From NCBI RefSeq assembly GCF_010450875.1, contig NZ_CP048421.1:1-64000 (forward strand): DNA of 64,000 bases. The letters run 5' to 3'. The position numbers and the translations under genes are program-made. This stretch comes from Sphingomonas insulae. Its GTDB lineage: Bacteria; Pseudomonadota; Alphaproteobacteria; Sphingomonadales; Sphingomonadaceae. This document shows, piece after piece, positions 1 to 64,000 of this stretch. The notes under the pieces are model-generated. The model did no database searches. It had not been told where the DNA came from and saw only the letters and a program-made list of their open reading frames with translations. Each line of letters starts with the position of its first letter. Within the stretch, counting starts at the first letter, position 1.

Positions 1-884
1 AACAGGTTGGCGTAGTTCATCATGTTGCCGCCAAGATCGTTCGTGAAGAAGTGGAAACCCACATAGCGATCGAGCGCGAGGAGCGCGGTTGCCACGGTCA
101 ACGGCGGCATGGCAAAGATCATGAGGATGCTGGTGCACAATGCCGTCCAGACGAACAGCGGCATGCGCATGAACGTCATGCCCGGGCACCGCTCCTTGTA
201 GATCGTCACGGCAAAATTGAGGCCCGACAGCGTCGAGGCGATCGATCCCAGTGTCACCGCCCATATCCAATAGTCCGGGCCGACATCGGGGCTGAACGCA
301 AGCTCGGTATACGGGGGATAGCCGCTCCAGCCGCCGGTCGAGAAGCGCCCGATCACAAGGCTGACCATTATCAGCCCCGCCGCACCCCCGGTCAGCCACA
401 GGCTGATCGAATTAAGCAGCGGAAAGGAGACGTCGCGGGCCCCGATCTGCAGCGGCATGACGTAATTGATGATGCCGGTCAGGAACGGCATGGCCATGAA
501 AAAGATCATGATGCTGCCGTGCGTGCTGAACAGCTGCGCGAAATGGTCCGGTTCGACAAAGCCAGGTGCGTTGACCGCCGCGGCCTGCTGCATGCGCATC
601 AGCACTGCCTCGACGAGAGCGCGCGACAGCATCACGAAGGCGAGCACGACATACATGATGCCGATCTTCTTATGGTCGAGGCTGGTCAGCCATTCTCGCC
701 ACAGATAGCGCCAGCGGCCCTTTATCGTGATCAGCGCAATGACGCTCGCGGCGCCGACGATCACCATCATCGCCGCACCCGCGCCAATGATCTCGTTGAT
801 CGTGGGATTTTGCCATGCCCGAACGAACGGCAACGCGCTCCAGGTGAAACGGCCAAGCACTGCCGGCCAGATACCGTCCATCAT
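1..884 (-). CDS. cyoB: Cytochrome bo3-type ubiquinol oxidase subunit I, 5' part
   Basis: This is the N-terminal part of the haem-copper subunit of a ubiquinol oxidase, which reduces O2 to water and pumps protons across the inner membrane; the gene continues past the left edge. Visible family landmarks are WLTSLDHKKIGIMY near residue 60, the haem-ligand stretch STHGSIMIFFMAMPF, PLQIGARDVSFP, and HFFTNDLGGNMMNY at the edge. The match to E. coli CyoB order is close. ATG at 884 overlaps the cyoA TGA (ATGA), so the two are translationally coupled; a second ATG follows immediately at 881. The binuclear-centre histidines lie outside the window. Confidence 0.95.
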   Translation of the reverse strand, partial: MMDGIWPAVLGRFTWSALPFVRAWQNPTINEIIGAGAAMMVIVGAASVIALITIKGRWRYLWREWLTSLDHKKIGIMYVVLAFVMLSRALVEAVLMRMQQAAAVNAPGFVEPDHFAQLFSTHGSIMIFFMAMPFLTGIINYVMPLQIGARDVSFPLLNSISLWLTGGAAGLIMVSLVIGRFSTGGWSGYPPYTELAFSPDVGPDYWIWAVTLGSIASTLSGLNFAVTIYKERCPGMTFMRMPLFVWTALCTSILMIFAMPPLTVATALLALDRYVGFHFFTNDLGGNMMNYANL

Positions 885-1744
885 CGTGTCATGTCCGGTG
901 CGTGCTGGAGAATGTGTGTGAAGAGGCCTGGAGGCGTCGACGAAAAGAACAAGGGTCGCCGGACGACCGATCTGTTCGACAGGCGCGCATAGCCGTCTGC
1001 GTCCAGCGGCACGCCGCGCGCTCGGACCTGCGCCAGCCACCGCCGATAGTCCGGCGCCGTCCGGGCGATGACGTCGAATTTCTGGTCCTGAAAGCCCCGG
1101 CCGTTGAATTGGGTGTTCTGGCCGTGGAAGATACCGGATCGGCTGGCGGCGAGGTTCAGCTGCGTCTTCATCCCGGCCATCGCGTAGATTTGCCCGGCAA
1201 GCTGGGGCACCATCAGCGACTGCATCACGGTCCCGCTCGTCAGGCTGATATGGACCGGGCGGCCAACGGGGATATCGAGTTCGTTGACCGTCGCGATACC
1301 CTCGGCAGGATAGATGAAGAGCCATTTCCAATCGAGCGCCACCGCCTGCACTTCGAGCGGGGGCTCGGCAGACGCGATTGGCCGGTACGGGTCAAGATCA
1401 TGGGTGTACGTCCAGAGCACGACGGCAAGTGCGATGACAATGCCGGCCGGAGGCAGCCAGATCAGCGCTTCCAACGGCCAGGAAAAATCCCATTTGGGCT
1501 TGAATGCGCTGTCCTTGTTGGAAAGCCGATAGTGCCAGGCCATGATCGGCGTAAGAATGAGCACTGGCCCGGCCACGAACAGCAATACCGCGCCGACGAT
1601 CAGGTAAAGGTGCCACTGGCTATCCGCCACCGGCCCGGCGTGGTTGGCGACGCCGAGCTTCAACACGTCGCATCCGGAGAGCAGCATCGATGACGCGGCG
1701 CACGCGCTTCGCGACCATCGAACCAGCCAACGCCGGATCGTCAT
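881..1744 (-). CDS. cyoA: Ubiquinol oxidase subunit II, lipoprotein
   Basis: This is subunit II of the bo3-type quinol oxidase, 287 aa, anchored in the inner membrane with a periplasmic cupredoxin domain. The N-terminus is a lipoprotein signal ending in the lipobox LLSGC (Cys25), followed by two membrane segments at about 45-67 and 92-112. The cupredoxin domain has DWKWLFIYPAEGIATVNEL and FNGRGFQDQKFDV but lacks the paired CuA cysteines, as expected for a quinol rather than cytochrome c oxidase. A longer frame opens at TTG 1807, but ATG 1744 gives a proper signal peptide. It follows the DUF4396 gene by 76 bp and overlaps cyoB by 4 bp. Confidence 0.93.
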   Translation of the reverse strand: MTIRRWLVRWSRSACAASSMLLSGCDVLKLGVANHAGPVADSQWHLYLIVGAVLLFVAGPVLILTPIMAWHYRLSNKDSAFKPKWDFSWPLEALIWLPPAGIVIALAVVLWTYTHDLDPYRPIASAEPPLEVQAVALDWKWLFIYPAEGIATVNELDIPVGRPVHISLTSGTVMQSLMVPQLAGQIYAMAGMKTQLNLAASRSGIFHGQNTQFNGRGFQDQKFDVIARTAPDYRRWLAQVRARGVPLDADGYARLSNRSVVRRPLFFSSTPPGLFTHILQHAPDMTR

Positions 1745-1820
1745 GGCGCCCGTCGCGGGTAAGCGGAGGGTCGTCAAACGTATCGTCCGGCCGAAGAAGT
1801 GTGACAAAGTGGCCGCGGCA

Positions 1821-2531
1821 TCACATCTTTTCCTTCACGCCAGCGCGGATCAGCAGCCAGTTGACCGGAAAGGAGGTACAGAAACCGGCGATCATGGCGA
1901 TTTGCATCGCGAACCAGAATTCGGGCGTGTTTACCGCAGCGAACCCGCCGAATAGGGGGCGGAACAGTAGGAACTGGATAACCGCCATCATCCCGTACAT
2001 CCCCACCTGCCACGCGCTGATCGAGGCGATGTCAGCCTTGGCTGCCTGGTAGATGCCCTGCCCGACCGAGAGGTCGCGCATTGGCTTGATCGCGAAATAC
2101 TGGAAAACGATGCCGATCAGGAAGGCCAGTAGGAAGTCCGGGATCCAGATCGCGAACGTCTTCTCGGCGAACAGACTACCATAGCCGAACCACACCGCGA
2201 TCGCGGGGAAGGCAAACGCGGTCCATTCGACCACGATGTCTCCCAGCGTACAGCCCGCCCCGCAATGACTGGCACCCTTCAGTACGATCGCGGCGAATGG
2301 CTGCTCCGGCAGGCGATCGAAGTCGCCGTCGGCGGGTCCCCTGCCCCACTGGTAATAGGCCGCCAGCCAGAGGACGCTCCCAAACAGCGCGGTGAGCGAC
2401 CAGACCGCGTACATCACCCCCATTTTCTGCGGGCGCCGAACCTCGTCGAGGGCAATGACCGCGGCCGAGGCAACCGCGACCGTCAGCGAGACAATTGCAA
2501 GAAGATGCAGCCAGTGGGGAAACGCCGGCAT
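1821..2531 (-). CDS. DUF4396 integral membrane protein
   Basis: A 236-aa polytopic membrane protein of the DUF4396 family, whose function is not established. About six hydrophobic segments are visible, including GVMYAVWSLTALFGSVLWL, a central ASHCGAGCTLGDIVVEW motif with two cysteines, and a C-terminal FPVNWLLIRAGVKEKM. It lies between the YdeP-like oxidoreductase (78 bp upstream) and cyoA in one minus-strand run. That setting suggests a role linked to the respiratory chain or to metal delivery to the oxidase, which is inference. ATG 2531 is the only good start; its ribosome site is weak. Confidence 0.85.
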   Translation of the reverse strand: MPAFPHWLHLLAIVSLTVAVASAAVIALDEVRRPQKMGVMYAVWSLTALFGSVLWLAAYYQWGRGPADGDFDRLPEQPFAAIVLKGASHCGAGCTLGDIVVEWTAFAFPAIAVWFGYGSLFAEKTFAIWIPDFLLAFLIGIVFQYFAIKPMRDLSVGQGIYQAAKADIASISAWQVGMYGMMAVIQFLLFRPLFGGFAAVNTPEFWFAMQIAMIAGFCTSFPVNWLLIRAGVKEKM

Positions 2532-2609
2532 CAGTCAGCCGCGCCAAAGGGGTCCGAGCGATTCACGCTCACCACGCCTTCCCGACGACCCTGTCTGTCC
2601 CGGAAGCGA

Positions 2610-4898
2610 TCAAGCTTCCGCCTCCACCCGGACGGGCACCGACTTCGATGCCGGAGTCTTGGACAGCTGGTCGTGATGCCCGATCGGCACCAGAACGTTG
2701 CATTCGGGATAATAGGAGGCGATCGTCCCGCGCGGCAGCTTGTATGCGGTCAACGTCAGGCCGCCGAGGCGACGATCCTGGCCGTCATCGACGTCGGTTA
2801 CCAAGGTCACGATCTGACCGTCGCGGAACCCCGCCTCGGCGATATCCTCGGGGCACATCAGCAGGATGTCGCGCGACCCTTCCAGACCGCGCAAGCGATC
2901 GGAATAGCCGTAGATCGTGGTATTGAACTGATCGTTCGAGCGCATGGTGATCAATCGGTAGCGCCCCGGCGCGTCCTGGAATCCCAGTGAATTGAGCTGT
3001 CCCGGCGTCGTGAACACCGCCTTGCCCTCCGGGGTCTTCCAGACCCGCTCGTGCGCCCCGTTGCCACGGTAGAAGCCGCCAGCCTCGTACATCCGCGCGT
3101 TATAGTCGCGAAAATCGTCGGGATAGGTCCGCTCGATGAGATCGCGGACCAGCGAATAGTCGGCGGTCCATTCATCCCACTTGAGGGCGGCAGTCGGGTC
3201 GACTGCCGCCTTGGCGATGCCGGTGACGATAGCGAGCTCGCTTTTGACCGCATCCGACACCGGCTCGCTATGACCGATCGAGGCGTTGATCATCGAGAAG
3301 CTGTCCTCGGTCGTGATCGACTGGTTGCCGCTCGCCTGTTCGTCACGCTCGAAACGACCCAGGCATGGCAGGATATACGCCTGCTTGCCCGGAAAGAGAT
3401 GACTGCGATTGAGCTTGGTCGAGATCATGACGGTGAGGTCCTGTCCCGCCCAGGCTTCCTCCATGCGCTTTTGATCGGGAACGGCACGAACCAGATTACC
3501 GCCCAGCGATACGAATGCCCGCACCTTGCCCGCGAACAGCCCCTCGACCGCATCGACGATGTTGACGCCGTCCTCGGTCGGCGGATCGAAGTCGAACAGC
3601 GCCTTCAGCTTGTCGAGCGGAACGAGCTTGGTCTTCTCGGCGATGCCAACCGTCCGCTGGCCCTGGACGTTGCTGTGCCCGCGCACCGGGCAGCACCCGG
3701 CGCCGGGCTTGCCGATGTTCCCGCGCAGCAACAGCAGATTGACCAGCATCGCGATGTTGAGCGCGCCGTGCGTATGCTGGGTCAGACCCATGCCGTAGAC
3801 GCCGATCACCTTTTCTGCCGCGATGTACACGTCGGCCGCCTCGCGCAGCGCTGCCTGGGTGAGCCCAGACTCTTGCTCGATCTCTGCCCAGGTGACGTCT
3901 CGGCACGACTGGATGAACGCATCGAAGCCGGTGGTGTGCTGCTCAACGAAGGCATGATCGATGATCTCGGCCTTGCCCGTGGCTTTTGCGGCGTCATCCG
4001 CCTCGACGACACATTTGCATAGCCCCAGGATCGCCGCGACATCACCGCCTGCCTTGAGCTGATGATATTGGTCGGAGATCTTCGTCTCCTTGCCGGTCAG
4101 CATCGCGGTCGGGCTCTGCGGATCGACAAACGATACGAGGCCCTGCTCGATCACCGGATTGAACGTGACGATCTTGCCGCCGCGGTCCTTCAGGTCCTTG
4201 AGCGGATGAAGGAAACGCGGGCTGTTCGTCCCGGGGTTCTGCCCGAAGAAGAAGAAGGCATCGGTTTGCGCAAGATCGTCCCAGACGATCGTGCCGACCG
4301 GCGAGCCGATCACCTTGGTGAGGCCAACCGAGGTCGTCTCGTGACACATGTTCGAACTCTGCGGCAGATTGTTGTTGCCATAGGTCCGCGCCAGCAACGC
4401 GTAGAGATAGGAGGCCTCGAGCCCGGCATGGCCTGAGGAATAGAAGACCGCGCTCTTCCGATCGATGCCGCGCAACGTCGCCCCGATCGCCGCGAACGCC
4501 TCGTTCCAGCTCACCGCGACATAGCGATCGGTCGCGGCATCATAGCGCAGCGGATGGGTCAGTCGCCCGGTCAACTCAAGGTCGTGGTCCTTCCAGTCCC
4601 TGAGCGCAGTGACGGTGTGCGCCTCGTCCTCCCAGAATGCCGGCGTGCAGCGGGCCTTGGTCTGCTCCCACATCGTCGCCTTTGCGCCATTCTCACAAAA
4701 CTCGAATGCCGAGTAATTTGCAGGCTTGGGCCACGCACATGACACGCACATCACGCCCTTTGGCTTGTTCAGCCGACCCAGGCTGCGCAACGAGCCGCCA
4801 GCCGGCCATGTTTCGCCAAAGATCCGCGACATCCCCTTCATGGACCCCCATCCGCCCGCGGGCCCGGTATCGTGCGGGAGGTCCTTTTGATCGGCCAT
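2610..4898 (-). CDS. FdhF/YdeP-family molybdopterin oxidoreductase
   Basis: A 762-aa soluble protein of the formate-dehydrogenase-like YdeP family, which binds a bis-molybdopterin cofactor. Seen: an N-terminal VMCVSCAWPKP with only two cysteines (51 and 54) rather than the four of a classical [4Fe-4S] domain; SSGHAGLEASY; QSSNMCHETTSVGL; FFFGQNPGTNSPR; RGNIGKPGAGCCPVRGHSNVQG; and a C-terminal molybdopterin-binding domain with TMRSNDQFNTTIYGYSDR. Substrate is unknown; E. coli YdeP is tied to acid resistance. It is the first gene of a minus-strand group with DUF4396 and the quinol oxidase, so electrons might pass to quinol, but no membrane or haem subunit is present. ATG 4898 has AAGGAT upstream. 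Confidence 0.92.
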   Translation of the reverse strand: MADQKDLPHDTGPAGGWGSMKGMSRIFGETWPAGGSLRSLGRLNKPKGVMCVSCAWPKPANYSAFEFCENGAKATMWEQTKARCTPAFWEDEAHTVTALRDWKDHDLELTGRLTHPLRYDAATDRYVAVSWNEAFAAIGATLRGIDRKSAVFYSSGHAGLEASYLYALLARTYGNNNLPQSSNMCHETTSVGLTKVIGSPVGTIVWDDLAQTDAFFFFGQNPGTNSPRFLHPLKDLKDRGGKIVTFNPVIEQGLVSFVDPQSPTAMLTGKETKISDQYHQLKAGGDVAAILGLCKCVVEADDAAKATGKAEIIDHAFVEQHTTGFDAFIQSCRDVTWAEIEQESGLTQAALREAADVYIAAEKVIGVYGMGLTQHTHGALNIAMLVNLLLLRGNIGKPGAGCCPVRGHSNVQGQRTVGIAEKTKLVPLDKLKALFDFDPPTEDGVNIVDAVEGLFAGKVRAFVSLGGNLVRAVPDQKRMEEAWAGQDLTVMISTKLNRSHLFPGKQAYILPCLGRFERDEQASGNQSITTEDSFSMINASIGHSEPVSDAVKSELAIVTGIAKAAVDPTAALKWDEWTADYSLVRDLIERTYPDDFRDYNARMYEAGGFYRGNGAHERVWKTPEGKAVFTTPGQLNSLGFQDAPGRYRLITMRSNDQFNTTIYGYSDRLRGLEGSRDILLMCPEDIAEAGFRDGQIVTLVTDVDDGQDRRLGGLTLTAYKLPRGTIASYYPECNVLVPIGHHDQLSKTPASKSVPVRVEAEA

Positions 4899-5255
4899 GG
4901 GTTGATCCTTCGAGGCTTCGGGCTGACGACGGTAATGTTGTAGTGAGATTAGGCGTATTTGCGCTGATCCGTCTGGACTGTCACCGCCTGATTGGGCGCC
5001 TGATAGAATAGCAGCGCATCGCTCTTCGCAGGGTGCTCGGCGACGAACGCGCTGGATAGGCGATAGGTCGTTTCGTCTGCCGTCGCACGAACTCGCAGCG
5101 ATACCAAAAAGGCGACTTGAGTGCAGTATGACAGTCGGCGCTTCGATCCAGGCGCCTCATTGACAAGGACGATTCCTGTCGATCCGTTGAACCAAACTTC
5201 CTCCCCAGCGGTTTTGATCGGACCACGGGATCGTGAGTTACCGAAAGGACTGATC

Positions 5256-5441
5256 ATGAGCATCGAAGGGAAGGCCAAGGAGGCCGCTGGGTTCGTCAAG
5301 GAAGAGATGAACGAACACAAGGATACGCCCGAAGGAAAGGCAAAAGCCCAGGAAGGACGCGATCTTCGAAACGAAGGTCGCGTGGAGGATGGCAAGGCGC
5401 CCAAAACAACCGAGCCGGGTACTGGCCACGAAGAGAAATAG
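5256..5441 (+). CDS. CsbD-like stress protein
   Basis: A 61-aa, highly charged, cysteine-free protein of the CsbD family, small soluble proteins induced by general stress in many bacteria; the biochemical role is unknown. The body reads MSIEGKAKEAAGFVKEEM, then KDTPEGKAKAQEGRDLRNEGR. It is rich in Lys, Glu and Gly and probably disordered or loosely helical. The start at ATG 5256 is set by AAAGGA seven bases upstream; the frame is open further upstream but lacks family similarity. It is divergent from the YdeP gene. A TGAAC-N16-CGGTTTT stretch at 5188-5214 loosely resembles an EcfG-type promoter but matches imperfectly. Confidence 0.85.
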   Translation: MSIEGKAKEAAGFVKEEMNEHKDTPEGKAKAQEGRDLRNEGRVEDGKAPKTTEPGTGHEEK

Positions 5442-5452
5442 GTCAAAGCGCT

Positions 5453-5472
5453 GCCCTCGTCGCGGCGAGGGC
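5453..5472 (+). terminator. Hairpin after CsbD-like gene
   Basis: GCCCTCG (5453-5459) pairs perfectly with CGAGGGC (5466-5472) around a 6-base loop, 12 bases after the CsbD stop codon. It has no T run, so it may be a weak or factor-assisted terminator or a 3'-end stabiliser. Confidence 0.4.
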
Positions 5473-6403
5473 GGCGCCGCTATAGCAACTCTTCCAAGCG
5501 GGCAAATATCGCTGCGGGGTGTTCACCCGCTTTGGTGAAAATCTAGATTTAAGTGATTAACCGGTCACGCTGCGACTGTTTCCTACGCAGACTGCGCGGG
5601 TACTAGACCAAAAATTTTGCCCGCCCGCAGACGCAGCAGCAAGTCCGCGGAGCAACGCGCCCGCACCGTCAGAAGTAAACTAGGGATCGTGCACGAGGTC
5701 ACCGTGTCATTGATCGTTAGCATTCAAGCAAGTGCGTGCCGCTGGCACAGACCGGAGCACCCCTGCCCCTAGCACGCCTGCGCTACCGCACCCGCAACGA
5801 TAGAGATGTCATGTAACGCGAACCGCAATTAAGGGTTGTCAGCGTTTTCGTCTCTCCTTTTATTCACTGCCTCCTACTAGCGAACAGTCCCCGTTCAGTT
5901 CGTTGGCCCGATTGCGTCTTATCTCGACTGTACCGGCCGAATTCATCACACCGCGCTCGAACCTGGAGATGTAAAGGCCGGATATGCGGCGACAGCCCGG
6001 ATGAAAGACAAATGATCAGACGGTCTTACAACGCACCGACGGTTGTTCTTCACAAAAGACGTTTGTTTATCTGGACGAGCACGACAGGCGTGCAAGGGGT
6101 GGCCGTTCATCGGATGGTCGGTCACGCTTTACGAAACGGACCTGACCCGGCCTTTCGAAGATGTGAACCTCGCGAAAAGGGATGTCAGCGCTTCGGCCAT
6201 GACAATTCACGGTGGTAACACCGGCCTGATCTGCGCTCCGGGCGATTATCTTGTTCGAATGAGAAGCTGATCGGTCGCGTGCTCGAGGGCACGGGACAAA
6301 GAAATTTCTAGCCTTGTGTAGCTTCCTCTGCGGTCACGCGTTTGGGCTAATAACGACTGTGTCAGCAGTGCAGGCCAGGCGCATCTCCAGCGAAAGAATC
6401 CTC
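5473..6403. other. Non-coding spacer
   Basis: About 930 bp without a supportable gene. Two overlapping frames at 6012-6218 and 6043-6270 lack homology I recognise, coding-type third positions and ribosome sites, and I do not call them. No clear repeat or RNA gene was seen. Confidence 0.5.
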
Positions 6404-7528
6404 ATGGCCGACACGATCTCCCATTCAGCGATCCGTTACACGACGGCTATCGAAAAGCCGGAGGCGGATGAGGGGGAAACCATCAGGGGCCTGAACGAGC
6501 AGTTCCATCTTATTCAGGAGCAGACTGCCAAGGATTATGGTTCGGCCGTGCGCGGCGTCCATGCCAAGGCGCACGCCATCGTGAAGGGCCGGATCGAAGT
6601 TCTGCCCGGGTTGACGGCACCGCTGGCGCAGGGGCTTTTTGCCACGTCGGGCTCCTACGATGTGCTCATGCGGTTCTCAACGTTGCCGGGCGATATTCTC
6701 GACGACAGCATCAGTGTACCGCGCGGGGTAGCGATCAAACTGTTCGACGTTTCTGGCGACCGCCTGCCGGGTTCCGAGACGGACGCCACGCAGGATTTTG
6801 TTTTCGTCAACGGCCCTGCCTTTGCCGCCCCTACGCCCAAGGCGTTCCTCGCCAATCTGAAGATGCTGGCCAAGACCACTGATACGGGCGAGGGTCTGAA
6901 GAAGGCGCTGTCGGCGACGTTACAGGTAGTTGACGCCGCACTCGAAACGATCGGGGTCCAGAGCCCTACGGTCGAGACGCTGGGTGGTGCGCCGAACACT
7001 CACCCGTTGGGCGAGACCTATTTCACGCAGGTGCCGTTTCGCTACGGCGACTATATCGCCAAGCTCTCGCTGGCACCGGTTTCGCAGAACATGACGGCGC
7101 TGACGGGCGACAAGGTCGAAACCTCGGGTCGCCCCGATGCCCTGCGCGAGGATCTGGGAGAGGTGCTTATCGAGCAGGACTGCGTGTGGGAGCTGCGGGT
7201 CCAGCTTTGCACGGACTTGGAAAAGATGCCGATCGAGGATGCTTCGGTGGTCTGGGATGAGAAGAAAAGCCCGTTTGTCCCGATTGCCCTCCTTACCGCT
7301 CCTGCGCAGATCAGCTGGGAGCATGGCGCCAGCGATGGTCAGGACAAGGCGATCGCATTCAGCCCGTGGCACGGTCTTGCTGCGCATCAGCCGATCGGGG
7401 GCGTTAACCGGGCGCGCAAGCCGACCTATGAGGCGTCCGCCAAATTTCGCGGCGAATTCAACGGGTGCCCGATGCACGAGCCACGTTCGCTTGGGGATGT
7501 TCCCGCAAAGGCCATGACGGTCGATTGA
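6404..7528 (+). CDS. Catalase-family haem protein
   Basis: A 374-aa member of the catalase-fold family distinct from the classical monofunctional catalases (the y4iL-like group). Visible catalase-type landmarks: RGVHAKAHAIVKG, with a His at the position of the distal catalytic His; LMRFSTLPGD; SVPRGVAIKLFDVSG; TQDFVFVNGPAF; and a late FNGCPMHEPRSLGD. Members probably bind haem and act on peroxides or lipid hydroperoxides, but activity has to be inferred. ATG 6404 is chosen; the frame extends 30 codons upstream without family similarity. It is followed by an ECF sigma gene whose frame opens before this one ends, suggesting a joint stress-response role. Confidence 0.85.
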   Translation: MADTISHSAIRYTTAIEKPEADEGETIRGLNEQFHLIQEQTAKDYGSAVRGVHAKAHAIVKGRIEVLPGLTAPLAQGLFATSGSYDVLMRFSTLPGDILDDSISVPRGVAIKLFDVSGDRLPGSETDATQDFVFVNGPAFAAPTPKAFLANLKMLAKTTDTGEGLKKALSATLQVVDAALETIGVQSPTVETLGGAPNTHPLGETYFTQVPFRYGDYIAKLSLAPVSQNMTALTGDKVETSGRPDALREDLGEVLIEQDCVWELRVQLCTDLEKMPIEDASVVWDEKKSPFVPIALLTAPAQISWEHGASDGQDKAIAFSPWHGLAAHQPIGGVNRARKPTYEASAKFRGEFNGCPMHEPRSLGDVPAKAMTVD

Positions 7529-7623
7529 AACCATGCGGGAGAGCAGCGCTCTCCCACCGCCCTCGGCACATGCAAAAATTATGTGCTGAGGTCTCCACTC
7601 TCCTGCGTTCACATGAGGGGCCG

Positions 7624-8322
7624 ATGGCACAGCCGTCAGAGCGTTCGTCAGATCGTTTTTTACACAGGGCGCTACCGGCGGTCACTTTGATGCGATCGAT
7701 CTCGGCTTCTCCCTCTGAAACATATCGGAGAGCGAATACCGGCTCTGTTCTGACGCAGTCGGCCGTCAGCGAGCCGAGGCTGCACCTGATCGAGCAGTTG
7801 GTCCGAACAGGTCAGGGGGAACAGGATGCATTTCGTACGGTGTACGTTCTGACATCGGCCAAGCTGTTTGGCATATGCCTGCGCGTTTGCGGGGACCGCA
7901 CCGCTGCCGAAGACGTGCTACACGATGTCTACATGATCGTCTGGAAGCGCGCAGGATCGTATGACCCGTGTCTCGGCAGTCCGATCAGCTGGCTGACAAC
8001 CATCGCCCGCAATCGGGCAATCGACTGGCGCCGCAATCAGACAAGACAGGCCGCCTTGCCGCTCGACAACGCGCCCGACCTGCCTGACCCAGCGATTGAT
8101 ACCGAGGCGGGAATGCTGCTCGATGAGGCATCGCGGGGGATTTTCGCGTCGCTTGCCGCACTGGAAAGCCATCAGGGTGATGCGATCCGCAACGCGTTCT
8201 TCCATGGCTTTACCTATGCCGAGCTTGCCGAACGCCATTGCGTGCCGATCGGCACAATGAAGAGCTGGATACGCCGCGGCTTACAACAGATGCGCCGCAA
8301 TCTCGAATTAGCGGGCCATTAG
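7624..8322 (+). CDS. ECF-type RNA polymerase sigma factor
   Basis: An extracytoplasmic-function sigma factor that directs RNA polymerase to a stress regulon. Region 2 is clear (AFRTVYVLTSAKLFGICLR, AEDVLHDVYMIVWKRAGSYDP, SWLTTIARNRAIDWRRN), as is region 4 with its helix-turn-helix (FFHGFTYAELAERHCVPIGTMKSWIRRGLQQMRRNL). Starts at ATG 7624 (232 aa, GAGGGG just upstream) and ATG 7690 (210 aa) are both possible; the conserved part begins around 7780. No anti-sigma gene lies beside it. The catalase-like gene directly upstream hints at an oxidative or singlet-oxygen stress regulon, which is inference. Confidence 0.88.
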   Translation: MAQPSERSSDRFLHRALPAVTLMRSISASPSETYRRANTGSVLTQSAVSEPRLHLIEQLVRTGQGEQDAFRTVYVLTSAKLFGICLRVCGDRTAAEDVLHDVYMIVWKRAGSYDPCLGSPISWLTTIARNRAIDWRRNQTRQAALPLDNAPDLPDPAIDTEAGMLLDEASRGIFASLAALESHQGDAIRNAFFHGFTYAELAERHCVPIGTMKSWIRRGLQQMRRNLELAGH

Positions 8323-8721
8323 CTGAGCAACGTCCTCAGCAACCCATCGCCGCGATGTAACGATCACCATTTTTTAATGCCTTGAATGGCGCTAGGTGGG
8401 CGGAGGCGGATCCGACCCTAAACCACCACGACCTAGTTTCTGTCGTTTACCGCGATGTAGCCTGCCGCAAATTCTGTCGTTTGTTCAGCTGCTTTGAAAG
8501 TTTGGCTATAAACAGAGGTAAACGACGCCTTTGCAAGGCAATTCACTTGTGGAATGGATCGAGAAAGCACGGATAACCGGCCGATGCCTTGGATGGACTG
8601 ATGGCAGCACGTCGGTGAACCACAGAACGCTGCCCCCCACACCTTGCGATGGTAAGCCTCGGATTCCTTAGCGTATATTTAAGCCTCTTCCGGCATGTAC
8701 CCTTGTCCGAGGAGCCTGACC
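8323..8721. other. Upstream region of the PYP operon
   Basis: Roughly 400 bp with no gene. It holds two near-identical CTGTCGTTT segments (about 8441 and 8481) and an AT-rich TATATTTAAG stretch near 8673, about 50 bp before the PYP start, which could be part of the promoter. I could not define -35/-10 boxes with confidence. Confidence 0.4.
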
Positions 8722-9090
8722 GTGTCGATGAAAGAAGCAAGTTTCGAAGCTGTCACCCTGTCCGCGCTGGAGGCAATGAGCGTCGAAGAGCTGGACGCCT
8801 TGCCATACGGAGCGCTTGGCTTCGGGCCGGACACCATTGTGCAGCGATACAATGCGACTGAGGCGCGCATGTCTGGCCTCGACCCGTCGACAGTGGTCGG
8901 TGTGCCCTTCTTCGATGCGGTCGCGCAATGCATGAACAACTTCATGGTCGCGCAGCGGTTCGTCGACGAGCCGCAGCTTGATGAGATCGTCCCTTATTTG
9001 CTGACGTTGCGGATGCGTCCGACGAAGGTCCGCCTGCGGCTTCTGGCGGATCCCGGCATGCCGCGCCACTACATCCTCATCGAACGATAA
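8722..9090 (+). CDS. pyp: Photoactive yellow protein (PYP)
   Basis: A 122-aa blue-light photoreceptor of the PAS fold; PYP carries p-coumaric acid thioester-linked to a cysteine. Aligned by eye with the 125-aa Halorhodospira protein, the key residues are kept: Tyr43 (Y42) and Glu47 (E46), which hydrogen-bond the chromophore phenolate, in QRYNATEARMSG; Cys70 (C69), the attachment site, in FFDAVAQCMNN; and Met98 (M100) in RMRPTKV. Thr50 is Ser, and Arg52 is Leu. GTG 8722 is chosen because GAGGAG lies seven bases upstream; ATG 8728 and ATG 8695 fit worse. It is the first gene of a coupled operon with cyclic-di-GMP enzymes and the chromophore ligase. Confidence 0.93.
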   Translation: MSMKEASFEAVTLSALEAMSVEELDALPYGALGFGPDTIVQRYNATEARMSGLDPSTVVGVPFFDAVAQCMNNFMVAQRFVDEPQLDEIVPYLLTLRMRPTKVRLRLLADPGMPRHYILIER

Positions 9091-9100
9091 GACCGGCGCC

Positions 9101-10390
9101 ATGACCGAAAAGTCGAGTGAGGAGCAGCTCCTCGAATTCCTCTACGCCTGTCCGGTCGGACTGATCGAATGCGACCTTGCCGGCGACATTGGGCTGATGA
9201 ATCCGCACGCCATGCAGCACCTGCTGCCGCTGGCCGGGCCCCGCGATGCCAGCAATCTGTTTGCAGCATTCGAGCAGCACGCGCCCGAGCTGCGTAGCCT
9301 TGCTGCGACCTACACACCTGCAACCGGCAAGATCTGCGATGGTCACCGGATCTTCGTCGATCTGGGTCGCGGCCGGCGCACGCAGGCACCGACGGTCTTG
9401 GCCTGTACGATCGTGAAGCTTGGCCCCGACCGACTGATGGTCACGCTGTCCGATATCAGCCATCAGGTGGTGCAGGAGGAGCGACTCCGCCAGGCGGACA
9501 CGTGGTTTGCGACCCTGCTCGACGGGGTCAACGCCTATGCCTCGCTCGCTCTGACGTCGGACGGTCAGATCGCCTCCGCCGGTGCGTGCTTCACGCACCA
9601 GACCGGGCATGACAATGCGGCCGTCGTAGGTCGCCATCTGGCCGATATCCTCGCCAACGATGGTACCGGGGGCGACCTGCAGCTGAATGAGCAGCTGGAA
9701 ATTGCCGGCAGGGACGGATGGCATCTGCAGGAAGGGTGGCAGAACCGCGCCGATGGCGAACGCTATTGGTGCCAGCGCCTCGTTGTTGCGCGATCGGACG
9801 GGGACGGACTTGAACCGACCGGCTATTCTGTCGTGCTGCGCGAGGTACCACGGCGTGAGGCCGCCGCAGAAGACATGCGCCGTCTTCTCACCTGCGATCA
9901 CCTGACCGGCGCGTCCAATCGCCGTCATTTCGCCAATGTCATGGAACGCGAGCACGCACATTGGCGCGAGTTGCGCCAGTCGCTGTCGCTGATCGTCCTC
10001 GACCTTGATCATTTCAAGGCAGTCAACGACACCTATGGCCATCCGGCAGGCGACGCGCTGCTGTGTAAGGTCGTGACGGCCTGTGCAGGTCTGTTGCCGC
10101 CCCGTGGCATTTTCGCCCGGCTGGGTGGCGAGGAATTCGGCGCACTGTTGCCACGCCATGATCAGGATCAGGCTCTCGCCCTTGCCGAGCAGATGCGCGA
10201 GGCGATCGCAGCCCTCCACATCAACACCCAGCACGGCGCGCTGACCGCTACCGCCAGCCTTGGCATTGCCACGCTGGACGAAGCGGGCGGATCGATCGAT
10301 ACGCTCATCAAACTGGCCGACGAACGGCTTTACGCCGCGAAAAACGCTGGCCGGAATCAGGTCTATCGGCCGCAGGCCTGCGCCGCATGA
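9101..10390 (+). CDS. PAS-PAS-GGDEF diguanylate cyclase
   Basis: A 429-aa soluble protein predicted to make cyclic-di-GMP from two GTP. Two PAS-like sensor regions lie at about 10-120 and 135-250, joined by a helical linker to a GGDEF domain at 262-424. The active site is intact: LDLDHFKAVNDTYGHPAGD at 300-318 for metal and GTP, and GGEEF at 342-346. The usual inhibitory RxxD site before GGEEF is absent (PPRG), so product inhibition at that site is unlikely. It lies 10 bp after pyp and overlaps the ligase gene by 4 bp. It is the obvious candidate effector of PYP, perhaps through its PAS regions (inference). Confidence 0.93.
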   Translation: MTEKSSEEQLLEFLYACPVGLIECDLAGDIGLMNPHAMQHLLPLAGPRDASNLFAAFEQHAPELRSLAATYTPATGKICDGHRIFVDLGRGRRTQAPTVLACTIVKLGPDRLMVTLSDISHQVVQEERLRQADTWFATLLDGVNAYASLALTSDGQIASAGACFTHQTGHDNAAVVGRHLADILANDGTGGDLQLNEQLEIAGRDGWHLQEGWQNRADGERYWCQRLVVARSDGDGLEPTGYSVVLREVPRREAAAEDMRRLLTCDHLTGASNRRHFANVMEREHAHWRELRQSLSLIVLDLDHFKAVNDTYGHPAGDALLCKVVTACAGLLPPRGIFARLGGEEFGALLPRHDQDQALALAEQMREAIAALHINTQHGALTATASLGIATLDEAGGSIDTLIKLADERLYAAKNAGRNQVYRPQACAA

Positions 10391-11544
10391 CGTCGGCGCC
10401 ATCGCGCACGGTCCTGCGCCAGATAGCCTGCGCGGTCGTCGCGGCAGAGGTGCGTCGCCAGCGTGGTCGTGACCTGCCGATGCCGCATGACTGGCCGGAA
10501 ACGATGGCAATCGGCGACGAAGGCCTTGGGCTTGACTCGCTCGAACAAATGGGCGCGCTTGGGGCACTCGCGGAGGCATTCGACCTCGATGAAGCCTCGC
10601 CGGGCAAGGAGCCGCCGCAGACAGTCGGGGCATGGATCGACTGGATCATGCAACGGCACGCTACGGGTGACGGCAGGATCACCGTCACTACCTCGGGCTC
10701 GACAGGATTACCCGTGCCCTGCACGCATGCAATGTCGGAGCTCGTCATGGAAGCGCGCGACCTGGCAAAGCTATGTTTGGGGCGACGCCGTGTAGTGACC
10801 CTCGTCCCGGCGCATCATCTTTACGGGATCATCTGGACGGCGATCCTGCCCGCCATTCTCAACGTTCCCGTCGTCGTTCGCCAAGCCGGCGCAGCTCTGG
10901 ATCTTCTCCCCGGCGATCTCGTCGTGGCGGTGCCGGACCAGTGGCGGGCCATCGCGCGGCTTACGCGCTGCTTGCCCGACGACATCGTCGGCGTCAGTTC
11001 GGCAGCACCATTGCCGGACGCGCAAGCCGGCGACCTGCTGGCGGCCGGCCTGGCGCGTCTTATCGACATCTATGGATCGTCGGAAACCGGTGGGATTGCC
11101 GTTCGTGAATGGCCGGCCACGGCCTATCAACTGCTGCACCGCTGGCATCTGTCGGAGCACGAAGGCGACTGGCAGATCCTTGATGAGAAGGGCGCACGTC
11201 ATGCCCTGCCGGATCATATCGAACGGGTTGGTGATCGACGCATCCGTCCCATCGGCCGGCGCGATGGAGCCGTGCAGGTCGGCGGCCACAACGTTTGGCT
11301 CGGTCGGGTCGCCGACGTGCTGTGCCGGATTGAGGGCGTGGCCGAGATTGCGGTTCGAGTGGGTAGCAACGGTCGGCTGAAAGCCTTCATCGTGCCCGAC
11401 GCGCAGCACGATGAAGCCGAACTGTTGAACGCACTCGAACGCGCCGCGGCGGATCGTCTGTCCGTTGCGGAACGCCCCCGGAACTGGCGCTTCGGGCCCG
11501 CCCTGCCACGCAACGCCATGGGCAAACTGGAAGACTGGGCATGA
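10387..11544 (+). CDS. pcl: p-Coumarate:CoA ligase of the PYP-activation family
   Basis: A 385-aa adenylate-forming enzyme that should activate p-coumarate to the CoA thioester used to load PYP Cys70. It is shorter than plant 4-coumarate ligases, as is usual in the PYP-associated subfamily. Motifs: the P-loop TTSGSTGLPVP at 101-111, DIYGSSETGGIA, GRRDGAVQVGGHNVWLGRV, and the C-terminal catalytic-lysine segment RNAMGKLEDW. The N-terminal 90 residues contain GLGLDSLEQMGALGALAEAF, resembling an acyl-carrier domain with a phosphopantetheine-type DSL serine (Ser51). ATGA overlaps link it to the cyclase before and the EAL gene after it. This neighbour strongly supports the PYP call. Confidence 0.92.
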   Translation: MTSAPSRTVLRQIACAVVAAEVRRQRGRDLPMPHDWPETMAIGDEGLGLDSLEQMGALGALAEAFDLDEASPGKEPPQTVGAWIDWIMQRHATGDGRITVTTSGSTGLPVPCTHAMSELVMEARDLAKLCLGRRRVVTLVPAHHLYGIIWTAILPAILNVPVVVRQAGAALDLLPGDLVVAVPDQWRAIARLTRCLPDDIVGVSSAAPLPDAQAGDLLAAGLARLIDIYGSSETGGIAVREWPATAYQLLHRWHLSEHEGDWQILDEKGARHALPDHIERVGDRRIRPIGRRDGAVQVGGHNVWLGRVADVLCRIEGVAEIAVRVGSNGRLKAFIVPDAQHDEAELLNALERAAADRLSVAERPRNWRFGPALPRNAMGKLEDWA

Positions 11545-12347
11545 TGCATTCACTCATCAGCACTCGCGATATAGGGCGGTCGAAGCCCGTGTTGCTGAAC
11601 GATGCCTGCACCGGTTGTCGCAGCGGCACGCCGCTACCGATCGACATCACCATGGCATTCCAGCCGATCGTCGACATTCGCGCCGGGCGCGTGTTCGCCT
11701 ACGAAGCACTCGTACGCGGCGTCGCTGGTGAGACGGCCGGCGAAATCCTGTCCAGCGTTTCCGCCGAGATGGTCTACAAGTTCGACCAGGCATGTCGCGT
11801 GAAGGCGATCGAGCTGGCCGGCCGGCTTTTCGCGCCTCAGGATGACGCCAAGCTCTCGATCAACTTCATGCCGAACGCCGTCTACGAGCCGGATGCGTGC
11901 ATCCGGGCATCGCTGGCCGCGGCGAAGCGGGTGGGCTTCGACCCGCGTCGGCTGATGTTTGAATTCACCGAGAACGAACGCATGGACGACGTGGCGCACG
12001 TCCAGCGCATTATCGACGCTTATCGGGCCCGCGGCTTCACCACCGCCATCGACGACTTCGGAGCGGGCTACGCCGGCCTTGGCCTGCTCGCCGACCTTCG
12101 CCCCGACATGCTAAAGCTGGATATGGCTCTCATCAGAGGAATTGATAGCTCGACGTCGCGGCAGGTGATCGTTGCCGGGGTAGCGCGTATCGCCGAAGCG
12201 CTGGGCATCCGCTGTATCGCCGAGGGCATCGAAACCTCAGCCGAGCTTTGCACCTTGCGTGACCTCGGTATATCCCTGTGCCAAGGGTATCTCCTTGCGC
12301 GACCTGTCGTCGCAAGTCTGCCGCCGTTCGTCATACAGGCACTGTGA
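11541..12347 (+). CDS. EAL-domain cyclic-di-GMP phosphodiesterase
   Basis: A 268-aa single-domain EAL protein predicted to hydrolyse cyclic-di-GMP to pGpG. The catalytic set looks complete: YEALVRG (EAL at 55-57), SINFMPN, FEFTENE, IDDFGAGYAGL (171-), a downstream LKLDMALI lysine, AEGIET and CQGYLLARP. A short N-terminal extension has a CTGC pair (Cys23, Cys26). It overlaps the ligase stop (ATGATG), so cyclase and phosphodiesterase are made from one transcript with the photoreceptor. No sensor domain is attached, so its control must come from a partner or from expression. Confidence 0.92.
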   Translation: MMHSLISTRDIGRSKPVLLNDACTGCRSGTPLPIDITMAFQPIVDIRAGRVFAYEALVRGVAGETAGEILSSVSAEMVYKFDQACRVKAIELAGRLFAPQDDAKLSINFMPNAVYEPDACIRASLAAAKRVGFDPRRLMFEFTENERMDDVAHVQRIIDAYRARGFTTAIDDFGAGYAGLGLLADLRPDMLKLDMALIRGIDSSTSRQVIVAGVARIAEALGIRCIAEGIETSAELCTLRDLGISLCQGYLLARPVVASLPPFVIQAL

Positions 12348-12353
12348 CCCACA

Positions 12354-12405
12354 ACCGGTCATTCGCGCAATCTCTGCTGCTTCCCAGCTTCAGACATTCA
12401 TGCAT
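12354..12405 (+). repeat. Dispersed intergenic repeat, copy 1
   Basis: Two half-sites, CCGGTCATTCGCGC and CTTCCCAGCTTCAGACATTC, separated by about 13 bases. It belongs to a family found about ten times between genes in this window. Confidence 0.6.
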
Positions 12406-12547
12406 ATTCGGAACGGGAGGCGTGCAGTCAGCGTCAGCGCGCCCGTCGGTCGTGGGCTGTATCGAAACGATCGAGTTTCGGGAATGGCCAAGCCGATCAT
12501 GAACGGCACGGATCAGTGGCATGCTGCCCGTTGAGTTGCTTTCAAGG

Positions 12548-12588
12548 AAGAGGGGCGTTACATCATCCGCCACGCCCCCTCTTTTTTT
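12548..12588 (+). terminator. Rho-independent terminator of the PYP operon
   Basis: AAGAGGGGCGT (12548-12558) pairs with ACGCCCCCTCTT (12572-12583, one bulged C), followed by a run of seven T. It lies 200 bp after the EAL stop and reads on the plus strand; the T run is on the correct side only for that strand. Confidence 0.85.
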
Positions 12589-12620
12589 ATCGAAAGACGG
12601 GAAGCCGTTTTTCGATGGTA

Positions 12621-13106
12621 TTACATCGACCCAAGTTCCATGATGTGGTGCTCGACCACAGGTACGATGGTCACAGCTACAGCCCTAAGCGCCGGCGCGG
12701 TACCTTCCATCGCGTAGGCCTTTTGCACGTTGAGTGCCTGCCCATGTGACGCCTTCTGCTGTGCAACATAGGCAGCGTCTCGCGCTGGTCCCTGCTCAGC
12801 CCGCAGTTCGGTGATGAGCTCCTGCTGGAGCGGGTTGAGCTTCGGCGGCATCGCCTTCACGCGCGAACGGGCGGCGGCCGCCTTCACGTCGGCAGTGCTC
12901 TTCGTGTGATCGGTAATCATCATCTGCGCGAAGGAGCGCAGCTTGGGATCCTGCGTCGTCTCGAGCAGCACCTGACTGGAGGTAATTTCGTAGAGATCGC
13001 CAGCGCCGGCCGCCATCACATACTCAGCAGGCGTCATCACCTGCGCCGCAGCAGGGGCCGCGATCGCGATGGTGGCAAGCGCTGCGGACATCATCAGAAG
13101 TTTCAT
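12621..13106 (-). CDS. DUF4142 exported protein
   Basis: A 161-aa secreted protein with a clear signal peptide (MKLLMMSAALATIAIAAPAAA|Q) and a mature helical DUF4142 domain, a ferritin-like bundle of unknown function: YVMAAGAGDLYEITSSQ, DPKLRSFAQMMITDHTKS, AAYVAQQKASHGQALNVQKAY, VPVVEHHIMEL. The conserved pair of histidines (ITDH and QKASHGQAL) is present. ATG 13106 has AAAGGAA upstream; the frame extends further but the signal peptide fixes the start. It follows the esterase gene by 16 bp and is probably cotranscribed with it. Confidence 0.88.
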   Translation of the reverse strand: MKLLMMSAALATIAIAAPAAAQVMTPAEYVMAAGAGDLYEITSSQVLLETTQDPKLRSFAQMMITDHTKSTADVKAAAARSRVKAMPPKLNPLQQELITELRAEQGPARDAAYVAQQKASHGQALNVQKAYAMEGTAPALRAVAVTIVPVVEHHIMELGSM

Positions 13107-13122
13107 CACAGTTCCTTTGAAA

Positions 13123-14211
13123 TCAGTTGCGGATGCCGAATGCGGCCTTGAGGCGAGCGATGGCGTAGGCATTGGCGTCATAGGCACCGCGGACCACCGT
13201 CCCCATGCCGAAGAACTCGTGCGTCACGCCGGGGAAGGTACGCTGCTCGACCTTGTCGCCTGCCGACTTCATCGCGGCAGCAAGCGTTTCCCCGTCCGAG
13301 CGGAGTGGATCGATCTGTGCGTTGACGATCGTCGTGGGCGGAAGATCGCGTAAGTTTGCGCCCACTAGGTTCAAGCGGGGGTCCTGCATGTCCGCCATCG
13401 TATTCGTATAATAATAGCCGAACCACTTCAACATCGCCGTATTGAGCGGCTTGGCGTTGGCGGCATCGGTCCGGGAGGGCAGAATCATGCTGCTGTTTGC
13501 GATCGGGTAGACTGACAGGACGTGGACCGGCATGGTCAGCTTGCTATCACGTGCATGGATCGCAGTTGCGACAGCAAGGTTGCCGCCCGCGCTTTCGCCG
13601 GCGAGCGCCAGCTTGCTCGTATCGCCGCCCCAGCTCTGTGCATTCTGAAGAACCCAGTCGTACGCTGCGTACGCGTCGTCGTGCTGCGCCGGGAATTTGA
13701 ACTCGGGCGCGTGTCGATACTCGACCGATACGACGATCGCATTGAGCTGCTTCGACAGCAGGCGCGGGGCGGCGTCGTAGGTGTTGACGTCGGCGATCAC
13801 CCAACCGCCGCCATGATAGTAGACGATCACGGGCATCGGCGCGCCGGTCGCATTCGCCGGCTTATAGATCCGCACATATTGCATCGGATCGCTGCCATAA
13901 GGCAGGTCCCGCGTCGTCATCGCCGGGTCAGGTGCGGTCGACATACCCTTCGTGCGCATTACGGCTTTGGCTGCGTCCGCTGCGGACGGCTGGATGCGGG
14001 CTTTGACCGGCGTCAGCGTCTCGATCGGCTTGGCGCCGAGCAACGGAAGTTGGTCAAGCACCATCTGCATGTCGGCTGCAGCCTTAGGCGGCTGGGCCGC
14101 TACCGCGGACGGCGGAGATGGTGGCGCCGCGTTCACTGAGTTGCTCGACTGTGCGAGCACGGCAGTGGAACAGCCGAGCATCGCCAAACCCAAAATGACG
14201 TGTCGCTTCAT
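13123..14211 (-). CDS. Exported alpha/beta-hydrolase esterase (HSL-like)
   Basis: A 362-aa secreted carboxylesterase/lipase of the hormone-sensitive-lipase-like group. It starts with a signal peptide ending at VLAQ and a Ala/Pro-rich linker. The oxyanion-hole motif YYHGGGW, the nucleophile elbow GESAGGN, an acid in QIDPLRSDGE and the catalytic His in GVTHEFFGMG are all visible, in the expected order and spacing. The substrate cannot be read from sequence; short-chain acyl esters are usual. It lies upstream of the DUF4142 gene on the same strand. Confidence 0.88.
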   Translation of the reverse strand: MKRHVILGLAMLGCSTAVLAQSSNSVNAAPPSPPSAVAAQPPKAAADMQMVLDQLPLLGAKPIETLTPVKARIQPSAADAAKAVMRTKGMSTAPDPAMTTRDLPYGSDPMQYVRIYKPANATGAPMPVIVYYHGGGWVIADVNTYDAAPRLLSKQLNAIVVSVEYRHAPEFKFPAQHDDAYAAYDWVLQNAQSWGGDTSKLALAGESAGGNLAVATAIHARDSKLTMPVHVLSVYPIANSSMILPSRTDAANAKPLNTAMLKWFGYYYTNTMADMQDPRLNLVGANLRDLPPTTIVNAQIDPLRSDGETLAAAMKSAGDKVEQRTFPGVTHEFFGMGTVVRGAYDANAYAIARLKAAFGIRN

Positions 14212-14576
14212 CTAAATTCACCCTGTTCCATGAGCCCTAATCGAGAACCTTCTGGAAGAGCTTATCGTTCCGTGGGCAAATATAGGGCAGCGCCCCGGGA
14301 ACAGCACCGTCCGCTTGGCGGCGTGATCCGGGCACCCGCAGGCTCATCGTGCGCTGAATGCCCTTTGCCATTAGTACTACCGTGTCATTGATGCGAACAC
14401 AGCAGACGTGAGGGACCCCTTGGCAAAATAAACAATCGAGATGTGCCGGTTGCAACCGGGAGCGTCTTTAATTTAAGCCTGAGCGGTACAGTTTTATCGT
14501 GTCGCCTATTTCTTAACTTCCGGACGTCTAAAACATGGTCATTCCGCCATATAGGGCTAAGATAACGAAAGATATA
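14212..14576. other. Non-coding spacer
   Basis: About 365 bp between two minus-strand genes, AT-rich from 14460 on. It should hold the promoter of the esterase operon; I see no gene or strong hairpin. Confidence 0.45.
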
Positions 14577-15926
14577 TTATTGATTTGGTGTCTGTAGGTA
14601 ACGTTGCATCAAACTATCGGCATGCCGTCGCAAAGCGATGACCTCGCTGAGTACAGACTCACTTTGTTCATCCACAATCCTGGCGCGGGCACCGATCTGG
14701 CGGACGGCGAAAACTGCATCGCCGATCTCTTCGCCCACATGCGCTCGGGTTGCGCTCTGTAGACCTGCCGTAGCCTTGATCCTGCCAGAGCTCGCTTGCA
14801 TGGATTCGACACGTTCGGCGAGTTTGTCGCATCGTTCGACGGCCCGCGTGACTGTTTGCTCGATCGCCCGCAGTTCACTCAAAATATGATCTGTCGCTTC
14901 CGCAGTCGCCCCTGCCAATAGGCGAACCTCGTTTGCCACCACGGCAAAGCTTCTGCCGCTGTCTCCGGCTCTTGCTGCTTCGATTGACGCATTTAGTGCG
15001 AGCATCTTGGTCTGCGACGCAATGGCAGATATCTCGCCGGCAACTGAACCGATTCCCTCGAGATGAGATCCGAGACCCGAGACAGTCACCCGCATCGTTT
15101 CAGTATCATCCGAGACATGCTCGATGTCGCGGGCAACTCCTTTCAATATTGTCTCAACCTCGCCGCCCATGAGGACAAGCTGCCCGACACCCTGACCCGC
15201 CGCATCAGCGCGCAGCTCGCCATCGGCCGCCAGCGCGGACAATTCCTTGGCCTGTTGTTCAAGCTGCGATGCCGCGTCGCTTAGCCGTTCGGCTACCGAT
15301 CGCACCTGCTCAGCTTCCTGCTGTCGTTCCAGTCGCAGACGGCGAGCTATAAGACGCTCCATTACCATATCGGCAAGCATGGTCAGGTGGGCGCGCTCCT
15401 GCCCGCTAAACCCACCGGGTCTTGGCGCGGGATCAAAGATGCACAAGGTGCCAATGTTAAAACCAGCCGGGGTGGTCAACGGTGCTCCGGCGTAAAACCG
15501 GATATGTGGTGGCCCCGTGACCAGTGAATTGTCGGCAAAGCGCGCGTCTGCGGCGGCATCGGGCACCACCATGACCTCGCCCTCTAAAATGGCGTGCCCG
15601 CAGAAAGCAGCGTCCCGGCCAGTTTCACAGGCCTCGAGCCCGACGCGAGCCTTGAACCACTGCCGTTCGGCATCGATAAGCGAGACCGTGCTGGTAGCGA
15701 CTTCAAACAGGCTCTGCGCCAGCCTGACCACGTCATCGAACACCTGCTCCGACGCGGTGTCGAGAATTTGATAAGCTGCCAACTCGGCAAGACGTTCGGC
15801 CTCATTGCCGGGAACTGGAAAGGGCCGTTGCTCCAAAAGATTCCTCACCGATCGAAGATCAAATTTGACCCGTCCACATTTATCACGGCTTGCGAACGGC
15901 ACACGGCTTGCCACGCCGCCCGGCAA
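14577..15926 (-). CDS. Soluble GAF-domain methyl-accepting chemotaxis-type protein
   Basis: A cytoplasmic chemoreceptor-like protein of up to 449 aa with no membrane segment. The GAF sensor covers roughly 35-200 ([66 protein letters not shown]). The signalling domain follows, with the hairpin-tip signature [19 protein letters not shown] and [14 protein letters not shown], so it could bind CheA/CheW. The full frame begins at TTG 15926; an in-frame GTG at 15848 is an alternative and neither has a good ribosome site, so the first 30 residues are uncertain. A GAF protein of the same type occurs at 39286. Confidence 0.88.
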
Positions 15927-15992
15927 TAACCGTCACTCGGCACCTGGCTCGCCGAACGAGGCGTAGAAGCGCCCGGGCAAACGTGAACGCGT

Positions 15993-16199
15993 TTAGCGGC
16001 CAATTGCGAGCTCTATAGAAGACGTTGTATTGGGCCCCTTGCCGGAGGCCTCGCGGGCCGCAAGCTCACTTAGGGTCGCGTAGCGCGCAGCCAGGTCGAG
16101 ATGAATGGCTTTGATCGCCGGGTCGGTGGCACGGCTCGCAATGAACAGCTGCTGTTGCGCCCGACGCTGATAATAGGCCCAATCATTTTCCAATGTCAC
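15993..16199 (-). CDS. Small unknown protein, 68 aa
   Basis: A short soluble protein beginning MTLENDWAYYQRRAQQQLF, predicted largely helical, with Ala/Glu-rich heptad-like spacing (DLAARYATLSELAARE). It resembles small sphingomonad proteins of unknown role. GTG 16199 is chosen because GGAG lies eight bases upstream; the frame opens earlier at 16298 without support. Confidence 0.6.
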   Translation of the reverse strand: MTLENDWAYYQRRAQQQLFIASRATDPAIKAIHLDLAARYATLSELAAREASGKGPNTTSSIELAIGR

Positions 16200-16364
16200 G
16201 GCAGCATCTCCGCTATAAGCCTGTAGGAAAGTACACTGCTCCGAAACGGAACATTTGCCGCTGCCTGACAACGCTGATCGCGGCCGCTTCGAAAGCACCC
16301 GCTGCGGTCATATCTGATAACTCCCAACATTATCACAGATTACTGTCGTTGCGGCCAAAATTGC

Positions 16365-16559
16365 TCAAAGGATTGGACTTGAGCAATTGCCGGCATCACC
16401 AGCAATGATCAACCTTGCCTCTTCGTCCAGAAGATTTGCGGCATGTTCGATGTAGCAGACAGCCGGTTGGCCGATTTGCTCCTGATCGAGCCGTACAAGA
16501 CAGCCTCTCAGTGTCTGCGCCTCTGCCCGGAGCGTTTCCGTCGATGTGCTGTGTGCCAT
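16365..16559 (-). CDS. Small unknown protein, 64 aa
   Basis: A small soluble protein (MAHSTSTETLRAEAQTLRG...) containing two cysteines, probably helical. The start at ATG 16559 is preceded by a GGTGG stretch. It is divergent from the Crp/Fnr regulator, and the roughly 135 bp between them may be a shared promoter region. No family recognised. Confidence 0.5.
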   Translation of the reverse strand: MAHSTSTETLRAEAQTLRGCLVRLDQEQIGQPAVCYIEHAANLLDEEARLIIAGDAGNCSSPIL

Positions 16560-16693
16560 GGGAGAACCACCCGGATTGCCGGAAAGGTGCCATGATGAGG
16601 CAAAGCCATCCATGTGACGACTGATATCTTATTGATTAAATGCAATGTTCTGTGGCAATATAAAGACTGCTTGCTCATAGGTACGCTACCCCG

Positions 16694-17407
16694 ATGAGTA
16701 ACCGTTTCATCGAAAAGCTGCGCAAACTTGCCGAGCTCGGCGAGCCTGAACTGCGCGCATTGGAGCGCGTCACCGCGCACCCGAAAACCATCAGATCACG
16801 AAAAGATCTGATCCGCGAGGGTGATCCGCCGGGTCCGGTACTGGTGGTGTTGGAGGGTTGGGCCTTCCGCTACAAGGTTCTACCGAGTGGCACCCGCCAG
16901 ATCATGGCCTTTCTCATGCCTGGTGACGCATGCGACCTGCATGCCAATATGCTCGCCGAGATGGACCATAGCATCCAAACCGTCACCGAGGCCTCGATCG
17001 CAACGATCAACCGCGCGGACATGAACGAGATGATGACGTCCTACCCCCGCATTGCGTGCGCGATGTATGTGGCACAGCTTATTGATGAGGGGACGCTGCG
17101 CGCTTGGATTGTCAGCCTGGGTCGTCGCTCCAGTGTCGAGCGGGTCGCCCATTTGATACTGGAATTGTTCCTTCGGGCGGTTCGCATCGAGCTGAGCGAC
17201 GGCACCACCATGGAGTTGCCGCTTCCACAGGCGGTGCTGGCTGATGCACTTGGTATGACGCCGGTCCACATCAACCGCATTCTCCAGGAGCTGCGACGCT
17301 CGGGTGCGATCGAGCTGAGCCGAGGCGTATTGCGCATCAAGGACCCTGCCGCCCTGACACACATATCCGGCTTCGATGCCAACTACCTGCACAAGCGCCT
17401 GAAATAG
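16694..17407 (+). CDS. Crp/Fnr-family transcription regulator
   Basis: A 237-aa regulator with an N-terminal cyclic-nucleotide-binding-type beta-barrel (DLIREGDPPGPVLVVLEGWAFRYKVL, FLMPGDACDLHANM) and a C-terminal winged helix (LPLPQAVLADALGMTPVHINRILQELRRSGAIEL). No Fnr-type N-terminal cysteine cluster is present, so it is not a classic [4Fe-4S] O2 sensor. The effector is unknown. It matches the many light/stress-type Crp paralogues of sphingomonads. ATG 16694 is the natural start. It stands alone on the plus strand. Confidence 0.9.
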   Translation: MSNRFIEKLRKLAELGEPELRALERVTAHPKTIRSRKDLIREGDPPGPVLVVLEGWAFRYKVLPSGTRQIMAFLMPGDACDLHANMLAEMDHSIQTVTEASIATINRADMNEMMTSYPRIACAMYVAQLIDEGTLRAWIVSLGRRSSVERVAHLILELFLRAVRIELSDGTTMELPLPQAVLADALGMTPVHINRILQELRRSGAIELSRGVLRIKDPAALTHISGFDANYLHKRLK

Positions 17408-17539
17408 GCATGCCAGACCTTAACTATCGACATTGCCCTGCCATTAAACTTTGCACATAACAGGTCATCGTCGGCCGATGTTTCAGAGGCGCTGACGGCT
17501 GTGGACCGGAGCGTCTGCGCCTCTAGTGAGGCCTGCGCT

Positions 17540-17836
17540 ATGTCGAAGCTCTACATTCACGCCATCAGCTCGGAGTTTCGGTCGCGCGATGACGGTATCG
17601 AATATGATCAGCCTGAGGACGCGCTCGCCACAGCCGTCCAAAGCGCTGCTGCTATGGCGCTCGATGAAATTTACGCAGGCAAGACGAACACTGCTATAGA
17701 GGTCAGAATTGAACATGCAGACGGAACGCCGTTGCTGCGATCGGTTGTGAGCATGTCGGTCACCGCTCTCCTGCCAATTCTTTCAGAACAAGTAAACCTC
17801 CCAAAAACAAATGTCGGCCGTGATCGCAGACGGTAA
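17540..17836 (+). CDS. DUF6894-type small protein
   Basis: A 98-aa protein resembling the DUF6894 family common in alphaproteobacteria: MSKLYIHAISSEFRSRDDG, then a helical segment DALATAVQSAAAMALDEI and a strand pair EVRIEHADGTPLLRSVVSM. Function is unknown. ATG 17540 aligns with the family start; the frame opens 13 codons earlier. It lies just upstream of a degenerate intergenic repeat and an IS3 element. Confidence 0.65.
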   Translation: MSKLYIHAISSEFRSRDDGIEYDQPEDALATAVQSAAAMALDEIYAGKTNTAIEVRIEHADGTPLLRSVVSMSVTALLPILSEQVNLPKTNVGRDRRR

Positions 17837-17960
17837 GAAGAAGGTTTTTCACCTCCCGCTCGACACCTTTTCTCCGCGACTTGTTCCTGATTGCAATTTT
17901 CTCAGACCGACACTTGGCGACGGCGTTACGGAAAGGGATTATGTCACGAAATTGTTGACT

Positions 17961-17997
17961 TGCGGACGTTGCGCATGATCCCCTCCCTTCCAGTCGG
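17961..17997 (+). repeat. Dispersed intergenic repeat, copy 2, cut by IS3
   Basis: TGCGGACGTTGCGC followed by CCCTTCCAGTCGG matches the left half and the start of the right half of the dispersed repeat, and stops exactly at the left end of the IS3 element. Confidence 0.45.
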
Positions 17998-18065
17998 GCA
18001 CTGACGTGACCCCCGTTTCTTCATCCACTTGGAACTAGAAACCGGCCCTCGAAGGGACGGACGGA

Positions 18066-18332
18066 ATGAAGCGGAAGCAGTTTTCGGAAGAGCAGATCAT
18101 CGGCATCCTTAAGGAGGCCGAGGCGGGTGCAGTGGTGACGGAGCTGTGCCGCAAACACGGCATGTCGAGCGCGACCTACTATGCATGGAAGGCGAAGTTC
18201 GGCGGCCTGGAGGTATCCGACGCGAAGCGTCTGAGGTCGCTCGAAGAGGAGAACGCGCGGCTCAAGCGGCTGCTCGCGGACACGATGCTCGACAACGCGG
18301 GGTTGAAAGACCTGCTGTCAAAAAAGTGGTGA
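18066..18332 (+). CDS. IS3-family transposase OrfA
   Basis: An 88-aa DNA-binding protein with a helix-turn-helix ([42 protein letters not shown]) and a leucine-zipper-like helix ([29 protein letters not shown]). It ends at TGA 18330-18332. The in-frame A AAA AAG at 18320-18326 is a textbook -1 slippery site, allowing an OrfAB fusion transposase. Confidence 0.93.
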
Positions 18333-19231
18333 CGCCCGCCGCGAAGCGGCAAGCGGTCGCACATCTCCGGGCGACGCTGCGGATGAGCGAGCGGCGGGCG
18401 TGCATGGTCATCGGGGCGGACCGCACGAGCATGCGGTATCGCTCGTGCCGGGCAGATGATGGCGACCTGCGGTCGCGGCTGTGCGAGCTGGCGCAGCAGC
18501 GCCGGCGGTTCGGCTATCGGCGGCTGCATATCCTGCTTCGCCGGGACGGCATCACGATCAACCGCAAGAAGACCCAGCGGCTCTACCGCGAGGAAGGGCT
18601 GACGGTCAGGCGCCGGAAGGGACGAAGGCGCGCTACAGGCAGCCGGGCGCCCGCGCCAATGCTGGCGCTCCCCAACCAGCGCTGGAGCCTGGACTTCGTG
18701 CACGACCAGCTCGTGACCGGCCGCCGGTTCCGCGTGCTCAACATCGTCGACGACGTGACGCGCGAATGCCTCCGGGCGGTGGTGGACACGTCGATCTCGG
18801 GCCGGCGGGTGGTGCGCGAATTGACCGATCTGATCGCCGAGCGCGGAAGGCCGAAGATGATCGTCAGCGACAATGGGACCGAACTCACCTCAAACGCGGT
18901 GCTCGCATGGTGCGGCGACGTGGGCGTCGAGTGGCATTACATCGCGCCGGGTCGGCCGACGCAGAACGGGTTCGTGGAGAGCTTCAATGGTCGCATGCGC
19001 GACGAACTGCTCAACGAGACGCTGTTCTTCACCATCGGTCAGGCCCGCTCGATCCTGGCCCGCTGGGTCGACGACTACAACACCGAGCGGCCCCACTCGT
19101 CGCTGGGCTACGCTACCCCGGCGGCATTCGCCGCTGGGCTCGAACAGCAACGGGCGGGATTAACCCCGCCCGTTGCTTCATCTGCGCTCATGCGCGACAA
19201 CACCGGTCGGTCTCTGGTCGCAGCTGGATGA
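18326..19231 (+). CDS. IS3-family transposase OrfB (DDE catalytic part)
   Basis: A 301-aa integrase-core protein read in the -1 frame relative to OrfA, normally made as OrfAB after frameshifting at 18320-18326; GTG 18326 is the internal start used here. The HTH_21-like region ([17 protein letters not shown]) precedes the DDE core: Asp in [10 protein letters not shown], Asp in [12 protein letters not shown], and Glu in [18 protein letters not shown], with [11 protein letters not shown] at the end. All catalytic residues are present, so the element may be active. Confidence 0.92.
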
Positions 19232-19253
19232 AAGACGGGGGTCACGTCAGTGC

Positions 19254-19600
19254 TCGACGGGCCGATCAACGGCGACTGGTTCGAGGCCTATGTCCGACAG
19301 GTCCTCGTCCCCGATCTGAAGCGCGACGACGTGGTTATCATGGACAATCTGTCCAGCCACAAGCGCGCCAGCGTCCGCGAGGCTATCGAAGCCGTTGGCG
19401 CCTGCCTGCTGTTCCTCCCGCCATACAGCCCCGACTTCAACCCGATCGAGAAGGCGTTCGCCCGCCTCAAGGCCATGCTCCGCAAGGCTGGCGAGCGGAC
19501 CGTCTCCGGACTTTGGTCCCTCATCGGCAAGCTGGTCGACCTGTTCCAGCCGCAGGAGTGCGCCAACTACGTCAGCTCCTGCGGCTATGATCCAGACTGA
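19254..19600 (+). pseudogene. IS630-family transposase, 5'-truncated
   Basis: The last 115 or so residues of an IS630-type DDE transposase: LDGPINGDWFEAYVRQVL, VVIMDNLSSHKRASVREAI (second Asp), FLPPYSPDFNPIEKAFARLK (final Glu). The N-terminal half, including the HTH and the first catalytic Asp, is missing; the gene begins exactly at the right end of the IS3 element. GAATGGAATCCGCTC just after the stop, next to TA (about 19614), looks like the IS630 right end. No left end is present in the window. Confidence 0.85.
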
Positions 19601-19847
19601 ATGGAATCCGCTCTAAATCAGCTCTTTCAGAGAGCGGAAAACGGCGTTCTGCCTGCTACTCCCTGGCTTCGCGCATCCCCAAAATGGCTGGCCGCGACGC
19701 TGCAAGGACATGATCCGATTTTTATCCGTGATAACAACAGGGGGCGACTGCATTGCAGCCGGCCCGCCCGAGGTCCGCAACGCGATCAGCAGCGACCTAT
19801 GGCCAGGATGGATCGCGTTTCGAAGGTGCGCCATGGCGCCCACTCGA

Positions 19848-20354
19848 TCAAATGAAGATGTTCCAAGTGTCCCTGCCGGTCCGCCTCTTGCGATAGAATG
19901 CGCCGTTCGTCGTCCACATGTTGAAGGCCATGATGCCGAAGCCGGCACCGTTGGCTAGCGCCGAACCGCCAATCGCCCCGAATGCGGCGGCGACCAATAT
20001 CGAGAGGACGGTCACCATGATTGCGCGCTTCCAGAGACCGAGCACCATCAGGTAGATGATCCCAAAGAAAAACGCCTTGAAGTTGCCACCGAGCCGGATG
20101 CGCTGACCCATACTGCCCTGCCGAAACGAACGTTTACCCGAAGGGGTGTTGGGCGCGCCGTGTTCATCGAAATAGGCAAAGCGCTCCTGCCAAATGGCGG
20201 GGAGATCTGAATCCTCATAGTTGGCCGAAGGGGGAGCATCGACGAAGGTGGACCGCAGCGTCGCCGCTTTTTGGAAGATAAATTCATCGTCGGTAAGGTG
20301 TCCTGCGCCATGAAGAGTGGCGAGGGTCTGCAGACGTTCCGCTATGTCGGTCAT
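19848..20354 (-). CDS. SHOCT/DUF2628-type membrane protein
   Basis: A 168-aa protein with an N-terminal SHOCT-like helix (LQTLATLHGAGHLTDDEFIFQKAATL), a soluble linker (AIWQERFAYFDEHG), and a C-terminal DUF2628-like region with two or three membrane segments (FFFGIIYLMVLGLWKRA, VLSILVAAAFGAIGGSAL). Function unknown; SHOCT domains are thought to mediate oligomerisation. ATG 20354 with GGAG upstream. It follows the superinfection-immunity-like gene by 34 bp and is likely in the same transcript. Confidence 0.75.
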   Translation of the reverse strand: MTDIAERLQTLATLHGAGHLTDDEFIFQKAATLRSTFVDAPPSANYEDSDLPAIWQERFAYFDEHGAPNTPSGKRSFRQGSMGQRIRLGGNFKAFFFGIIYLMVLGLWKRAIMVTVLSILVAAAFGAIGGSALANGAGFGIMAFNMWTTNGAFYRKRRTGRDTWNIFI

Positions 20355-20388
20355 TCGACTTAACTCCTTGTTGGTGGTAAGGTCAGGG

Positions 20389-21207
20389 TCAGGTTCGGGC
20401 GAGCAGCGCCGTCTTCGCGGCGTGGAACTCCGCGTCATCGATCACCCCGTTGGCACGGAGCGCGCCGAGCCTGCCCAGTTGTTCGAGCGTCGACATGCCG
20501 TCCGAGCCTGAAGATCCACTGCGGGTCCTCTCGGCGGCGTAGCCACGCTCCCGCCCGAAGGCCGCCGCTCCCAGTGCGTCGCCAGCGTTGCGAGTGCCGC
20601 GACCGGTCACGTTTCCAACGACCGGGTCGATCAAGGCCTTCTCCGTCGGCCACACGGCCCAGACCATCGCTGCCAGCCAGCCCAAGCCGGTCCAGCCACC
20701 GCAGAGGTTCAGCGCGAAGATCACCCAAGTGTACGAGTGTCCCCGGATCAACGCGATCAGTGTCGGGGCGAAGTAGATCGCGAGCCCAACGAGGCAGAGG
20801 ATGATCAAACCTATGCCGAGTGCCGCCGCTCCGTCGCTATCGCTTGAGCGAGCTGAAGCGTCTGGACGGGAAGCGCTGACGACGTCGGAGTCTTGCAACG
20901 CCAGGCCAGCCTCTACCGGAGCGGCGATGGAGGCAGGGATCGTCGTGTTGGTCTCATCCGGCACCGCTGCCGGTAGTCGTTCCGGTTCCTCGACCGCAGC
21001 CACCATGGCGTCAGGCTCACCAGCGGCCGTCTGAACGCGGTCGACCGGCAGCGCCGATGTTCCGTTGCCCAGGCAGGAAGGATCCTCCGGCTGCAGGCAT
21101 TCCGAAACAACGTTTGCAGCCTGCCCTGCCGCGTGAGCCATGGACAAGGGCGACGCTACCCAGGCGATGGCAATCAGTATCTTGAAGATGGACGATCCTG
21201 CGTACAT
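20389..21207 (-). CDS. Superinfection-immunity-like membrane protein with C-terminal SHOCT
   Basis: A 272-aa protein: signal peptide (to AHA|AG), a low-complexity periplasmic-type stretch, then two membrane segments around the Imm_superinfect motif (IYFAPTLIALIRGHSYTW, LNLCGGWTGLGWLAAMVWA), and a C-terminal SHOCT helix (LEQLGRLGALRANGVIDDAEFHAAK). The phage T4 Imm family blocks DNA entry, but chromosomal relatives are mostly uncharacterised membrane proteins, so an anti-phage role is only a possibility. It pairs with the DUF2628/SHOCT protein. Confidence 0.78.
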   Translation of the reverse strand: MYAGSSIFKILIAIAWVASPLSMAHAAGQAANVVSECLQPEDPSCLGNGTSALPVDRVQTAAGEPDAMVAAVEEPERLPAAVPDETNTTIPASIAAPVEAGLALQDSDVVSASRPDASARSSDSDGAAALGIGLIILCLVGLAIYFAPTLIALIRGHSYTWVIFALNLCGGWTGLGWLAAMVWAVWPTEKALIDPVVGNVTGRGTRNAGDALGAAAFGRERGYAAERTRSGSSGSDGMSTLEQLGRLGALRANGVIDDAEFHAAKTALLART

Positions 21208-21678
21208 TTCATCCCCGCGTCATGGCTGGAGACGTTGATGACACCCGGTCGACAATCCAGCTATCCGGGAATTTCCCGGAGCATCAGCAAATCCTTAATC
21301 AATACTTTTTTAATCAATTACCTGATGCGAGGAACTAGCCTTCGCTTACAAGTCGACGCATTTCGATTCAGATTTTCCATCCAATGGCCAACAAGTGTCC
21401 TGAGTCATATGATATTTTTCAGCTCATAAAAAAAGCGAATGTTGATTGTGCAACATAGGTAATATTCTACTATCTTTGGTTTTTCTTAGCATCTATGGTA
21501 CGTGCAATACGCTTTTTATTAGATAGACCATCGCCAAATTACATATGCATATGACGAAGCTTTTGTCGCCATGAGGAAAAAATACTCTATCCCATGCGAC
21601 ACATATCTGAAATATCAAGCAGCATCCGGAAAATTCCCTGATAGGATCTTAGCTTAGTGTTCGGCTAACTGACCGCCA
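21208..21678. other. AT-rich intergenic region
   Basis: About 470 bp, markedly AT-rich from 21280 to 21640 against the GC-rich background, between the divergent immunity-like gene and the histidine kinase. It contains many T/A runs and an ACATATGCATATG palindromic stretch at about 21541-21553. No gene is supported; it probably carries promoters for both sides, and may be a site for nucleoid proteins. Confidence 0.5.
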
Positions 21679-23289
21679 ATGCCATCGCCAAACCACTTCA
21701 TCCTCTTTCCAATCGCCTCTGCCGGTTGCGCCTCGATGCCACGGCCTGCCGACCTACCGTGGCTGGTCGGATATGCCTTGGCGTTCGCATACGCCCATTA
21801 TGCCGCTGCAAGCTGGGGCGGACAGGGATATTACTCGCTGCTGTATCCTGCTGCGGGCGTTAGGTTGGCGCTGCTGTGGAGCCGCGGCTCACGCCTGACC
21901 CTTGCGGTAATGGTCATGGAGCTGAGCGTGCAAACCGCTGCCGGCGTCATTAATCCGGGCCAGTCCGGCTGGCTGACAGCGGTTATCGGCGTGGCGAGAC
22001 CGGCGCTGACCTATGGTCTGGCGATCTACCTCGTCCGATCCGTTGCTGCCCGATCCCGGTCAAGCCTCAGCGTCGCGCCGATGCCATTCGGCCTTGCCGC
22101 CGTCACGGCCCCGGTCGCGGCCGCCGTGGCATCGCTTCCGTGGTCGTTGCTCAGTCCCGAACTGACCGGCGTTGTCGGAATGCGGCAGACAGTCGCCTCC
22201 TTGACTGGATTTGCGGTCGGAGACCTGCTGGGCGTCCTGCTCGTCGCTCCGCCGTTGCTCTGGTTGGGTCAGTCCGCCCAAAACCGTCCCGAGAACCCGG
22301 TTCGCCTCACACTCCACCATCTTAGAGCGCTTGTGGAGGGCAGCCTCGTTCTGAGCGTAGCGATCGCTGCGAGCATGCTACTCGAGCATATTGGCCTAGG
22401 CGTCCCTGCAGCCCCGGCTCTCCTCGCCGTCGCATGGATCGGCCTGCGGTTCGGTCGGACGGCGAGTTGGTGGGCCATCCTGATCGTGGCGGCTCTCGTA
22501 CTTCCATACACCGCCACTGACATGCCGGTCGCCGACCGGTTGGCCCTCCACATGAGCCTCGCGTCGATCGTGGTTGTCGGATATCTCGCTGGCAGCTTCG
22601 CCGATGCGCAGATCCGCGCGCGAAAGGACGTTTCGCGTCGCGATCGCATGCTGTTCCAGGCGGAACGCCTCAAGACGTTGCGTGCGATGTCGGTTGCCGT
22701 AATCCACGAGATTAGTCAGCCGCTTTCGACGCTGGCGATCGAGGCGAAGCATCTTCACGAGATTACCGTTTCCGCGGACCCGGAGATCGCCAAGACCGCA
22801 GCACTGATCGACCGGAAGGCGGAGGCGCTTGCGACGTTGGTGCGCCGGTTGCGGCGTTTCGGGGGGCGTTCGGTCGACGAACCTAGCACCCTGCCCGTCT
22901 CGGCCTTGATTGACACGGTCGCTGCCTTGACCTCCGCCGAAACGAAAGCCGCGCGGGTTACGCTGGACGTGCCCGCGATCGATCCCGACCTTGCTGTCGT
23001 CGGTCAGGAGATTGAACTGGCGCAGGCGATCGTGAACCTCGTCCGCAACGCGGTTCAAGCGTGCGACGGCCATGTCTCACTCTTCGCGCATCGCGAAGAC
23101 GACCAGGTCGTCGTGACGGTCGCCAACCGCTGCTCAGACCGAACGACACCGCAGCCCGGCATGGGTGTGGGAGCGCTCGTCGCGCGCGCGATCATTGAAG
23201 CGCACGGCGGCACGCTGGACCGTGTCAGCCAACCGAATGGCGTCACCCGGGCGACGCTGGCCCTTCCGTCTGCCGGAGTAGTTGCATGA
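21679..23289 (+). CDS. MASE1-domain sensor histidine kinase
   Basis: A 536-aa inner-membrane kinase. The N-terminal 300 residues form a MASE1-like sensor with eight or so membrane segments (YYSLLYPAAGVRLALLW, GFAVGDLLGVLLVAPPLLW). The dimerisation domain carries the phosphoacceptor His343 in VIHEISQPLS, followed by an ATPase domain with the N box NLVRNAVQA and G boxes (GMGVGALVARAIIEAHGG). ATG 21679 opens the frame; ATG 21736 (MPRPADLPWLVGYAL) is an equally possible start. It overlaps the FixJ-type regulator by 4 bp, so the two are a cognate pair. The signal is unknown. Confidence 0.88.
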   Translation: MPSPNHFILFPIASAGCASMPRPADLPWLVGYALAFAYAHYAAASWGGQGYYSLLYPAAGVRLALLWSRGSRLTLAVMVMELSVQTAAGVINPGQSGWLTAVIGVARPALTYGLAIYLVRSVAARSRSSLSVAPMPFGLAAVTAPVAAAVASLPWSLLSPELTGVVGMRQTVASLTGFAVGDLLGVLLVAPPLLWLGQSAQNRPENPVRLTLHHLRALVEGSLVLSVAIAASMLLEHIGLGVPAAPALLAVAWIGLRFGRTASWWAILIVAALVLPYTATDMPVADRLALHMSLASIVVVGYLAGSFADAQIRARKDVSRRDRMLFQAERLKTLRAMSVAVIHEISQPLSTLAIEAKHLHEITVSADPEIAKTAALIDRKAEALATLVRRLRRFGGRSVDEPSTLPVSALIDTVAALTSAETKAARVTLDVPAIDPDLAVVGQEIELAQAIVNLVRNAVQACDGHVSLFAHREDDQVVVTVANRCSDRTTPQPGMGVGALVARAIIEAHGGTLDRVSQPNGVTRATLALPSAGVVA

Positions 23290-23879
23290 CGTCTGCTGAT
23301 TATGAAACCGGCGCTGCCGTCTACGTCGTCGACGACGACCGTGATCTTGGGGCCGCAGTTGCCCGTCTGCTGTGCCGGCATGGACATGCCGCCGAACCAT
23401 TTCTCGATCCAGCCATGTTGCTGTCGGTCTATTCGGAGGCGCCTGCGCATTGCATCGTCACCGACATCATGATGGGCGATCTCGACGGCTTCGGATTTGC
23501 CGACCGTGTGCGGACTATCGATCCAGCTGTCGCGATCGTCTTCATGACCGCCTGCCCGACGACCGCCAACGCCGTCGACTCCGTCCGACGGTATGGCGGG
23601 CTCGATTATCTCGAGAAGCCGCTGGACGAAACGCGTCTGCTCGCAGCCGTGGATGAAGGGGTCGCATGGTCCCGACACCAGCGCAGCATCAACGCCCGGA
23701 CCGCCGCTCTTTCCATCCGCGAGCGGCAGGTCTTCGACCTGCTCGTGCAGGGCCATAGCAACAAGGCCGTCGCTGACCTGCTCGGCCTCAGCCCGAAAAC
23801 CGTCGAAGACCATCGTGCTGCGATCGTCGCCAAGACCGGCACCAATGGCCTTGCCCAGCTCATCGCGCTGACGCGATGA
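23286..23879 (+). CDS. FixJ-family response regulator
   Basis: A 197-aa DNA-binding response regulator. The receiver has the acidic pocket VVDDDRD at 14-20, the phosphoacceptor Asp60 in IVTDIMMGD and the Lys in DYLEKPLDE. The C-terminal LuxR-type helix-turn-helix spans about 137-197 (LSIRERQVFDLLVQGHSNKAVADLLGLSPKTVEDHRAAIVAK). It is translationally coupled to the MASE1 kinase (ATGA). Target genes are unknown. Confidence 0.93.
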   Translation: MTSADYETGAAVYVVDDDRDLGAAVARLLCRHGHAAEPFLDPAMLLSVYSEAPAHCIVTDIMMGDLDGFGFADRVRTIDPAVAIVFMTACPTTANAVDSVRRYGGLDYLEKPLDETRLLAAVDEGVAWSRHQRSINARTAALSIRERQVFDLLVQGHSNKAVADLLGLSPKTVEDHRAAIVAKTGTNGLAQLIALTR

Positions 23880-23884
23880 CCCAA

Positions 23885-23937
23885 TCCCGGACATTGCGCG
23901 CGCTCGCTCCCGTATCCAACTTCGGCCATTCATTCAC
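23885..23937 (+). repeat. Dispersed intergenic repeat, copy 3
   Basis: CCCGGACATTGCGCGC then CCAACTTCGGCCATTCATTC, directly after the response-regulator stop. One of the best-preserved copies of the family. Confidence 0.6.
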
Positions 23938-24010
23938 ATCGGTAGGGTAGCGCCGTTAATCCGCCGCGCGCGGGGGCCGTTAGGGGGGCGCTGTGCTCTA
24001 GCTTGAATGC

Positions 24011-25012
24011 TCATCGCACGCGCACCACGAGCTTGCCCTTGGCCCCGCCCTTGTCGAGCTGGGCCATTGCATCGTTCATCCGCTCGAACGGAAAGACCCG
24101 GTCGACGACGGGTTTGATCGTTCCGGCCTCCAGCAGCGACGTAAGCTTGCTCAGCTGCCCGCCATCGGCATGCATGAACAGGAACGAATAATCGACGCCC
24201 GCCCGCTTCGCCTTGCGGCGGATGCCCGCACTCGTCCCGCGCAGCAACAGGCGCAGGACGATGTTCAGCCCCTGCGCCTTCGCGAATGCCGGATCAGGCG
24301 GCCCGGAAATCGAGATCAGCTTGCCGCCGGGCTTGAGCACCTTGAGTGACTTATCCAGCGCCGTGCCGTCCAGGCTGTTGAGCACGACGTCATAACCGGA
24401 CAGTTCCTGCGAAAAGTCCTGCGTCTTGTAGTCGATCACGACATCCGCGCCGAGGCTGCGGACGAGCTCCGCGTTGGTCGCGCTCGCCGTCGTCGCGACG
24501 GTCGCGCCAAGATGCCTGGCGACCTGGATCGCCAGCGTGCCGACCCCGCCCGAGCCGGCATGTATCAGAACCTTCTGCCCCTTTTTGAGGTTCCCACGCT
24601 CGACCAGCACCTGCCAGACGGTCAACCCGACGAGCGGGATCGAAGCAGCTTCCTCCATCGACAGGTTGGCGGGTTTCAGCGCGAGGTCGTCCTGCTTCAC
24701 CGCGATCCGCTCGGCGAAGGTGCCGATATGGCCGTCGCGCGGGCGGGCATAGACCTCGTCGCCCGGCTTGAACCCCCGTACCCCCTGACCGACGGACACC
24801 ACCCTGCCGGCCAGGTCGTGCCCGAGCACGAAAGGCGGCTTGTAGGGCAGGATGGGCTTGAACGCGCCGTCGCGGATCTTCGCGTCGAGCTGGTTGAGGC
24901 CGGCCGCGTGGATTTCGACCAGCACCTCGTCGGCTGCGGGTACAGGCTCAGGCATGTCGCCAAGACGCAGCGGCGGCTGCTTGCCGTAGCGATCAAGAAT
25001 ATAGGCTTTCAT
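24011..25012 (-). CDS. Quinone-oxidoreductase-like NADP-dependent reductase
   Basis: A 333-aa zinc-independent medium-chain reductase of the quinone oxidoreductase/enone reductase type. GroES-like N-terminal domain (VLVEIHAAGLNQLDAKIRDG, PPFVLGHDLAGRVVSVG), then the nucleotide fold with HAGSGGVGTLAIQVARHLGA near 145. It lacks the structural-zinc cysteines of alcohol dehydrogenases. It probably reduces electrophilic quinones or enones using NADPH. It overlaps the old-yellow-enzyme gene by 4 bp (ATGA) and lies in an operon opposite a TetR gene, as is typical of electrophile-stress loci. Confidence 0.88.
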   Translation of the reverse strand: MKAYILDRYGKQPPLRLGDMPEPVPAADEVLVEIHAAGLNQLDAKIRDGAFKPILPYKPPFVLGHDLAGRVVSVGQGVRGFKPGDEVYARPRDGHIGTFAERIAVKQDDLALKPANLSMEEAASIPLVGLTVWQVLVERGNLKKGQKVLIHAGSGGVGTLAIQVARHLGATVATTASATNAELVRSLGADVVIDYKTQDFSQELSGYDVVLNSLDGTALDKSLKVLKPGGKLISISGPPDPAFAKAQGLNIVLRLLLRGTSAGIRRKAKRAGVDYSFLFMHADGGQLSKLTSLLEAGTIKPVVDRVFPFERMNDAMAQLDKGGAKGKLVVRVR

Positions 25013-26103
25013 CTGCCCTCTCCTCCGGCGTCGGCCAGTGTCGGATAGTCGGTGTACCCCTTCGCACCGCCACCGTAGAGCGTGGAAGGGTCGAGCGGAT
25101 TGAGGTCAGCACCCGCTTTCAGCCGCTCGACGAAATCGGGGTTGGCGATGAAGCCGCGCCCGAAGGCGAACAGGTCGGCCTTGCCGGCCGCCAGCTGCTC
25201 CTCGGCGAGTGCCTTGTCGAACCCGTTGTTGGCGAGGAAGGTACCGCCGAACTTGCGGCGCAGCGCGCCATAGTCGAACGGCTTGGCATCGCGCGGCCCA
25301 CCGGTCGCGCCCTCGACGACGTGGAGATAGGCAATCTTCATCGCGCCCAGCTGCTCCGCAACATGATCGAACTGCGGCTGCTCATCGTCCGCCGGCACGA
25401 TGCCGCTGGCAGGCGAAACAGGTGACAGGCGCACGCCGGTCCGGTTCGCGCCGATCTCACCCGCAACGGCGGCCGTCACCTCCAGCAGCAGACGGGCGCG
25501 GTTCTCGATTGAACCGCCATAGGCGTCGGTTCGCACGTTCGCCGTCTCGCGCAGGAATTCGTCGAGCAGATACCCGTTAGCGCCATGCACCTCGACCCCG
25601 TCGAAGCCGGCTTCCATCGCGTTCGCGGCCGCCTGGCGGAAGCTCTCGACGATGCCGGGCAGCTCGTCCGGTTCGAGCGCGCGCGGCTCCGACACGTCGG
25701 CAAAGCCGTTGTTGACGAAAGTCTTAGCCTCTGCGCGGATCGCCGATGGGGCGACCGGCGCCTCGCCACCATGCAGATCGACATGGCTGACGCGCCCGAC
25801 ATGCCAGAGCTGGACGAAGATGCGACCGCCCTTCGCATGGACTGCGTCGGTCACCGTGCGCCATGCAGCAATTTGCTCGGGCGTGTAGAGGCCAGGCGTG
25901 TCCTGATACCCTTGCGCCTGCGCCGAAACCTGTGTCGCCTCGGTGATGATGAGACCGGCGGATGCGCGCTGTGAGTAATATTCCGCCGCATGCTCGCTTG
26001 GCAGAAGACCGGGCGCGGCGCGGTTGCGGGTCAACGGCGCCATGACGATACGATTGGGCAGCGTCAGCGGGCCGAGTTGGTACGGGGAGAACAGATCGCT
26101 CAT
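25009..26103 (-). CDS. Old yellow enzyme-family alkene reductase
   Basis: A 364-aa FMN-dependent ene reductase (NemA/OYE type) that reduces activated C=C bonds or nitroesters with NADPH. Seen: PLTLPNRIVMAPLTRNRA, LIITEATQVSAQAQGY, RIFVQLWHVGRVSH, the His-Asn substrate pair in GVEVHGANGYLLDEFL, TDAYGGSIENRARLLLEV, and the FMN phosphate site FAFGRGFIANPD. ATG 26103 (MSDLFSPYQLG) is the family start; the frame runs 59 codons further back without similarity. Coupled to the quinone-reductase gene. Confidence 0.94.
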   Translation of the reverse strand: MSDLFSPYQLGPLTLPNRIVMAPLTRNRAAPGLLPSEHAAEYYSQRASAGLIITEATQVSAQAQGYQDTPGLYTPEQIAAWRTVTDAVHAKGGRIFVQLWHVGRVSHVDLHGGEAPVAPSAIRAEAKTFVNNGFADVSEPRALEPDELPGIVESFRQAAANAMEAGFDGVEVHGANGYLLDEFLRETANVRTDAYGGSIENRARLLLEVTAAVAGEIGANRTGVRLSPVSPASGIVPADDEQPQFDHVAEQLGAMKIAYLHVVEGATGGPRDAKPFDYGALRRKFGGTFLANNGFDKALAEEQLAAGKADLFAFGRGFIANPDFVERLKAGADLNPLDPSTLYGGGAKGYTDYPTLADAGGEGR

Positions 26104-26128
26104 CGTTGGTCCTTGTCGCAAAAAGAGG

Positions 26129-26911
26129 TCAGGCTGCGGTGTAGCGGGGCGCGGGGTGGACCGAGCCGAAGTGCGGCAGCATCGCCTGACGCGCCTGATC
26201 GAACGCGTCCCACAGAGTGCCGTCGTGGAGCGGTGGGATGGTGACGCCTTCGCGGCGGTCGAAGCCGACAAGCGCGGCATCGACCAGCTCGTTCACGTCC
26301 ATCATCGGCGGAAGGCTTGCCTCGTCGGCGCCGGCACGGCCCCACAGCTCCGTGCGGGTTGCCGCCGGCAGCACCGCCTGGACGTAAACCCCCTTGGGTC
26401 CGAGTTCGAGCGACAAACCCTGCGACAGGAATAGGACAAAGGCCTTGGTCGCGCCATAGATGCTCATGCCGAACTCGGGGGCAAGGCCAACAACCGAACC
26501 GATGTTGACGATCGCGCCCTCGCCAACTTGCGCCAGCCGCGGGGCGATTGCGCTGGCGAGGCGGACGACCGAGGTGGTGTTGAGCGCGACCAGCCGATCC
26601 ACGGCGTCGGTCGATTGATCGATGAACGTGCCGTTCAACCCCGCGCCGGCGTTGTTGATGAGGATGCCAATTTTAGCGTCGTCGCGCAGTCGCGTCTCGA
26701 CGGTCGCCAACTGTGCGGTGTCGGTCAGATCGGCGGGCAGCACGTCGACGGCAACGCCATGCTGCGACGATAGCGTCCCCGCCAGTGCGGTCAGCCGCGC
26801 CGCGTCGCGGGCGACTAGTACGAGATCGTGGCCGCGCTTGGCGAACCGATCAGCATAGGTGGCGCCGATGCCGGTCGAGGCGCCGGTGATGAGAATGGTC
26901 GGCTTGGTCAT
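26129..26911 (-). CDS. Short-chain dehydrogenase/reductase
   Basis: A 260-aa classical SDR: TILITGASTGIGATYA (nucleotide-binding TGxxxGIG), DLTDTAQL, LINNAGAG, active-site Ser in IVNIGSVVG and the YxxxK dyad in YGATKAFVLF. Substrate unknown; this subgroup resembles DltE-like ketoreductases. It is the promoter-proximal gene of the SDR/OYE/quinone reductase operon, 25 bp before the OYE gene and divergent from a TetR regulator. Confidence 0.92.
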   Translation of the reverse strand: MTKPTILITGASTGIGATYADRFAKRGHDLVLVARDAARLTALAGTLSSQHGVAVDVLPADLTDTAQLATVETRLRDDAKIGILINNAGAGLNGTFIDQSTDAVDRLVALNTTSVVRLASAIAPRLAQVGEGAIVNIGSVVGLAPEFGMSIYGATKAFVLFLSQGLSLELGPKGVYVQAVLPAATRTELWGRAGADEASLPPMMDVNELVDAALVGFDRREGVTIPPLHDGTLWDAFDQARQAMLPHFGSVHPAPRYTAA

Positions 26912-26938
26912 CCTGTTGCCCTTTGCGGCTGAAGCATT

Positions 26939-26991
26939 ATATTCATGACAAGCGTCACGATAAGCTTTTATGTGATGGCGATCATGAATAT
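26939..26991. promoter_or_regulatory. Candidate TetR operator pair
   Basis: ATATTCATGA (26939-26948) and its exact complement TCATGAATAT (26982-26991) flank the centre of the spacer between the SDR and TetR genes. Each half also contains the palindrome TCATGA. The site fits divergent autoregulation by the TetR protein. Confidence 0.55.
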
Positions 26992-27018
26992 GTCAACTGG
27001 GCGATCGGAGATTTTCGT

Positions 27019-27603
27019 ATGCGGGTCAGTCGCGACCAGATGGCGACGAACAGGGTACGCATCCTCACCGAGGCGAGCCGGCTGTTCCGCGAGCGCGGTT
27101 TCGATGCGGTGACCGTGTCGGAGGTGATGAAGGCCGCCGGGCAGACGCACGGCGGCTTCTACAGCCACTTCGCGTCCAAGGACGATCTGGTTGCCCAGAC
27201 CGTTGCATTCGCCCTCGACGGAGAGGGTGAGACGATGCCTGATCTGCAACGCTGGATCGATATCTATCTGTCGCCGCTGCACCGCGATCATGCGGGCGAA
27301 GGATGCCCGACCGCCAGCTTGGCCGGGCTGATGCGTCAGCAGACGCCGGAAGCACGCGTCGCGATGGCCAAGGGTCTGGAGGCGCAGATCGACCGGTTTG
27401 CGCGCTCCTTGCCCGCGGGCGATCCGGCGTCACGCCGGCGCGATGCGATCGGGCGGTGGTCGGCGATGGTGGGTGCCCTCGTCATGGCGCGTGCGGTCGA
27501 CGATCCGGCGCTGGCCGACGAGCTGCTGGCCAGCACGCGGGCGTGGATCGGGGCCGCAGGCGATCCTGCCGACAGCGACATATCAGGAGAAACCAGCCGA
27601 TGA
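27019..27603 (+). CDS. TetR-family repressor
   Basis: A 194-aa regulator: N-terminal helix-turn-helix (RVRILTEASRLFRERGFDAVTVSEVMKAAGQTHGGFYSHFASKDDLV) and a helical ligand-binding domain resembling the group that controls aldehyde/quinone stress genes. ATG 27019 (MRVSRDQMA) has GGAG eight bases upstream; the frame extends 32 codons back without support. It probably represses the divergent SDR/OYE/quinone reductase operon and itself, released by a reactive electrophile (inference). Confidence 0.9.
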   Translation: MRVSRDQMATNRVRILTEASRLFRERGFDAVTVSEVMKAAGQTHGGFYSHFASKDDLVAQTVAFALDGEGETMPDLQRWIDIYLSPLHRDHAGEGCPTASLAGLMRQQTPEARVAMAKGLEAQIDRFARSLPAGDPASRRRDAIGRWSAMVGALVMARAVDDPALADELLASTRAWIGAAGDPADSDISGETSR

Positions 27604-27731
27604 ACGTGACGCTGGGCCGTGCCGGTCTGGACGGCCACGACCAGCTTTCGGCGCTTCTGGCACCGCAACGGCCCGGCCTGTCGCTAACGGCGCATATCAA
27701 TCTCGATAAGAAGCAGGAGAGCAAACGATGA
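27600..27731 (+). CDS. Coupled 43-aa small ORF
   Basis: A short frame (MNVTLGRAGLDGHDQLSALL...) that starts in an ATGA overlap with the TetR stop and ends in an ATGA overlap with the thioesterase start. The ribosome site of the thioesterase (AGGAG) lies inside it. It may be a real small protein, a translational bridge, or chance; no family recognised. Confidence 0.3.
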   Translation: MNVTLGRAGLDGHDQLSALLAPQRPGLSLTAHINLDKKQESKR

Positions 27732-28180
27732 GCGAAGTGATGCCCGAGGCAGACGGTCTGGCGCAGGTCAGGGCGCTGCTCGCCACCGGCCGTCAACCAT
27801 CGATGGGCGAGACGCTGCGCGTATCCCTCGTCGAGGTCGATCGCGGGCGGTCGGTGTTCGAGGGGCGGCCCGATGCGAGCGTCCTTAACCCGATGGGAGG
27901 CGTGCACGGCGGCTATGCCGCTGCAATGCTCGATAGCGCCTGTGGCATCGCCGCGCATTCGAGCCTGAAGGCCGGGCAAGCCTATACGACGCTGGAACTC
28001 AAGATATCCTACGTCCGGGGGCTGACCAAGGAGAGCGGGCTATGTCGCGCGGAGGGACGCGTCGTCTCGGTCGGTCGGCGCGTCGCATTCGCCGAAGCCT
28101 CTCTCCACGACGAGCGTGGACGCTTGTGCGCTACGGCTACATCCACGCTGCTGGTGTTCGAGGCCCAGCCGTCACCCTGA
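27728..28180 (+). CDS. PaaI-family thioesterase (hotdog fold)
   Basis: A 150-aa acyl-CoA thioesterase of the PaaI/YdiI type. The hotdog signature is clear: NPMGGVHGGYAAAMLDSACGIAA, with the helix residues used in catalysis, followed by TTLELKISYVRGL and EGRVVSVGRRVAFAEASLHDERGRLCATATST. It hydrolyses small or aromatic acyl-CoAs; the substrate is unknown. Start ATG 27728 has AGGAG upstream. It lies downstream of TetR and may be part of the same regulon. Its last codons overlap the convergent gene at 28172. Confidence 0.92.
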   Translation: MSEVMPEADGLAQVRALLATGRQPSMGETLRVSLVEVDRGRSVFEGRPDASVLNPMGGVHGGYAAAMLDSACGIAAHSSLKAGQAYTTLELKISYVRGLTKESGLCRAEGRVVSVGRRVAFAEASLHDERGRLCATATSTLLVFEAQPSP

Positions 28181-28633
28181 CGTATCGGCCAGCCGGTCCG
28201 CGATAAGGGCGGTGACCACGGTCTGGACGACATGTACCGTCCAGCGTTCGGTTGCCTTACGAGGTCCCGCCTCTATCTCGCCTTCGGTGATACCGAGGGC
28301 GGGGGCAATCGCGCCGATGTTTATCGCATAAAGGGCAGTGCCATAGCCGGCCGCCAGCAGCGGTGCCGGAATATCCGGAGCCAATTTCCGGACGGTCGGC
28401 CACGCAGCCGCGAAGGCAGCCGAGGCAGCCAGATGGTTGGCGAACTCGATGATACTCGTCCCGGCATCGCCGATCACGGCGCGACTTCCCGCTACATCGT
28501 CGATCCAGTCGACCGCGTCGCGGTCGAGCGTCTTACCGAATGCGCCGCTCTTGCGGGCCACCGTCATCAGCGCAGTGGTGGCGACACCGGCAATGAGGCC
28601 GCCGATGATGGCGGCGGGAAGCGTACGCATCAC
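28172..28633 (-). CDS. Unknown membrane protein, 153 aa
   Basis: A small membrane protein with about four hydrophobic segments (LPAAIIGGLIAGVATTALM, FANHLAASAAFAAAW, LLAAGYGTALYAINIGAI, VHVVQTVVTALIADRLA). The layout recalls DUF1440/YagU-like proteins, but I am not certain. Its ATG overlaps the stop of the EthD-domain gene (ATGA), so the two are coupled. Confidence 0.65.
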   Translation of the reverse strand: MMRTLPAAIIGGLIAGVATTALMTVARKSGAFGKTLDRDAVDWIDDVAGSRAVIGDAGTSIIEFANHLAASAAFAAAWPTVRKLAPDIPAPLLAAGYGTALYAINIGAIAPALGITEGEIEAGPRKATERWTVHVVQTVVTALIADRLADTSG

Positions 28634-29640
28634 TCAGCTCCTGTCCGCGAGGTGGCTGTCTCGGGCGCGAGACGATTGATGACCGAGTAGTTGATTGCCG
28701 TCCACCATTCGGACCCCTCCCCGGTCAGGGCGGTCTCCGACGCCTCGATGACGGCGTGATCGTCGTGGACGAGATAATCCTCGACGTCGTTCATGCAAGC
28801 GAATGACAGCACCGACACCGCGTCGATCTTCACGCCTTCGGGGTCCTCCTGCGTCGAGCCGATGTTGTGAAGTTGCGCGTAGCGGCGGACGAGGTCGCGC
28901 GTCGCGCCTTGCGCCAGCACCAGGTCCGCATGTTCGCCAAGGAGACGATGCTGGAAATCGTCGCGCGTGATCTCGGGGCGCCGAACGTGGATCTTGACGA
29001 GGCTCACAGGATCGCGGTGGCGCTCGCTCGGAATCAGGATGTGCTCGCGCGCGATCTCGCGGGTCACCATGCGAAAGGCTGTCTGCTCATCCGCGATAAT
29101 GCGTTCTGCGAACTTCTCCTGGCTGAGGACACGCTTGATGTCGTCCTCCTCGGCATAGGCGATGTACGCAAAGCCGTCCCATTTGGGTCGACCGTAAGCG
29201 GGCACCCGCTTTTCCGGATCGGATGGCAGCCGTCCGTTCTCGTCCACCATCGCGCGGTACGGCGGGCGGAAGAATGACGACGGTCCGGACGCCACGCGGT
29301 GCACCTGATCGTAGCGCAGCACCCGCGCGGAGGAACTGCCCGGCTCATCCCAGGCGAATTTGGGACCGTGGACCTTGCGCCAATATTCGTCCCAATGCTC
29401 GAAGGCGATGTTGCGATCGTCCTCGATCGCCAGTGCGCCGGGCCGCCAGTTTGGATGCCTGACCTCGTGCCCGTGCCGGTCGCGAGCGGCCCCCTCATCC
29501 TGAGGACGTTCGCTGCGCGGGGTCGCGTCGACGCGGCTGACAAAGGTGGGCGTGACGATCAGCGGCCGCCCGGTCGGACGCCGGGTCTCCCCCAGCGGTG
29601 GGCGGTGCTGGTTGTCCGTACGGTCGAAGTCGGTCGGCAT
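28630..29640 (-). CDS. EthD-domain protein
   Basis: A 336-aa soluble protein with EthD-type ferredoxin-like domains (FEHWDEYWRKVHGPKFAWDEPG; VLRYDQVHRVASGPS; WDGFAYIAYAEEDDIKRVL). EthD family members include partners of ether-degrading systems and small dabb-type catalysts, but the longer EthD proteins like this have no known activity. ATG 29640 (MPTDFDRTD) is chosen; the open frame runs 133 codons upstream through non-coding sequence. It is coupled to the membrane protein gene that follows. Confidence 0.8.
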   Translation of the reverse strand: MPTDFDRTDNQHRPPLGETRRPTGRPLIVTPTFVSRVDATPRSERPQDEGAARDRHGHEVRHPNWRPGALAIEDDRNIAFEHWDEYWRKVHGPKFAWDEPGSSSARVLRYDQVHRVASGPSSFFRPPYRAMVDENGRLPSDPEKRVPAYGRPKWDGFAYIAYAEEDDIKRVLSQEKFAERIIADEQTAFRMVTREIAREHILIPSERHRDPVSLVKIHVRRPEITRDDFQHRLLGEHADLVLAQGATRDLVRRYAQLHNIGSTQEDPEGVKIDAVSVLSFACMNDVEDYLVHDDHAVIEASETALTGEGSEWWTAINYSVINRLAPETATSRTGAE

Positions 29641-29767
29641 CGTAACTCCACAATCAGCTGGGCGGCGCACCGCCAGAACACGGGAGAATGCATTGCGGGT
29701 GGGTTGGTATCCCCGGAAGCCGAGCCGCCGCCTCCCGATGATGTTGATGACCGCCAAGCAGGCGATG

Positions 29768-29827
29768 CGGATCGTAACCGGATCCTTCAATGTCCCCTTC
29801 GCGAGAGAAGCTGACAGCAAGCCCTGA
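29768..29827 (+). pseudogene. Remnant of a serine-hydrolase gene 3' end
   Basis: The frame RIVTGSFNVPFAREADSKP followed by TGA closely matches the last 20 residues of the serine hydrolase ending at 33030 (RLVMGSFDWPFTRETDAKP). The DNA also matches over most of 60 bases. Nothing else of the gene is recognisable upstream. Confidence 0.5.
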
Positions 29828-30178
29828 TCTACTGCTTCTCGATTGGGAACCTGTAACAGGGATCCCGCCGTGCTGATCGGGCTGACGAACGCCTGCGGGA
29901 CCCGCTTTCCCAAAATCTGTTCCCGAATGCATTTTCCCGAAACTATCGGGTGAAGATGGAGTAACGGGAAAGCCGTGACCCTCCCAAGCGGTGCGTTTCG
30001 GGAATGCAATCGCCGCGGTGAGCGGCCAAGATCGTCCATGTCGCGATCAGTCGCTCAACCGCTACGAAGACCCAGAAGGCGACACTCTGCCCGTCCTGCA
30101 CGCCTCCCGAGACCTGCCGTTTGTTCACCTTCGTCGTCGGTCGTGCATCAGCGCAGGGAGCGCTGACCGAGTCCCGCC
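29828..30178. other. Non-coding spacer
   Basis: About 350 bp with no gene supported on either strand; it follows the hydrolase remnant, and the whole 29641-30178 gap looks like decayed sequence. Confidence 0.4.
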
Positions 30179-30577
30179 TCAGCCTTCGGACGGTATGCGG
30201 GCTGTGACCTTGATCTCGAAGTCGAACCCCGCCAGCCAATTTACCCCGAGCGCAGTCCACGCCGGATACGGCGCCTTTAAAAATATTTCGGCTTTCACGG
30301 CCATGATCGTCTCGAATTGCTGCTCGGGATCGGTATGGAATGTCGTGACATCCAAAATGTCGTCGAAGCTACACCCGCCTGCCCGCAGCGTGGCCTCCAG
30401 ATTTGCAAAGGCTAGTCGCACCTGCGCTTCGAAGTCGGGTTCGGGTGAGCCATCGTCCCGGCTACCAACCTGACCCGAGACAAACAGAAGATCGCCTGAC
30501 CGTATAGCGGCCGAATAGCCGTGAGCTTCGTAGAGGGCGTGCCGCTTCGCAGGGAAGACTGCGTGACGCTGAGCCAT
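30179..30577 (-). CDS. RidA-family protein
   Basis: A 132-aa member of the RidA/YjgF family, trimeric enamine/imine deaminases that protect PLP enzymes. Seen: HGYSAAIRSGDLLFVSGQVGSRDDG, QVRLAFANLEATLRAGGCSFDDILDVTTFH and WTALGVNWLAGFDFEIKVTARIP. The classic catalytic Arg of the RidA subgroup is not evident at the usual place (PYPAWTALGV), so it may belong to an Rid subgroup without deaminase activity. ATG 30577 chosen. Divergent from a TetR gene with shared operators. Confidence 0.88.
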   Translation of the reverse strand: MAQRHAVFPAKRHALYEAHGYSAAIRSGDLLFVSGQVGSRDDGSPEPDFEAQVRLAFANLEATLRAGGCSFDDILDVTTFHTDPEQQFETIMAVKAEIFLKAPYPAWTALGVNWLAGFDFEIKVTARIPSEG

Positions 30578-30649
30578 GGATCGTTTCTCCGAACGTATAA
30601 CAAGGAAGCTCGCGGTCGCTGGGATCAAAGCGACTGCTTGGACGATTTA

Positions 30650-30709
30650 TATACGACGCGTATGTGAGGCATCGAGCCGCAGTAGTCAAATTCACATACG
30701 CGGCGTATG
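30650..30709. promoter_or_regulatory. Paired palindromic operators between ridA-like gene and tetR
   Basis: CATACGCGGCGTATG at 30695-30709 is a perfect 7+7 palindrome; TATACGACGCGTATG at 30650-30664 is a close second copy, 45 bp away. Both lie in the 150-bp divergent promoter region, 20 to 80 bp before the TetR start, as expected for TetR autoregulation and control of the RidA gene. Confidence 0.7.
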
Positions 30710-30729
30710 CGAAATGAGGTGACTCGGCG

Positions 30730-31317
30730 ATGAGGCGACGCGTTGAAACCATGCAAGAAAACCGCACGAAACTGATCAGTGCGGCTCGCAAGGCATTTGC
30801 CGCTTCCGGTTTCGCGGGCGCGTCGATGGATCATTTGACTGCGGAGGTCGGCCTAACCCGCGGCGCGCTCTATCACAGCTTTGGCGACAAGACGGGTTTG
30901 CTGGCTGCCGTGGTTGCGCAAATTGATAGTGAAATGGCCGAGCGGGCGCGACGTGCGGGTTCTAGCGCTGCTACCGACTGGCAGCGGCTGATCGCTGAAG
31001 GTGAGGCCTACATCGAAATGGCGCTTGATCCCGAGGTTCGACGTATCGTGCTGCTGGATGGCCCGGCTTTCCTCGGCGACCCCGCGACATGGCCTTCCCA
31101 AAATGCCTGCCTCGAGGTCACCAAGCAGGCCATCGCCAAACTGATCGCGGACGAGGTCATGCAGTTAGTCGATGTCGAGGCCGCATCGCGACTCCTTAGC
31201 GGCGCAGCCTTCAATGCCGCCCTTTGGGTGTCCGCCAGCGAGGACCCGGAAGAAGCGCTTCCCCAAGCCATTGCTGCATTTCGACTGATGGCCGAAGGTT
31301 ATCTAAAAGTGCGGTAG
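30730..31317 (+). CDS. TetR-family repressor
   Basis: A 195-aa regulator. N-terminal helix-turn-helix: RTKLISAARKAFAASGFAGASMDHLTAEVGLTRGALYHSFGDKTGLL; the C-terminal helical domain (ARRAGSSAATDWQRLI, IVLLDGPAFLGDPATW) has the GPA-type motif seen in the group with the C-terminal LDGP segment. It probably controls the divergent RidA-family gene through the two palindromes upstream. Confidence 0.92.
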   Translation: MRRRVETMQENRTKLISAARKAFAASGFAGASMDHLTAEVGLTRGALYHSFGDKTGLLAAVVAQIDSEMAERARRAGSSAATDWQRLIAEGEAYIEMALDPEVRRIVLLDGPAFLGDPATWPSQNACLEVTKQAIAKLIADEVMQLVDVEAASRLLSGAAFNAALWVSASEDPEEALPQAIAAFRLMAEGYLKVR

Positions 31318-31361
31318 CTTTGAGTTGCCGTCGCGCCCATTTCTAGCCGGCAAGACCCACA

Positions 31362-31470
31362 TCCAGTCATTCGCGGCCTCCTTTCGGCTCCCCACCTTCT
31401 GCCAATCGTTAATCCTCGTTGCCTGGGAGGTGCTAAGCCTCGGACCTGCCCGCTTTTCCGAGGAGTATAG
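31362..31470 (+). repeat. Dispersed intergenic repeat, copy 4, long form
   Basis: CCAGTCATTCGCGGC... CCACCTTCTGCCAATCGTT, followed by TGCTAAGCCTCGGACCTGC. The whole stretch of about 110 bp is similar to the copy at 63656, so this is a longer version of the unit. Confidence 0.5.
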
Positions 31471-31581
31471 TGAAATCGAAATGCTCGCAGGTGGCCACGC
31501 GAAAGACACCAAAACGCGCAGGACACTTGCTACGCGACACCACCCGGTGCATTGTTAAGGTAATACACTGGTGGTGAGGAT

Positions 31582-33030
31582 ATGAGCAAGTCAATTCGAG
31601 TGGCGTACATGATGGCCCTGCTGCCCATCCCAGCAGCAGCTCAACAGGCTGCTCCCACGCCATCTAACATCGCTGTGGTCGAACAGGGGCTGACGTCGGC
31701 CGTTGTGTTGGCCGGTACACCCGCACCGCGCCGCACGATCGAAGCGGAGATGCGACGGCTGCATGTACCTGGAGTCAGCGTCGCCGTTCTGCATGGCGGC
31801 GCCATTGAATGGTCGAAGGGGTATGGAGTCACGCGAGCGGGCGGGGCAGCCGTGACATCGGATACACTGTTTCAGGCCGGCTCGATCAGCAAGCCGGTCA
31901 CGGCACTGGCTGCGTTGCGCCTCGTCCAGCAGCACCGCTTGACGCTGGACGGCGATGTCAACGCGCAACTCAGGGGCTGGCAGCTGCCGACGCCACCCGG
32001 TGAACAGGTCAGCTTACGCGAATTGCTGTCGCATACGGCGGGAACCACGGTGCATGGCTTCCCCGGCTACGCTGCCGGGGTCGTAGTGCCGAGCGTCGAC
32101 GACGTGCTAGCCGGACATGCCCCCGCAAACACCAAACCGGTTATCGTGGATACGAAGCCCGGAACGACGTGGCGCTATTCCGGTGGTGGCTACACGGTCA
32201 TTCAGAAACTGATTGGCGACGTGACGGGTAAGCCATTCGCCGCGGTTCTCCACGACGAGGTGCTTCGGCCCGCCGGCATGGCGCGCAGCAGCTTCGCCCA
32301 GCCGCTCGATGCCGCTTCGCTGGCGATCGCCGCCTGGCCACATGACGGGTCGGGCAAGCCCGTGCCCGGCGGACCTCACACCTATCCGGAGCTGGCCGCC
32401 GCTGGTCTGTGGAGCACGCCAAGCGATTTGCTGCGCTACGCCGTTGCCGTGCGCGACAGTGTGCGTGGCGAGAAAGGCAGCATTCTCGATCAATCGCTGG
32501 CAACCGCAATGCTGACGCCCGGCAAGGGGGAATGGGGCCTCGGTCTTGAAGTGCACCCGACACCTGCCGATCGCGCGTTCGCGCATGGCGGCAGCAACGA
32601 GGGATACGAGAATTTCCTGGTCGCCTATACCGGGTCGGGCGACGGGGTGGCGGTCATGACGAACGGTGCCCAAGGTGCCGAACTGGGATCGGAAATCACC
32701 CGCAGCGTGGCTGCCGCCTACGGCTGGCCTAGCTACCACAGCATCAAGCGCGCGAGCGTGCCGATCCCAGGCGACATCCGCGCTCGCCTGATCGGAACCT
32801 ACGTCGTCTCCGATCTCGGCTCCTTCTCGATCACCGCGATCGGATCGGGCTTGGCTATCTCGCTTAAGGAGGGTGTCAGCGAACCGCTCTATGCGTCGGC
32901 GCCGGACAGTTATTTCATCCTTTCAACCGACTTGGTGCTACGTATGGGCCGCGAGCCTAAGGTCACTGGGCGGCTCGTCATGGGATCTTTCGACTGGCCG
33001 TTCACAAGAGAAACGGATGCTAAACCCTGA
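31582..33030 (+). CDS. Exported serine hydrolase (class C beta-lactamase family)
   Basis: A 482-aa secreted protein of the beta-lactamase/transpeptidase-like family. Signal peptide to AAAQ; active-site Ser-x-x-Lys in AGSISKPVTALAALRL (about residue 98); YSGGGYTVIQKL in place of the Tyr-x-Asn motif; and HGGSNEGYENF as the third motif. A C-terminal domain of about 90 residues (IRARLIGTYVVSDLGSFSITAI) is typical of esterase/peptidase members. It probably hydrolyses peptides or esters rather than giving antibiotic resistance. A short relic of a similar gene's 3' end sits at 29768. Confidence 0.9.
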   Translation: MSKSIRVAYMMALLPIPAAAQQAAPTPSNIAVVEQGLTSAVVLAGTPAPRRTIEAEMRRLHVPGVSVAVLHGGAIEWSKGYGVTRAGGAAVTSDTLFQAGSISKPVTALAALRLVQQHRLTLDGDVNAQLRGWQLPTPPGEQVSLRELLSHTAGTTVHGFPGYAAGVVVPSVDDVLAGHAPANTKPVIVDTKPGTTWRYSGGGYTVIQKLIGDVTGKPFAAVLHDEVLRPAGMARSSFAQPLDAASLAIAAWPHDGSGKPVPGGPHTYPELAAAGLWSTPSDLLRYAVAVRDSVRGEKGSILDQSLATAMLTPGKGEWGLGLEVHPTPADRAFAHGGSNEGYENFLVAYTGSGDGVAVMTNGAQGAELGSEITRSVAAAYGWPSYHSIKRASVPIPGDIRARLIGTYVVSDLGSFSITAIGSGLAISLKEGVSEPLYASAPDSYFILSTDLVLRMGREPKVTGRLVMGSFDWPFTRETDAKP

Positions 33031-33154
33031 CCTCCGATATTCCCGATTGGCGTCGTTAAGACGGAACAATCCCCCTCCTCAAACGGGATCCTGCTCCGGG
33101 AATGACTGGACTTGGTCAAACGGTGCTGCCCTGCCCTCTTGCCTCGACAACCCA

Positions 33155-33210
33155 TAATCCGTCGCTCGCGCAGCCCTTGGAGCGCACCAAGTTCGGACTT
33201 TGATTCATCT
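33155..33210 (+). repeat. Dispersed intergenic repeat, copy 5
   Basis: AATCCGTCGCTCGCGCAG then CCAAGTTCGGACTTTGATTC, between the serine hydrolase and the SDR; diverged but with both halves recognisable. Confidence 0.45.
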
Positions 33211-33309
33211 TCGCGGCTCGAAGGCCAGTGCTTGCCAGCGGGACCGGCCACCCCCGGCACGATACTGCTCGTGAGCCGTTCTCTGATCACTTCATCAGCA
33301 GGAACTGAC

Positions 33310-34185
33310 ATGACCGACGATCCGCGCCCCAGCCACCCCACAAGCTTCCCTGACGAGCCGCAGCAGCCCCGCCCCGGTCTCACGACAGAGATGCGAACCA
33401 AGCCCGATCATGGCGAGGATAGCTACGTCGGCAAGGGACTGCTCAAGGACAAGACGGCGTTGATCACCGGCGGTGACTCCGGCATCGGACGGGCAGTCGC
33501 GATCGCGTATGCGCGCGAGGGTGCGGATGTCGCCATATCCTATCTGGCCGAGGAGCAGGTCGATGCCGAGGAAACACGAGCATGGGTCGAGAAGACAGGA
33601 CAGCGTTGCCTCCTGCTGCCGGGAGACATCCGTGACCGGGATCACTGCTCGCGCCTCATTGAACGGACGGTGGCCGAATTTGGCAGGCTGGACGTCCTCG
33701 TCAACAACGCCGCTGCGCAGACTATGAACGAGGGGCTGGAAAGCATCGACGACGACGAGATGCAAGGTGCCTTCGCTGCCAACGTCTTTGCGATGATCCG
33801 TCTCGCCAAGGCGGCCGCGCCGCGCATGAAGCCGGGTGCAACGATCATCAACACGACGAGCGAGCAGGCGAAGGTCGCAGGCAAGAACATGATAGTTTAT
33901 GCGGCCACGAAAGGCGCGATATCGAGTCTTACGGTAGGATTGTCCAACCTCCTGGCGAGCGACGGCATTCGGGTAAACGCAGTGGCGCCTGGCCCGATCT
34001 GGACCCCCATTCAGCCGATCGCCAAGTCCCCGCAGGAGCTGGAAACGCTTGGTCAGGACACGCCAATCGGACGCGCTGGGCAGCCGGGAGAACTTGCCCC
34101 CGCCTACGTGCTGCTCGCGTCTTCGGAGGGCAGCTACATGTCCGGCAACGTCGTCGCCGTTACGGGCGGCGTCCCTATTTCCTGA
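33310..34185 (+). CDS. SDR-family oxidoreductase, YghA/GsiB-neighbour type
   Basis: A 291-aa SDR of the long-N-terminus group common in stress regulons (like YghA). An N-terminal Pro-rich extension (MTDDPRPSHPTSFPDEPQQ...) precedes the core: LITGGDSGIGRAVAIAYAREGADVAI, GDIRDRDHC, LVNNAAAQ, Ser in IINTTSEQ, and YAATKGAI. ATG 33310 has CAGGAA upstream. Substrate not known; aldehyde reduction under osmotic or oxidative stress is likely for the subgroup. A strong hairpin follows the stop. Confidence 0.92.
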   Translation: MTDDPRPSHPTSFPDEPQQPRPGLTTEMRTKPDHGEDSYVGKGLLKDKTALITGGDSGIGRAVAIAYAREGADVAISYLAEEQVDAEETRAWVEKTGQRCLLLPGDIRDRDHCSRLIERTVAEFGRLDVLVNNAAAQTMNEGLESIDDDEMQGAFAANVFAMIRLAKAAAPRMKPGATIINTTSEQAKVAGKNMIVYAATKGAISSLTVGLSNLLASDGIRVNAVAPGPIWTPIQPIAKSPQELETLGQDTPIGRAGQPGELAPAYVLLASSEGSYMSGNVVAVTGGVPIS

Positions 34186-34194
34186 GCTGCAGAA

Positions 34195-34234
34195 CCGACC
34201 TCGGCCACTGCCTTGCCGCTTCGGCTGAGGTCGG
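34195..34234 (+). terminator. Hairpin after SDR gene
   Basis: CCGACCTC (34195-34202) pairs with GAGGTCGG (34227-34234), extended by GGC/GCC inside, starting nine bases after the SDR stop; followed by CATTTCATAA. Weak T run. Confidence 0.55.
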
Positions 34235-34410
34235 CATTTCATAACTGCGGTGAATAGCTACATGGTGGCTTATTGGCGATAATCGGCAGGCCGATAGGTC
34301 AGACCGTCACCGGCCTCCTCGCTATGTCCTCAATTACAGTTGCTAGCAGTGAAAGCCACAGGCGATTTTGCAGCGTTAATCACCGAACGACTGTTGCTCG
34401 CGATACGTAA

Positions 34411-34920
34411 ACCAGCGACGCCCGCTTCTTCGTCAAAGCGGAAAACGCTCTTGTCCACGTCCCGTTAGAGGCGCGGCATGCGGTCTTTGAGTCGGCAAAG
34501 CTCATCAAGAGCTTCTTGCCGACACATACCTTTCACCTGCTGATCGATAACGTCGCGGGTGTGGTCGACCGCGCGCAGCTGGCGATCACCACAAAGTCAC
34601 AGCAACTGCGGGTATCGGACGGCGCATTGTTGCGGTTCATCGAACAGGCCGGCTCGATCATTTGTGAACCTCCGTTCGACAGCGGTGCCGCCGGGCGATT
34701 TACGAGGACGTCGTCCGCTTTCGTTTTGTCCAAGCTCGCCAGACATATCCACGATCTTGCCCATCCCGAGGTTCGGGATCTGAGCCTCCGGCACGCCGAC
34801 CGAACGCGCCGAATCGGCGACTTTTTGCGCGTCGGTCTTCATCGGGCAACCGCGCCTGACCTTCGTACTCTGTTTGCCCTTAGACATCGCCAATTCTCGG
34901 ACTCCGCTGGCCTACGTTGA
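34411..34920 (+). pseudogene. Unrecognised open frame, probably 5'-truncated
   Basis: The frame is open from a stop at 34408 to 34920 with GC-ending codons over its first two thirds (ARFFVKAENALVHVPLEARH..., FHLLIDNVAGVVDRAQLAI...), but has no ATG/GTG start; TTG 34516 is the first candidate. This pattern suggests a decayed or truncated gene. No family recognised. It overlaps a minus-strand frame at 34597-34893. Confidence 0.3.
34597..34893 (-). CDS. Possible small basic protein
   Basis: A 98-aa frame (MAMSKGKQSTKVRRGCPMKTD...) with a coding-like third-position pattern only in its first half (34740-34893). It is antisense to the truncated plus-strand frame; at most one of the two is likely to be real over the shared part. 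Confidence 0.3.
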   Translation of the reverse strand: MAMSKGKQSTKVRRGCPMKTDAQKVADSARSVGVPEAQIPNLGMGKIVDMSGELGQNESGRRPRKSPGGTAVERRFTNDRAGLFDEPQQCAVRYPQLL

Positions 34921-35036
34921 TAGAACAATGTGAGAACGCTTGATATGTCAGCCAGACGCGCTGCCAGCCGATGGGAACGATGCCATGCCGCCCGCGTAAT
35001 GATTTCGCGCGCCAAGACGGCGCCATGGGAGGACTT

Positions 35037-35309
35037 ATGGAATTCAAGACGCTCGTCGTCGCCGCCGGCATGTTCGTCGCCAGCCTCGGCATCACAGGAG
35101 CAGCTGACGCCCAGCGCCATGGTCCCGGGCCCGGACCCGACCGTTTCGAGCACCGTGGCCCACCTGGTCGGCACGATGTCCGCGGCCCGCGCGGCCCGCA
35201 TCACGTCGACCGTCACCGTGGTCCTCGCGGTCGGCACTACGCCTATGGGCGGCATGATCGCTGCCGGGTAATCTACCGTCACCACCGTCGCGTCCGCGTC
35301 TGCCGCTGA
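35037..35309 (+). CDS. Exported His/Arg/Gly-rich small protein
   Basis: A 90-aa protein with a good signal peptide (MEFKTLVVAAGMFVASLGITGAADA|QR) and a mature part composed almost entirely of His, Arg, Gly and Pro repeats (RHDVRGPRGPHHVDRHRGPRG), ending in VIYRHHRRVRVCR. Such proteins are common but unexplained in Sphingomonas; metal or nucleic-acid binding is a guess. GGGAGGA lies six bases before ATG 35037, which fixes the start. Confidence 0.75.
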   Translation: MEFKTLVVAAGMFVASLGITGAADAQRHGPGPGPDRFEHRGPPGRHDVRGPRGPHHVDRHRGPRGRHYAYGRHDRCRVIYRHHRRVRVCR

Positions 35310-35558
35310 CCTCATACGGTGCCGCCGGTTCCAACAGTATCGCAGGCGGCACCAGTTACCCCATACTATCGCTTCTGCAGCCGTCGCAGTGCTGGGCGGA
35401 AGGTACAAATTTACTGGGATGGCCTTCGCGCTGATTGCTGAGGCGTCGGTGAAAATTCCCGCCATCAACGCGTCGCCTCGCTCAACACTGGAAATAGGGA
35501 TCACTACCAAAAGCCAGTGCTAACGGTATCTTAGCAGTGGTTGCGCGATGGTTCTGGC

Positions 35559-35942
35559 ATGCAGGCACGCTTCAACATCGATGTGGAACCGTGGGTCGGC
35601 CTCATCACGATCACGCTCTCCGGCTTTTTTTATCCCGAAGATGCAGCACGATATGTTGCCGCTCGAAATAGCGCTCAGACCAAGCTTCGGACGCAGCCCA
35701 ACGAGCATGTGACCTTGGTCGACCTGCGGAATGTCAGGATACAGCTGCAGGATAGCGTGACGCTCTTCCGGCAGACAATGACCGATCCCGCAGCGCGCTC
35801 GCGACGTTTGGCGCTGGTTACGGCGGGAGGCTTGTCCAAACTGCAGGTTCAGCGTGCGGCGGCTGGGCGCGGCGCCAGCTTTTTCACATGCTTCGATGAA
35901 GCCCGCAGGTGGCTTCTCGAAGGCTCGCTGGCCCCCGCTTAA
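35559..35942 (+). CDS. STAS/SpoIIAA-like protein, paralogue A
   Basis: A 127-aa soluble protein with the alternating strand-helix pattern of STAS/SpoIIAA-like domains: FNIDVEPWVGLITITLSGFF, PNEHVTLVDLRNVRIQ, RRLALVTAGGLSKLQVQRA, FDEARRWLLEG. These domains usually work in anti-sigma or sensor pathways; here the partner is unknown. ATG 35559 aligns with the paralogue's start. A near relative follows 36 bp downstream. Confidence 0.7.
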   Translation: MQARFNIDVEPWVGLITITLSGFFYPEDAARYVAARNSAQTKLRTQPNEHVTLVDLRNVRIQLQDSVTLFRQTMTDPAARSRRLALVTAGGLSKLQVQRAAAGRGASFFTCFDEARRWLLEGSLAPA

Positions 35943-35978
35943 ACGGCTTGGTAACGGACTGCATGCCACCAAGTGACT

Positions 35979-36365
35979 ATGAAGCCTGCGTTTTCTTTCG
36001 ACGTGGACCCGGTTAAAAGTTTGGTCCGGATCACGATGTCCGGCTTCTTTTCGCCGGCCGATATCTGCCGCTTTTCCGAAGCCCGTGATGATGCTCACCA
36101 CATGTTGCGGTGCGGACCGAACGAACACGTCACGTTGGTCGACATCCGTGGAATGCAGATACAGGGACAGGAGAGCGTCGCTGAGTTTGCTGCACTGCTG
36201 TCCCGGAAGGAGCACGCTTCCAAACGGATCGCATTCGTCGTCAGTCAATCCCTCGCGCGCCTTCAAATCCAGCGAGCTGCCTCGGGACGGGACGCAGGGT
36301 ATTTCATTGATGATCCCATTGCCGCGGAGCAGTGGCTTTTTGCTCACGAGCGTGTAACAACTTGA
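35979..36365 (+). CDS. STAS/SpoIIAA-like protein, paralogue B
   Basis: A 128-aa relative of the preceding gene with the same layout (FSFDVDPVKSLVRITMSGFF, PNEHVTLVDIRGMQIQ, KRIAFVVSQSLARLQIQRAASGRDAGYF). The block PNEHVTLVD and the QRAA-x-GR segment are identical in both. The two genes are a tandem duplication that has diverged. GTG 35973 is an alternative start. Confidence 0.7.
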   Translation: MKPAFSFDVDPVKSLVRITMSGFFSPADICRFSEARDDAHHMLRCGPNEHVTLVDIRGMQIQGQESVAEFAALLSRKEHASKRIAFVVSQSLARLQIQRAASGRDAGYFIDDPIAAEQWLFAHERVTT

Positions 36366-36458
36366 AATTCCTGGAAGTGTGACGTGGGCGTTCTTCCCGG
36401 TATCGTAGCAAGTCGCCTGCTTCGAGGCGTCGTAGGGTCGCCCGAGGACCAGTGCGTC

Positions 36459-36701
36459 ATGGGCCATCGTGTTCCGACAGGCGCCGAGCTGCGAGAATTG
36501 CTTGCGGTGGTAATCACGCGTGCAGCAGGCGGGAAAGCTGTCAGATGGCACGAGCGCATCGGACCAGTTCTGGAGCTTCCGCTGTCCCACGATTCCCGGT
36601 GCAACTGGCGAGTTGAGCCGGTCTGCGACGGCATGGAAGCAGCCATCATCGCCAAGACGGTCGAGCTCGTTCGCGTCAAACATCCGTACATTGCTGGCTA
36701 G
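36459..36701 (+). CDS. Small unknown protein, 80 aa
   Basis: A soluble frame with plausible codon use: MGHRVPTGAELRELLAVVI... DSRCNWRVEPVCDGMEAAI. It resembles small sphingomonad proteins of unknown role. The frame opens at GTG 36384; ATG 36459 with GAGGA upstream is preferred. Confidence 0.5.
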   Translation: MGHRVPTGAELRELLAVVITRAAGGKAVRWHERIGPVLELPLSHDSRCNWRVEPVCDGMEAAIIAKTVELVRVKHPYIAG

Positions 36702-36759
36702 CGATGCGACGTCGATCGTTTCGGTTGTTCGATGCCGACAAGCCGGCACTGCAACTGCC

Positions 36760-36999
36760 TTAAACAGCGATCACCTCCGGTTGCCAAGCAGCGACGGGCA
36801 GACCTGGGATCGCCATCCGCCGATAGCGCTCCGCCGTGGCCCTGCTGACGGCGCGAGCCTTGTCCTCGACGCTGGCAGCCGCCGCGATCGTCGGCTCGAT
36901 CCACGACACCGGTTCGGCCTTGCCCTCAGCGCTGACCAGCGCCTCTCGGACCCACGGCTCGCCCTGCAACTTCCGCCACTTACCGATCAGCCCCCTCAT
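36760..36999 (-). CDS. Possible small unknown protein, 79 aa
   Basis: A frame starting at ATG 36999 (MRGLIGKWRKLQGEPWVREAL...) with reasonable codon use and a helical, charged composition. No family recognised. It faces the truncated gene at 37028; the two may mark an old rearrangement point. Confidence 0.35.
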   Translation of the reverse strand: MRGLIGKWRKLQGEPWVREALVSAEGKAEPVSWIEPTIAAAASVEDKARAVSRATAERYRRMAIPGLPVAAWQPEVIAV

Positions 37000-37027
37000 C
37001 TGCTTTTCGCTGGTGCCGGCTTTCGCC

Positions 37028-37282
37028 AGCGGGGCAGACGCTTATGAGACGACATTGAACGACACGCCGGCAGCGACGATTGAAGGTGTTATCGCCAAGC
37101 TGCGTGTCGCATTCAGCCGGATCCACCCCAACGCCTGGTCCGATCAAGAGATCAAGTACCTGACCAGCAGTGACTTTCGTGAAGGCCTGCGCCTGGATGG
37201 CATGTTCGACCGTATGGCTTGGAGCGCGATCGAAGACCTCGCTCGTGTTGGCGGCTTCAGCTTGACGGATCACGGCGCATGA
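37028..37282 (+). pseudogene. 5'-truncated unknown gene
   Basis: The last 84 codons (TPAATIEGVIAKLRVAFSRIH..., FDRMAWSAIEDLARVGGFSL) look like the conserved C-terminus of a class of small alphaproteobacterial proteins that normally have an additional N-terminal domain. Upstream of about 37028 the reading frame loses coding character, so the gene appears beheaded. Confidence 0.45.
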
Positions 37283-37305
37283 TCAGCACGCGCCTTACCC
37301 TGTCG

Positions 37306-37527
37306 TTACTTCGAGACGACCCAGTTTGATTCGTCTGCCGCCGCCTTTGATACCGTGGCGAGGTGCCGGACGTAATTCTGAAAGATCGGCACGGTGAACG
37401 TGACGATCACGGGATCGGCGTTCGGCTCCTTGAACGTCAGGACGATGAACCTCGTGCCGGTTTCATCGATCATGAGTCCGGTTTCCATCGCGCCGGGCCC
37501 GCTGGGGCTTATAACAACTTCAGCCAT
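37306..37527 (-). CDS. Small unknown protein, 73 aa
   Basis: A compact frame with two strand-rich stretches (TRFIVLTFKEPNADPVIVTFTVPIFQNYVRHLATV). ATG 37527. It starts 3 bp after the stop of the gene at 37531, so both are probably in one transcript. Function unknown. Confidence 0.5.
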   Translation of the reverse strand: MAEVVISPSGPGAMETGLMIDETGTRFIVLTFKEPNADPVIVTFTVPIFQNYVRHLATVSKAAADESNWVVSK

Positions 37528-37530
37528 AAA

Positions 37531-37758
37531 TCAGCTCGGGTGCGCTTCGCTTTCCGTGGCGGCATCGACGTCCCCAACCGGCAGGGTCGCATCCGCTACA
37601 GCCGCAGCAGGTACGCCGCCGGTGGTATCATCAGCTTCGTCGGCCAAGCGCATCTGCTCGTAAGCGACCTCGAGATCAGCAGGCCCCGATCCGGTCGGCT
37701 GCATCGGCAGGTCGTTGTAGCTTTCGGGTTCGTGGGTCGGATCGTTCACGTCGGCCAT
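37531..37758 (-). CDS. Small acidic unknown protein, 75 aa
   Basis: An acidic, low-complexity protein (MADVNDPTHEPESYNDLP..., LADEADDTTGG) probably disordered. ATG 37758 is set by AGGAG six bases upstream. Followed closely by the 73-aa gene. Confidence 0.5.
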   Translation of the reverse strand: MADVNDPTHEPESYNDLPMQPTGSGPADLEVAYEQMRLADEADDTTGGVPAAAVADATLPVGDVDAATESEAHPS

Positions 37759-37811
37759 GTCGCTCTCCTGCGGCTGTCTGTGGGAGTTCAACGCACGACC
37801 AGCAATTCGGC

Positions 37812-38139
37812 TCAGAGGGTATTCGCATGAACATGCTGAGAAGAATCATCGTCGCTGGCGAACCTTGGTACGACTGGGGGACCATCAGCATCACGAACCT
37901 TGACGCACGGAGCGAAAGCGAGATCGTTGACGGGGACGTCTGATACATCGACCTTCAGTGCTTCGGCATTCGTTTGATCGTGCAGTTCGGCCGCACGTCG
38001 ATCGGCAACAGACTGAAGGAGATCGTTCCGTAATCGGGATGTTCGATCTGGCTTGGAACGCCCCCCTACCGCTGTCAAAGATCGATAAGATTATGATGCC
38101 GGTTCCGACGAGCGCGGTACCGATCGCTTTCGAATTCAT
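37812..38139 (-). pseudogene. Frameshifted small membrane protein
   Basis: ATG 38139 opens MNSKAIGTALVGTGIIILSIFDSG, a membrane helix; the coding character then continues in a different frame (RLRNDLLQSVADRRAAELHDQTNAEAL...) to the stop at 37812. The switch falls at a run of six C (38061-38066, G on the coding strand). It is either a recent frameshift, a sequencing error, or chance juxtaposition. Confidence 0.4.
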
Positions 38140-38419
38140 CTCAAGCACCAGCCGGCCGCTGCCGCTCGCCGCACCCGCAGCATTCGGCGTGAGCCGACGC
38201 ACCGAGCACAGGATCGGCACGGCGTATGTTGGTCGAGAGCGGCCGGCCTTCCCTACGGCCGCAGGGACCCAGTTCCGGCCGCTCAGAGACTACGAGGCGC
38301 CGCGCGAAACCGGCCGCTCGTTCAGCATCACCGACGGCCGATCAACCACATTTTCGAACCGTCGGTTTACCGCGCCAGAGTACGCTCGATTGGCCGGTCC
38401 GTCCCGATGGAGATGATCG

Positions 38420-39052
38420 ATGGGGCATTCGTCGATGGACCCCGCCTTTCACGAACTTCGACCCTGGAACGAGGGCCGGCTTATCGGTGCAAAGCGGGCG
38501 CTGAAACAGCAACAGGTCTGGGCCATTCGCTTCTGGCTCGACCAGCATAGACGACTGCGCGACCGAGCGCTGTTCGACTTCGCCATCGACAGCAAGCTGC
38601 GCGGCTGCGATGTGGTCAGGGTGCGGATCGGCGATGTAGTTTCCGGCGGGCGCGTCCGTGACCGCGCCGTCGTGGTTCAGCAGAAGACCAAACGACCGGT
38701 CCAGTTCGAGCTGATGGATACCGCACGAAAGACGATGCGGGCGTGGTTGGAGCGGCGCGGCGGGACACTGAACGACTTCGTTTTCCCAAGTCGAAACGAC
38801 TACATGGCTCACATGAGCACGCGGCAATATGCCCGCCTCGTGAACGAGTGGGTGGTCGGCATCGGCCTTCCGGCTCAGGATTACGGGACGCACTCGCTTC
38901 GGCGCACGAAAGCATCGATCATCTACAAGGCGACTGGCAATCTCCGCGCCGTTCAGATTTTACTCGGCCATGCCAAGATCGATAGCACGGTCCGCTACTT
39001 GGGCGTTGACGTGGAGGACGCTTTGGAACTGGCCGAACGCACTGAGGTCTGA
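38420..39052 (+). CDS. Tyrosine-type site-specific recombinase
   Basis: A 210-aa integrase made up almost only of the catalytic domain. The active-site set is present: Arg in DSKLRGCDVVRVRIGDV, HSLRRTKASIIY (His-x-x-Arg), LLGHAKIDSTVRYLGV (His and the Tyr nucleophile). It belongs to a short-integrase group abundant in sphingomonads, often not attached to an obvious prophage. ATG 38420 has GGAG seven bases upstream. It closes a 5-kb stretch of small unknown and broken genes, consistent with a decayed mobile region. Confidence 0.85.
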   Translation: MGHSSMDPAFHELRPWNEGRLIGAKRALKQQQVWAIRFWLDQHRRLRDRALFDFAIDSKLRGCDVVRVRIGDVVSGGRVRDRAVVVQQKTKRPVQFELMDTARKTMRAWLERRGGTLNDFVFPSRNDYMAHMSTRQYARLVNEWVVGIGLPAQDYGTHSLRRTKASIIYKATGNLRAVQILLGHAKIDSTVRYLGVDVEDALELAERTEV

Positions 39053-39063
39053 GCCGACCCACA

Positions 39064-39116
39064 AGCGGACGCTCACACCCCTTCGCTAGTTCCTCAACTT
39101 CGGACGCTGGTTCATC
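39064..39116 (+). repeat. Dispersed intergenic repeat, copy 6
   Basis: AGCGGACGCTCACACC then CTCAACTTCGGACGCTGGTT, right after the recombinase stop. A partial inverted copy (GCTGTCCGCTTGTGAATG) follows at about 39145. Confidence 0.5.
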
Positions 39117-39285
39117 GGCGCGGATGACAAATTTTGAAGCCCGGCTGTCCGCTTGTGAATGTCGTGATGGGAGGGGAAGGCCGTCAGTCCGCTCTCTAAG
39201 ATACTGGCGGTAAGCGAACGCTCGTTCAGCGCGCTTCACGTGCCTGCCAACTCACTCGAAACGGTTCTTTAATCGTTCAAAGGTG

Positions 39286-39834
39286 ATGATGATTGTCACC
39301 GCGCGCGATGACGAGAGACGAATGCTGAAGAGCCTGTTTAGAGAGCGAAAACGCTCTCATGCCGTTCGTGGCTTAAGCATTCTAGGTTCTGCTCCCGAAC
39401 CCATATTCGATCGTTTCGTCGCCGCTGCGGCCAACGCATTCGATGCGCCGATCGCGCTTATGTCACTGATCCATGATGATCAACAGTGGTTCAAGGCGGG
39501 GCACGGCCTCGTCATTGATTGCATTCCGCGCGACAGCGGGTTTTGCAGCTTTACGCTTGATCGGCCCGATATAATGGAGACCGCCGACCCTCAAGCCGAC
39601 CCGCGGTTCGCCAACCTGCCTGTTGTCGCCGGCGAACCTCACATCCGCTACTATATCGGAGCGCCGCTTCGACGAGTAAGCGGTATCGATGTAGGGGCGT
39701 TATGCATCCTCGACACCAAGCGACGATCCCCCGCATCGCCAGACCAGAAAGCCTATCTAATCGGGCTGGCACGGCAGGCGTCGACGGCGCTTGAGGCGCG
39801 ATTGGATCTGCTCCAGCGAGGTGCCGCAGCATGA
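39286..39834 (+). CDS. GAF-domain sensor protein
   Basis: A 182-aa single GAF domain: APIALMSLIHDDQQWFKAGHGL, RDSGFCSFTL, AGEPHIRYYIGAPLRRVSG and DVGALCILDTKRRSP, similar to the GAF of the chemoreceptor at 14577. The ligand is unknown. Its stop overlaps the ATG of the MHYT-GGDEF-EAL gene (ATGA), so it is likely an input for that protein. Starts at GTG 39283, ATG 39286 or ATG 39289 are indistinguishable. Confidence 0.85.
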   Translation: MMIVTARDDERRMLKSLFRERKRSHAVRGLSILGSAPEPIFDRFVAAAANAFDAPIALMSLIHDDQQWFKAGHGLVIDCIPRDSGFCSFTLDRPDIMETADPQADPRFANLPVVAGEPHIRYYIGAPLRRVSGIDVGALCILDTKRRSPASPDQKAYLIGLARQASTALEARLDLLQRGAAA

Positions 39835-41885
39835 TGCGGGTAGCACTTTGCATAACGCAGGAGCATGATCTGCGCCTGGTTGGGCTGGCCTTGCTAATTT
39901 GCCTGATCGGTTCTGCCGCCACCGTTCAGCTCTTCCATCGGGTGAGGGCGGCCGCGGGCTACAGTCGCTTTGGGTGGGTGGTGCTCACCGCAGTCAGCGC
40001 AGGGACCATGGTATGGGCAACGCATTTCGTCGCCATGATGGCGTTCCGCACGACTGCGCCAGTGGTTCTGGATCCCATCCTCACACTTTCTTCGCTCCTT
40101 GCAGTGACCTTCCTTGCGGTGCCCGGGTTGGCAATCGCTGTGCAACGTCGTTCCTGGAGCGGCGCGGCGGGTGGATGCATCATCGGTGCTGGCATCGCCG
40201 TGATGCACTACGTTGGCATGGCGGCATACCGGGTGGACGGTATCGTGACATGGGACTGGTGGTATGTTGCCGCGTCGGTAGTGCTCTCGTGTGGGTTTAC
40301 CGCTGCCGCATTCGACAGCCTTAACCGCCGCAGCCGGCTGCGCAACGCGAAGGCGATAGGGCTGCTCGCCCTGGCAGTTGCCGCACTGCATTTCACCGGC
40401 ATGGCCGCCATGCAGGTAACCGTGTTGCAACTCGGTCAGGGGCTGTCGGATCTAACGATGGTCGCTCTCGCTATTACCACGGCGGTTGCGACCTGTATCA
40501 TCGTTGGTTGCGCAGCGATCAGCGCCCTGATCGACGGTCACACCCAGACCGAATCCTATACGCGGCTGCGCCGGATGGCGATGCACGATGGCCTGACCGA
40601 TCTGCCGAACCGCATCAGTTTTATCGAAGAGCTTGAGCAGCGTTTTCTGATCAAGGGCGGTTACTCCTGCATGGCCGTGGTCATGATGGACCTATCACGC
40701 TTCAAGGTCGTAAACGACACCTATGGCCATCAAGCGGGCGACCAGCTGCTGGTTGCGCTAGCCGCCCGCCTTACCGCCTTGCTGCAGCCGGGCGAATGTG
40801 TTGCACGCCTAGGCGGTGACGAATTTTCGGCGGTCGTCTCATACCAGGATGCAAGCGACCTCCATGATTTTCTGAGCCGGTTACGCGCTGCATGCGACGC
40901 GCCTTTCGTTTTCGACCGGTTTACTGCGGCAATATCAGCGAACATCGGCGTCGCGCTCGCCGTACATGACGGGTTTGATGCCGACGTGCTGCTCGCCAAG
41001 GCGGACCTTGCCATGTACCGCGCCAAATCCGCGCATTCCGGCGAACCCTGCTTCTACGATAGTCAGATGGATGACGCGATACGGGAGCGTCGCGAGTTGA
41101 TCGCTGACCTGAGGGCTGCGCTGGATACAGAATCCTTCGAGCTTCATTATCAGGTCCAGGCAGCCCTCCCTTCGGGGGAAATTTCGGGTTACGAGGCCCT
41201 GGTTCGGTGGAGGCATCCAACCAGAGGAATGGTTCCGCCATCGGAGTTTATCCCGCTGGCGGAAAAGAGCGGAGACATAGTACCGATTAGCATCTGGATT
41301 TTGCGCCAAGCATGCTTTGAGGCCGCCTTGTGGCCCAACAGACATCCCGTCGCCGTCAATCTTTCGCCGATACACCTCGCCGACCCGCGACTCGTGGATA
41401 CGGTACGGTCAGCGCTGGAGGACAGCGGCCTGCCGCCCGAACGGCTGTCGCTTGAGCTGACTGAAAGCGCCATCATCCACGACCGCCGGTTCGCGCTGGG
41501 CCAGCTTAAAGCTCTCAAGGCCATGGGTATCGCCATCGCCCTAGACGACTTTGGCGTGGGGTATTCGTCCCTCGATGTTCTTCGATCGTTCCCGTTCGAC
41601 CGCATTAAGCTAGACTCGTCTTTCGTGGCTGAGATCGAACGTGACGACCAAGCAGTAGCGATACTTCGCTCGGTTGCGGGACTGGGCCTGACGTTGAACA
41701 TCCCGGTACTGGCCGAGGGCGTCGAACAGCCCGCACAACTGTCGATTGTCGCAAGGGAGGGCTGCTCGGCGATCCAGGGCTACCTAATAGGTAAACCGTC
41801 GCGGACGTTGGCCGAGCCAGACCGCGTTCGTCGTACGATGTCGCTGAAGCCCTGCGTCGTTGATGATGGAGCCGCAGTCGCATAA
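39831..41885 (+). CDS. MHYT-GGDEF-EAL cyclic-di-GMP enzyme
   Basis: A 684-aa inner-membrane protein. The N-terminal seven-helix MHYT sensor has its repeated motifs WATHFVAM, MHYVGM and LHFTGM, proposed to bind copper and sense O2, CO or NO. A GGDEF domain follows (LTDLPNRISF, NDTYGHQAGD, ARLGGDEF) and then an EAL domain (YEALVRW, ALDDFGVGYSSLD, IKLDSSFV, LAEGVE). Both active sites look intact, so the net direction of cyclic-di-GMP turnover cannot be told; no RxxD inhibitory site is seen (QPGE). Coupled to the GAF gene upstream. Confidence 0.95.
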   Translation: MMRVALCITQEHDLRLVGLALLICLIGSAATVQLFHRVRAAAGYSRFGWVVLTAVSAGTMVWATHFVAMMAFRTTAPVVLDPILTLSSLLAVTFLAVPGLAIAVQRRSWSGAAGGCIIGAGIAVMHYVGMAAYRVDGIVTWDWWYVAASVVLSCGFTAAAFDSLNRRSRLRNAKAIGLLALAVAALHFTGMAAMQVTVLQLGQGLSDLTMVALAITTAVATCIIVGCAAISALIDGHTQTESYTRLRRMAMHDGLTDLPNRISFIEELEQRFLIKGGYSCMAVVMMDLSRFKVVNDTYGHQAGDQLLVALAARLTALLQPGECVARLGGDEFSAVVSYQDASDLHDFLSRLRAACDAPFVFDRFTAAISANIGVALAVHDGFDADVLLAKADLAMYRAKSAHSGEPCFYDSQMDDAIRERRELIADLRAALDTESFELHYQVQAALPSGEISGYEALVRWRHPTRGMVPPSEFIPLAEKSGDIVPISIWILRQACFEAALWPNRHPVAVNLSPIHLADPRLVDTVRSALEDSGLPPERLSLELTESAIIHDRRFALGQLKALKAMGIAIALDDFGVGYSSLDVLRSFPFDRIKLDSSFVAEIERDDQAVAILRSVAGLGLTLNIPVLAEGVEQPAQLSIVAREGCSAIQGYLIGKPSRTLAEPDRVRRTMSLKPCVVDDGAAVA

Positions 41886-42576
41886 TTTCTGGCTTGTCAT
41901 CTACAATGGGCCGAGCAGGTAATATCAGCCTGAATGAATAACCGTCTTGGGGCCCTCACTTTGCAACTCGGACGTGCGCAATTGAGCGAACGCGCCACAC
42001 CCTACGGCTTCCGGCTCGACCCATTCTCGGCCGCTCGCGGCCCCTTCCGCGCTTCCCAGCTTCGGTCACTCGTTCATGCGCCAGACCTGTCACTTCCGAG
42101 TAGCGCGATTTGCTATCGGTGTTTTGATCGTTGATGGGGAAGGCGAGCTGAGGTGGCACCGGGTCGCTCAATCGGTCATCGGCCGTTCTCCTAGTGCGCC
42201 GTCCCAGTCTTGACGGCCGATGAGAAGATAGCCCACCAGCAGTTTGCCTTGAGCGAGATCGTATTTTAATTCTAATGTTTTAAGTCTCCGCGGACGGCGA
42301 TGATGTTTTTCTTAAAGGTTTTGCTGTGTTCTTTTATTTGCATGATTAATCATCGGCGCGTCGCTGCTTCTTACTCACGGCTTTTATCGTTAACCTGATT
42401 GCGGGACGAAGAAGGCCTCGTATTGGCACGCGATGCAGTCGATCCGATTACCTCCTTGGACGAGAGGCGCAGTCGGGTCATATCTGCGGAGCTTATCTGG
42501 TTCATGGATTGTCGAAGAAGCTCGTTTGCATGCAGTTAAAAACCAGCTGCAAACCTTACTTCTCCAACATCTATAA
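41886..42576. other. Spacer with repeat copy 7 and AT-rich patch
   Basis: About 690 bp. A diverged copy of the dispersed repeat lies at about 42015-42079 (CTTCCCAGCTTCGGTCACTC). The segment 42250-42400 is AT-rich, with runs of T. No gene is supported. It should contain the transcription ends of two convergent genes. Confidence 0.5.
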
Positions 42577-45312
42577 TCAGAATTTTACACGTGCTCCGCC
42601 CGTGAAGCGCCGACCGAAGTCACACTCGCTGAGTAGCACGCCTCCGAGCGTCTCGCGCTTTAGTGTCGCATGTGTGACGTTGCTGGCGTTGAATGTCAGC
42701 GCCAAGTTGCGTGTGACATCGAGATTGGCCGAGATGTCGAGCTGTCCATAGGCTTCGCCGCGATCGCCGTCTCCGAAGGTCCCGGTGGTGCTGTTCACGG
42801 CCGCGCTGCGATAGGAATAGTTGGCACGGATGCCGAAGCCGTTCTTCTCGTAATAGCCGCCGAGATTGTAGCTTCGCTTGGACACGCCGGGGATCGGCAC
42901 GCGAGGACCGCCCGCGACCGTCTGCACGTCGCTGACGTTGAGCAGCGTCACGTTGGAGGTCACGCCCAGGCCGTCGAAAGGCGAAGGCAGCATGTCGAGC
43001 GGCACCTGGGCATTCAGTTCCAGGCCCTTCACCTTGCCCCCAGCGCCATTGTCCGGCCGCGATGTGCGAAAGTCGAGTGTGACCGTGCCCGTCAGGGTCG
43101 ACCGTATCGTGCGCGTCTCGACCGAGGTCGTGTCGACGATGAAGTTCTTCACATCCTTGTAGAAGACGGCTGCCGAAAGCAGGCCTGTGCGACCGTAATA
43201 ATATTCGAGCGACAGATCCGCCTGGTCCGCCAAATAGGGTCGTAGAGAGGGGTTCTGCGTCGTGATGGTCCGCACGTTCGCGTTGATCGTCACCGTCGGC
43301 GACAACCGGTTGAGGTCGGGTCGCGTCATCGCCCGCGCCAGCCCGACACGAACGATCAGATTGTCCGCCAGCTCGTAGCGCGCGTTCAGGCTCGGCAGCC
43401 AGTTGCTGTAGCGGTTTCGAAACGCGATCGGCCCGCTATCGGGCACGAGCAGCGTGATACTGTCGTTCTGGAGTGTCGCGTTGGCGATGTCTGCGCCGAA
43501 ACCGTCCGACGACACGCGCGTGCGGACGTAGCGCAGGCCGATGTTGCCGACGAGGCGGTCGTCGGCGCTGGCGAAGTCGGCGCGGGCATAAGCGGCCAAG
43601 ACCCTCTCATCGACGGTGAACTGGTTGGTGCGGTTCAGCACCAGCGTGCCGCGCGCGAGCACGTCTTCCAAGTTCAGGTTCGCGAACAGCTTGGAGTAGT
43701 CGGCAACCAAGAATTTGCCGAGCCCGTCGCCGATAAAGCGCGAATAATCGACCTCCTTCAGCAGGCCCGCCGCGGAGATCGCGCCGCCCTCGACGCCGGG
43801 AAGGTACGGTGTGCCGTAGACAGAGGCGAGCACCTGCGGGCCGACCGTATATTGCGGGCGCGGACCGAACTCGATCTCGTCCTCACCGGCGTAGCCGCCG
43901 ATCTTGACCGAACGCAGGAAGCTGTCGCCGAAATCGTACTTCGCGTCCAGGCGCACGGCCTTGTTCATCTCGTATCCCTTCTGGCCACGGAAAGACGAGA
44001 AGCTGCGGAAGTAATAGGTGCTCGGATCGAGCGAGTTATAGCCGCGCGTATAGGCGATGTCGGGCACGGCGCCCAGATCGTCAACGAGCGTATACGAGGC
44101 CGACGCGCGTGAGATCGGCACGAAGGAGTCGCGGTCGGAGAGCGTCCGCACCGATCGGCCGTAGGTCCCCTCGCCCGTGACGGTCAGATTGCCCGCCTTT
44201 GCCTCGCCGCCGATCGCGAAGTTCAGCGTCCGGTCCGCGATGGTCCAATTGAGATTGTTGGTCTGGTGATCCACTCCATCCGCATCGAGGAAGGTGAGCA
44301 GATTGCCTGCGCCTACCGTGCTGCCGCGGACGGCGCCGGTCGGGCCGCCGATGTTGGTCCAGCGCAGCTGGTGCTCGAAGCGGTTGAAGCCGTCGGTGAA
44401 CCACGTCGCCAAGCCGTCGGCATAGAGATTGATGTCCGGCGACGGCTTCCACTGCAAGCCACCGACGATCGCCTTGCGTTCGAAATCGCCCTCGTCCGAC
44501 ACGAAGGTCGTCGCGTGATCGAACCCGAAGGTCGTGTCCGATCGCACGCCATCGCGATTGTAGTCGAAGCCGCCGGTGGCGTTCTCCCTGCGCTGTTCGA
44601 TGCCGTAGCCGGTGAACCCGGCCTGGATCACCTTGCGTCGCTCGTAGTTGACGCCGAGATTCACGCCGAAGGTCCCGTCGCCGAACACGCGATTGACGAA
44701 GGCGGAAACGTGGGGGGTCAGCTTCTCGGGATTGCTCTCGTAGAGGGCTTCCGCGCTCAGGGCGACGACGTTGCGCGCGACATCGACCGGGCGATTGATG
44801 CGGACGTTAATCGTTGCGGAAATGCCGCCGTCGATCATGTCGGCGGTCGGCGTTTTGCTTACCTCCACCGCGCTGACGAAGTCGGTCGGCATGGAGGTGA
44901 ACGAGAAACCGCGCGTCCCGCTTGGTGAAGTAAGAACGCGGCCGTTGTAAAGCGTGCGCGTGAAGTTCTCAGACAGGCCGCGGACGCTGACGCCGCTGCC
45001 CTCGCCCTTGTTGCGGGTGATCTGCACGCCCGTCACGCGCTGAAGGGATTCGGCGAGATTGCGGTCAGGGAACTTGCCTATGTCCTCGGCCGAGATCGCT
45101 TCGACCAGGTTGGGCGCATCGCGCTTGATGGCGATGGCTTCTTGAAGGCTGCGCCGGATCCCCGTGACAACGATGTCGGCGCTGTCGGCCTCGTCTCCAG
45201 CCGTTGCCACCGGCGTGGGCGCCTGAGCGGCGCTGTCCTGCGCAAAGGCAGGTGCCGCGGCGCCTGCCACGGCCATCGCGATCAGAGATGCGGCTGAGCG
45301 AAGCGTCTTCAT
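42577..45312 (-). CDS. TonB-dependent receptor
   Basis: A 911-aa outer-membrane active transporter. Signal peptide to AFAQ, then the plug domain (DIVVTGIRRSLQEAIAIKR, VEAISAEDIGKFPDRNLAESLQRVTGVQI, GSGVSVRGLSENFTRTLYNGR), and a 22-strand-type barrel ending in the C-terminal aromatic FTGGARVKF. It belongs to the sphingomonad/Xanthomonas type that imports plant oligosaccharides. It sits next to the L-fucose operon, so fucose-containing oligosaccharides are the likely cargo. Start ATG 45312 has AGGAGGGG upstream. Its leader carries three 15-bp tandem repeats. Confidence 0.93.
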   Translation of the reverse strand: MKTLRSAASLIAMAVAGAAAPAFAQDSAAQAPTPVATAGDEADSADIVVTGIRRSLQEAIAIKRDAPNLVEAISAEDIGKFPDRNLAESLQRVTGVQITRNKGEGSGVSVRGLSENFTRTLYNGRVLTSPSGTRGFSFTSMPTDFVSAVEVSKTPTADMIDGGISATINVRINRPVDVARNVVALSAEALYESNPEKLTPHVSAFVNRVFGDGTFGVNLGVNYERRKVIQAGFTGYGIEQRRENATGGFDYNRDGVRSDTTFGFDHATTFVSDEGDFERKAIVGGLQWKPSPDINLYADGLATWFTDGFNRFEHQLRWTNIGGPTGAVRGSTVGAGNLLTFLDADGVDHQTNNLNWTIADRTLNFAIGGEAKAGNLTVTGEGTYGRSVRTLSDRDSFVPISRASASYTLVDDLGAVPDIAYTRGYNSLDPSTYYFRSFSSFRGQKGYEMNKAVRLDAKYDFGDSFLRSVKIGGYAGEDEIEFGPRPQYTVGPQVLASVYGTPYLPGVEGGAISAAGLLKEVDYSRFIGDGLGKFLVADYSKLFANLNLEDVLARGTLVLNRTNQFTVDERVLAAYARADFASADDRLVGNIGLRYVRTRVSSDGFGADIANATLQNDSITLLVPDSGPIAFRNRYSNWLPSLNARYELADNLIVRVGLARAMTRPDLNRLSPTVTINANVRTITTQNPSLRPYLADQADLSLEYYYGRTGLLSAAVFYKDVKNFIVDTTSVETRTIRSTLTGTVTLDFRTSRPDNGAGGKVKGLELNAQVPLDMLPSPFDGLGVTSNVTLLNVSDVQTVAGGPRVPIPGVSKRSYNLGGYYEKNGFGIRANYSYRSAAVNSTTGTFGDGDRGEAYGQLDISANLDVTRNLALTFNASNVTHATLKRETLGGVLLSECDFGRRFTGGARVKF

Positions 45313-45340
45313 GTCTATCCCCTCCTGTATCGGCCCGTCC

Positions 45341-45385
45341 TCGGCAGGACCGTTCTCGGCAGGACCGTTCTCGGCAGGACCGTTC
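45341..45385 (-). repeat. Three 15-bp tandem repeats in the receptor leader
   Basis: TCGGCAGGACCGTTC occurs three times without a gap (45341, 45356, 45371) with a partial fourth unit, 29 bp before the TonB receptor start on its 5' side. It could be an operator array, an mRNA regulatory element or slippage-prone DNA. Confidence 0.8.
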
Positions 45386-45634
45386 TCGTGAACCCGGCGT
45401 TCCGCGAAGGTTCAGCCTTCATCGGAGACGCTATTGTTTATCACTGGTGGCATATGTTTGTATATATGGAATCTGCATTCGCGAGGAATTTGTCTCTGGA
45501 GCGAGGTCATTGTATCGAGCGATTGCTGACGCTGCTCCAAAGAAGCATGTTTCACGCGTGCAAGTAACTCTGCCGGCCCGTTGAGGGTGGCCGATGGCCA
45601 GGAGCTCGCCGCGACACCCAGTCGCCGTCGCGAC

Positions 45635-46459
45635 CTAGGAGATGCGGTAAACGTTCCGCGCAGTGTCGCCGAGCACGCAGGCGCGATCATCCGCGTCAAG
45701 GCTCGACAACAGGTCGTCCGAGGCGCGAGCCCACTCGGCATAGGAACCGGCCAGCAGCAGCACCGGCCAGTCACTCCCCCAGAGGGTGCGTGACGAGCCG
45801 AACACATCGAGCACGTGCTCGGCATAGGGCCGGAGATCGTCGACAGCCCAGCCGGGCTCCGCTTCCGTCACGAGCCCGGACAGCTTGCACGCGACGTTCG
45901 GCAGGCGGCCAAGGGCTGCGAGATCGCGTGCCCATGGCTCGTGCGAACGCTGGGCAATGGCGGGCTTGCCGCCATGGTCCACCACGATCCGGAGCGTCGG
46001 GTACGTGGCGGCTATCCGGCCGATCGCTGGTAGGTGATGCGGCCGGATCAGCGCGTCAAAGACCAGATCGTGCTCGACCATTGCGAGCAGGGCGGGCGCG
46101 GCGGCAGGTTGCTCGATCCACTCGGCAGGCAGGTTCTGCAGCATCGGGCGCAACCCGCGCAGCTTGGGGTTGCGCGCCAGCCGTGCGATTTGTGCGGGCG
46201 CGTCGGCGGCACGCAGGTCGACCCAGCCCACGACCGCGGCGATCGACGGAGTTCTCGCTGCCAGATCGAGCAGCCATGCGGTATCCAGGTCGTCCGGCTG
46301 CGACTGAACCGCCACGGTCGCGGCAATGCCGAGCGCATCACGTTCCCCGTCCAGATCGCGGGGCAGGAAATCGCGGTGGATCGGGACCAGATCGGGCGTC
46401 GGCCAGACGTGACCGTTGCGACCGATCCGCCAATAATGCTGATGCGCATCGACGCGCAT
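45635..46459 (-). CDS. Amidohydrolase-family sugar lactonase (L-fuconolactonase-like)
   Basis: A 274-aa TIM-barrel amidohydrolase of the L-fuconolactonase/L-rhamnono-lactonase type. Metal-binding HxH motif at the N-terminus (VDAHQHYW), PKLRGLRPMLQNLPAEWIEQ, RIVVDHGGKP (His), CKLSGLVTEAE and the C-terminal Asp in LWGSDWPV. It should hydrolyse L-fucono-lactone to L-fuconate. ATG 46459 overlaps the stop of the dehydrogenase by one base. Last gene of the fucose operon. Confidence 0.9.
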   Translation of the reverse strand: MRVDAHQHYWRIGRNGHVWPTPDLVPIHRDFLPRDLDGERDALGIAATVAVQSQPDDLDTAWLLDLAARTPSIAAVVGWVDLRAADAPAQIARLARNPKLRGLRPMLQNLPAEWIEQPAAAPALLAMVEHDLVFDALIRPHHLPAIGRIAATYPTLRIVVDHGGKPAIAQRSHEPWARDLAALGRLPNVACKLSGLVTEAEPGWAVDDLRPYAEHVLDVFGSSRTLWGSDWPVLLLAGSYAEWARASDDLLSSLDADDRACVLGDTARNVYRIS

Positions 46460-47469
46460 CAGACCTCCACGATGGCCTTGATCACACCCGCCTGCGGCTC
46501 CATCCACCGCGGTAGGGCGGAGGGCAGGTCGGCCAGCGGCGCGCTGTGCGTGTGCATGGCGGCGATCGGAACCGCGCCCGCGCGCATCGCCGCGATCACC
46601 GCATCGAAGTCGTCCCGCGTCGCATTGCGGCTGCCGAGAAGCGTCATCTCGCGCTTGTGGAACTCGGGATCGCTGAAGGTGATGTCGGCGCTTACCACCG
46701 ACACCAGCACGTAGCGACCGCCATGTGCGACATATCCGAAGCCTGTCGTCATCGCCGCGGCGCTGCCGGTGCAGTCGAACACGCAGTCGAACATGTCGCC
46801 GCCGCTCAGCGTCAGCAGCCGCTCGGCGACGCCCTCGCCCGGATCGCTACTGGCGCACGCGCCGAGCTCCTCAATGCAGAAGCGCGCGCGCGCCGCGTTG
46901 CCGTCGAGCACCGTGACGCTGGCACCGGCGAGAGCGGCGAAGAGGGTGACGGCCATGCCGATTGGCCCGGCACCGACGACGAGCAGGCGCTCTCCCGCCG
47001 CGACGCTGCCGCGCACGACCGCATGGTGGCCGATCGCCAGGAACTCGACCATCGCGGCGGCGTCCAGCGTCAGGCCGGTCGCATCGACGACGAACTGCTC
47101 GTCGATGCAGAGATACTCCGCCAGACCTCCATCCCGGTGGACGCCCAGCACGGCGATGCGGGCACAGCAATTGGGCTTGCCTGCACGGCATGCGACGCAC
47201 TGCCCGCAGGAGAGATAGGGGATGACGCACACCGGCTGTCCTGGCGCGAACGCGCTTCCCTCATCACAGTCGACGACCTTGCCGGCGAGCTCGTGGCCCA
47301 TGACGCGCGGGTAGGACAGGTACGGCTGGGTGCCGCGGAAGATGTGGTAATCGGTCCCGCACACGCCCACGCGACGGATGCGCAGCAGCACCTCGCTGGG
47401 CCTGCGCTGCGGCTCCGCAACCTCTTGCACCACCAGCTCGCCCGGCGTGCGGCAGACCACCGTTTCCAT
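46459..47469 (-). CDS. Zinc-binding alcohol dehydrogenase
   Basis: A 336-aa medium-chain dehydrogenase. Catalytic zinc site: VGVCGTDYHIF (Cys), GHELAGKV (His-Glu); structural-zinc cysteines in LSCGQCVACRAGKPNCC; NAD fold VVGAGPIGMAVTLFA near 165. It resembles L-galactonate/L-fuconate-type (LgoD-like) oxidoreductases. In this operon it could oxidise L-fucose or L-galactose or a later ketoacid; two SDRs are also present, so its exact step is unclear. One-base overlaps with both neighbours (TGATG). Confidence 0.9.
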   Translation of the reverse strand: METVVCRTPGELVVQEVAEPQRRPSEVLLRIRRVGVCGTDYHIFRGTQPYLSYPRVMGHELAGKVVDCDEGSAFAPGQPVCVIPYLSCGQCVACRAGKPNCCARIAVLGVHRDGGLAEYLCIDEQFVVDATGLTLDAAAMVEFLAIGHHAVVRGSVAAGERLLVVGAGPIGMAVTLFAALAGASVTVLDGNAARARFCIEELGACASSDPGEGVAERLLTLSGGDMFDCVFDCTGSAAAMTTGFGYVAHGGRYVLVSVVSADITFSDPEFHKREMTLLGSRNATRDDFDAVIAAMRAGAVPIAAMHTHSAPLADLPSALPRWMEPQAGVIKAIVEV

Positions 47470-48737
47470 CACGCGGCACGCCGGACGGAGATGGCGAAAC
47501 CGGCGACCACGGCGAAGCATGCGGCGGGAATCAGCATCGCGATCGCGATGCCTGCCCGGTCGGACAGCCAGCCCATCGCGCCGGTCAGGATCGCGCCGCC
47601 GATGATCGCCATGATGATCAGCGACGCTCCCCAGCGACGCAGGGGCCCCAGGCCCTCCACGCCAAGCGCGAAGATCGTCGGGAACTGGATCGACAGGAAG
47701 AAGCTGGTGGCGACCAGCGCGTAGAGTCCGATCAAGCCGCCCACGGTTGCGGCCAGCGCCGCGAGCACCGCCGCCACCACCGAAAAGGCCAGCAACAGTG
47801 TCGCCGGTCGCACGCGCGTCATCAGCGCCGTTCCCGCGAAACGCCCGAACGCGAACAACGCCAGCGAGGCCAGCAGCATGTCCGCCGCAGCCTTCTCGCC
47901 CAGCGCCGGCACGTTCGCCTGGGCGTAGCGGATGGTATAGCTCCACAGGCCCACCTGCGCCCCCACGTAGAAGAACTGCGCCACCGTCGCGAACAGGAGC
48001 CGCGGACGGCGGAGCAGGTCGGCGAAACGATGTTCGCTTGTCACGGCGGAGGCATGCGTTTCTCCCGCCGGAAAGCGGATCAGCGCCGCTGCGACGGCGA
48101 AACACAGAACGATGCAGCCGAGGGTCAGGTAGGGCGGCTGCACGGCGAGCGTCTCCGCCCGGTACCAGGCGAGCCGCTCGGCCTGCCCCATCGCGGCGAG
48201 CGCGCGCTCGTCATGGTGGATGCCGGACAGGATGAAGGTCCGCCCGATCAGGATGCCGGCGAGCGCACCCAGCGGATTTGCCGCCTGCGCGAGGTTGATC
48301 CGCCGCGCCGCGCCAGCCGGATCGCCGAGCTCGGTGATGAGCGGATTGGCCGCGGTCTCGAGAAATGCGAGACCGCATGCGATCACGAACAGCGCCAGCA
48401 GGAAGAGCGCGTACTGGCTCATCGCCGCCGCGGGGTAGAAGAGCAGCGCGCCCGCTCCGTAGAGCAGCAGCCCCGTCACGATCGCGGCCTTGTACCCGTA
48501 GGATCGGGAGACCAGCGATGCGGGGATCGCGAGCAGGAAGTAGCCGAGATAGAATACCTGCTGGACGAAGCTGGTGCCGAAATCCGAGAGGACGAATGCC
48601 TTCTTAAACTGCGCGATCAGGATGTCGTTCAGGTTGTTCGCCACACCCCACAGGAAGAAGAGGCTGACCGTCAGTATAATCGCGGGCGTGTAGCGCCGCC
48701 GGTCGGTATCATGCTCCATGTTCAGATCGCCCCGCAT
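47469..48737 (-). CDS. fucP: FucP-like sugar:proton symporter
   Basis: A 422-aa MFS permease of the fucose/glucose-galactose porter family: TVSLFFLWGVANNLNDILIAQFKKAF at the first helix, with the family-typical Asn and Asp, QQVFYLGYFLLAIPASLVSRSYGYKAA between helices 2 and 3, AFLETAANPLITELG, and twelve predicted membrane segments. It imports L-fucose or a related sugar into the cytoplasm. ATG 48737 lies four bases after the preceding SDR stop; ATG 48719 (MEHDTDRRR) is an alternative. Confidence 0.93.
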   Translation of the reverse strand: MRGDLNMEHDTDRRRYTPAIILTVSLFFLWGVANNLNDILIAQFKKAFVLSDFGTSFVQQVFYLGYFLLAIPASLVSRSYGYKAAIVTGLLLYGAGALLFYPAAAMSQYALFLLALFVIACGLAFLETAANPLITELGDPAGAARRINLAQAANPLGALAGILIGRTFILSGIHHDERALAAMGQAERLAWYRAETLAVQPPYLTLGCIVLCFAVAAALIRFPAGETHASAVTSEHRFADLLRRPRLLFATVAQFFYVGAQVGLWSYTIRYAQANVPALGEKAAADMLLASLALFAFGRFAGTALMTRVRPATLLLAFSVVAAVLAALAATVGGLIGLYALVATSFFLSIQFPTIFALGVEGLGPLRRWGASLIIMAIIGGAILTGAMGWLSDRAGIAIAMLIPAACFAVVAGFAISVRRAA

Positions 48738-48741
48738 CGGA

Positions 48742-50806
<2,065 letters not shown>

Positions 50807-50810
<4 letters not shown>

Positions 50811-51568
50811 AGCAGCGTCCAGCCCCCGTCGATCACCGCGGTCGTGCCGGTCGTGAAAGCGCTCTCGTCCCCCGCCAGATGCACCGCCAGTGCGGCGATC
50901 TCGCTCGTGCGGCCCAGCCGCCCGATAGGCTGGCGCCCGGCAAAGGCGTCCAGGGTCTCCTCGAAGCTCGTGCCGTCGCGCTCCGCCTGCGCGCGCACGC
51001 GCTCGATCAGCGAGGGCGATTCCACGGTGCCTGGGCAGATCGCGTTGCAGCGGATCCCGCGGCCGACATAGTCGGCGGCGATCGCCTTGGTCAGTCCGAT
51101 CACCGCCCCCTTGGTCGCCCCGTAGGCGAGCCGGTTCGGCACGCCGATGATCGACGACGCCACCGACGCGATGTTCACGATCGAACCGCCGCCGCGCTCC
51201 AGCATCGAAGGCACATAGGCCTTGGCCACCAGCATCGTCGCCGTGACGTTCAGCGCGACCGCGGCATCCCAATCGTCCTCCGTGCAGCCGAGCAGGTCGC
51301 CGGCGTGCACGACCCCTGCCGCATTGACGAGGATGTCCACCGCGCCGGTGCGCTCCGGAAGCGCGGCCACGCCGTGACGATCCGTAAGGTCGAGGACGAT
51401 CGAGCTGCTCAGCCCGGCGAGCAGGTCTGCCTCGCGGTCCACAGCGACGACCGAGGCGCCCTCCGCCGCAAGGGCATCGTGAATGGCGCGTCCGATCCCC
51501 TGCCCGGCCGCGGTCACGACAGCGCGCTTCCCCGCCAATCTGCCCGAAGTCATCCGTCCCCCGTTCAT
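50807..51568 (-). CDS. SDR oxidoreductase, probable 2-keto-3-deoxy-L-fuconate dehydrogenase
   Basis: A 253-aa [37 protein letters not shown], Ser in [35 protein letters not shown] and [10 protein letters not shown]. Its similarity pattern matches dehydrogenases that act after fuconate dehydratase to give 2,4-diketo-3-deoxy-L-fuconate. First gene of the minus-strand operon; ATG 51568 or ATG 51553. The hydrolase for the last step is not in this window. Confidence 0.87.
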
Positions 51569-51654
51569 GCTTTTACTAGTGGAATATACTTGCGATTTGC
51601 ATCAAGGCAACCCCCGCGATTGCGGCCCTGCTGCAGTGCAGGTAAGCGTAGGCG

Positions 51655-52455
51655 ATGTCCGACCGATCCTCCGAAACCGGCGAAGAAGGCGGCCGTTCGC
51701 GCGTCTATTCCGCCCCCGCGATCGAGAAGGCCATCGATGTCCTTGAGCTCCTGGGAACGGAGCCTGGCGGACTTACCATCAGCGAGATGGCGCAAAGGCT
51801 AGGGCGATCGATCAGCGAGCTGTTCCGCATGATCGTCGTCCTGGAGCAGAGGCGGTGGCTCCAGAAAGGCCTGGGTAGCGATCGCTACCGCGTGACCTAC
51901 CGCATGCTGGAGGTCGCGTTTCGCGCCACGCCCGCGCAGGAACTCGCCCTGGTCGCAGCCCCCGCGATGCACGATCTCGCGGCGGACACCAGCCAGTCGT
52001 GCCATCTCGTCGTTCGTGGCGAGGCACGTGGCATGATCGTGCATCGGCAGGAAAACCTCGGTCCGGTCGGCTTTGCCATGCGCCTTGGCGCCAGTGTGGA
52101 CCTGATCACCAGTTGCTCGGGCCATGTGCTGCTGGCCTTCGCGCCCGAGGCCCAGCGCGACGACCTGATCCATCGGCTGCCGCATCCGTCCGGTTATTCG
52201 CTCGATCGGCTGCGCCAGCGCCTGCGAGTGGTGCGGTTGCAAGGCTATGAGATGCAGCCCAGCGCACGCACGGCGGGAGTGACCGACATCAGCTATCCGG
52301 TGTTCGGGTTCGACGGGAACGTGGCGGCTGCGCTCACCATTCCTTTTCTGATGATGATCGACGGTTCGCAGCGGACCGATCTGGAGGAGACGCGCCAGCG
52401 GCTCCAGGATGCGACCCGCAGGATCTCCGCCGAGCTCGGCTGTCCCGCGAGCTGA
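51655..52455 (+). CDS. IclR-family regulator
   Basis: A 266-aa regulator with an N-terminal winged helix (VYSAPAIEKAIDVLELLGTEPGGLTISEMAQRLGRSISELFRMIVVLEQRRWL) and the IclR effector domain (SCHLVVRGEARGMIVHRQEN, ITSCSGHVLLAF, SGYSLDRLRQRLRVVRLQGY, GVTDISYPVFGFDGNVAAALTIPFL). It is divergent from the fucose operon with an 86-bp AT-richer gap (TACTAGTGGAATATACTTG), and probably controls it in response to fucose or fuconate. Confidence 0.92.
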   Translation: MSDRSSETGEEGGRSRVYSAPAIEKAIDVLELLGTEPGGLTISEMAQRLGRSISELFRMIVVLEQRRWLQKGLGSDRYRVTYRMLEVAFRATPAQELALVAAPAMHDLAADTSQSCHLVVRGEARGMIVHRQENLGPVGFAMRLGASVDLITSCSGHVLLAFAPEAQRDDLIHRLPHPSGYSLDRLRQRLRVVRLQGYEMQPSARTAGVTDISYPVFGFDGNVAAALTIPFLMMIDGSQRTDLEETRQRLQDATRRISAELGCPAS

Positions 52456-52468
52456 GCGGAACACGCGT

Positions 52469-53632
52469 TCAGGCGGGAGGTCGCCAGTCGCCGAACAGCC
52501 CGGCGCGGGTCAGGCGCGCGACCTCCGCATCGGTCAACGTCCGCGCGCGACGCCGGCCCTTGGCACCAGGCCCGAGATTGCGATACTCGGCGAACCGGGC
52601 TTCCTCCGGTTCGAGCCAAGTGCGAGGATTGCCGTCCGGCCCCGTATACCACATGCGGGTCCAGCCGCTCGGCGCCACGTGCCGCCCCATGGTACAGCGG
52701 AGATAGGCCGCCATGCCGACCGACTCCATGGCATTCATCCGCTTGCCGTTCCGAACCGCAGGAGAGCGCCAGGGCCGGCCCAGGAACACGCTGCCGTCGG
52801 GCACGCCGGGTTCGGCGGTCAGCTGGCATCCGTCGAAGACGAGACCCGCCGGACGGTCGATCATGGTGCTCGGCGCGGCGATATAGCCCTCCACCGGCTC
52901 CCATCGCCGCCGGGACACGATCTCGCATCGCTCGAAGCGCGCAGCGCCGCCGCCGAAGATGAAGTCGTAGCTGCCGGCGATCCGGCATTCGCGGAACAGC
53001 GACCGATCGTCTTCGCAGAACAGCGTGTCCTGATGGCTGACGATGGCGCAACGCTCCAGGATGGCGCGATCGCTGCCGCGGCGCAGCGCCAGCGCGATCG
53101 CCTGCTGGCTGCCGCCCTCGTCTGCCTTGAGGCCGTCAGGCTTGCGCATTTCGGCTGGCGCATCGAAGCTGTTGAGGATGGTGAGGTCGCGTACTTCGAA
53201 CCCTGGTGCCGCGACCTCCAGGACCGCGGTCCTGAAGGTGCCGAACGGCTTGCCGTCGGGCGCGATCGCACCGGCATAGGCGCCTGCGCGAAATGTCGTG
53301 CGCGCCACGCCCGATCCTGTCAGCCGCAGGTTGGGACGCCGGATCACGACCTGTCCCACATGATCGCCAGGCCCCACCAGCACGTTCAGCGGAGCGCTGC
53401 CCGCGGCGAGGTCCGACTGCAGGAGGGCATCGAGTAACCCGAAACGCGGCACCGTCGGCGGAAGCTGCGGCGCGGCGCCCACGACCGCGTCGAACGGACG
53501 TGTTCCCGCTGCGAGCGGCACCTGCCACAGCATCGTTGCGGTTAAACCCGCGAGCACGTGGCGCCGCTGGATCAGATCCGTGCCGCCGATGCCGGCAAGC
53601 TCATGCCCGCTGCTCGCTCCATCTATCGACAT
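52469..53632 (-). CDS. Exported pectinesterase
   Basis: A 387-aa carbohydrate esterase family 8 enzyme that removes methyl groups from homogalacturonan. N-terminal Tat-like signal (IQRRHVLAGLTATMLWQVPLAAG). Parallel beta-helix motifs: GDHVGQVVI, SFDAPAEM, the catalytic SHQDTLFCEDDRS (Gln-Asp), GSYDFIFGGGAARFERC (second Asp) and FLGRPWRSP (Arg). It sits between the IclR gene (convergent) and the GH95 gene (divergent), linking this locus to plant pectin. Confidence 0.93.
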   Translation of the reverse strand: MSIDGASSGHELAGIGGTDLIQRRHVLAGLTATMLWQVPLAAGTRPFDAVVGAAPQLPPTVPRFGLLDALLQSDLAAGSAPLNVLVGPGDHVGQVVIRRPNLRLTGSGVARTTFRAGAYAGAIAPDGKPFGTFRTAVLEVAAPGFEVRDLTILNSFDAPAEMRKPDGLKADEGGSQQAIALALRRGSDRAILERCAIVSHQDTLFCEDDRSLFRECRIAGSYDFIFGGGAARFERCEIVSRRRWEPVEGYIAAPSTMIDRPAGLVFDGCQLTAEPGVPDGSVFLGRPWRSPAVRNGKRMNAMESVGMAAYLRCTMGRHVAPSGWTRMWYTGPDGNPRTWLEPEEARFAEYRNLGPGAKGRRRARTLTDAEVARLTRAGLFGDWRPPA

Positions 53633-53722
53633 CGGCCCTCCACATGTTGACGCCCGCAAGCCACTATCATATGCGGAACGCACTTGCGCCAGAGAAAGCG
53701 CGCTTGCGAAAGGGAGAGGCGC

Positions 53723-56164
53723 ATGACCGTTGACCTGAAATCGATGGATCGCCGCACGGCACTGCGCACGGTAGCAATAGGGAGCGCGGCTGCACTGACC
53801 CCCGGCAGCGCCGGAGCCGGAGCGCCTCCGACGAAGGAGCAGCGCACCGGCGACACCATCCTCTGGTATGCTCAACCGGCGGCAAGCTGGGTGGAGGCGC
53901 TGCCGATCGGCAACGGCCGGCTGGGCGGAATGGTGCATGGCGGCACCGATCACGAATACCTCCAGCTCAACGAGGACAGCCTGTGGGCAGGCGGCCCCTA
54001 TGACCCGGTCAGCCCGGAGGCGCTCACCGCGTTGCCGGAGGTACGCAGGCTCGTGTTCGAGGGCAAGTTCGCCGAGGCGGAGGCGCTGGCACAGGACAAG
54101 CTGATGGCCCGACCGATCCGGCAGATGGCTTATGGCACGCTGGGGTCGCTGGTGATCTCACGCGCTGGCGCGTCGGCGCAGCCGGCTCCTCAGCCCGCTC
54201 CCAGTGGTCTGAAGGGGCAGGTGACGCCCCTCACCGCTGCCGCGCCGGTGCCCGGATACCGCCGTGCGCTCGACCTGGACAGCGCGGTCGCGAGTACCCG
54301 CTGGCGGGATGGCTCCACCGAATACCAGCGCGAGGCTTTCGCATCGGCCGTCGATCAGGTGATCGCCGTCCGGCTTTGGGCGGATCGTCCGGGTGCGATC
54401 GACGTGGACCTCTCCGTTATCACGCCGCTGAAGGACAGCGCGGTGGCGATCGACCGGTCTAACGAGCTTGTCCTGTCCGGGCGCAACGCCGCCAGCAACG
54501 GCGTCGCTGCGGCGCTGCGCTTTGAGGCGCGGGTCCGGGCGGTCGCGAGCGGCGGGACGGTATCAGGTACGGAAGATCGGTTGTCGGTGCGCGGCGCCGA
54601 TGCGCTCGTTCTCTACATCGCCATGGCCACCAGCTATCGCCGTTTCGATGACGTCGGTGCCGACCCCAGGGCTGCAACACGCGCTCAGATCGATGCGGCT
54701 TCGGGCAAACCCTATGCGATGGTTCGCTCGGTCGCAGTCGCCGACCACCGCCGGCTGTTCCGGCGCGTGACATTGGATCTGGGCACCAGCGCTCTTGCCG
54801 CCAAACCGACGGATCAGCGCGTGCGGGTGGGAGATCGCGGCGAGGACCCCGCGCTCGCCGCCTTGTATTTCAACTACGCGCGTTACCTGCTGATCGCCTC
54901 CTCCCGACGCGGCGGCCAGCCTGCCAATCTGCAGGGCCTATGGAACGACACGCCCAATCCGCCTTGGGGTGGCAAGTACACGGTCAACATCAACACCGAG
55001 ATGAACTACTGGCCCGCCGAGCCGACCAACCTCGCCGAATGCGTGGAGCCGCTCGTTGCCATGCTGCGCGACCTGTCCGTCACCGGCGCACGCACCGCCA
55101 AGATCATGTACGGTGCCCGCGGTTGGGTGTGCCACCACAATACCGATCTTTGGCGTGCGACCGCTCCGATCGACGGGGCCAAGTTCGGCATGTGGCCGAC
55201 CGGCGGCGCCTGGCTCTGCACGCATCTCTGGGACCATTACGATTACGGCCGCGACGTCGCGTTCCTGCGTTCCGTCTACCCGATCATGCGCGGCGCGGCC
55301 CTGTTCTTCCTCGATGTGCTGCAGCGCGATCCGAACACCGGATATCTGGTCACCAATCCGTCCATGTCGCCGGAGAACAGCCATGGGCACGGCTCCTCCA
55401 TCTGCGCCGGGCCGACGATGGACATGGCGATCCTTCGCGACCTGTTCGACCAGACCGCGCGCGCTGCGCGCGTGCTCGGCACCGACGCCACGCTGGCGGG
55501 TCAGTTCCTCGCGGCACGCAGCCGCCTCGCTCCGTTCAGGATTGGTCGCCAGGGCCAGCTCCAGGAATGGCAGGACGACTGGGATGCTGATGCGGGAGAC
55601 CAGCATCATCGCCACGTCAGCCACCTGTATGCGCTGTATCCGAGCAACCAGATCACGGTCGACGGGACACCCGAACTCGCGTCTGCCGCGAAGCGCTCGC
55701 TCCAGACCCGCGGCGACGAGGCGACCGGCTGGGCAACCGCGTGGCGCATCGCGCTCTGGGCGCGCCTGGGCGACGGCAATCACGCGCACGAGATCCTGCG
55801 CTTCCTGGTCGGCCCGGCCCGGACCTACCCCAACATGTTCGACGCGCATCCCCCGTTTCAGATCGACGGCAACTTCGGTGGCGCGGCGGCCATCGCCGAG
55901 ATGCTGCTGCGAAGCACTGGAGACGTCATCCACATCCTACCGGCACTTCCCGACGCTTGGCCAGACGGATCCGTTAACGGGCTGCGGGCCAGAGGCGGCT
56001 GCGAAGTCGATATACGCTGGCATGAGGGCGTTCTCGCCGAAGCCGTTATCCGCAGTTCGGTGGCGAGCCGACAGACGGTACGCTGCGACGCAGCGTCGCG
56101 GAACATACGCTTGCCCGCAGGTGGAACCACTCGCGTCTTGGGGCCGGAGCTCAGATCCAACTAA
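53723..56164 (+). CDS. Glycoside hydrolase family 95 (alpha-L-fucosidase/galactosidase)
   Basis: An 813-aa exported inverting glycosidase with a Tat-type signal ([26 protein letters not shown]). Family-95 landmarks: [19 protein letters not shown] and [14 protein letters not shown] in the N-terminal beta domain, [30 protein letters not shown] (the two catalytic-water Asn), [13 protein letters not shown] (general-acid Glu) and [15 protein letters not shown] (Asp). It releases alpha-1,2-fucose (or alpha-galactose in some members), for instance from xyloglucan or pectin side chains, feeding the fucose operon. GGGAGAGG precedes ATG 53723. Confidence 0.94.
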
Positions 56165-56205
56165 GCTACTTAGGGGATCTCACTTCGAAACGCATTGAAG
56201 ACCCA

Positions 56206-56260
56206 GTTCCGGACATTCCTGCGCTCCGTCGTTGTTCCCAACTTTGGACATCTGTTCATC
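56206..56260 (+). repeat. Dispersed intergenic repeat, copy 8
   Basis: GTTCCGGACATTCCTGCGC then CCCAACTTTGGACATCTGTTC, 40 bp after the GH95 stop. Confidence 0.55.
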
Positions 56261-56323
56261 TCAAATTCGCCTCGTATTGGACGTGGCGCACACGGAGATT
56301 ACGTGTGCGCCACCCGCTGAGGC

Positions 56324-56923
56324 TTATGCGTTGGGACGCACCAGTTCGGTTGCCGCAAGATGTTCGGCCAAGAACCAGACTTGCGGCTCGCCGGTGCGAA
56401 TGATGTTGCTGACCAGCAGATCGTTCGTGCCGTCGTCGCCGGACTCGTCCGCGGCTTCCGCGCCTTCATGTGCCTGACGCAGGATGATCTCGTGCGCTTC
56501 GAGTAGACGCGCGAGCTGTGAGGGAACATCTTCGCGTCCCTTGGGAGGGCGAGGGATGCGGGTCATCTCGGCCACGTCGGGCGCCATGGCGATGCTGATG
56601 CCGCCCAACGCCATGATCCGCTCCGCAATCATGTCGACCAGGTCGGACTGCTCCTCGAAATGCTTATCGAGCAGTAGATGCAGTTGGTAGAAGGTCGCGC
56701 CGGACATTTGCCAATGGTGCTTCTTGTACATGTCACGCAGAGTGATCGTATCGACCAGAACCTGGTTCAGGATCTCCACGCTCTGGGCACGCGCATTGTC
56801 TTCGAGCGCGATGGGCAGGTCTTTCAACGTACCATATGGCTGGATCTCGCGATAATCGACGGCGTAGCGCGGCTGCGCTTCGTCCGTGGACGCGTTGCTC
56901 ACTTTGGACGGCTTTTTCGCCAT
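56324..56923 (-). CDS. Dps-family ferritin-like protein
   Basis: A 199-aa member of the Dps/starvation-protein family (DNA-binding or iron-storing dodecamers). Ferroxidase-type motifs at the subunit interface are visible: KHHWQMSGATFYQLHLLLDKHFEEQSDLVDMIAERIMALGG. N-terminal Lys/Pro-rich tail (MAKKPSKVSNAST) may contact DNA; a C-terminal extension rich in Asp/Glu (EAADESGDDGTNDL) is present. ATG 56923 has GGAG upstream. Confidence 0.9.
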   Translation of the reverse strand: MAKKPSKVSNASTDEAQPRYAVDYREIQPYGTLKDLPIALEDNARAQSVEILNQVLVDTITLRDMYKKHHWQMSGATFYQLHLLLDKHFEEQSDLVDMIAERIMALGGISIAMAPDVAEMTRIPRPPKGREDVPSQLARLLEAHEIILRQAHEGAEAADESGDDGTNDLLVSNIIRTGEPQVWFLAEHLAATELVRPNA

Positions 56924-57124
56924 GGGGTTCAGCTCCGATATTGCATGAGGATCGTGCGTCCCCACAACAAGGGACCGGCCCGAAGGGTCCCCATCAGGGG
57001 AGCTGTGATCCTTTGAGGCTGGTCGCCGGAGAGCGGGGCCGGCGAGCGCATTGGAACGGTTCCCACCGTTCTTTTGGCAACGGGCGCATGGCTTCGGAAC
57101 TGACCTTCCGTTGCAACGTCGGGC

Positions 57125-58495
57125 ATGCAGTTGACTTTGCGAGGCCTGATGACCGGACCGACGTTGGTGTTTCTTCACGCACTTGGCGCAAGCGCGAAAG
57201 AGTGGAAGCCTGTTCTCCATTATCTACCGGGGCGTGATTGCGTCGCGCTCGACCTGCCAGGCTTCGGGGCGGCCGCACCATATGGCTATCTGAACGTTGC
57301 TGCGATGGCGGATTGGCTGGCGGACGAGATACGGTCTCGCGCTTTGTCTTCGTGCGTGCTCGTCGGCCATAGCATGGGAGGCAAGATCGCAACGCTCGTC
57401 GCTGCACGAGCCGCACGGGGCGAGATCGGATTGTCCGCAATCCTCGGCGTCGTTCTGGTTGCCGCATCGCCCCCCTCGCCCGAACCGATGGACGAGGATC
57501 GTCGCGCCGAGATGATCGGCTGGTTCGCCAAAAAGCAGGCGTCACACGCCGAAGCCGCAACGTTCGTCGACGCCAACACCGCGGCACGATTGCCGCCCCC
57601 CTTGCGCGACACGGCGATCGACGACGTACGGCGTTCGAGCCGCGAGGCGTGGCTCGGATGGCTGGAGCGCGGGAGTCGGGAGGATTGGAGCGCCGAGGCG
57701 CGTATTATCTCGATACCTGCCCTGATCCTCGCCGGCGCGGACGATGGCGATCTGGGTGAGGATGCCCAGCTTCGGCTCAACCTGCCGCATTACGTGACGG
57801 CCGATGTTCAGGTCGTGCAGGGAGCGGCACATCTTATTCCCTACGAACAGCCGCAGGTGCTCGCCGCATTGATCGAAGGCCATGTCGCGAACGTGACGCA
57901 AGCCGAATTGCCCGCCGATTTCGCGAGGCTGCTCGGTTCCGATCGCGTCAGCCGCAGGACCCGCGCTGCCCTGCTGGACCGCCTGCGTCCTCCTGCCCAC
58001 GCTGCGATCTGGACGGCGGAAAACCGTACCACGGCAACGGCTCTGGTCGCGCAGATCCTGCCCGATGCTGACGGCGCGGCTATTCTGGCGGATCGTATCC
58101 TGAGCGGCATCGCGGACGGGACCGGGGATGGCTGGCGCTTCGCAATACTGCCGCCCGACCGTGAGGCATGGCAGCGCGGGTTTGCGACGATGGCGGCCTA
58201 TGGTTTCGCCTCTCTCGACCTCGGCGCGCAGGCCCGCTTGCTCGAACGTGTGGCCGACGGCGAGGTCGGCAACCGTGAGGATGAGGCACAGCTCTCTCCC
58301 GAACAGATGGCGTTGTGGTTCGAGGACGTGCGCGCCGAAACGGTGCGCATCTGGATGTCGCTGCCTACGACGATGGCAGCGATCGGCTATGACGGCTTCG
58401 CGGTCGGTGGCGATGGTCGCCGCAAGCAGGGATACACGCGCACCGGCGCCGACGACCTGGAAGCCTGGCAACCGACGGTGGAGCGCGCCTCGTGA
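57125..58495 (+). CDS. Alpha/beta-hydrolase fused to gluconate-dehydrogenase-subunit-3-like domain
   Basis: A 456-aa two-domain protein. Residues 1-260 are an alpha/beta hydrolase (TLVFLHALGASAKEWKPVL, nucleophile VGHSMGGKIA, Asp in AGADDGDLGED, His in GAAHLIPYEQP). Residues about 265-456 resemble the small gamma subunit of membrane gluconate 2-dehydrogenases (QILPDADGAAILADRIL, REAWQRGFATMAAYGFASL, IWMSLPTTMAAIGYDGFAVGGDG). It overlaps the GMC oxidoreductase by 4 bp, which is exactly the partner expected for a subunit-3 domain. The fusion with a hydrolase is unusual; perhaps an ester or lactone is cleaved and its product oxidised (inference). Confidence 0.85.
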   Translation: MQLTLRGLMTGPTLVFLHALGASAKEWKPVLHYLPGRDCVALDLPGFGAAAPYGYLNVAAMADWLADEIRSRALSSCVLVGHSMGGKIATLVAARAARGEIGLSAILGVVLVAASPPSPEPMDEDRRAEMIGWFAKKQASHAEAATFVDANTAARLPPPLRDTAIDDVRRSSREAWLGWLERGSREDWSAEARIISIPALILAGADDGDLGEDAQLRLNLPHYVTADVQVVQGAAHLIPYEQPQVLAALIEGHVANVTQAELPADFARLLGSDRVSRRTRAALLDRLRPPAHAAIWTAENRTTATALVAQILPDADGAAILADRILSGIADGTGDGWRFAILPPDREAWQRGFATMAAYGFASLDLGAQARLLERVADGEVGNREDEAQLSPEQMALWFEDVRAETVRIWMSLPTTMAAIGYDGFAVGGDGRRKQGYTRTGADDLEAWQPTVERAS

Positions 58496-60030
58496 CGTCG
58501 AAACATTACGGCGCGCATGAGGTCGTCGATGCCGTGGTGATCGGCACGGGCGCAGGTGGCGCACCGCTTACCTCGCGGCTGGCGCAGGCAGGTCTGTCGG
58601 TGGTGGCGCTGGAGGCGGGCCGACCGTTCCGCCCCGACGATCACGTCGCCGACGAGATCGCCGCCGACATCTACTGGATGGAGGAGCGGCTGAGCGGCGG
58701 GGCAACCCCGACGGCGTTCGGTTCGAACAATTCGGGGATGGGCGTCGGCGGGTCGACCCTGCACTGGGGCGCCTTTTGCCCCCGCCCCGATCCGCGCGAC
58801 CTGCAACTGAAGACGATGACCGGTCAGGGTGCCGACTGGCCCATCGATCATGCCGAATTGATCCGCTACATTGCGGAGGTGGAGCAGTTTACCGGCGTAT
58901 CCGGACCGGACGACTACCCATGGGACGCCACCCGTCGCTATGCCTATCCACCGGTCGCGCGCAACGCCGCGGCTGACGCAATGGCCCGCGGCTGTGCGGC
59001 GGTCGGCATGACCGCCACCGATGCGCCTGCCGCCCTGGTTTCACGCGATCGGGACCAGCCGCACTGGGGGCAGCGTCAGGCCTGCGTCAATTGCGGCACC
59101 TGCCACCAGGGCTGTCGGACCGCGGCGAAGACCAGCATGGATACGACCTACCTGCCGCTTGCCCTCGCGCATGGGACCGAGATCCGTGCCGGGGCGCGCG
59201 TGGTGTCGTTCGAGTTCGACGGCAGCGGACGGATCAGCGCAGTCGTGTATCGACAGGACGGCAAGGAGCACCGCCAGCGTTGTTCGACCGTCTTCCTGTG
59301 CGCCGGCGGGGTCGAAACACCGCGGCTGTTGCTCAATCTCGGCATTGCCAATTCAAGCGGCCAGGTCGGCCGCAACTTCATGGCGCATGTCGCGACACAG
59401 ATCTGGGGCCGGTTCGACGCCGACATGCGGATGAACCGCGGCTATCCTTCATCGCTGATCAGCGAGGACATGATGCGGCCCGGCGATGCGGGCTGCGCGG
59501 GCGGCTATCTCATCCAGAGCCTCGGCGTGCTGCCCGTCAACCTCGCCACCGGCCTTGCGCGTGGAGCCGGCATGTGGGGCGAGCGGCTTCAGGCCCTTCT
59601 TCGCGGGTACAATCAGATGGCGGGGATCGGGATCAACGGCGAGTGCCTGCCCCATGCCGACAACCGTCTGATGCTCGCCGATGAGGTCGACGCCTACGGC
59701 CACCGCAAGGCGCGGATCGACTTCAGCTATCACGCCAACGAGCAAGCGATTGACCGTCATGCACGGCGCACGCTCACTCGGATCTGGGAAGCGGCCGGTG
59801 CGAGGGACATCGTCGCGGTCGACCGCTCCGCCCATACGATCGGCACGTGCCGCATGGGGACGGATGGCGACGCCGCTGTGGTCGACCCCGACGGTCGCAG
59901 CTTCGATGTTCCAAATCTGCTGATCTGCGACAATTCCGTCTTTCCCAGCGCGCTGGCGGCCAATCCCGCGTTGACCATCATGGCGTTGTCGCTGCGTACC
60001 TCCGACCGTTTTCTCGCATCCAGGCATTGA
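58492..60030 (+). CDS. GMC-family FAD oxidoreductase (gluconate/sugar dehydrogenase large subunit type)
   Basis: A 512-aa flavoprotein: FAD-binding VVIGTGAGGAPLTSRLAQAGLSVVALEAG, GSTLHWGAFCPRPDP, a cysteine-rich CVNCGTCHQGCRT cluster at about 198-208 that may hold an Fe-S centre, CAGGVETPRLLLN, and the C-terminal catalytic region HTIGTCRMGTDGDAAVVDPDGR and NPALTIMAL. Like gluconate 2-dehydrogenases it would pass electrons to a quinone or cytochrome; no cytochrome c gene is adjacent here. GTG 58492 overlaps the preceding stop (GTGA). Followed by an SDR 10 bp later. Confidence 0.92.
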   Translation: MTSKHYGAHEVVDAVVIGTGAGGAPLTSRLAQAGLSVVALEAGRPFRPDDHVADEIAADIYWMEERLSGGATPTAFGSNNSGMGVGGSTLHWGAFCPRPDPRDLQLKTMTGQGADWPIDHAELIRYIAEVEQFTGVSGPDDYPWDATRRYAYPPVARNAAADAMARGCAAVGMTATDAPAALVSRDRDQPHWGQRQACVNCGTCHQGCRTAAKTSMDTTYLPLALAHGTEIRAGARVVSFEFDGSGRISAVVYRQDGKEHRQRCSTVFLCAGGVETPRLLLNLGIANSSGQVGRNFMAHVATQIWGRFDADMRMNRGYPSSLISEDMMRPGDAGCAGGYLIQSLGVLPVNLATGLARGAGMWGERLQALLRGYNQMAGIGINGECLPHADNRLMLADEVDAYGHRKARIDFSYHANEQAIDRHARRTLTRIWEAAGARDIVAVDRSAHTIGTCRMGTDGDAAVVDPDGRSFDVPNLLICDNSVFPSALAANPALTIMALSLRTSDRFLASRH

Positions 60031-60040
60031 GGAGTTGATC

Positions 60041-60844
60041 ATGGATTTGGGTATCAAGAACCGTATCGCGCTTATCAGTGGCGCGGATTCCGGCATGGGC
60101 CGGGAAACCGCACGCCTGCTGCTCGAGGCGGGGGTCCGCGTTGCGATCACCGATCGGCCCGATGGTACGCTGGACGAGGCGATCGCGGACCTCACCTCAC
60201 TCGGCGAGGTCATCGCCGTCGCGGGCGACGTGACCAATCCCGACGACGTGCGGTCGATCTGGGTGCAGGTGCGCGACAGGCTCGGCAACCCGGACATCTA
60301 CGTCAACGCCGCAGGCGTGACGGGAGCGACGGGCGACTTCCTCGATGTCGACGATGCCGGCTGGCAGGATACGCTCGACATCAATTTGATGGGCGCGGTT
60401 CGGATGTGCCGGGAAGCCATTCCGGCAATGCGCGAGAATGGCTGGGGCCGGATCGTCTTGTTCGCCTCCGAAGATGCGGTTCAGCCCTACATCGACGAAT
60501 TGGCCTATTGCGCATCCAAGGCAGGTATCCTCGCCCTCGCTAAGGGGCTGTCCAAGGCCTATGGCGGCGACAACGTACTGGTTAACACCGTTTCGCCCGC
60601 GTTTATCGCAACACCAATGACGGACACGATGATGCGCAAACGGGCGGAGGAACGCGGCGAGAGCTTCGATGAGGCGATCGCGAGCTTTCTCGAAGAGGAG
60701 CGGCCGGGCATGGTGCTCAAGCGGCGCGGGCGGGCCGAAGAGGTGGCCGCAGCGGTCGCTTTCCTGTGCTCCGAGCGGGCGAGTTTCATCAATGGCGCCG
60801 GCATCAGAGTCGATTCCGGTTCGGTCTTCACCATCGCCGGATAA
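60041..60844 (+). CDS. Short-chain dehydrogenase/reductase
   Basis: A 267-aa SDR: ALISGADSGMGRETARLLLEAGVRVAITDRP, VNAAGVTGATG, Ser in RIVLFASEDAV, YCASKAGIL, SPAFIATPMTD and GAGIRVDSGSVFTI. GAGGAG lies six bases before ATG 60041. Probably cotranscribed with the GMC oxidoreductase; substrate unknown. A perfect hairpin follows the stop. Confidence 0.9.
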   Translation: MDLGIKNRIALISGADSGMGRETARLLLEAGVRVAITDRPDGTLDEAIADLTSLGEVIAVAGDVTNPDDVRSIWVQVRDRLGNPDIYVNAAGVTGATGDFLDVDDAGWQDTLDINLMGAVRMCREAIPAMRENGWGRIVLFASEDAVQPYIDELAYCASKAGILALAKGLSKAYGGDNVLVNTVSPAFIATPMTDTMMRKRAEERGESFDEAIASFLEEERPGMVLKRRGRAEEVAAAVAFLCSERASFINGAGIRVDSGSVFTIAG

Positions 60845-60850
60845 GGGTTA

Positions 60851-60875
60851 GCCGCGGTATCGTCGATACCGCGGC
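60851..60875 (+). terminator. Perfect hairpin after SDR gene
   Basis: GCCGCGGTATC pairs with GATACCGCGGC (11 bp, loop GTC), starting six bases after the SDR stop; no T run after it. Likely the 3' end of the GMC operon transcript. Confidence 0.6.
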
Positions 60876-61405
60876 ATTCATCGGACGCTGAAGTGACGCA
60901 GCCAACTGGACGAGGCATCGCCGGCGATTGCTGTCGAAAGCCGGCGCGCCGGCGCCGGTGTCCGGCAGAAGAGGCTGTCTGTAACGCAAAGCTGCCTGCA
61001 TCCGCCGAAAAAATCTTCTAACGCGTGACGCGACTTACCGTAGTGCCGGAGCATTCCCGAAAAGGAACCCGAGGAAGGAAAGCAGCTATTGTGGACACCA
61101 TTGACGCCCCTCCTCGTGACCGCTTTGCCAAAACTCGTTCCAATTGCTCCTTCTTGAACCTGCATTGCATAGACGGAGTTTGGAGAACGTAAAGCGTTCT
61201 GCAAAATCCGCGGTTCGAGAGGGCTACAAAGGACCCATGTCCGGCCATTCACGTCCCGTCCCTCGCTTCCCAAAAGCAGCCGCCCGTTCATGTAGATTTC
61301 GACGGAACTCAGGTGATTTGCGGAATGACATGTCATAGTAGGACTGGGCTGTTGAGCGTTAAAACTGTCGCATTGAGCGGCATCATGTTCGTTCATCATT
61401 GGCGC
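60876..61405. other. Spacer with repeat copy 9
   Basis: About 530 bp. A copy of the dispersed repeat lies at about 61237-61294 (TGTCCGGCCATTCACG, then CTTCCCAAAAGCAG). The open frame running across it on the minus strand is not gene-like. Nothing else recognised. Confidence 0.5.
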
Positions 61406-62284
61406 TCACCACGCCATAGCCAATGATACCGTAGCGTAGGGGATGAGCGTTGCGGTTGTACCTGAAGGCGCGTCCAGCCGCCGCAGCTGATTGTCTCGCA
61501 CCAGTGCCAACACTTCGGCCTGCAGCGTTGCTTTGGCGCCGCCAAGACTGACCGGCTGCGACAGGGATATCCCGCCGCTGCCATAAGCCCGGGTGCCGCT
61601 GTCTGCTGCGTAGAAGCCGTCCCATCCGATACCCACGGTAAGCGGCAGTCCCAACGTGGGTCCATTTTCCCGCTTCGAAAGCTCGAACGACGGTGCGATG
61701 CCCCCGATGGTGTAGAAACCGCCATTACCTCGCGTTCGCCGCGTTACCGCCAATCTCGGCTTCAGCCGCCCGACCCGGTCATCGGCCGTATAGAGAAACG
61801 TCAGGCTCGCCTCATGCGACGTCGTAGCGATGGCGTTGGGACTGGTCTTGATCGTGTAGGTGGCTGCTGCGCTGACGCCTTTCACAGGCCGCCAGGCGAT
61901 ACCAAGAAGATTATTGCTCTCGTACCAGCTACGCGGGCGCGCCCTCTCATTGAGGCGGGGCGCATGAAAACCGTTGGAGCTCTGTCCGATCAGAAACAGC
62001 GTGCCCTCCCCTTCTCCGCCCTCCTGACGGCGAAGCACGACCGCGCCGCCCACTGAGAAATGAAAGGGGACGCGGCCGAGATCCGCATTGTCGTCGTCAT
62101 ACGCGCCACGCGCATAGTCGCCGTTACGCAGGTCGATCGACACAACCGGATGGATGTTTCCCGACCCGACATCGATTTCCGACAACGTCGCATCTTCAGT
62201 ATCGGCGAACGGGATGGTCTGCGCACCTGCCGGCGCCGTGACGACGAGCGCCACGGCAGCCGGCATTGCCCTTGATGGCCGCAT
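61406..62284 (-). CDS. Exported protein of unknown function, 292 aa
   Basis: Begins with a signal peptide (MRPSRAMPAAVALVVTAPAGAQ); the mature part is strand-rich with alternating hydrophobic residues and aromatic belts (RPRSWYESNNLLGIAWRP, ASLTFLYTADDRVGRLKPRLAVT, ATLIPYATVSLAMAW at the end), suggesting a small outer-membrane beta-barrel. No named family recognised. It overlaps the PQQ-dehydrogenase stop by one base (TGATG), so the two are an operon. Confidence 0.7.
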   Translation of the reverse strand: MRPSRAMPAAVALVVTAPAGAQTIPFADTEDATLSEIDVGSGNIHPVVSIDLRNGDYARGAYDDDNADLGRVPFHFSVGGAVVLRRQEGGEGEGTLFLIGQSSNGFHAPRLNERARPRSWYESNNLLGIAWRPVKGVSAAATYTIKTSPNAIATTSHEASLTFLYTADDRVGRLKPRLAVTRRTRGNGGFYTIGGIAPSFELSKRENGPTLGLPLTVGIGWDGFYAADSGTRAYGSGGISLSQPVSLGGAKATLQAEVLALVRDNQLRRLDAPSGTTATLIPYATVSLAMAW

Positions 62285-63561
62285 CACGAGGTCCGGCGGA
62301 CCATCCATACGGTATCGCCAGCGTCATCGACGACGAAGATCGCTCCGTCCTCACGGGCCTGGACGCTGACCGGGCGGCCATAGACATGGCCCTTCTTCTC
62401 ATCGGCAACGAAGCCGGTGAGGAATGGCTGCGGCGCACCGGTCGGCCGGCCATTCGCAAACGGCACCGCCAGCACGTCATAGCCGATGAAGCTCGACCGG
62501 TTCCACGAGCCGTGTCGGGCAACAAAGGCCGTTTTGCCCGCATCCGTTCCCTTGTTGAAAGCAAGACCCAGCGCTGCGGCATGCGGACCGACCGCGACGT
62601 CGGGCATCAGCGTGGTTGCGAGCAAATCACGCTTTTCGTTGGGGTGCCGTGGATCCTGCTTGCCATAATAGCTGTACGGCCAGCCATAGAAGCCTCCCTC
62701 ACGCACGCCGACCAGATAGTCGGGCGAGATGTCGTCGCCCAGTTCATCGCGCTCGTTGACTGCTGTCCATAAGGTACTGGTCGAAGGTGCCCACGCCATG
62801 CCGACGGGGTTGCGGAGACCCGAAGCGTATAGTCGCTCACGCCCAGTCGCAAGATCCACCGCGAGGATCGCGGCGCGGCGCTTTTCCTCGTCCATCCCAT
62901 GCTCGCCGACGTTGGAAGCGGAGCCCACGGACACATACAATATGCGCGCGTCGGGGCTCAGCAGCAGGTTGCGCGTCCAGTGATTGTTATAGCCCCCGGC
63001 AGGCAGCGAGATCAGGGGAGCGGGCGCTGCGGTGATCCGCGTTTGACCCGGCTGATAGGGGAAGCTGACCACGCCGTCGGTATTGCCAACATAGAGACGT
63101 CCGTTGGCATATTGCATCCCGAACGGCTGGTTGAGCCCCTCTCGCAGCACGAAGCGTTGTTCGGCGATACCATCCCGGTTCGCATCGCGAAGGAGCGTGA
63201 TGCGATTTGCGCTGAAGCCGGTCGTCTTGGACAGAGCCTGCCCTCGTTGCACCTCCGGTTCGGCGTCGAGCTTCGGCTTGGTCCGGGCCTCTGCAACTAG
63301 CACGTCACCATTTGGCAGCAGCAACGCCTGGCGTGGATATTCAAGGCCGCCGGCGAACTTTAACACCTCGTAACCGCGCGGCGCCACGGGCTTGCGTCCT
63401 TCGGGCCAGCCGATCGTGCGCGGATGATTTACTACCGACTCAGTGGCGTAGGGCTCAGCTTGTGGTTGGAGGCCAACGACTTGCGGATCACGCTGGGCTT
63501 GCGCGGCGTCGGCAAACAGCGTGGCAACGAGGCAGGCATGCGCGAATACGATCTTGTTCAT
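62284..63561 (-). CDS. PQQ-dependent sugar (sorbosone-type) dehydrogenase
   Basis: A 425-aa periplasmic beta-propeller enzyme with a signal peptide (to AQAQ). Motifs: LPNGDVLVAEA, ITLLRDANRDGIAEQRFVL, LNQPFGMQYANGRLYVGNTDGVV, GGYNNHWTRNLLLSPDARILYVSVGS, GLRNPVGMAWAP and VARHGSWNRSSFIGYDV, as in the L-sorbosone/soluble glucose dehydrogenase group. It would oxidise a sugar or sugar derivative and reduce a periplasmic electron acceptor. PQQ must be supplied or made elsewhere; no pqq genes are in the window. Confidence 0.9.
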   Translation of the reverse strand: MNKIVFAHACLVATLFADAAQAQRDPQVVGLQPQAEPYATESVVNHPRTIGWPEGRKPVAPRGYEVLKFAGGLEYPRQALLLPNGDVLVAEARTKPKLDAEPEVQRGQALSKTTGFSANRITLLRDANRDGIAEQRFVLREGLNQPFGMQYANGRLYVGNTDGVVSFPYQPGQTRITAAPAPLISLPAGGYNNHWTRNLLLSPDARILYVSVGSASNVGEHGMDEEKRRAAILAVDLATGRERLYASGLRNPVGMAWAPSTSTLWTAVNERDELGDDISPDYLVGVREGGFYGWPYSYYGKQDPRHPNEKRDLLATTLMPDVAVGPHAAALGLAFNKGTDAGKTAFVARHGSWNRSSFIGYDVLAVPFANGRPTGAPQPFLTGFVADEKKGHVYGRPVSVQAREDGAIFVVDDAGDTVWMVRRTS

Positions 63562-63655
63562 GGAGGCTCCCGGCTTTGCGTCGGGATGAACCCTTGGGAT
63601 CAGTCATATATCCAAGCCGAAATGCGCAACGCTGGTATGCCCGCCGGTTGACTCA

Positions 63656-63770
63656 TATCCGGTCGTTCGCGGCATCTTTTAAGCTCACCGCTTTCGGCCA
63701 TCCGTCCATGTTGGTAGCGGAGGAGGAGCTGAGCCTTCGACCTGCTCGCCGACCCGAGAGCTTCTAGAAA
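63656..63770 (+). repeat. Dispersed intergenic repeat, copy 10, long form
   Basis: ATCCGGTCGTTCGCGGC then CTTTCGGCCATCCGTCCATG, followed by GAGCTGAGCCTTCGACCTGC. The whole stretch is similar to the long copy at 31362. The remaining spacer (63562-63873) shows no gene. Confidence 0.55.
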
Positions 63771-63873
63771 AGGATGGCATTTCGAAGGTGCTACCGCGGC
63801 TCTCATGTCCGTCACCTCGATGGGTGATACGATCCAGATTGCGGCCACGCTCATACACCGCTAGCTGTTGCAT

Positions 63874-64000
63874 ATGAGTAATACAGTCAGTGGGCTGAAG
63901 CAGGCAGTTTACGGCGGTTTGGGCATGCTAATGGCTTCCGCCTCAGTGGCGAACGCCAGAACGAACTTCACGCTCCCGGATATGACCACAACCCTCCGCG
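63874..64000 (+). CDS. Exported protein, 5' end only
   Basis: ATG 63874 opens a frame with a convincing signal peptide (MSNTVSGLKQAVYGGL..., ending ASVANA|RT) that is still open at the right edge. The family cannot be told from 42 residues. No strong ribosome site is seen. Confidence 0.5.
   Translation, partial: MSNTVSGLKQAVYGGLGMLMASASVANARTNFTLPDMTTTLR

Follow-up and report, generated by a model that had tools for sequence, protein, structure and literature searches.

The transfer of a signal from a free-standing photoactive yellow protein (PYP) is called an open gap in the passages concerned of Xing et al. 2022 (PMC9664959) and Dohmen et al. 2025 (PMC12826048). The pyp locus of the window (the whole stretch of 64,000 nucleotides of Sphingomonas insulae DNA that was analyzed) raises the question of which neighbouring protein such a PYP would address, and of where its pigment would come from. 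The answer that we consider probable, with some reservation, is a relay of the clade C PYP type already published, which would lead from blue light to cyclic-di-GMP and use scavenged pigment.

An earlier note had described four genes at this locus, and all four ORFs were found at the coordinates that it gave (Table 1). The junctions are likewise as described, i.e. a 10-bp gap between the PYP and cyclase genes, an ATGA overlap of the cyclase and ligase genes and an ATGATG overlap of the ligase and EAL genes; going by this spacing, the four genes presumably form a single transcript. A search of genomes for conserved synteny, which the note had proposed as a check, revealed that the identical gene order recurs across Sphingomonas, and the arrangement is therefore far beyond chance. 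It is also that of a pyp operon in the sense of Dohmen et al. 2025 (pyp with GGDEF, pCL and/or EAL genes in a predicted operon).

Table 1. Features of the pyp locus (positions are those of the window)
Feature	Position	Strand	Basis
pyp, photoactive yellow protein homologue, 122 aa, GTG start	8722..9090	+	ORF, profile, PDB match, model
Predicted PAS-PAS-GGDEF diguanylate cyclase, 429 aa	9101..10390	+	ORF, Pfam, alignment, model
Predicted short PYP-type p-coumarate:CoA ligase, 385 aa	10387..11544	+	ORF, profile, alignment
Predicted stand-alone EAL phosphodiesterase, 268 aa, optional unit member	11541..12347	+	ORF, Pfam, alignment
CTTAG-N7-TTAA box, half-sites 11 bp apart, 40-55 bp 5' of pyp start	8667..8682	+	conservation
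Hairpin with T run, probable terminator	12544..12587	+	folding versus shuffles

For the rho-independent terminator claimed for the unit, a hairpin with a T run is present (-18.6 kcal/mol, z -2.65; equally good in 3 of 200 shuffles). It was not listed by a simple terminator scan, which gave three other sites against 3.3 expected. The hairpin lies approximately 200 bp past the EAL stop codon and ahead of a convergent ORF ending at 12621, and given this position it may serve the genes on either side.

Among 33 Sphingomonas sequences upstream of pyp, the window included, 20 contain the pattern TTA[AG]-N7-TTAA at an almost constant distance (shuffle mean 0.08); the pattern was also found in 1 of 48 other loci, at a different distance. 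We take the half-site spacing of this box to be that of CtrA sites. CtrA control was considered and rejected: CTTAG-N7-TTAA occurs in 6 genome copies versus 7 for the reversed control, i.e. without enrichment, and TTAR-N7-TTAAC in 3 copies versus 8. EcfG-type promoters, with an assumed consensus of GGAAC-N16-GTT, were absent from 18 upstream regions, and a simple scan for sigma-70 promoters gave none, with 1.2 expected.

The PYP and its ligase

The identity of the PYP gene was confirmed by matches to TIGR02373 (59.9 bits, E 2e-16) and PDB 1mzu (E 8e-15). The former score misses the photo_yellow equivalog cut-off (143.05 bits), and the protein is not filed as an equivalog; the seed of this model holds just four PYP homologues, according to the passage concerned of Xing et al. 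2022 (PMC9664959).

The chromophore residues Tyr42, Glu46 and Cys69 are present in the window PYP and in all 81 aligned PYPs, as are Leu96 and Met100. The window protein further carries Ser50 and Gln68, the latter in place of the pocket proline, and a three-residue deletion follows Cys69. In pairwise alignments inspected by eye, Phe92, Phe96 and Trp119 are replaced by Val, Leu and Ile, and Met100 is retained; by these residue marks the protein would belong to clade C of Xing et al. 2022. Its predicted structure is of medium quality (pLDDT 75.5), with a TM score of approximately 0.66 to a known PYP.

The conserved chromophore residues suggest that the window PYP may respond to blue light. The earlier note had named 446 nm as the wavelength for an absorption test. 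This value may be off, because the protein has Ser50 and, according to the source passages, absorption is at 432-434 nm in both of the characterised PYPs with this residue, a trend that has exceptions.

The ligase matches TIGR02372 with 282.1 bits, below the equivalog cut-off of 334.7, which is exceeded in none of the 263 genus genomes (best 328.5; the best six candidates per genome were scored). The PYP-type identity proposed in the note thus stands in the form of a close relative of TIGR02372, not filed as an equivalog. PF00501 and PF13193 are both over cut-off, and the protein contains P-loop Ser103/Thr106, Arg291, Asp293 and a C-terminal Lys380. We take the P-loop Ser/Thr, the Asp and the Lys to be the positions that matter in adenylate-forming CoA ligases; among 54 aligned rows, Ser103 and Lys380 are each found in 53 (with one gap) and Asp293 in all, and the protein is accordingly a predicted member of this enzyme class. 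In the window's genome the best p-hydroxycinnamoyl-CoA hydratase-lyase match reached 135 bits, short of the 276-bit cut-off, which makes it unlikely that the ligase serves catabolism via this route.

The sub-threshold TIGR scores of both proteins, together with Gln68 and the deletion after Cys69, would also fit a PYP homologue that is no longer a light sensor, i.e. a small scaffold or a binder of another ligand, with a ligase for another acid. Xing et al. (PMC9664959) state in the passage concerned that no clade C PYP was characterised as of 2022, and in that of Dohmen et al. 2025 (PMC12826048), where clade names are not used, no studied PYP is named as clade C. The invariance of Tyr42, Glu46 and Cys69 in 81 of 81 PYPs and the presence of a PYP-type ligase alongside in 32 of 33 genomes argue against the loss of light sensing, which we judge improbable.

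Pairing of PYP with the cyclase

The note's identification of the GGDEF and EAL genes is borne out by domain scores of 139 and 171 bits, respectively. The cyclase contains GGEEF at residues 342-346, the GG(D/E)EF motif of diguanylate cyclases, and this activity is predicted for it. The RxxD inhibitory site, which is common but not required in diguanylate cyclases, is absent from the window protein, where PPRG stands at the expected place; an alignment read by eye showed it in none of the 26 main-group Sphingomonas rows and in 6 of the 7 second-group rows.

As regards the proposed PAS-PAS-GGDEF order, sequence matches for the PAS modules are weak: the second is under the cut-off of Pfam PAS_4 (E 0.005) and over that of TIGR00229 sensory_box (28 bits versus 22.9), and the first has no family match. 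An AlphaFold model (pTM 0.46) revealed two PAS-like alpha/beta units, residues approx. 20-118 and 146-248, N-terminal to the GGDEF domain. The mean pairwise identity is 0.52 for the first PAS unit, 0.52 for the catalytic domain and 0.43 for the second PAS unit. Such conservation of the first unit would be expected if it were the docking site of PYP; it could instead reflect a small-molecule site.

PYP and this cyclase family were found in an identical set of 33 among the 263 Sphingomonas genomes, and the PYP-type ligase in 32 of these (missing from G033) and in none of the other 230. Weak copies could have been missed in these counts, since scoring was limited to the best 16 candidates per genome for PYP and the best 6 for the ligase and cyclase. 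At 35 of 36 PYP places, no more than 60 bp separate the cyclase gene from pyp, the exception being a PYP without this cyclase on contig 4 of G040. More generally, a GGDEF gene is located directly 3' of pyp in 72 of 80 named loci (32/32 in Sphingomonas, 40/48 in others).

The EAL domain is the sole Pfam domain of the EAL protein. Its eight catalytic positions, which we take to be the Glu of EAL, Asn, Glu, Asp-Asp, Lys, Glu and Gln, are intact in all 56 aligned rows, which comprise the window protein and, for each of 55 loci, the best EAL ORF on the plus strand (some of these ORFs are not operon members), and phosphodiesterase activity is predicted. Of the 33 PYP genomes in the genus, 22 have the EAL gene close to pyp, and no such neighbour was found in the other 11. 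The opposing enzymes that the note had described are thus overstated on the EAL side. The EAL protein is an accessory whose relative, a solitary EAL protein, is widespread in the genus; PYP and the cyclase form the obligate core, the ligase is nearly obligate and the EAL gene optional.

Could the target of PYP be the EAL enzyme, or the two enzymes together, and not mainly the cyclase? The 22 genomes with a nearby EAL gene and nine Methylobacterium loci in which this gene lies upstream of pyp would be consistent with such action; the 11 genomes lacking it near PYP, compared with 33 of 33 for the cyclase, and an EAL protein in which Pfam shows the EAL domain only make it rather improbable. The proposal that sensor, maturation enzyme and cyclic-di-GMP enzymes form one unit is supported by the gene identities, the intact catalytic residues and the near-perfect co-occurrence.

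Four genes flanking the locus in the window matched none of 80 PYP loci at E 1e-15 (PYP as positive control, 80/80), with three weak matches at E 1e-5, which indicates that the cassette changes place. Related PYPs were found on 12 plasmid records, with insertion elements nearby in both records examined. These observations would also suit genes kept together mainly by shared cassette transfer and not by a tight functional circuit. That PYP and cyclase are strictly paired, while ligase and EAL vary, argues for function, and transfer as the main cause appears very improbable.

Pigment supply

The sensor maturation that the note had ascribed to the unit holds for the ligase and fails for pigment synthesis: no aromatic ammonia-lyase (PF00221) was found in the window's genome. 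The same negative result was obtained for 31 of 33 PYP genomes versus 140 of 230 other Sphingomonas genomes (raw counts, shared ancestry included). A selectivity motif, whose meaning we presume, marks the lyases of the two remaining genomes as HutH-like (G062) and TAL-like (G117). Moreover, the G117 lyase had no tblastn match in 80 PYP loci. Since no lyase was found, the cell probably takes its p-coumarate pigment from its surroundings.

A variant of the same relay, in which the cell makes its own p-coumarate with an enzyme that does not belong to PF00221 or has diverged too far for the search, would need no external supply. The lyase search covered this one enzyme family, and related PYP genomes outside the genus often contain a lyase (23 of 43 tested). 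Nevertheless, this search gave PF00221 in 92 of 263 genus genomes and a full-length match of just 284 bits in Devosia, with a cut-off of 27.3 bits, and the ligase persists in 32 of 33 PYP genomes though a lyase was found in just two, so that we regard own synthesis as unlikely, if less so than the other alternatives. Outside the genus, PF00221 was present in 6 of 21 genomes with the ligase in the locus versus 17 of 22 others, a hand comparison that includes drafts and metagenome-assembled genomes, pools HutH and TAL and counts a ligase 3.2 kb away (L053) as absent; it points the same way as the contrast within the genus.

The window also carries pectinesterase and GH95 genes; these genes and some of the strain names hint at a possible plant origin of the strains.

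Proposed relay and related systems

In the scavenged-pigment relay, the ligase would turn externally acquired p-coumarate into its CoA thioester, from which, judging by the known ligase family, the pigment would be attached at Cys69 of PYP. Blue light would isomerise the pigment and alter the PYP surface; as co-occurrence and adjacency suggest, PYP would then act in trans on the neighbouring cyclase, through the PAS part of that enzyme, and change its GGDEF activity. The EAL enzyme, where present, would remove cyclic-di-GMP and reset the signal. As for the sign, we lean slightly towards light lowering cyclic-di-GMP, on the basis of what is reportedly known from the Idiomarina biofilm case.

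Since pigment synthesis of the known kind is missing and the ligase is kept, PYP would be light-sensitive only where free p-coumarate is present. A coincidence gate is then possible, although we put it forward tentatively and hold it to be doubtful: plant p-coumarate and blue light would both be needed, and the gate would set attachment versus movement on leaf surfaces via cyclic-di-GMP. If true, pigment supply would itself be an input, and the photoreceptor would work only with the phenolic of another organism.

The suggestion that such a switch is perhaps undescribed did not hold, as operons of this type have been published (PMC9664959, PMC12826048), with stand-alone PYPs beside GGDEF/EAL genes and proposed light control. 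In the passages concerned, Xing, Gumerov and Zhulin 2022 (PMC9664959) describe GGDEF/EAL genes as neighbours of clade C PYPs and propose that light controls cyclic-di-GMP; the window shares with this clade the loss of Phe92/Phe96/Trp119, Met100 and the GGDEF and EAL neighbours. Dohmen et al. 2025 (PMC12826048) count GGDEF in 29, EAL in 22, pCL in 42 and TAL in 7 of 113 pyp operons, according to the passages concerned, where light control of cyclic-di-GMP is likewise proposed and p-coumarate uptake mentioned as possible; the GGDEF, EAL and pCL gene kinds are shared with the window. Sphingomonas does not appear in the main text of either paper, and the passages concerned contain no genome-wide test of lyase absence (both papers) or of co-occurrence (PMC12826048).

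The present analysis adds to this the genus-wide PYP-cyclase pairing, the optional EAL gene and the missing lyase. The exact pairing in 33 of 33 genomes names one candidate signalling partner, and the missing lyase turns the uptake remark in Dohmen et al. 2025 (PMC12826048) into a testable prediction.

Several other systems resemble the locus in part, as far as the cited passages go. Idiomarina loihiensis has a PYP with an adjacent GGDEF gene, as here, and a biofilm link (cited in PMC9664959); its PYP belongs to clade A according to the same paper, unlike the window PYP. The Ppd proteins (PYP-phytochrome-GGDEF/EAL fusions; PMC9664959, PMC12826048) likewise unite PYP with cyclic-di-GMP enzymes, whereas the window PYP is a protein in its own right, with no phytochrome involved. 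The pyp-pCL-TAL operon of H. halophila (PMC12826048) joins PYP with the ligase, as here; in contrast to that operon, no lyase was found in ours and cyclic-di-GMP enzymes are added. In PMC12172448 the blue-light sensor concerned is a LOV kinase, not a PYP. The LOV-activated diguanylate cyclase of PDB 8c05 resembles the proposed relay in that a PAS-type sensor controls a GGDEF domain by light, but its photosensor, a LOV domain, is built into the enzyme, whereas the PYP described here is separate.

The gene unit and its PYP

The earlier note had described four consecutive ORFs (pyp, a PAS-PAS-GGDEF cyclase gene, a p-coumarate:CoA ligase gene and an EAL gene), and this arrangement was confirmed, as both their coordinates and their junctions (one 10-bp gap and two overlaps) match. 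Family scans scored 139 bits for GGDEF in the cyclase and 171 bits for EAL, and those for PYP (59.9 bits; cut-off 143.05) and the PYP-type ligase (282 bits; cut-off 334.7) fell below threshold.

Features of the window
Feature	Position	Strand	Remark
404-aa protein	6314-7528		no Pfam match at 1e-5
sigma-70 family (ECF-like) gene	7465-8322		just upstream of pyp promoter region
TTA[AG]-N7-TTAA box	8667-8682
pyp	8722-9090	+	GTG start, 122 aa
cyclase gene	9101-10390	+	429 aa
ligase gene	10387-11544	+	385 aa
EAL protein gene	11541-12347	+	268 aa
hairpin with T run	12544-12587	+
GAF-MCP chemoreceptor	14577-15926		about 2 kb from operon
MHYT-GGDEF-EAL protein	39831-41885		another cyclic-di-GMP protein on operon's contig
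putative utilisation cluster	42577-56164
pectinesterase	52469-53953		Pfam
GH95 glycosidase	53684-56164		Pfam

Among solved structures, the window PYP is nearest in sequence to 1mzu, the PYP domain of Ppr (E 8e-15), and the model of the window PYP (pLDDT 75.5) gave PYP structures as top matches (TM about 0.66). Tyr42, Glu46 and Cys69, as well as Leu at position 96 and Met at position 100, are present in all 81 aligned PYPs, and Gln occupies position 68 in 67 of them; these comprise the window PYP and those of 80 loci found by patterns from window-like PYPs. Selected in this way and limited to the 80 best out of 105, the loci do not represent the PYP family at large. According to Xing et al. (PMC9664959), clade C PYPs have lost Phe92, Phe96 and Trp119 but retain Met100, a pattern that the window PYP shows, and none of them had then been characterised. 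Position 50 is Ser in 20 of the 26 main-group Sphingomonas rows, including the window. In Dohmen et al. (PMC12826048), absorption of the two Ser50 PYPs lies at 432-434 nm, although the trend has exceptions, so that about 434 nm would be a better guess for the window PYP than 446 nm. Several public records (Sphingomonas, Caballeronia, a Comamonadaceae strain) label such PYPs 'phosphonate transporter', which hides them from annotation searches.

Pairing of PYP with an adjacent cyclase

PYP was detected at E < 1e-50 in 33 of the 263 genomes of the window's genus, which its named relatives indicate to be Sphingomonas; three weaker matches (G069, G128, G133) were excluded. The full cyclase (E 1e-70) occurred in exactly these 33 genomes, the ligase (E 1e-40) in all but one of them (32) and in none of the others, and an EAL match within 4 kb of PYP in 22. 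The searches for partner genes covered a subset of the candidates. No more than 60 bp separate the cyclase from PYP at 35 of 36 PYP places, the exception being one of the two PYPs of genome G040 (contig 4). In G160, one of the 22, the EAL match beside the PYP unit (contig 19, 18039-18764) contains an in-frame stop, in line with the EAL protein being dispensable.

A GGDEF gene directly follows pyp in 72 of the 80 named loci (32/32 in Sphingomonas, 40/48 in other genera); this count and that of the genomes are not independent, some entries being the same strains or species. The ligase accompanies 31 of the 32 Sphingomonas loci, and an EAL gene is nearby in 23. Nine Methylobacterium loci carry the EAL gene upstream of pyp, and in several Burkholderiales loci, where no ligase was found, an EAL or GGDEF-EAL protein follows. 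From these co-occurrence counts, PYP and a single cyclase make up the core, the ligase accompanies it, and the EAL gene is optional. The operon type is already known, contrary to the suggestion that it was perhaps undescribed; what is added is the strict pairing, the optional EAL gene and the failure to find a lyase.

Another locus of the window's genome encodes a protein related to the operon EAL protein at 58% identity, EAL matches at E 1e-60 occur in 130 of 263 genus genomes, and the copy in the operon seems to be a relative that was recruited. A solitary EAL protein of the window's genome (G000 contig 4, L121:3866-4645) has an N-terminal CxxCR stretch like that of the operon EAL protein; the genus holds many alike.

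The cyclase model (pLDDT 80.4, pTM 0.46) comprises a pair of PAS-like units and a GGDEF domain. In the PDB it matched best DosP and PA0861 (the PAS-GGDEF-EAL part), and a LOV-activated cyclase ranked tenth. Among 49 cyclases, the first PAS unit and the catalytic domain show equal conservation (mean pairwise identity 0.52, 95% interval 0.47-0.57, for both), and the second PAS unit is at 0.43 (0.38-0.48). Within the first 20 rows, 19 of them from Sphingomonas and one from Devosia, the values are 0.78, 0.74 and 0.68 for PAS1, GGDEF and PAS2, respectively, the first two with overlapping intervals. This conservation fits PAS1 as the site of PYP action, but would be no different for a ligand site. 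The RxxD inhibitory site, read by eye from the alignment, is present in none of 26 main-group Sphingomonas rows and in 6 of 7 second-group rows.

With moderate confidence, we read the unit from its sequences as a blue-light-to-cyclic-di-GMP relay, which would act via PYP and the adjacent cyclase, with scavenged p-coumarate loaded by the ligase. Control by light, contact of PYP with the cyclase, the direction of any effect and uptake of the pigment are so far proposals.

Source of the pigment

In the classic operon a tyrosine lyase makes the p-coumarate that PYP requires (Dohmen et al., PMC12826048). A family search of the window's genome found no PF00221 lyase. Within the genus the family occurs in 92 of 263 genomes, in 2 of 33 PYP genomes versus 90 of 230 others (Fisher p 6.5e-5, which ignores kinship). 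The two differ in selectivity motif: that of G062 is the HutH-like SHAAG, and that of G117 is the TAL-like YHLASG. In G117 about 1.5 kb separate the lyase gene from a third PYP-type ligase gene. On this G117 contig (contig 24, L116) the lyase and ligase cluster with GGDEF-EAL and PAS-like ORFs; the genus search found no PYP match there.

Given that no lyase was found here and that the family is rare in PYP genomes, the pigment would probably be taken up from outside, a possibility named by Dohmen et al. (PMC12826048); a limited literature search returned no genome-wide test of it. Counting against uptake, a PF00221 gene is present in 23 of 43 PYP genomes tested outside the genus, and in 6 of 21 with the ligase in the locus. 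Synthesis by a divergent or non-homologous route is a possible alternative to uptake. As no hydroxycinnamoyl-CoA hydratase-lyase over the cut-off was found in the window's genome, a role of the ligase in catabolism through this enzyme is unlikely.

Upstream region and genomic setting

In 20 of 33 Sphingomonas sequences the upstream box precedes pyp by a nearly constant distance, and its pattern occurs in 1 of 48 other loci, at another place. Its direct half-sites are spaced by 11 bp, one helical turn, as are those of OmpR/CtrA-type regulators; genome counts gave no support to a CtrA regulon with the box consensus. For the neighbouring sigma-70 family gene, a search of the 80 loci at E 1e-15 gave no match.

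Comparison of the window flanks with these loci revealed that the position of the cassette is not fixed. Related PYPs are found on 12 plasmid records, including those of Methylobacterium, Rhizobium, a leaf Comamonadaceae strain and a lichen Polymorphobacter. The gene order on a Polymorphobacter plasmid is PYP, cyclase, EAL. On Caballeronia plasmid pSBC1_3 (L132), PYP-cyclase-EAL is convergent with a second pyp and an AMP-binding gene, and both units sit between insertion elements. The window's contig (C3) is separate from the 3.36-Mb contig C4.

The pectinesterase and GH95 glycosidase agree with plant contact. Together with a TonB receptor and an amidohydrolase (all four Pfam-checked), and ORFs resembling sugar dehydrogenases, a transporter and an IclR regulator, they perhaps form a cluster for the utilisation of plant cell-wall fucose/pectin. 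On a Polymorphobacter plasmid, a catalase-family peroxidase is encoded close to a PYP unit, probably by coincidence.
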